Both the position numbers and the translations under genes were made by a program. The notes below the pieces were generated by a model, which worked only from the letters and a program-made list of their open reading frames with translations, was not told the origin of the DNA and searched no databases. This document shows positions 1-20,959 of a stretch of 20,959 nucleotides of DNA, piece after piece (position 1 is the first letter of the stretch; each line of letters opens with the position of its first letter). Source of the DNA: a virus; IMG/VR virus record IMGVR_UViG_3300042332_000941, positions 1-20,959 of that record, one strand, 5' to 3'.

Positions 1-2
1 CT

Positions 3-971
3 TCAAACCATTCTTGGGGTATTGCTGTTGATTTATTATTTGCGCCTCAAAAAACTGGAACTTATCTTAAAATAGGTCAATGGGCACCTATTACAACTAA
101 AGCTAATAACGAAGGTTTTGATTTAGAATATAACCCCTCATTAAAATGGTTTTTAGATAATAGTTATAGATTTGGTTTTATTATACCAAACGAATTAAGA
201 GATAAGGTTGGAATAGATGAATTCTGGCATTTTGAATATCATGGGACTTCGGCTAAATGTATTTATAGTAAATTACCAACAACATATGGTTATTCTGTAA
301 AAATAACTGAGAAATATAATGAAAATGTTAAAAATCCTAAAGATATTAATGGAAAAGAAGCTGTTTATTTAGATAATCAATGTGATTATTTAACAGTTAA
401 ATCAGCTGATGGTTCTGGGGATTTAACATCAACAGCATACCCAGATATTAAACCAACTAATGACCAAATAACTATGATTAATAGCTTGTCTGGAACATGG
501 GACAAAAGAGCCACAACATTTATTAAAAAATTTGAAGGGTTTAGTGAAAAAACAAAATTGGATGCTGGAACATATAGAGGTGGTTATGGTACTGATATAA
601 TAATTACATATCCTGGAGCTCCAGAAGTAAAAGTTACTTCACAAACAACATATACACAACAAACAGCAGACCTCACATTACAATATGATATAAGTAATAG
701 GTTTAGGACATCTGTTATAGGTGTTTTAGGTCAAACAAATTGGGATAAACTCAATGATAATCAAAAAGCGGCAATTATTTCTTATTCATACAATGCAGGC
801 GCTGGTACTTTAAAAACAAGAGGCATTGTTGATGCAATAACAAAAAATAATTACAAATTAGCTTCTCAAGCAATATTTGATGGTCCAATTACTGAAAAGG
901 GAAAAGGAGTTCTAAATGGTTTAATAAGAAGAAGAAAATCAGAATCAATTTTATTTGACAAACCAGTATAA
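3..971 (+). CDS. Two-domain lysin, M15 peptidase plus GH24-type lysozyme (5' partial)
   Basis: The frame is open from the window edge, so the N-terminus is missing; 322 residues are visible. An ATG at 474 is internal and would discard the first domain. The fragment opens with the M15 zinc-peptidase motif SxHxxGxAxD (SNHSWGIAVD, nt 3-32; His and Asp are zinc ligands) and continues to ExWH (EFWHFEYHG, nt 219-245; catalytic Glu and third ligand His). After a linker of about 80 residues comes a lysozyme-like domain: KFEGF with the catalytic Glu at nt 534-536, an Asp nine residues later as in T4 lysozyme, then GGYGTD, WDKLNDNQKAA and a C-terminal RRRKSESILF. The position of T4 Thr26 appears to be Arg or Gly. 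The predicted roles are cleavage of peptide stems and glycan strands of peptidoglycan. Whether it is an endolysin or a tail-associated lysin cannot be told; no holin is visible. Confidence 0.85.
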   Translation, partial: SNHSWGIAVDLLFAPQKTGTYLKIGQWAPITTKANNEGFDLEYNPSLKWFLDNSYRFGFIIPNELRDKVGIDEFWHFEYHGTSAKCIYSKLPTTYGYSVKITEKYNENVKNPKDINGKEAVYLDNQCDYLTVKSADGSGDLTSTAYPDIKPTNDQITMINSLSGTWDKRATTFIKKFEGFSEKTKLDAGTYRGGYGTDIIITYPGAPEVKVTSQTTYTQQTADLTLQYDISNRFRTSVIGVLGQTNWDKLNDNQKAAIISYSYNAGAGTLKTRGIVDAITKNNYKLASQAIFDGPITEKGKGVLNGLIRRRKSESILFDKPV

Positions 972-986
972 AAATAGTATCTTTGC
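954..986 (+). promoter_or_regulatory. Candidate Bacteroidota-type promoter abutting the next start codon
   Basis: TTTG at 954-957 and TAtcTTTG at 978-985 are 20 bases apart, matching the Bacteroidota -33/-7 consensus and spacing. The -7 box ends only four bases before the ATG at 990, so transcription from it would begin at or next to the start codon. It either makes a leaderless mRNA or is a chance match. Confidence 0.5.
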
Positions 987-989
987 AAG

Positions 990-1628
990 ATGAAGATAGC
1001 CAATATACTGTCAACAATTAAAATTGAGGCACCCGAAGACTTTAATATTGTTAAATCATCTAGCGATTTAATAGATGGTTTACCAACACTTATTGTTGGT
1101 TATGATTACGTTAATAAACATTATCATGATTTTGATATTACAAATATTAAATTGGAACCAAACTTATATTGGACTTTCAAAAAGACAGAGAAAAGAGATA
1201 AGTTTGACGAAGATTTAAGATGGTTTATAAGAAAAGTTTATGAGGATTTAACAGATAAACTAATTTATTTATTTGTCGACCCAATACAGCATAAACCAAA
1301 AACATTAAGAAAAATAGTTAAAAAAATACTTTCATTAAACGATGTTATAACATATCAACATAATGAAATGTTTTATGTTTATAGTGATAATTTAATCTTT
1401 GGTATTGACCTAAAGCTTTTAAAATATCTTGGTTTTAATACCGATAAAATAAAAGAAAAGATTAAATCAATAAGCAATGTCTTTTTGATAGATGATGAAA
1501 TACTTATAGAGTATAAAAAATGTATTGAAACACTGAATAACAGAGTTAGATATATACCTTATTTGTATTTTATTAGAAATGGAAAAAACAATACTTCTAG
1601 CATCATTCATATTCCCAGAGAGAGTTGA
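990..1628 (+). CDS. Hypothetical phage protein, 212 aa
   Basis: I do not recognise this family. The protein is rich in Lys, Ile, Asp and Tyr, has no signal peptide or membrane segment, and reads as a soluble mixed alpha/beta protein. A central stretch (about residues 95-125) is basic (HKPKTLRKIVKKIL) and a later one (LKLLKYLGFNTDKIKEKIKSI) looks helical. The ATG at 990 is the only sensible start: it lies 18 bases after the upstream stop and the next in-frame Met is more than 100 residues in. Its last 50 bases overlap the following gene in another frame. No function is inferred from position beyond lying between a lysin gene and three other unknowns. Confidence 0.75.
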   Translation: MKIANILSTIKIEAPEDFNIVKSSSDLIDGLPTLIVGYDYVNKHYHDFDITNIKLEPNLYWTFKKTEKRDKFDEDLRWFIRKVYEDLTDKLIYLFVDPIQHKPKTLRKIVKKILSLNDVITYQHNEMFYVYSDNLIFGIDLKLLKYLGFNTDKIKEKIKSISNVFLIDDEILIEYKKCIETLNNRVRYIPYLYFIRNGKNNTSSIIHIPRES

Positions 1629-1980
1629 TTGGTTTCTAAATTACCTTAAATCAAAATTTTCTATTCCAAGAGAAAAAGTATTTGGTTATAAAAATTTAGA
1701 TGATGAGTCTAAAGTTATTATAACTTTTAAATTAATTATTCAAGATGGAAAATATTTAAACTTAAAAGAACTATTTCCAAATGCTGTTACCATTCACAAA
1801 AAAGGGGGTGTTTTATACACGATAAATGCACTTAATAAATTGATTGAAACAAAAACAGGTGTTGATAGTGGTAATCTTGACCATAAAACCATTAAGATTA
1901 ATTGGGAAGAATACCAAAATAAGATAATTCTAGTCAATGATAAAGAACTAGGTATTTTTAGCATAGAAAGGATTTTTTAA
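1579..1980 (+). CDS. Hypothetical phage protein, 133 aa
   Basis: The family is not recognised. The N-terminus MEKTILLASFIFPERVDWF is followed by a compact soluble-looking alpha/beta protein with no membrane segment. The ATG at 1579 is the only Met in the whole reading frame and no in-frame GTG or TTG lies close after the upstream stop, so the 50-base overlap with the preceding gene seems real. The start lies inside the preceding coding region with no Shine-Dalgarno, which suggests translation coupled to the upstream gene. A short gap with no terminator follows. Confidence 0.75.
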   Translation: MEKTILLASFIFPERVDWFLNYLKSKFSIPREKVFGYKNLDDESKVIITFKLIIQDGKYLNLKELFPNAVTIHKKGGVLYTINALNKLIETKTGVDSGNLDHKTIKINWEEYQNKIILVNDKELGIFSIERIF

Positions 1981-2027
1981 GGTTTTAAGATATTTATTAG
2001 TAAGATAACACTATTAAAAATTATTTT

Positions 2028-2219
2028 ATGAAAAATATTAAAAATACTGATGTAAAAAACAAAGAATTGCAAAAGGCTTTAGACGCTATGTTAGAAAATG
2101 ACCAAAATCCAGAAATGGATTGCACCTCTGGTGTTTGTATCATTAAAGGTGATAAAAGCATTGTTGAAAGAATCAACAAAAAAATAATAACAGAAGACGG
2201 AAGACAATTATTATTCTAA
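2028..2219 (+). CDS. Small hypothetical protein, 63 aa
   Basis: This is a short soluble protein with a Lys/Asp/Glu-rich helical N-terminal half (KNKELQKALDAMLEN) and a C-terminal half holding a Cys pair spaced CTSGVC, then IIKGDKSIVERINKKI and TEDGRQLLF. It ends one base before the next ATG, which implies co-translation with the acidic coiled-coil protein. Coding character matches the neighbours. The Cys pair could bind metal or be redox-active but no second pair is present. Function unknown. Confidence 0.65.
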   Translation: MKNIKNTDVKNKELQKALDAMLENDQNPEMDCTSGVCIIKGDKSIVERINKKIITEDGRQLLF

Positions 2220-2220
2220 T

Positions 2221-2958
2221 ATGAAAAAAAAATTAAATTTAGAATTACTAAAAGAAGAACAAAAAAGGTTTAAAACTTTGATGGAATATGATTTCTATCA
2301 AGAAAGAAAAGACCCTATTACTGGATTTAATAAGGACATTATATTAGGTGATTTAGAAGAAGCTGAGGGTGATGAAGCAAATGCTGAAGAACCAGTAGCT
2401 GGGGCTGAAAGTATTGCATCAGATTTAGGTGTTGAGGCTCCAGGAGGAGAAGAAACAACTGCTGATATACCAGAACCAGATGAAACCCCTACAGAAGAAC
2501 CAATGGAAGAACCAATGGAAGAACCATCAGGTAATGATGTTGAAGTAGATGTAACATCATTGGTTAAGGGTTCTGAAGAAGCAAAAAAGTCAGCAGACAT
2601 GGCTAATAAAAATACTGAAATGTTATTACAAAAGCTAACAGATTTGGAATCTAGAATTTCGTCAATGGATGCGTTAACAAACAAGATTGAAGGTTTAGAA
2701 CAAGAAATTGTTAAACGCAATCCTACCCCAGTTGAAAAATTAGAAATGAGGTCTTTAACCTCAGCCCCATTTAATCAAAAATTAACTGATTACTGGGCTG
2801 ATAAAGAAGGACAATATGATGTTATGAATAAACAGAAAAAAGAATATGTTTTAACCAAAGATGATGTTGATGCTGGTTATAGTGAGGCAAACATTAAAAA
2901 ATCTTTTACATCACAGGATAGTCCATACGAAGAAGAAGATATCCAAGACTACACCTAA
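2221..2958 (+). CDS. Acidic coiled-coil protein, 245 aa, possibly virion-associated
   Basis: The protein has three parts. Residues 1-42 are basic and helical. Residues 44-110 are very acidic and Pro/Ala/Gly-rich with a tandem EEPM repeat (about 93-103) and are probably disordered. Residues about 116-166 form a likely coiled coil (LLQKLTDLESRISSMDALTN). The C-terminal third is charged and ends in EEEDIQDYT. No enzyme motif is visible. It starts one base after the upstream stop and is followed by a strong terminator, so it closes the operon. Acidic, disordered, coiled-coil proteins occur among phage scaffold/core and head-associated proteins, but that is only an analogy. The large ORF on the opposite strand is a shadow caused by its biased composition. 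Confidence 0.75.
   Translation: MKKKLNLELLKEEQKRFKTLMEYDFYQERKDPITGFNKDIILGDLEEAEGDEANAEEPVAGAESIASDLGVEAPGGEETTADIPEPDETPTEEPMEEPMEEPSGNDVEVDVTSLVKGSEEAKKSADMANKNTEMLLQKLTDLESRISSMDALTNKIEGLEQEIVKRNPTPVEKLEMRSLTSAPFNQKLTDYWADKEGQYDVMNKQKKEYVLTKDDVDAGYSEANIKKSFTSQDSPYEEEDIQDYT
2494..2525 (+). repeat. 12-bp tandem repeat within the acidic protein gene
   Basis: The unit GAAGAACCAATG occurs twice, followed by a partial third copy. It encodes EEPM-EEPM-EEP in the disordered acidic segment and is a likely site of length variation by slippage. Confidence 0.85.
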
Positions 2959-2972
2959 GAAAATATGTAAAT

Positions 2973-3006
2973 AAAGGCCCTAAATAGGGCCTTTTTTATT
3001 TTTTAT
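2973..3006 (+). terminator. Rho-independent terminator after the acidic coiled-coil gene
   Basis: The arm AAAGGCCCTA (2973-2982) pairs with TAGGGCCTTT (2985-2994); the core AGGCCCT/AGGGCCT has a small A/T loop. A T-rich run extends to about 3006. It lies 14 bases after the stop and separates this operon from the gp32 unit. Confidence 0.9.
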
Positions 3007-3015
3007 AAGTACAAC

Positions 3016-3047
3016 TTGCAAGTTCCAAAAAAGAGTAGTATATTTGC
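3016..3047 (+). promoter_or_regulatory. Bacteroidota-type promoter, distal of two before gp32
   Basis: TTG at 3016-3018 and TAtaTTTG at 3039-3046 are 20 bases apart and match the host-type -33/-7 pattern. Transcription would start near 3052, giving a leader of about 120 bases before gp32. Confidence 0.65.
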
Positions 3048-3090
3048 AAATATAAGGTGAAATTACAAACAAGTTAAATGTTAAAATTGC

Positions 3091-3120
3091 TTGACTTTTA
3101 GGTATTTTTTAGTATATTTG
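3091..3120 (+). promoter_or_regulatory. Bacteroidota-type promoter, proximal of two before gp32
   Basis: TTGAC at 3091-3095 and TAtaTTTG at 3113-3120 match the consensus with 19 bases between TTG and the -7 box. The start would be near 3126. The leader of about 48 bases is A-rich with no Shine-Dalgarno and little structure. Confidence 0.75.
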
Positions 3121-3173
3121 TAAGAGACAAAACGAGTAAAATAACAATACATATAAATTTAAAACAAAACAAA

Positions 3174-4070
3174 ATGAGTGAACAAAAAAGCGCACTAGCT
3201 GCAATGCTAGAACAGTACGAAAGCAATAGTAAGCCTAAGTACGAAAAAAAATCAGAAAAGGTTTACGACCTTAAAAACTACTTCAACACCTACATTAAAG
3301 AAGGTATTAAGTCAGCTACAAAACAAATTAGAATTTTGCCTACAGCAGATGGTTCAAGTCCATTCGTTGAAATGTATGGTCACAAAATTCAAGTAAACGG
3401 TGAATGGAAAACATTTGCTTGTTTAAAACATGAGAAAGGTGAAGCTTGTCCTTTCTGTGAAGCACGTGAGGCTTTATTAGCAACTGGACGTGAGTCTGAT
3501 AAAGAATTGGCTAAAAAGTATAACGCTAAACTTATGTATATTGTCAAACTTATTGACAGAGATAATGAAAGTGATGGTGTTAAGTTCTGGAGATTTAACC
3601 ATGACTATCGTAAAGAAGGTATATATGACAAAATTATTGGTGTGTTAAACGCTATTAAAAAAGACGTTACACACGCACAAACTGGTCGTGACCTACTGCT
3701 TACAATCAACAGAAACCAAAACAACGTTCCAGTTGTATCAGCTGTTGCCTCTTTGGACCCAACACCACTTTCTGAAGACGAGGTACAATCAACATCTTGG
3801 TTGGGTGATGTGAGAACATGGGAAGATGTTTATGCTGTTAAAACTTATGATTATTTGGAAATCATCGTTAAGGGTGGTGAACCAGTATGGGATAAGGATA
3901 AGAAAACTTATGTTGACAAAGCTTCATTAACAGAAAGCACTGAAGACACGAATGAGTTGCATAATGAATTAACAATGGGTGTTGAAACCGTAAAGGCTAA
4001 CATTAAAACGGCAACTACAACTTCTGAACCAGTAGTAGCTACAGAATCAGAAGACGATTTACCCTTTTAA
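3174..4070 (+). CDS. 32: Single-stranded DNA-binding protein, T4 gp32 family
   Basis: The length (298 aa) is close to T4 gp32 (301 aa). The N-terminal part is basic and helical, as expected for cooperative self-binding. The zinc site is visible as H70, C83, C92 and C95, with spacing H-x12-C-x8-C-x2-C, nearly the T4 pattern, inside the OB-fold core (about residues 30-240). The C-terminal tail is acidic and ends SEDDLPF, which resembles the tip of bacterial SSB (DDDIPF/DDLPF) rather than the T4 gp32 tail. The protein coats ssDNA during replication, recombination and repair and should work with UvsX, the 5' nuclease and gp41 encoded downstream. The gene is a separate unit with two promoters and its own terminator, fitting a product needed in high amount. 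T4 gp32 represses its own translation at an A/U-rich leader; the A-rich leader here would allow this, but that is inference. Confidence 0.93.
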   Translation: MSEQKSALAAMLEQYESNSKPKYEKKSEKVYDLKNYFNTYIKEGIKSATKQIRILPTADGSSPFVEMYGHKIQVNGEWKTFACLKHEKGEACPFCEAREALLATGRESDKELAKKYNAKLMYIVKLIDRDNESDGVKFWRFNHDYRKEGIYDKIIGVLNAIKKDVTHAQTGRDLLLTINRNQNNVPVVSAVASLDPTPLSEDEVQSTSWLGDVRTWEDVYAVKTYDYLEIIVKGGEPVWDKDKKTYVDKASLTESTEDTNELHNELTMGVETVKANIKTATTTSEPVVATESEDDLPF

Positions 4071-4096
4071 CATTTAGTGTTTTATAAAAACAAAAT

Positions 4097-4119
4097 AGAG
4101 TGAGGAATCGCTCTTTTTT
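4097..4119 (+). terminator. Rho-independent terminator after gp32
   Basis: AGAGTG (4097-4102) pairs with CGCTCT (4109-4114), with one G-T pair and a six-base loop, followed by six T's. It lies 27 bases after the gp32 stop and makes gp32 a single-gene unit. Confidence 0.8.
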
Positions 4120-4156
4120 GTTCTAGAAATAACATATATAGTAAATAAAAATTAAA

Positions 4157-5293
4157 ATGGCTAAAAAACCAAGCAAAACAGGAGGTTCAGAATCAAATAG
4201 CGGTGAACCAATTGGTAAAAAAGAATTTGATAATAAATCATTTAAGAAAAACTTAGGATTAGGTGCTCAAGTTGTAAAGGAAAAAGAATTAACATGGATA
4301 CCTTTTAAAAAAGCATTCCATGATGCTGTAGGAGTACCAGGTGTGCCACGTGGATATACCACACAATTTAGAGGGTTTTCTGATGTTGGTAAATCAACAG
4401 GTATTTACGAAACATTAGCTGGTGCACAAAAATTAGGAGATTATTGTATCATTATAGACACAGAAGGAAGCTTTAATTGGGAACATGCTAAATTAGTAGG
4501 TTTTAAGTTTGAAGAAATTGTTGATGAGGATGGTGTTATTGTTGATTATGATGGTCCAGATTTTATGTACTTCGGTGGTAGCGACTTATTAGCTTTATAT
4601 CAGAATTATGATTATAAAGACTCTAAAATGAAAACTGAACCTCAAAGATTTGTGCCAGTTGTTGAAGATATTGCTCGTTTAATGAACGAAATCATGGATA
4701 AACAAGCTAGAGATGAGTTCCCACATAACATCACATTCCTTTGGGATTCAATAGGTTCAATAGGTTGTTATCAAGGTGCGGTATCAAATACAAATAACAA
4801 TCAATGGACAGCTGGTGCTTTAAAAAGAGAATTTGAATCAATTCTTAATTATAGAATTCCAGCAACAAGGAGAGAAGGTGCTCCATATATCAACACATTC
4901 GTTACTGTGCAAAAGATTTGGTTAAGACCAAATGCTGTAGGACAACCAACAATCATGCATAATGGTGGTGAAGGTTTTAAATATGGTGTTCGTATGATAT
5001 TCCATATGGGTGGTAAATCAACTTCAAGTGCTAAGAAACTTAGTGCTATTAATAGCGGAAGGAGCTATCAGTTTGGTGTGCAAACAGATATCGAATGTGT
5101 TAAAAATCACGTAAATGGTATCGAGCTAATGGGTAGCATTTGTTCAACACCACATGGTTTCCTTAATCCATTAGAAAAGAACAGTTACGTAAAAGAACAA
5201 AAAGATTTTATTAACGGAAAACTAAATACAAATTTTGACGACTTTGATGTTAACGAAAACGATTTAGATACGAATGCATACGAAAAAGATTAA
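4157..5293 (+). CDS. uvsX: UvsX, RecA-like recombinase
   Basis: The 378-aa protein (T4 UvsX is 391 aa) has a RecA-type ATPase core. Walker A is GFSDVGKST at residues 73-81. The strand CIIIDTEGSF (97-105) carries the likely catalytic Glu103. Walker B is ITFLWDS with Asp197. The following NTNNNQWTAGALKREF segment fits DNA-binding loop 1, and the conserved C-terminal core follows. It would form ATP-dependent filaments on ssDNA, displace gp32 and drive strand invasion for recombination-dependent replication. The N-terminal 35 residues are basic and low-complexity. The start ATG at 4157 is preceded by an A/T-rich stretch without a Shine-Dalgarno. No TAnnTTTG promoter is visible after the gp32 terminator, so a different (possibly middle-type) promoter probably lies at about 4120-4150. 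Confidence 0.93.
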   Translation: MAKKPSKTGGSESNSGEPIGKKEFDNKSFKKNLGLGAQVVKEKELTWIPFKKAFHDAVGVPGVPRGYTTQFRGFSDVGKSTGIYETLAGAQKLGDYCIIIDTEGSFNWEHAKLVGFKFEEIVDEDGVIVDYDGPDFMYFGGSDLLALYQNYDYKDSKMKTEPQRFVPVVEDIARLMNEIMDKQARDEFPHNITFLWDSIGSIGCYQGAVSNTNNNQWTAGALKREFESILNYRIPATRREGAPYINTFVTVQKIWLRPNAVGQPTIMHNGGEGFKYGVRMIFHMGGKSTSSAKKLSAINSGRSYQFGVQTDIECVKNHVNGIELMGSICSTPHGFLNPLEKNSYVKEQKDFINGKLNTNFDDFDVNENDLDTNAYEKD

Positions 5294-5312
5294 TAACCTT
5301 TAATTCAATAAT

Positions 5313-6362
5313 GTGAACAGAAGACCACCACGTAATGGTGAAATCATTGAAAAAATACAAAACACACTATTAGTAGATGGAAACGCCTTGTTTAAACATG
5401 GGTATTTCGGTGCTAAGAATAGTTACAACGAACATGGCCAACATATTGGTGGTTTATGTGTATTTCTTACGAAACTACATAAGTTATTAACTGATGATTT
5501 ATATCACAGAGTATATGTGTTCTGGGATGGTAATTTAAGTGGTAAATTAAGATACGATATCTATGAACCATATAAGAGTGGTCGTGGTAAGGATTATATC
5601 AACGGTACGCACCCGATTGATGAATCAGAACTACAACAACGTAGAGTAATTTGGGAATACTTAAATGAAATGTACGTAAGACAATTAAAAGATGAGGTAA
5701 TTGAAAGTGATGATTTCATTGCATACTATTGTCTAACAAAGAAGAAAAATGAGAAGATAACAATTTGTACAACAGATAGGGATTTTTTACAACTTATATC
5801 TGATGACGTAAGAATATATTTCTTAGATTTGAAAAATTATGTTGATACTTCAAATTATTTTTCGTACTTTTGTTTCCATAAAGATAATTCTGTTTTAATG
5901 AAAACAATGACTGGTGATGTTAGTGATAGTATCAAAGGCATAAAAGGATTGGGGGAAACAAAATTAATATCTTTATTTCCAGAACTTAAAACCAAAAAAT
6001 TAACCATATATGAAATTTTAGAACTAGCTAAACAACAAGAAGACCAAAGAATTAATTCTGGTCAAAAACCTCTTAAAATTTTAAATAACATCATCAATAG
6101 AGTTACCGATGGGGTTCAAAAAGACAAGATTTATGAAATAAATGAAAAACTTGTTAATTTAAGCCGTCCAATGATAACGGATAAAGGTATAAGAGAATTA
6201 GAACTTCTAAAAGAAGGTACGCTAGATTCATCAGGGCGTGACCTAAAGAATGTTCTTATAATGATGAAAAGAGATGGGGTAGATAAGGCCCTAGGCGAAA
6301 CGAGATTTTCAGATTTTCTTATTCCGTTCAAAAAACTTATTGATAGAGAAAACATTTTTTAA
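5313..6362 (+). CDS. rnh: 5'-3' nuclease, T4 RNase H / FEN-1 family
   Basis: The 349-aa protein has the metal-binding acidic residues of the FEN/5'-nuclease family in order: D22 (LLVDGNALF), D72 (VFWDG), E131-D133-D134 (ESDDF), D155 and D157 (TTDRDF), and D202/D205 in the helix-turn motif GDVSDSIKGIKGLG (201-214). The likely role is removal of RNA primers and flaps from lagging-strand fragments, stimulated by gp32 as in T4. The start is GTG at 5313: the ATG two bases upstream (5311) reads straight into TGA, an in-frame stop lies at 5301, and the next in-frame ATG comes after about 118 residues and would remove the first catalytic Asp residues. It begins 20 bases after uvsX and is probably co-transcribed with it. 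At 349 aa it is longer than T4 RNase H (305 aa), mainly at the C-terminus. Confidence 0.9.
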   Translation: MNRRPPRNGEIIEKIQNTLLVDGNALFKHGYFGAKNSYNEHGQHIGGLCVFLTKLHKLLTDDLYHRVYVFWDGNLSGKLRYDIYEPYKSGRGKDYINGTHPIDESELQQRRVIWEYLNEMYVRQLKDEVIESDDFIAYYCLTKKKNEKITICTTDRDFLQLISDDVRIYFLDLKNYVDTSNYFSYFCFHKDNSVLMKTMTGDVSDSIKGIKGLGETKLISLFPELKTKKLTIYEILELAKQQEDQRINSGQKPLKILNNIINRVTDGVQKDKIYEINEKLVNLSRPMITDKGIRELELLKEGTLDSSGRDLKNVLIMMKRDGVDKALGETRFSDFLIPFKKLIDRENIF

Positions 6363-6377
6363 TAAAAACCAAAAATT

Positions 6378-6872
6378 ATGAGTACTAGTAAACAAACAAC
6401 ATTTGACCCAAAAAAGATTGAAGAACAACGTTTTGAGTTTGTTCTATATATTAACAACCACATTATCTGCCAAAGGTATTTTGGGATTAGAAATTTTAAT
6501 GAAAATTCAATTAAATCTTATGAATTAAAAGAATTAATGGATGAGATTTGTGGTGTGAACAATGGTGAGATGGGTTATATGGGTATCATACCTAACTATT
6601 TAAAGAATAAATCACAAGATTTTATTTGGAATATGTATAACCCTTATTCACTTACATCTGATTTTCCTGTTAAAAACAATTTTGATAAGAACGATGAATT
6701 TCAGTTTGAGATAAAAGTAGATAAGAAAGTTGTGGCTAAAACATCTTTTTCTGGTGGTTATTTTCCACCAAAAGTTAAGTATGCTGTTGACATCAAAGAA
6801 ATAATCCCATCAATTATGTATGAAATTAGGGAATATTTAAGTCGTGAAAAATATAATAAAGTGGTTGTCTAA
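6378..6872 (+). CDS. Hypothetical protein between 5' nuclease and helicase genes, 164 aa
   Basis: The family is not recognised. The protein is soluble, with no membrane segment or catalytic motif that I can name. It has a beta-rich start (FEFVLYINNHIICQRYFGI), a Gly/Met/Asn-rich loop (GVNNGEMGYMGIIPNY) and a Phe/Lys-rich C-terminal half (FSGGYFPPKVKYAVDIKEI). It starts 16 bases after the nuclease gene and its stop lies in the loop of an 18-bp hairpin. In T4 the slot between uvsX and gene 41 is taken by gene 40, and a helicase loader (gp59) is encoded near gp32, so an accessory replication role is possible from position alone; nothing in the sequence proves it. Confidence 0.75.
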   Translation: MSTSKQTTFDPKKIEEQRFEFVLYINNHIICQRYFGIRNFNENSIKSYELKELMDEICGVNNGEMGYMGIIPNYLKNKSQDFIWNMYNPYSLTSDFPVKNNFDKNDEFQFEIKVDKKVVAKTSFSGGYFPPKVKYAVDIKEIIPSIMYEIREYLSREKYNKVVV

Positions 6873-6894
6873 ACAACCATTTTATTATATTTAT
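6851..6894 (+). terminator. Long hairpin and T-rich tail, with the upstream stop codon in the loop
   Basis: Bases 6851-6868 pair with 6873-6890 over 18 base pairs with one G-T pair; the four-base loop CTAA contains the TAA stop of the preceding gene. The upper eight pairs (GTGGTTGT/ACAACCAT) are followed by TTTTATTATATTT and preceded by an A-rich arm, so it could terminate in either direction. It separates the uvsX unit from the helicase gene. Confidence 0.75.
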
Positions 6895-6927
6895 GATAAC
6901 AACAGTTTTTAAATTATGAAAAAATAA

Positions 6928-8328
6928 ATGGCGAAGATAGAAAAGAACGATTTAGGGTTTTTGGGGGCTGACTATGAATTACGTCTAGTGGCACAATTAT
7001 TGACAGATAATAGGTTTGCAAATTCGATTATTGATATAATTGACCCTAATTATTTTCTTGACCAACATATCAAGTTAATTGTTGCTAGTATAAAAGATGC
7101 AAAAGAGGATGATGATATTATCCCAGATATGGGAAGTATTAAAATAAGACTTCTAGAAACAATAACTGATGATTTAATAAGAAAATATACAATACAATAT
7201 TTAGCAAAAATATCAGAAGCTAGTTCTTATGATTCTCTTAAAATTCAAGATATTGCAATGAAATTTTGCAAACAACAAGAACTTAAAAAATCAATCAAAA
7301 AAATACAAAAAATAATCGATTTAGGTGATATTGAACAATATGATGAATGTGAAGCTATATTAAGAAAGGCTTTGGACCATGGTGATAATAAAGACGATGG
7401 TATGGGTATTTTTGAAAATATCAAAGATGTGTTGAAAGACGATTTTAGAAAACCCATCAGAACTGGTATAAAAGGATTGGATGAGGTTATGGATGGAGGA
7501 TTGTCTAAGGGTGAATTAGCTGTTATTCTAGCTCCGTTTGGCGTTGGAAAAACGACCATGATTACAAAGATTGCAAATACAGCGATGAATGATGGTAATA
7601 AGGTTTTACAAATATTTTTTGAGGATAACCCAAAAGTAATTCAAAGAAAACACATATCTTGTTGGTCAGGAATAGATTTAAATAGTTTATCCTTGCACAA
7701 AGATGCTATCATGGAACTCTGTGATGAAAAACAAAAAGAAGGTAAAGGTATTTTAAAACTTAAGAAGTTTCCTAGTGATGGCACAACAATACCAATTATT
7801 AGACAATATATTAGGAAAAAAATTGCTGAAGGTTTTAAACCAGATGTTGTTCTATTAGATTATATTGATTGTGTTGAACCATCTAGAAAATTCGATGATG
7901 TTTTTTCTGGTGAAGGTAGTGTAATGAGGCAATTTGAGTCTATGTTATCAGAATTTGAAATTGCTGGTTGGACAGCAGTTCAAGGAAACAGAAGTTCAAT
8001 AAAAGCTAATGTTGTAGAGGCTGACCAAATGGGTGGTTCAATCAAGAAAGGTCAAATAGGTCACTTTATAGTATCTATCGCTAAAAATCTTGACCAAAAA
8101 GAGAATGGAACCGCTACAATGGCAATCTTAAAATCAAGGTTTGGTAAGGATGGAATCATATTTGAAGATATTGTTTTTGATAACGCTAGAATACAAATTG
8201 ATATGGGGCAAAATATGGGTGGTAAAAGTAGAGTAGAACACAAAAAAGATGTTAGTAGACAAGATATTGCTAGAGTGGCAGAAGTATTTTCAGCAGACAA
8301 AATAAGAAGAGACGTATTAGAAAATTAA
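6928..8328 (+). CDS. 41: Replicative DNA helicase, T4 gp41 / DnaB-like
   Basis: The 466-aa protein is close to T4 gp41 (475 aa). Residues 1-150 form the DnaB-like helical N-terminal domain. The RecA-like C-terminal domain starts with IRTGIKGLDEVMDGGL and has Walker A APFGVGKTT (202-210), a Glu in IFFEDN (E232), Walker B VVLLDYID (307-314), the Gln motif TAVQGNRSS (Q352) and an arginine-finger-like LKSRFGKDG (R404). It would unwind the fork 5'-3' as a hexameric ring. No primase gene is in the window. The ATG at 6928 directly follows an in-frame ATG-AAA-AAA-TAA (6916-6927), so nothing upstream can be added. It heads the helicase-nrdB-nrdA group, which closes with the terminator at 11481. Confidence 0.92.
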   Translation: MAKIEKNDLGFLGADYELRLVAQLLTDNRFANSIIDIIDPNYFLDQHIKLIVASIKDAKEDDDIIPDMGSIKIRLLETITDDLIRKYTIQYLAKISEASSYDSLKIQDIAMKFCKQQELKKSIKKIQKIIDLGDIEQYDECEAILRKALDHGDNKDDGMGIFENIKDVLKDDFRKPIRTGIKGLDEVMDGGLSKGELAVILAPFGVGKTTMITKIANTAMNDGNKVLQIFFEDNPKVIQRKHISCWSGIDLNSLSLHKDAIMELCDEKQKEGKGILKLKKFPSDGTTIPIIRQYIRKKIAEGFKPDVVLLDYIDCVEPSRKFDDVFSGEGSVMRQFESMLSEFEIAGWTAVQGNRSSIKANVVEADQMGGSIKKGQIGHFIVSIAKNLDQKENGTATMAILKSRFGKDGIIFEDIVFDNARIQIDMGQNMGGKSRVEHKKDVSRQDIARVAEVFSADKIRRDVLEN

Positions 8329-8343
8329 TAAAAAAAAATAACT

Positions 8344-9297
8344 ATGTATTTAAAAGACAAAACATTAAAAAAACGATATTCTATTTTTCCAATTATTCAT
8401 AATGATTTATGGGAAGATTATAAAAAAGCAGAATCTCAAACTTGGGTTGCTGAAGAAATTGATTTAAGCAAAGATAAATTTGACGAACTTAAAGAAAATG
8501 AAAAAACATATTTAAAAAATATTTTAGCTTTTTTTGCTATTTCGGATGGTTTAGTAATTGATAATTTGGCTACAAATTTCCTTAATGAGGTTGAGATATT
8601 AGAAGCTCAATATTTCTATGGTCATCAAACATTTATTGAACAAGTACATGCAAACGGTTATTCTTTATTGATTGAAACGTTTATTAAAAATCTTCATGAA
8701 AAAGATGAATTATTCAACTCAATGGAAACCAATGAAGCAGTTGCTAAAAAAGCTGAATGGGCAGAGAATTGGATTCAACACCCATCATTTGCACACAGAT
8801 TGGTTGCTTTTGCTTGTGTTGAAGGGATTGCTTTCTCAAGTGTATTTTCTGGTGTTTTTTGGTTTAGAAGTAGAAATAAAATGCCAGGGTTGGGTGCGAT
8901 GAATGAACTTATTCTAAGGGATGAGACATTTCATTATGAATTTGCTGTCAATCTTTACAAGAACTATTTGAAAGATGATTATAAATTATCACAAGAAGAA
9001 CTTAGAAAAATCATATTGGGTTGTTATGAAGTGGAAAAAGTTTTTGTAGAAAAAAGCACACCTGATGGATTACAAGGTATCACCAAAGATGACATGGTAA
9101 AATATGTTCAATACGTAACTGATATTGTATTAAACGATTTTGGTTGTGAAAGAGAGTTTAAAATATCAAACCCTCTTGAATACATGTCTAGAATTGGTTT
9201 ATCATCTAAAAATAACTTTTTTGAGAAAAGAGAGGGTGAATATACTAGAGTTGATATCCCTACAACAACCGAAGGTATTTTTGACGAAGAATTTTAA
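8344..9297 (+). CDS. nrdB: Class Ia ribonucleotide reductase, beta (radical) subunit
   Basis: The 317-aa protein has all diiron ligands and the radical Tyr in canonical spacing: D40 (AEEID), E99 and H102 (FIEQVH), radical Y106, E160 (CVEG), E194 and H197 (RDETFH). The context FYGHQTFIEQVHANGYSLL resembles the eukaryote-type R2 sequence (FYG.Q...E.IH...Y). The acidic, aromatic C-terminus GIFDEEF fits the R2 tail that docks on the large subunit. It makes and holds the tyrosyl radical used by NrdA to reduce ribonucleotides, supplying dNTPs for phage replication. It starts 15 bases after the helicase gene and ends 10 bases before nrdA, so it is almost certainly co-transcribed with both. Confidence 0.95.
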   Translation: MYLKDKTLKKRYSIFPIIHNDLWEDYKKAESQTWVAEEIDLSKDKFDELKENEKTYLKNILAFFAISDGLVIDNLATNFLNEVEILEAQYFYGHQTFIEQVHANGYSLLIETFIKNLHEKDELFNSMETNEAVAKKAEWAENWIQHPSFAHRLVAFACVEGIAFSSVFSGVFWFRSRNKMPGLGAMNELILRDETFHYEFAVNLYKNYLKDDYKLSQEELRKIILGCYEVEKVFVEKSTPDGLQGITKDDMVKYVQYVTDIVLNDFGCEREFKISNPLEYMSRIGLSSKNNFFEKREGEYTRVDIPTTTEGIFDEEF

Positions 9298-9307
9298 ATA
9301 AAAAAAA

Positions 9308-11461
9308 ATGAGAATTTTAAAAAGAGATAAAACGACACAGGCTTTTATGCCTAATAAAATTTTGAGCAGAATCAAAACTCAAGCAACTGGTTTAATGGTT
9401 GATGCAGATGCTCTATTCCTTGAAGTTATTCCATTGATAACTGATAATATTACAACAACTGAAATTGACGAAATAATAGCCTTTAAAGCAGCTGATAAAA
9501 TAATACAACACCCAGACCATGCATTGTTAGGTGGTAGAATTTTATTAAGTCGTCAATCAAAATTAATTGGTAAAGAATTACAACCAGTAGATTTAACATA
9601 CGATTTTTTTGCTGCAACAACATTTTTATCCAAATATTCAATGAGGGATAATAATAAAACTCCAATTGAATTACCTTCTTGTATGTATGAGCGTGTTGCA
9701 AATCATTTATATGGTGATGATGAAGATAGTAAAAAAGAACTATTAAAAGAATTAAAGACAAAAAGAATTAACTTCGCCACTCCAACGTATACCAATGCTG
9801 GTATAAATAAAAGAGGAGCAATGATTAGCTGCAATTTAACACATTTAGAAGAAGATTCTTTTGAAGGTATTGAAGCAACGCTAACAAAAATAGCGTCCGC
9901 TTCAAAAGAAGGTTCGGGTATTGGTTTATTAATTGACCCATTAAGAAGCAAGGATAGTATAGTTGAATCATTTCAGGGAAATGCTGGTGGTGTGACAAGA
10001 CTTGCTGATATGGTTCAATCAAAAATGAGATTCTATAAACAAGGTTCACGTTCTGGAAGTTGTGCTTTATATTTGTCTGTATGGCATAGAGATATATTTG
10101 ACTTTTTAGAACTCACATTACCAATTGGTGATGAACAATTAAGGAGTCGTGATTTGTTTACGGCTGTTATCATAAATGATTTATTTATGAAAAAATTGGA
10201 AAATAATGAGGATTGGTATATATTTTGTCCTAATAAAATTAAAAAAGCTGGGTTAAAAGCTTTTCATACAATTTGGGGTGAGGAGTTTGAGAATGAATAT
10301 CAAAAAGCTGTCGATATGGGTTTGGGTAAAAAAGTTAACCCTAAAGAAATATTTGATTCATTAATTAAATCACAGGTTGAAAGTGGAAGACCATATGTTA
10401 TGTTTAAAGATAATGCTAACAGACGTAATATGCAATCCAATATTGGACCAGTAACTCAATCAAATTTGTGCATTGAAATTTTTCAAGCTTCAAAACCTAG
10501 ATATACTCCGCAATGTACTCTAGCATCTATAAATTTGGCAGAACATAATGGTCTAAAATCTATAGAAAAAGGTACTAAAGTTTTAGTAAAAGCTTTAAAT
10601 AAAGTTATTGACACAAACAAATGGAGTGATGATTGGAGCCAAGCAGCTGGTGTAGACCAAAGAGCATTAGCGATAGGTGTTGCTGGTTTAGCTGATTTCT
10701 TTGCAAAAAAGAAAATTTCTTTTGAAAGCGAAGAAGCTAAAAAATGGAATAACGATATTTTTGAAACAATGTATAAAGCAGCAGTAGAAGAATCTATGGA
10801 GTTAGCTGAATCATTAGGTAAGAATTATCCAGCATGGGAGGGTAGCCCATACTCAAAAGGTGAGACATATATTGAAAATTGGTCACCAAAACCATCTGGA
10901 GAACCTATACCGATGTATAATAGTTTATTATTGGGTCTTATGCCAACAGCTTCATCTGCAATTCTTTTGGGGTCTTTTGAATCATTTGAACCAGTTACAT
11001 CTAATTTGTTCACGAGACGTGTAGGGCAGGGTGAATTTTTAATCATCAACAAATATCTTGTAAATGAATTATTAGAAAATGAACTTTGGGATTCAGAAAT
11101 GATTGATAAGGTGATTAAAAACAAAGGAAGCATACAAAATATTGTTGAAATTCCAGAAGATATTCGTTTTAGGTATAAAGATGTTTGGGAAATACCACAA
11201 AGAGTATTGTTAGATTTATCAATAATAAGAAATAAATATGTTGACCAATCACAATCATTGAATGTTTACCACTCTGATGCCAAATATGCTAAAATTGCTA
11301 GTGCTTTGATGTATGCTTGGAAAGGTGGGTTAAAAACTGGGGTTTATTACACTAGAACAAAATCAAAATTGGAGACAAACACGAAACTAGCTACAACACA
11401 AGTAACTGTGACGAAAAAACCAAAGGATAGTCAGTTTGAATGTTTTGGTTGTTCAGCTTAA
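9308..11461 (+). CDS. nrdA: Class Ia ribonucleotide reductase, alpha (catalytic) subunit
   Basis: The 717-aa protein begins with an ATP-cone-like domain (about 1-90, ILKRDKTTQAFMPNKI) that could give dATP feedback control. Catalytic residues are visible: C175 (MISCNLTH) and C403 (PQCTLASINLA) as the redox pair, N386-C388-E390 (SNLCIEI) with the thiyl Cys388, MPTASSA (545-551), and Y680-Y681 (GVYYTRT) for radical transfer. The C-terminal swinging-arm pair is C712 and C715 (CFGCSA). Segments such as SNLFTRRV and GEFLIIN resemble the eukaryotic R1 type. It reduces ribonucleoside diphosphates together with NrdB. No thioredoxin or glutaredoxin gene is seen, so the host's or one elsewhere in the genome must recycle it. 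The start lies 10 bases after nrdB and a strong terminator follows. Confidence 0.96.
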   Translation: MRILKRDKTTQAFMPNKILSRIKTQATGLMVDADALFLEVIPLITDNITTTEIDEIIAFKAADKIIQHPDHALLGGRILLSRQSKLIGKELQPVDLTYDFFAATTFLSKYSMRDNNKTPIELPSCMYERVANHLYGDDEDSKKELLKELKTKRINFATPTYTNAGINKRGAMISCNLTHLEEDSFEGIEATLTKIASASKEGSGIGLLIDPLRSKDSIVESFQGNAGGVTRLADMVQSKMRFYKQGSRSGSCALYLSVWHRDIFDFLELTLPIGDEQLRSRDLFTAVIINDLFMKKLENNEDWYIFCPNKIKKAGLKAFHTIWGEEFENEYQKAVDMGLGKKVNPKEIFDSLIKSQVESGRPYVMFKDNANRRNMQSNIGPVTQSNLCIEIFQASKPRYTPQCTLASINLAEHNGLKSIEKGTKVLVKALNKVIDTNKWSDDWSQAAGVDQRALAIGVAGLADFFAKKKISFESEEAKKWNNDIFETMYKAAVEESMELAESLGKNYPAWEGSPYSKGETYIENWSPKPSGEPIPMYNSLLLGLMPTASSAILLGSFESFEPVTSNLFTRRVGQGEFLIINKYLVNELLENELWDSEMIDKVIKNKGSIQNIVEIPEDIRFRYKDVWEIPQRVLLDLSIIRNKYVDQSQSLNVYHSDAKYAKIASALMYAWKGGLKTGVYYTRTKSKLETNTKLATTQVTVTKKPKDSQFECFGCSA

Positions 11462-11480
11462 AATAAAAAAAAAATTAATA

Positions 11481-11505
11481 AAAGGGCCAATTTGGCCCTT
11501 TTTTA
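11481..11505 (+). terminator. Rho-independent terminator after nrdA
   Basis: AAAGGGCCA (11481-11489) pairs with TGGCCCTTT (11493-11501) around a three-base loop, followed by a T-run to 11504. It divides the nucleotide/replication genes from the baseplate genes. The core resembles the terminator at 2973. Confidence 0.92.
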
Positions 11506-11540
11506 TTTGCACATTTACTTCCTAAAAACTTTTACTATAA

Positions 11541-11547
11541 TATTTAT
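11541..11547 (+). promoter_or_regulatory. Candidate AT-rich late-promoter element before gp25
   Basis: ATATTTAT followed by an ATAA sequence occurs 15 bases before gp25 and, in similar form, before other gene groups at 1990, 6887 and 13877. No TAnnTTTG box is present here although a promoter is expected after the terminator. The element is short and the DNA AT-rich, so the call is weak. Confidence 0.25.
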
Positions 11548-11562
11548 GTATAAAATGGTAAA

Positions 11563-11949
11563 ATGGCTAACGGTAGATACATAAACATAAACTATCCCTT
11601 TAAGGATTCAAATAAGGGTTTTTTCTTGGATTTAACATCTGATGATAATTCAGCTATAAAGGCTGACTTAATGCATCTTATATTAACTAGAAGGGGTCAA
11701 AGATTATATAATCCAGATTTTGGGACAGATTTATTAAGATTTATATTTGAACCAAATGATGGTTTAACTTTAAGTGGTATAAAAGAAGAAATAACTAGCG
11801 TGGTAAAAAAATATTTACCAAACTTACAAATAAACGAAATTAGTGTAACTGAATCAGAGACAAGTGAGTATGCTGCTGTGGTTAGGTTAGACTACACAAT
11901 AACAGATAACGTTTTCGAAATGACAGATTTCGTAATAATCAATATTTAA
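11563..11949 (+). CDS. 25: Baseplate wedge subunit, T4 gp25 family
   Basis: At 128 aa it has the length of T4 gp25 (132 aa). The segment SAIKADLMHLILTRRGQRLYNPDFGTDLLRFIFEP is cut here in two for reading: LMHLILTRRGQRL and NPDFGTDLLRFIFEP. It is the hallmark of the gp25/TssE lysozyme-like wedge fold, ending in EPN where many members have EPR. The rest alternates helix and strand as in the family. It helps form the inner wedge that contacts the tail sheath. It opens the virion gene block after the nrdA terminator and ends one base before the gp6 start, as expected for partners made together. Such gp25-gp6 (W-J type) adjacency is common in contractile-tailed phages. Confidence 0.92.
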   Translation: MANGRYININYPFKDSNKGFFLDLTSDDNSAIKADLMHLILTRRGQRLYNPDFGTDLLRFIFEPNDGLTLSGIKEEITSVVKKYLPNLQINEISVTESETSEYAAVVRLDYTITDNVFEMTDFVIINI

Positions 11950-11950
11950 T

Positions 11951-13771
11951 ATGGCAAATCAAGGAATTAATTACTCATCACGTAACTTTGTGGATATAAG
12001 AGCTGACTTAGTAGATATGGTTAGACAGTATTATCCAGATATTTTTAACGACTTTAATGATGCGTCAGTAGGTATGATGCTTTTGGAATTAAACGCTGCT
12101 GTTGGTGATATGTTATCATTTAATACAGATAGGATGTTTCAAGAGACACAAATTGATTACGCACAAGAAAGAAAATCTGTGTTATCAATGGCAAGAACTT
12201 TTGGATTAAAGGTTCCAGGAAAACGTCCAAGTGTAACGATTGTTGATTTTTCAGTTACCGTTCCACCTTTCGGTGATACATTTGACGTATCTTATGCACC
12301 TGTAATTAGTTCTGGAGCTCAAGCAGTCGGTGGTGGTAAAGTATTTGAAACTTCTTATGACATAGATTTCTCAAGCCCTTTTACAATTGGTGGGATACCT
12401 AACAGACTTATTTTACCTAATTTTAATTCTAATGGTATTTTAACAAATTACACGCTTGTTAAAAGAGAAATTGTTGTAAATGGATTTACAAAAATTTTTA
12501 AAAAGGTAATCAACCCAACAGATGTTAGACCATTTTTTGAAATAATTCTTCCAGACGATAATGTTTTATCGATTGACTCTATAATAACTTTACAAGGAAC
12601 CAATTATACAAGAGACCCTAGTTTGAACGAATTTTTAAATATTGAAAATAAATGGTTTGAGGTTGATGCTTTAGCTGAGAGTGATATATTCATAGAGGAT
12701 AATGTAAGTGTTAGTGATAATGCTGGTATTAGACCAGGAAAATGGGTAACAACAACAAGAAAATTTATTCGTGAATATACTGATTTAGGTTTTACAAGAG
12801 TGGTGTTTGGAGGTGGAAGTGTAGATACTAGTAGTCTTAATGATTTCAGTAATAACCCTGCTTTAGTTAATCAAATAGGTGACTTTATTAATAACACTGC
12901 TTTGGGTGAAACACCAACAGCAAATGAAACTATGTTTGTAAAATATAGAGTTGGTGGTGGGGCTGATACTAATTTAGGTTCTAATGTTTTAACGTCTCCA
13001 GGAATTGTAAACATGGTAGTAAATGGCCCAAACACGACTATCAATACTGCTGTAAGAGCTTCTTTAAAGGTCAATAATGCTTTTCCAGCTATAGGTGGAA
13101 AAGATGCGCCAAGCGTAGAAGAAATAAGAAATTTCGTAAAATATAATTTTTCAGCTCAAAATAGAGCAGTAACTATCAAAGATTATCAATCTAGAATAGC
13201 TTTGATGCCAGGTCAATTTGGTGTACCATTTAGACAGGGTGTTTTTGAAGAACAAAATAAAGTTAAGGTTTATATATTAGGTTTAGATGCTGATGGTAAA
13301 TTAACAAATACTTCTACTAGCACACTTATGCAAAACATTGCAACATATTTGGCTGATTATAGAATGATGAATGATTATGTTCAAGTATCAAATGGTAAGA
13401 TAATAAATTTATCTTTTGAAATTGATTTATTTATTGATAAAAAATCACCACAATCACAAATTGTAAGTCAAGTTATTAGTACTGTACAAAGCACTATTGA
13501 TATAAACAAATACCAAATGGGTGATAACATTTATTTATCACCATTGATTGAGGCAATAAACAATGTTGGTGGAGTTTTGAATGTAATTGATTTAAGGGTT
13601 TATAATAAAGTTGGTGAAGGAAAATATAGTGTAAACGAAATTTCACAACCTTATATTGACCCTTCAACTAGACAGATTGATATTTCTTCTGATTACACTC
13701 TTTTTGGTGACCCAATAAGTATGTTTGAAGTCAAATACCCTACATTAGATATAAAGGTTCGTGTAAAATAA
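11951..13771 (+). CDS. 6: Baseplate wedge subunit, T4 gp6 (baseplate J-like)
   Basis: The 606-aa protein (T4 gp6 is 660 aa) starts with the typical SRNFVDIRADLVDMV, DFNDASVGMMLLELNA and DMLSFNTDRMFQE sequence of the gp6 N-terminal helices. A long beta-rich insert follows (about 95-370). The conserved C-terminal J-like part contains NFVKYNFSAQNRAVTIKDY (about 391-415), a PGQFGVPFRQG loop and two alpha/beta repeats to the end. It forms the dimeric ring-building part of the baseplate wedge with gp25 and gp53/gp7 equivalents, which are not seen here. The start is one base after the gp25 stop. A 140-base gap with a hairpin follows, so expression may change after this gene. Confidence 0.9.
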   Translation: MANQGINYSSRNFVDIRADLVDMVRQYYPDIFNDFNDASVGMMLLELNAAVGDMLSFNTDRMFQETQIDYAQERKSVLSMARTFGLKVPGKRPSVTIVDFSVTVPPFGDTFDVSYAPVISSGAQAVGGGKVFETSYDIDFSSPFTIGGIPNRLILPNFNSNGILTNYTLVKREIVVNGFTKIFKKVINPTDVRPFFEIILPDDNVLSIDSIITLQGTNYTRDPSLNEFLNIENKWFEVDALAESDIFIEDNVSVSDNAGIRPGKWVTTTRKFIREYTDLGFTRVVFGGGSVDTSSLNDFSNNPALVNQIGDFINNTALGETPTANETMFVKYRVGGGADTNLGSNVLTSPGIVNMVVNGPNTTINTAVRASLKVNNAFPAIGGKDAPSVEEIRNFVKYNFSAQNRAVTIKDYQSRIALMPGQFGVPFRQGVFEEQNKVKVYILGLDADGKLTNTSTSTLMQNIATYLADYRMMNDYVQVSNGKIINLSFEIDLFIDKKSPQSQIVSQVISTVQSTIDINKYQMGDNIYLSPLIEAINNVGGVLNVIDLRVYNKVGEGKYSVNEISQPYIDPSTRQIDISSDYTLFGDPISMFEVKYPTLDIKVRVK

Positions 13772-13839
13772 AAAAATGGGAAAAGTTCAGAATGCCCTAT
13801 AACAAAAACTGATATAATTAATCTTTACTATAAACTAAT

Positions 13840-13865
13840 GGTTTAAGTAAGGTTTCCTTATAACC
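13840..13865 (+). other. Hairpin in the gap after gp6
   Basis: GTAAGG (13847-13852) pairs with CCTTAT (13856-13861) around a TTT loop, and GGTT (13840-13843) pairs with AACC (13862-13865) around a three-base bulge. No T-run follows, so it is not a normal terminator. It may be an RNA-processing or control element between the baseplate genes and the downstream structural genes. Confidence 0.35.
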
Positions 13866-13870
13866 TAAAA

Positions 13871-13915
13871 ATGGCTATATTTAAGGATAACAAAAAATTA
13901 AATAAAAAAAAATGA
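13871..13915 (+). other. Possible 14-codon leader ORF overlapping the next start
   Basis: An ATG at 13871 opens a 14-residue, strongly basic reading frame (MAIFKDNKKLNKKK) whose TGA overlaps the ATG of the next gene as ATGA. Such overlaps often couple translation. It is too short to prove coding and could be chance in A-rich DNA. Confidence 0.2.
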
Positions 13916-14271
13916 GTTGTAATTGCAAAAAAGGTTCTAGTATATTAAAAGATAGTTTAGAATCAAATGAAAAAATAAAAATTAATGGTCAAACAATTTT
14001 AACATACACATTAAAAACATTTGGTTTTTTACTCATGTTACTAGCCCTTCCAATTTTAAATATTTATATAATTTGGTTAATGTTTAATATTTTGGTTTTA
14101 AATAAAAATGTTGATTTTAAACCACTTTTATTTTCAATAGGTAGTAAATTTATGGAAAAAGAAGATGATGAAAATGATGAAGAATTTTTAGGTGATGAAT
14201 TTGATAATTTGACAGAAGAAGATGTTATATTATTAGATTCTGATGAAATAACAAGTGTAGAAAAAAAATAA
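13912..14271 (+). CDS. Small membrane protein with Cys-rich N-terminus and acidic tail, 119 aa
   Basis: The family is not recognised. The N-terminus MSCNCKKGS has two Cys near the start but no signal peptide or lipobox in front of them. Residues 36-64 are strongly hydrophobic (FGFLLMLLALP then ILNIYIIWLMFNILVL) and form one long or two Pro-broken membrane helices. Residues 82-111 are very acidic. The stop is one base before the giant structural gene, so the two are co-expressed, and the giant protein itself has an internal hydrophobic block. Options are a membrane chaperone or assembly partner for that protein, a holin-like protein (it is small, with one or two membrane helices, but far from the lysin gene), or a virion membrane-contact protein. 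None is proven. Confidence 0.75.
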   Translation: MSCNCKKGSSILKDSLESNEKIKINGQTILTYTLKTFGFLLMLLALPILNIYIIWLMFNILVLNKNVDFKPLLFSIGSKFMEKEDDENDEEFLGDEFDNLTEEDVILLDSDEITSVEKK

Positions 14272-14272
14272 A

Positions 14273-17200
14273 ATGTCAGATTCAATAAGAATTAGAACCA
14301 CACCCAATGGAGGTGATAAATATATAAAACTAAAATTGGACCAAAAGTTTGATTTTGTTGAGGTTTTATCTTTAAAACTTACACAAGAAGATGCCTATCA
14401 GAATTTTTGTTCTGATTATGGTGTTGTTGTTGGTAGAGTTATAGTAAACAGTGGTTTTGGTGTTCCTAACGCTAAAGTAAGTATTTTTATACCTTTAGAT
14501 GAAATTGACAAAGAAGATTCTGTTATAAAGGGGTTATATCCTTACGAAATAGTTACAGATAAAAATTCTGAAGGTGTTAGATACAATGTTTTACCTAAAA
14601 ATACATCCACAAAAAATCCATGTTTTACAGAAGTAGGTACTTTACCAAATAAAAGAGAAGTATTAGACAATTCTAAAATGTCGGAAGTTTATTGCAAATA
14701 CTATAAATTTACAACAACAACAAATTATGCTGGTGACTTCATGATTTTTGGTGTACCAGTAGGAACACATACATTACATGTTGATGTTGATTTATCAGAT
14801 ATTGGTCCATTATCTCAAAGACCGTATGATTTTACTAGAGAAGGTTATTCACCTAAATTATTTGAAACCACAACTAAATTTAAGGGTGGTTCAAATTTGG
14901 ATAAATTACCACAAATAAAATCAACAAATATTGGGGTTAACGTACAACCATTTTGGGGTGATTTAGAAACATGTGAAATTGGTATAACTAGAGCTGATGT
15001 AGATTTAAATTTTACGATTTCACCAAATGCTATTTTTCTTGGTAGTATTTACGGAGACCAAGATAAAAATAGTGTGAATAAATATTGTAACCCAAGAGCT
15101 AAAACTGGTCAAATTTGTGAACAAAGTGTTGGTGCTGGTTCTGTTGAAATGATAAGAAAAAATTTAAATGATGATATAGAAGAATTTAGTGTTGAGGGTG
15201 GTAGAGTAATTGATGATGATGGTGTTTGGGCTTTTCAAATACCAATGAATTTAGATTATGTGGTGACTGACGAAGTTGGAGATTTTATTCCGTCAAATGA
15301 CCCTAATATTGGTGTTCCAACAAGAAGCAGAGTTAGATTTAAAATATCAATGGATGAAACTGGTGGTGAAGGTAAGCTTAGAACTAGAGCAAAATATTTG
15401 GTACCAAATAACCCACAAAATCAAAATGAATTTGATTATAATTTTAATGAAAATACAAAAGAATCAAGTTTTAGGGATATAAATTGGAATAAAATATATA
15501 CAATATCTAACTTCATACCAAGATTTCAACGTGGTTTTAAAGGTGTTTTGACCAGAAATATGACAGGTATGAAAGATATTGATGCATGTCCAGGAACAAG
15601 AACTCCATTTCCTTTTAATAGAGTTAATACAACAATAAACCCTATTTTCTTTATCATTTGTTTAATAATGAAGATAATTGGTTTTATAGTTTATATTATT
15701 AATTATATTCTATTGTTCATAATAAATGGTATAGTAAAATTAATTAGGGATATAGTTGATGTTTTAAATGCTTTAGGTGCTAGTTTAAATAAACCAGATT
15801 ACGTACCCTGTGTAGCTATAGAATGTCCAGCTGAAAGCAGTTATAGATACGCCCCAGGATGTCGAGGTTGTCAAAATGTGTCTAATTGTCCAGACACTGT
15901 AGCAAATGCTGGTTTTAACCAAGCAGCTGCTAATGGTTTGCCGATAACATATTTTTGTGGTGATAGTTTTGGCGGTCAATGTACAGGAGATGATTTATTA
16001 GTTGGGTTAGATGATTGTATTGCGTTTGAAATGGCTAAAACATTAAATTTATTTCAGTTTGATTTTTATAATGATTGGGTTGTTGGAACGCTTTATACTT
16101 TTTTATTGAAATATAAAAAAAGAACAAAAGGTTTTGAAAGATTTTGTGAGTTTGATTGTGCGGATTTTTCTGGTACCTTGGATTATAGCGGTGTTGATGG
16201 AAATAAAGATGCAAAACCAGATAATAAATGTTACAACCAAGAATTATTAGACACGTGTTATAGTTGTGATAAACCACCTGGTCTGCTATATGCTAATTGT
16301 CAAAGAAAAAGCGAAAACTTCCAAATGAGAGAAGGGTTAATAAAAAAATACGATAACGAATTATATTATGCGGCAACATTACATAAGAACCCATTATATA
16401 AATTATTTGCAACAGAATTAGTTTGTTTAGGTTCTGTTTTAGAATGTGATTGGCAGGGATATCCTAAATTACAACCTTTTTTAATAGAATCAACCTATAA
16501 ATTACCTCCAGAAACAGCAGAAATAGAAGAGCAATCAGATGGTACTAATTTAATAGTTGAAAGTGGTATGGTTTCAATTAGTGAAAAATTAAAAGGTGTT
16601 TTTTTTGATATAAATTGTACTGGTATACATGTAAACACTAGACAATGTTTAAACTTAAGACATATTTGTGAGTTTGGTGTTGATTCTGATGAAGTTGTTT
16701 TAGACCCATCAACTGGCGCTGTCGTGTTAGAAGCTGATAGTGTAATTGGAACAGCTGAAATAGACGAAACAAATAGAAGAATAAGAAATTCATATACATA
16801 CATAAACAATTCACAAACCTTTCCTACTACTTATAGTATTCCACAAAACTTCAATAGTGATTTTAACTTGGCCAATGATGATGAGTATGATTTTGCTGCT
16901 GGTTTACCAGACAATGGTAATGAATATGCTGAGTTTAGAGGATATGTAACATCACAATCTTTCGACCAACCAAAACATTCATATTTTATGTATTTTGGTA
17001 TGGTTCCAGGAAAATCTGCATTAGCAAAAATGAACAGCAGATATTTTATAACATGTAAAACATCTGTTAAAACAGATGTTAGTGTAACATTTTCTGCTAC
17101 ACCAGCATTGATAGGTTGTAACGGTCAAATAGAACTTACCTTTATCGGTGGTCAGGAACCTTATTACTTTACAGTTACTAGTTCAAACACAACACTAAAT

Positions 17201-18427
17201 AATACACCACAAGCCCCATATTATTATAGTGGTAACACAGAAAAATTACTTACACCAACAGTTACTTTGCCTCCATCTACTCAGTTTAATGGTTTATGTT
17301 CTGGTACATATGTTGTTAGTGGGTTTGATTCATTGGGTTATCCAATATCTCAAACAATAGCATTAACTGGTCCGTTAGAATTTAGTTGTTTTGTTGGTGT
17401 TTCACAAAATATTACAACACCTGGAACTACAGATGGTGAAATAACAATATACAATATTATTGGTGGGACACCACCTTATCAGTACACATTATTGGATTCT
17501 AACAACAACAACAACATACTAATTCCACCAACAGTAGCTCAAGCCCCAGTTGTGATAAGTAATTTAAGTTTAGGTGAATATATTGTAAAAGTAACAGATT
17601 CATCAACACCTCCAGACGAATGTATAACAACTGGTATTACAATATCTGGACCTACTCAATTAAATGTATCACCTACAATTGTTGATGCATCATGTCCAAA
17701 CATTGGTGATGGTAAAATAACGTTAACTATATCTGGAGGTCAACCAATGTATAGTATTGAAACGGTTGGAATAACAGACCCAAATTTTGTGAGCAACTCT
17801 GGGGTAATATCTGGATTATTTCCTGGTGATTATGAGGTAAAAGTAACTGATAGTAGTAATCCACCGCAAATATGGGGACCTAATATCGTTACAGTAGCAT
17901 CACCGCAATCAATTAAGATAACCGCTGTTGCATCAAATGTGTATCAAAAACAATGTAGTCCGAATTCATTTACAATACCGTTTATAGCAACTGATGGTGG
18001 TACAACTGGCCCTAAAACAATTGAGTATAGATTAAATCAAGCCACAACTTGGTCTATTGAATCTACAACTCAACCTTATAATACACCAAATCAAGTTATG
18101 GATTTTAATATTTTAGGTTCGTATCAAACAATAAGTTTTAGGTTAGTTGGAAATGGAAATTGTAGAAGTAATACTTTAAGTTACAATTCAGTACAAAAAC
18201 CATCTGTTGCACTAGCTGTAAGTTCTAACACAAAAACTGGTCCATTTAATAGTCTTTATACTTATAATTTAACTGTTGTTGGTGGTATTGGTGCTTATAC
18301 GGCAACTGCAAACCCACAAAGTAATAGTACAATAACAGTTAATGGAGCTAACATAATAATAACTAGTCCTTCTAGTACTTTAACTATAACAATTACCGAT
18401 AGTGTTGGTTGTCAAATACTAGTATAA
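14273..18427 (+). CDS. Giant structural/adhesin-like protein, 1384 aa, with SprB-like C-terminal repeats
   Basis: No T4 homologue is recognised. Visible regions: (a) residues about 1-250 contain carboxypeptidase-regulatory/Ig-like folds (GRVIVNSGFGVPNAKVSIFIP; YAGDFMIFGVPVGTHTLHVD) and 250-430 a second beta-rich part (GVWAFQIPMNLDYVVTDEVG); (b) residues 456-500 are an uninterrupted hydrophobic block (FFIICLIMKIIGFIVYIINY and on); (c) residues 513-799 hold 19 Cys; (d) residues about 936-1384 are beta-sandwich repeats with SprB-type signatures, namely DGEITIYNIIGGTPPYQYTL ... LGEYIVKVTDSS and DGKITLTISGGQPMY ... PGDYEVKVTDSS. SprB repeats are typical of Bacteroidota gliding adhesins. It lies after baseplate genes and before another structural gene, so a large tail or host-contact protein is the best guess. 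The start follows the upstream stop by one base. Confidence 0.8.
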   Translation: MSDSIRIRTTPNGGDKYIKLKLDQKFDFVEVLSLKLTQEDAYQNFCSDYGVVVGRVIVNSGFGVPNAKVSIFIPLDEIDKEDSVIKGLYPYEIVTDKNSEGVRYNVLPKNTSTKNPCFTEVGTLPNKREVLDNSKMSEVYCKYYKFTTTTNYAGDFMIFGVPVGTHTLHVDVDLSDIGPLSQRPYDFTREGYSPKLFETTTKFKGGSNLDKLPQIKSTNIGVNVQPFWGDLETCEIGITRADVDLNFTISPNAIFLGSIYGDQDKNSVNKYCNPRAKTGQICEQSVGAGSVEMIRKNLNDDIEEFSVEGGRVIDDDGVWAFQIPMNLDYVVTDEVGDFIPSNDPNIGVPTRSRVRFKISMDETGGEGKLRTRAKYLVPNNPQNQNEFDYNFNENTKESSFRDINWNKIYTISNFIPRFQRGFKGVLTRNMTGMKDIDACPGTRTPFPFNRVNTTINPIFFIICLIMKIIGFIVYIINYILLFIINGIVKLIRDIVDVLNALGASLNKPDYVPCVAIECPAESSYRYAPGCRGCQNVSNCPDTVANAGFNQAAANGLPITYFCGDSFGGQCTGDDLLVGLDDCIAFEMAKTLNLFQFDFYNDWVVGTLYTFLLKYKKRTKGFERFCEFDCADFSGTLDYSGVDGNKDAKPDNKCYNQELLDTCYSCDKPPGLLYANCQRKSENFQMREGLIKKYDNELYYAATLHKNPLYKLFATELVCLGSVLECDWQGYPKLQPFLIESTYKLPPETAEIEEQSDGTNLIVESGMVSISEKLKGVFFDINCTGIHVNTRQCLNLRHICEFGVDSDEVVLDPSTGAVVLEADSVIGTAEIDETNRRIRNSYTYINNSQTFPTTYSIPQNFNSDFNLANDDEYDFAAGLPDNGNEYAEFRGYVTSQSFDQPKHSYFMYFGMVPGKSALAKMNSRYFITCKTSVKTDVSVTFSATPALIGCNGQIELTFIGGQEPYYFTVTSSNTTLNNTPQAPYYYSGNTEKLLTPTVTLPPSTQFNGLCSGTYVVSGFDSLGYPISQTIALTGPLEFSCFVGVSQNITTPGTTDGEITIYNIIGGTPPYQYTLLDSNNNNNILIPPTVAQAPVVISNLSLGEYIVKVTDSSTPPDECITTGITISGPTQLNVSPTIVDASCPNIGDGKITLTISGGQPMYSIETVGITDPNFVSNSGVISGLFPGDYEVKVTDSSNPPQIWGPNIVTVASPQSIKITAVASNVYQKQCSPNSFTIPFIATDGGTTGPKTIEYRLNQATTWSIESTTQPYNTPNQVMDFNILGSYQTISFRLVGNGNCRSNTLSYNSVQKPSVALAVSSNTKTGPFNSLYTYNLTVVGGIGAYTATANPQSNSTITVNGANIIITSPSSTLTITITDSVGCQILV
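15638..15772 (+). other. Internal hydrophobic (membrane-like) block of the giant protein
   Basis: It encodes residues 456-500, nearly all Ile, Leu, Phe, Val and Tyr with isolated Lys/Arg, long enough for two membrane helices. It sits between the N-terminal Ig-like part and the Cys-rich part and is in frame, so it is not an artefact of a shift. Confidence 0.7.
17078..18424 (+). repeat. SprB-like beta-sandwich repeat region of the giant protein
   Basis: It encodes residues 936-1384. Three clear units (about 936-1034, 1036-1127, 1130-1211) share Cys or Gly near the start, DG(E/K)ITxxxxGGxxPY, a turn, L/F-xxGxY-x-V-K-VTD and a closing SGP/ASP. Two weaker units follow (about 1212-1309, 1310-1384). 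The similarity is at protein level; DNA identity between units is low, so duplication is old. Confidence 0.65.
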
Positions 18428-18436
18428 TTATGTAAT

Positions 18437-20218
18437 ATGGATATAAATAGAATAAAACAAATTCTTGGTTCTGAAACGTCAAAGGAAGCGACTAATAGAG
18501 ATGCTTTTATAAAAATAAACGTAAATAATAATGAAAGATTATTACCACCTGGTGAAATACTTAGAATAGTAAATGTTGATGAAAGATTTACGTTTGAAAG
18601 ACAACAAAGCACTTTTTATAGAATAATAGGGACAATTAATTTAACAGCAACAAATGCTTTATTTAATTTAAATGATTCTCTAGAATCTGATAATTTTACT
18701 TGGAGTACGTTTAACTATTTTAATACTCAAAACGGTTTGTATAGATTTTTTGAACCAGTTTATTTAACAGCTATTAATAACAATTTAGTTGAAACTAATG
18801 GTTGGTTTGGTTATTATGACCCAGATATTTCAAAGGCTGGATTATGTAATTATTATGATATGGAACCAAAAAGAAATCGGTTTTATTTTTTATCAGACAC
18901 AAATCCATATCATGCTGCTCCAAACACACCACCAGTTAAAAATTGGGAATTAACTATAACCTATCCATATGCTGTTGATAGTGGTCACACTATGGTTCAA
19001 AATGGTTTATTTATTGTAGATTCTGAACCAGCAGTTGTTTCTACAAGAGTTATGACAGCTTTTGCAATGCCTTGTATACATAATTTACAAATAGGTGATA
19101 TTGTTAGGATAAGTGGGACAACTGGTTATGATGGTGACCATTTGGTTGTAAGAACAGGTCAAGATAATGGTGAATTAAAAGAATATTATTTTGTTATAGA
19201 TGTTCCACCTATTGGACAAATAGGTCCTTTTTCAAGAATAAAGAGAGTGGTTAATAATTTTGAATCACAATACTATTTTAGGCGTTTTAAAAAAATAAAA
19301 ACTAGAAATTCACCAATTATTAAAAATAATGATTATGAAACATATAGACTAGCATTTAGTGAGAATATATACGCTGATACAAATGTTCAATTTTCATTTA
19401 ACGAAGACATAGATATTAGCGATTTAAAAGATAATTTAGGTAGACCATTAACTGAAATATATTTTACGGTTATTAAAACAAATAGTAATGGGTTATTTTC
19501 AAAAATATCATCTGGGATTGAAGTTCCGTTTATATCTAAATTTAATACTAGTCCTATAAATACATATTTACAGGATATACCAGTTATTAATAAAATACAT
19601 AATGGTAATGGTAATCCATGGCCATCACATATTCCATTGGAATTTAATGTAACAATTAATTCTTTAACAGATGATTTTTACGGAGACTTGGTCGAATATA
19701 ATACGTATGAAGTTAAAGAAACAGTATTAGCTGAAATTGCTCATAGATTTAATACAAAAAACAGAGAAACCGCATCGGCAACAACAACATATAATGTATC
19801 AGAACCTAATATAGATACTAACACATCGGGAACAACCAATACTACAAATTTAGGTCCTAGACAAGAAGGTTATTTTTATAAACCACACCATAGAATGACT
19901 ATAAAAACATTGTCATCATATGTTGAACAAGGCGATGAAAATACTGTTGGAATTCCAGATTATGCCACTAATTTAAATGATGGTAGATATTTTTGGAGAG
20001 ATATATTAAACGTAGGTGTAAATGAAACAGATGAATTACCTTTAAACTATCCATTTTTAAATGGTTGTCATTATTTATATAATAACTATTGTTTTTATGT
20101 TAAAAGACAAGACCCATTTGATAATTGGGATTTATACTATGCTAAATTTCCTAGTGACCCTATTGGTGAAAGAATAACTGATAAATTTAATATTAATTCT
20201 GCCGAAGATGTTTGTTAA
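18437..20218 (+). CDS. Putative virion structural protein, 593 aa
   Basis: No named family is certain. The protein is beta-rich, with many Asn, Tyr, Phe and Thr and no membrane segment, which is typical of tail proteins. Residues 211-240 (PCIHNLQIGDIVRISGTTGYDG) match the H-L-x-x-GD-x-V-x-I-x-G pattern of small beta-barrel domains frequent in phage tail proteins. A low-complexity Thr/Asn/Ser linker (446-474) precedes a C-terminal domain with EGYFYKPHHRMTIKTLSSYVE (about 477-497 region) and aromatic-rich sequence to the end. The Met at 18437 follows the giant gene by nine bases and a short ATG-TAA at 18430. The last 11 bases overlap the next gene. Position suggests a part of the same host-contact or tail assembly. 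Confidence 0.75.
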   Translation: MDINRIKQILGSETSKEATNRDAFIKINVNNNERLLPPGEILRIVNVDERFTFERQQSTFYRIIGTINLTATNALFNLNDSLESDNFTWSTFNYFNTQNGLYRFFEPVYLTAINNNLVETNGWFGYYDPDISKAGLCNYYDMEPKRNRFYFLSDTNPYHAAPNTPPVKNWELTITYPYAVDSGHTMVQNGLFIVDSEPAVVSTRVMTAFAMPCIHNLQIGDIVRISGTTGYDGDHLVVRTGQDNGELKEYYFVIDVPPIGQIGPFSRIKRVVNNFESQYYFRRFKKIKTRNSPIIKNNDYETYRLAFSENIYADTNVQFSFNEDIDISDLKDNLGRPLTEIYFTVIKTNSNGLFSKISSGIEVPFISKFNTSPINTYLQDIPVINKIHNGNGNPWPSHIPLEFNVTINSLTDDFYGDLVEYNTYEVKETVLAEIAHRFNTKNRETASATTTYNVSEPNIDTNTSGTTNTTNLGPRQEGYFYKPHHRMTIKTLSSYVEQGDENTVGIPDYATNLNDGRYFWRDILNVGVNETDELPLNYPFLNGCHYLYNNYCFYVKRQDPFDNWDLYYAKFPSDPIGERITDKFNINSAEDVC

Positions 20219-20959
20219 AAACTATAAAATAAATATTAATACGCTTAAAAGTGGTACTACTGCTACTACTATAAATATCCCTATAAATATGGAGTATCAA
20301 CTGGTTGACCAAGCAGAGTTAATTGACCGTGTATTTGTTGAAATAGAAACAGAAAAAGCTATTAATGAAATTATTGATTATGAAAAAATAAGGTTTGTAC
20401 CAATAAATTCACTTAAAAATCAAATAAATAGTATTACCTATACTGTTGATTTATTAGGTTTAACGACTTATGGTAGTATAGGGTTTGATGATAATGATAT
20501 TAAATTTCAAAAAGAATCATTTAAACAAACATTTTTAAATTTGAATTTTTATGATTCTAATAACCCTATGAATCAAAATTTAATTTTAAATATAACATTA
20601 TTTTCACAACTAACAGCATTTGATTTGGTTCCATTAACTGGGACAACTGGTATAGCTGGTCAACCACTTCCAGCAAACTTTATTAAAATAAAATATGTTT
20701 TGGAAAATCCTTTATTAAACCCTCTTGGTTTTTCTGAAGGTTATTTTTTATATGATTACAAAGATGAGTTAAATGTTGGAGATAGCAAATACCTTTATAT
20801 GAGAGCTAGTTTTAAAAACGCTAAAGATGGTAAAAGCACAAATTTAATGGTTAAGAATACTGCTTTACCTATTGATGTATTAATTCATCAATTATATACT
20901 AGATATGTTTTAACAAGAACAATAGATGGTTATTATTTTCAAATAGATGACTCATATCA
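20208..20959 (+). CDS. Putative structural protein (3' partial)
   Basis: The frame opens at ATG 20208, inside the last codons of the upstream gene (11-base overlap, read in another frame), and stays open to the window edge, giving 250 complete codons. It begins MFVKNYKININTLKSGTTAT and continues as a beta-rich, Asn/Leu/Phe-rich protein (ELIDRVFVEIETEKAINEI; KNQINSITYTVDLLGLTTYG). No catalytic or membrane motif is seen. Composition and codon use match the two upstream structural genes, so it is probably another tail or virion protein translated by coupling. Function unknown. Confidence 0.7.
   Translation, partial: MFVKNYKININTLKSGTTATTINIPINMEYQLVDQAELIDRVFVEIETEKAINEIIDYEKIRFVPINSLKNQINSITYTVDLLGLTTYGSIGFDDNDIKFQKESFKQTFLNLNFYDSNNPMNQNLILNITLFSQLTAFDLVPLTGTTGIAGQPLPANFIKIKYVLENPLLNPLGFSEGYFLYDYKDELNVGDSKYLYMRASFKNAKDGKSTNLMVKNTALPIDVLIHQLYTRYVLTRTIDGYYFQIDDSY

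Follow-up and report, generated by a model that had tools for sequence, protein, structure and literature searches.

The stretch of viral DNA analysed here, called the window in the following (IMG/VR record IMGVR_UViG_3300042332_000941, 20,959 nucleotides), contains a real open reading frame at positions 14273–18427 which encodes a giant protein of 1384 amino acids, made of an uncharacterised conserved core of ~930 residues fused to a C-terminal array of Ig-like repeats. Most likely, judging from its sequence and genomic place, this protein helps the virus to hold on to the surface of its host. We consider it probable that it is a surface-binding, baseplate-associated virion protein of a contractile-tailed phage. 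Its presence in the virion, its outward orientation, its binding and the kind of its ligand are what we infer from five observations, namely the repeats, the fold prediction, the synteny with gp25 and gp6, the absence of the array from part of the family and the hotspots of variability. All features described below lie on the plus strand and are numbered according to the window.

The curated Pfam profile of the SprB repeat (PF13573, cut-off 28 bits) matches the whole giant protein with 31.2 bits and its C-terminal part alone with 34.9 bits, in agreement with the preliminary description of this DNA, which had proposed SprB repeats in a phage giant protein. The match consists of two stretches, at 17423–17503 and 17675–17758. 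Three tandem units of ~85–100 amino acids each occupy residues 935–1211, and each is recognised by a profile HMM built solely from 217 non-redundant cellular SprB units. D1 (residues 935–1034, 'NGQIELTFIGGQEPYYF...SGTYVVSGFDSLG'; 17075–17374), which forms a beta domain in the predicted model, scores 15.8 bits; D2 (residues 1035–1122, 'DGEITIYNIIGGTPPYQY...LGEYIVKVTDSS'; 17375–17638), containing the first Pfam stretch, scores 32.2 bits; and D3 (residues 1123–1211, 'GDGKITLTISGGQPMYSI...PGDYEVKVTDSS'; 17639–17905), containing the second Pfam stretch (30.8 bits), scores 44.2 bits. The highest reversed or shuffled control reaches 6.2 bits. The earlier count of at least three units holds. D4 (residues 1212–1300; 17906–18172) appears as a beta-sandwich-like domain in the model and has no match to the cell-only HMM, while the C-terminal beta domain D5 (18173–18424) shows a weak, partial SprB-type match of 12.8 bits. 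The span of 17078–18424 given earlier is correct for the repeat region, though it represents just the C-terminal third of the whole gene. With the same HMM, 42 of the 53 family proteins score at least 15 bits as against none of 53 reversed and none of 265 shuffled sequences, and all family matches of at least 10 bits begin after residue 850.

The array is predicted to fold as an all-beta chain of some five Ig-like domains (pLDDT 87). The solved structures that match it best are adhesive or Ig/FN3 strings of extended shape, among them the grappling hook protein GhpA of Aureispira (E 8e-10) and repeats of fibronectin type III (Z 10.5); when the repeats were searched by sequence for homologues of solved structure, none was convincing. 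Like SprB of F. johnsoniae and many Bacteroidota surface proteins, the units carry the motifs DGxI, GGxxPY and GxYxVxVTD and are arranged head to tail. Unlike the long cellular arrays, the phage protein has three to four units, and these are about 85–100 amino acids long as compared to about 76 in the sampled cellular proteins. Fraser et al. are said to have described, in 2006, Ig-like domains on phage virion proteins (baseplate, tail fibre and Hoc). The giant protein resembles such proteins in carrying a short Ig-like string at its end which is sometimes missing in relatives, and differs from them in that its sequence family is SprB and not Big_1, Big_2, I-set or FN3. Ig-like domains on phage baseplates and tail-fibre proteins are already known (PMC9022992), and so are SprB-annotated phage proteins in databases. 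Two of the latter, A0A6J5LD72 and A0A6J5LDA4 from uncultured Caudovirales phages, annotated 'SprB repeat', rank near the top when the array is compared by structure with the viral library (E 2.8e-16 and 1.4e-9, respectively), but their core differs, A0A6J5LD72 showing no match to the conserved core (E 0.1).

The core (residues 1–930; 14273–17062) belongs to an uncharacterised, beta-rich family, as seen from the alignment and the predicted model (pLDDT 86.7, pTM 0.83). It is 42–66% identical to its closer relatives, and its N-terminal 43 residues are conserved and predicted to be disordered. The same core is present in A0A8S5LA66 (Myoviridae sp. ctPuP5; Foldseek E 1.1e-86, TM 0.77, 31% identity over the 934-aa core), an uncharacterised protein whose other fragment matches the Ig array generically only. 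Searches of the core against known baseplate proteins by sequence (PHROGs, T4 gp7) gave no match, the giant protein as a whole falls in no PHROGs family, and comparison of the core with PDB folds returned single beta domains only (for example transthyretin or the carboxypeptidase regulatory domain), all with Z under 8. Among 50,697 GenBank phages no direct relative of the whole protein or of the repeat region was found even at E<=1; the only match is that of a 642-kb uncultured phage to a SprB-rich ORF of a neighbouring type. A helix spanning residues 457–500 of the model (15641–15772) coincides with a hydrophobic peak found at this position in every family member, the strongest hydrophobic segment of the giant protein lying at about residue 464. 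This helix is followed by a cysteine-rich part, and the total of 36 cysteines (2.6%) is high. Such a combination is not typical of baseplate wedges and might suit a role associated with the membrane.

The giant gene always follows the genes for two baseplate-wedge proteins. The first of these (11563–11949) encodes a gp25-like protein of 128 amino acids (PF04965, 44.9 bits, cut-off 27.2; PHROG 261, baseplate wedge subunit, E 2.7e-21) and the second (11951–13771) encodes a gp6/baseplate-J-like protein of 606 amino acids (PHROG 219, baseplate wedge subunit, E 1.3e-19), which is 27% identical over 100% of its length to the baseplate wedge protein of Flavobacterium phage immuto. Between gp6 and the giant gene, in a constant place, lies an ORF for a protein of 119 amino acids with a hydrophobic segment (13912–14271), a homologue of which is found directly upstream of the giant gene in most relatives and is missing in a divergent clade. 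A match of this small protein to ASFV p17 is weak (17.3 bits, cut-off 27) and was taken as chance. The constant downstream neighbour is a 593-aa protein (18437–20218) without PHROG match, which is present in relatives whose contig reaches that far, and the next ORF of the operon (20208–20957) is cut by the window end. The order gp25, gp6, small hydrophobic protein, giant protein, 593-aa protein and 250-aa protein is fixed in about 80 phage contigs, and contigs of the lineage reach 368 kb in the public set. The window contains no tRNA or Rfam elements.

In its place downstream of gp6 within the wedge cluster, and in being large and multi-domain, the giant protein is comparable to T4 gp7 (gene order 6-7-8), which is annotated with a predicted membrane domain. 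Unlike gp7, the giant protein has Ig-like repeats, and its length exceeds that of gp7 by a third. Homology to gp7 was rejected, as hhalign of the 49-sequence core profile gave a probability of 0.1 over 21 columns, which indicates no sequence relation. Nor is there homology to the proteins encoded after gp6 in Flavobacterium phage immuto and Microcystis phage Mel-JY01, in which a Pfam scan found no SprB.

Comparison of near-identical phages reveals where the giant protein changes. In one pair (L021/L036), gp6 is 100% and residues 1–450 of the giant protein are 99% identical, while residues 451–800 (15623–16672), comprising the hydrophobic helix and the cysteine-rich part, drop to 70%; the adjoining D1 is 98% conserved, D3 drops to 55%, and the next genes are again 98–99% identical. 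At the DNA level, identity falls in the first hotspot from 97–100% to 64–85%. In a second pair (L026/L033), gp6 is 94%, D3 37% and the next genes 91% identical. In both comparisons the hotspots are confined to the giant gene. Such a drop between phages that are otherwise nearly the same suggests that residues 451–800 and D3 form a host-facing diversity hotspot.

In the probable reading given above, the giant protein would be built into or onto the baseplate, and its core, the N-terminal 43 residues of which are conserved yet disordered when alone, would dock to the neighbouring wedge proteins. The C-terminal string of SprB-type domains would point outward and make weak, probably reversible contacts with a glycan or a surface protein of the host during adsorption, and residues 451–800 and D3 would be the fast-changing parts that face the host. 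It is also conceivable, though rather unlikely, that the string is a passive spacer or stabiliser of the baseplate which does not touch the host and varies by neutral drift. Tube formation and infection indeed proceed without the Ig-like domains of several phage tail proteins (PMC9022992), and the array is missing in some members here, one relative (L053) having a single unit and three others (L072, L075 and L079) having the core without units. However, drift does not predict a variation that is concentrated in two parts of the protein while D1 stays conserved.

The hydrophobic helix, present in every member and followed by the cysteine-rich part, together with the small hydrophobic protein encoded next door, raises another possibility, namely that the giant protein is not in the virion but is anchored in the membrane of the infected cell and alters the host surface, for example to exclude other phages. 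We regard this as quite improbable. The gene has a single invariant place within a baseplate operon, 450 conserved residues precede the helix, the N-terminus (MSDSIRIRTTPNGGDKYIKLKLDQKFDF) shows no hydrophobic stretch or signal peptide when judged by eye, and T4 gp7, a virion wedge protein at the equivalent genomic place, has a predicted membrane domain as well.

Units of 41 relatives cluster by position (D1, D2, D3) and apart from cellular SprB units; in 114 of 122 cases a unit has as its nearest neighbour the unit at the same position in another phage. The best identity to a cellular unit is 47%, in a sample of about 300 cellular units drawn from about ten genomes. For these 41 members, recent capture from a host SprB was therefore rejected within that sample, and the array is, by this sequence clustering, an old, inherited module. 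Other SprB-bearing ORFs in these phages have matches to Hoc-like PHROGs.

The preliminary description had further suggested that the phage could bind, mimic or compete with the gliding apparatus. Part of its premise stands. The ribonucleotide reductase large subunit is nearest to those of Cellulophaga and Tenacibaculum phages, so the host of this uncultured phage probably belongs to the Bacteroidota, and non-gliding mutants are often phage-resistant, as documented for gldD/gldG mutants of F. johnsoniae (PMC5682007) and for F. columnare, where resistance accompanies loss of gliding (PMC7345892). However, SprB repeats are not specific to gliding, because a secreted fucoidanase is predicted to contain one (PMC7698502), T9SS substrates located beside polymorphic-toxin genes are enriched in them (PMC7073777) and one Bacteroidota genome has 145 of them, spread over many ORFs. 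The units of the phage cluster apart from the sampled cellular ones and are joined to a baseplate-associated core. For display on the cell, a T9SS sorting domain (Por_Secre_tail, CHU_C, type B) would be expected, and none was matched in the giant protein by Pfam at E<=1 (Por_Secre_tail gave weak matches in 3 of 41 relatives, best E 7e-4); a signal peptide is likewise not visible. SprF holds SprB on the cell (PMC12635249), and nothing of such a link is seen here. A tie to the gliding adhesin or its machinery is thus very doubtful, and that the array is a dedicated, fast-diversifying receptor-binding module targeting the moving adhesin or its track, on which the phage rides or locks by way of SprB-SprB-like contacts in which D3 alleles correspond to host SprB alleles, seems more doubtful still.

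The giant protein likely binds some structure of the host surface. A repeat of Bacteroidota surface adhesins is here no stray capture but a long-inherited part of a large, little-studied phage lineage. Residues 451–800 and D3 are candidate host-range determinants in phages without a known receptor-binding protein, and if D3 binds a surface, it would offer a testable entry to what Bacteroidota phages recognise.

The preliminary description reported SprB repeats in the product of the giant gene (14273–18427, + strand, 1384 aa), and this observation is correct and not due to chance. The Pfam SprB profile matches two stretches of the protein with 31.2 bits against a cut-off of 28. A second profile, made from the cellular SprB units found in Bacteroidota genomes, scores 15.8, 32.2 and 44.2 bits for the three tandem units D1 (residues 935–1034), D2 (1035–1122) and D3 (1123–1211), and 12.8 bits for the last partial unit, far above the maximum of 6.2 bits obtained with 53 reversed and 265 shuffled versions of family sequences. 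The cellular training units were gathered by iterating a profile that included phage units as well and are thus not wholly independent, whereas the Pfam match is independent of this set.

Relatives of the giant protein are encoded at 80 IMG/VR loci, on contigs of up to 368 kb, and none was found in the annotated phage collection. Across the family, conservation is high in the N-terminal ~930 residues (the core) and far lower in the C-terminal part. Each of the 41 members whose C-terminus is complete matches SprB at E≤0.01, with the units at the same positions; one protein (L053) stops after a single unit and three (L072, L075 and L079) stop directly after the core. When whole contigs were searched, 40 of 50 records matched SprB at E≤1e-3 and 25 scored above the cut-off. 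The contig of locus L078 carries two further SprB-bearing ORFs, one of 1583 aa with seven SprB-type units (L131:1020-5768, − strand; Pfam 102.9 bits), which also matches Hoc-like and virion-structural PHROGs, and one of 1243 aa with three such units (L131:5803-9531, − strand). A 1761-aa phage ORF on the contig of L034 (L132:1485-6767, + strand) combines a weak SprB match with a spondin-like thrombospondin type 1 domain (PF19028, 43.5 bits against a cut-off of 41), which is unusual in a phage.

The nearest neighbour of a phage unit is the same-position unit of another phage in 114 of 122 cases (D1 39/41, D2 38/40, D3 37/41). A tree of 182 units, resting on 83 columns and with few forks resolved, requires 2–4 changes per positional group compared with about 37 when labels are shuffled. 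Because the units group by position in both analyses, the D1-D2-D3 triple was most likely carried by the shared ancestor of these phages and passed down ever since. Recent mimicry of the host's own adhesin is therefore disfavoured, and no sampled cellular unit exceeds 47% identity to a phage unit.

In the model of the last 460 residues (pLDDT 87), about five Ig-like beta domains follow one another. Among solved structures, those most similar to this array consist of adhesive or fibronectin-like domains in a row; they include GhpA (E 8e-10), the grappling hook protein of Aureispira, a member of the Bacteroidota, and FN3 repeats of fibronectin (Z 10.5). Among viral proteins, the array is most similar to a phage protein that already bears the name 'SprB repeat'. 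The structure hits also include the viral proteins A0A6J5NJX2, A0A6J5M064 and A0A5K0U741 (BFVD), whose annotations name C-terminal sorting domains of the gliding-motility-associated or T9SS type; such phage-encoded sorting signals may merit separate study. The core is modelled with good confidence (pLDDT 86.7, pTM 0.83), and its sole good match among viral proteins is uncharacterised and comes from Myoviridae sp. ctPuP5. Although conserved, the first ~43 residues of the core are predicted to be disordered on their own, as would fit an arm that takes on its fold in contact with a partner. A hydrophobic helix of 44 residues (457–500; window 15641–15772) occupies the same place in every family member. 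It is followed by a Cys-rich part (window 15773–17062) in which 20 of the protein's 36 Cys fall within residues 501–930; such a Cys-rich core with a strongly hydrophobic helix is unusual next to gp6 and gp25, which contain no Cys.

The giant gene lies downstream of genes for a gp25-like wedge protein (11563–11949), a gp6-like wedge protein (11951–13771) and a small protein with a hydrophobic segment (13912–14271), and is followed by genes for a 593-aa protein and a protein of at least 250 aa. This order is fixed wherever the contigs of relatives reach, except that the small hydrophobic protein escaped detection in a more distantly related clade and in a few other relatives. T4 gp7 occupies the matching position in gene order and is likewise annotated with a predicted membrane domain, but has no sequence relation to the giant protein. 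Elsewhere in the window, positions 3–971 encode an apparent two-part endolysin, in which a phage lysozyme domain seems fused to a D-Ala-D-Ala carboxypeptidase-like (VanY/M15) part that is truncated by the window edge and scores slightly below the Pfam cut-off. The host is probably a member of the Bacteroidota, since the large ribonucleotide reductase subunit is closest to those of Cellulophaga and Tenacibaculum phages and, of the six relatives of the core detected in genome assemblies, three belong to Bacteroidota MAGs; the other three, in MAGs of other phyla, may reflect binning errors.

Variation within the giant gene is concentrated. Between loci L021 and L036, the DNA from the gp25 gene to the gene for the 250+-aa protein is 95–100% identical except inside the giant gene, with a few 150-base bins elsewhere dropping to 93%. 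In this near-identical tail cluster (3000–13500 in both loci), differences are almost confined to two islands inside the giant gene. Protein identity falls to 70% at residues 451–800 and 55% in D3, compared with 99% at residues 1–450, 98% in D1 and 98–99% in the next two genes. L026/L033 follow the same pattern (58% at residues 451–800, 37% in D3 and 91% in the genes that follow). Weaker or less localised forms of it occur in L025/L076, L029/L030 and L066/L067, while in L018/L019 variation is greatest in D1 and residues 801–925 rather than D3. In 62 pairs whose N-terminal cores are similar, identity declines from 84% at residues 1–455 to 62% at 501–925 and in D1, 55% in D2, and 45% in D3 and in D4 (1212–1300). 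A hotspot in a single tail gene between phages that are otherwise near-identical is the usual sign of a host-interacting protein, though not proof.

Phages are known to carry Ig-like domains on baseplate, tail-fibre and capsid proteins (PMC9022992), and in gut phages, most of them phages of Bacteroidota, proteins with Ig-like domains can mediate attachment to epithelial surfaces (PMC13370021). We consider it likely that the giant protein is part of the virion and associated with the baseplate; its Ig-like arm would touch a surface while the phage adsorbs. The interpretation given in the preliminary description holds up in part; its further proposal that the repeats bind, mimic or compete with the gliding apparatus fares less well. 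The link to gliding is weak because SprB repeats are widespread, occurring in an enzyme (PMC7698502), in T9SS substrates beside polymorphic-toxin genes (PMC7073777) and, in one genome, more than a hundred times, and because the window protein has no match to a T9SS sorting domain. Non-gliding mutants have been reported to be phage-resistant (PMC5682007, PMC7345892); this is uninformative about the giant protein itself but makes the gliding question worth testing.

The SprB repeat as such is ordinary in Bacteroidota and already annotated in phages. What is, as far as could be found, undescribed is a fixed, inherited triple on an uncharacterised core of the baseplate cluster, with two sharp variability hotspots, and this arrangement is testable.
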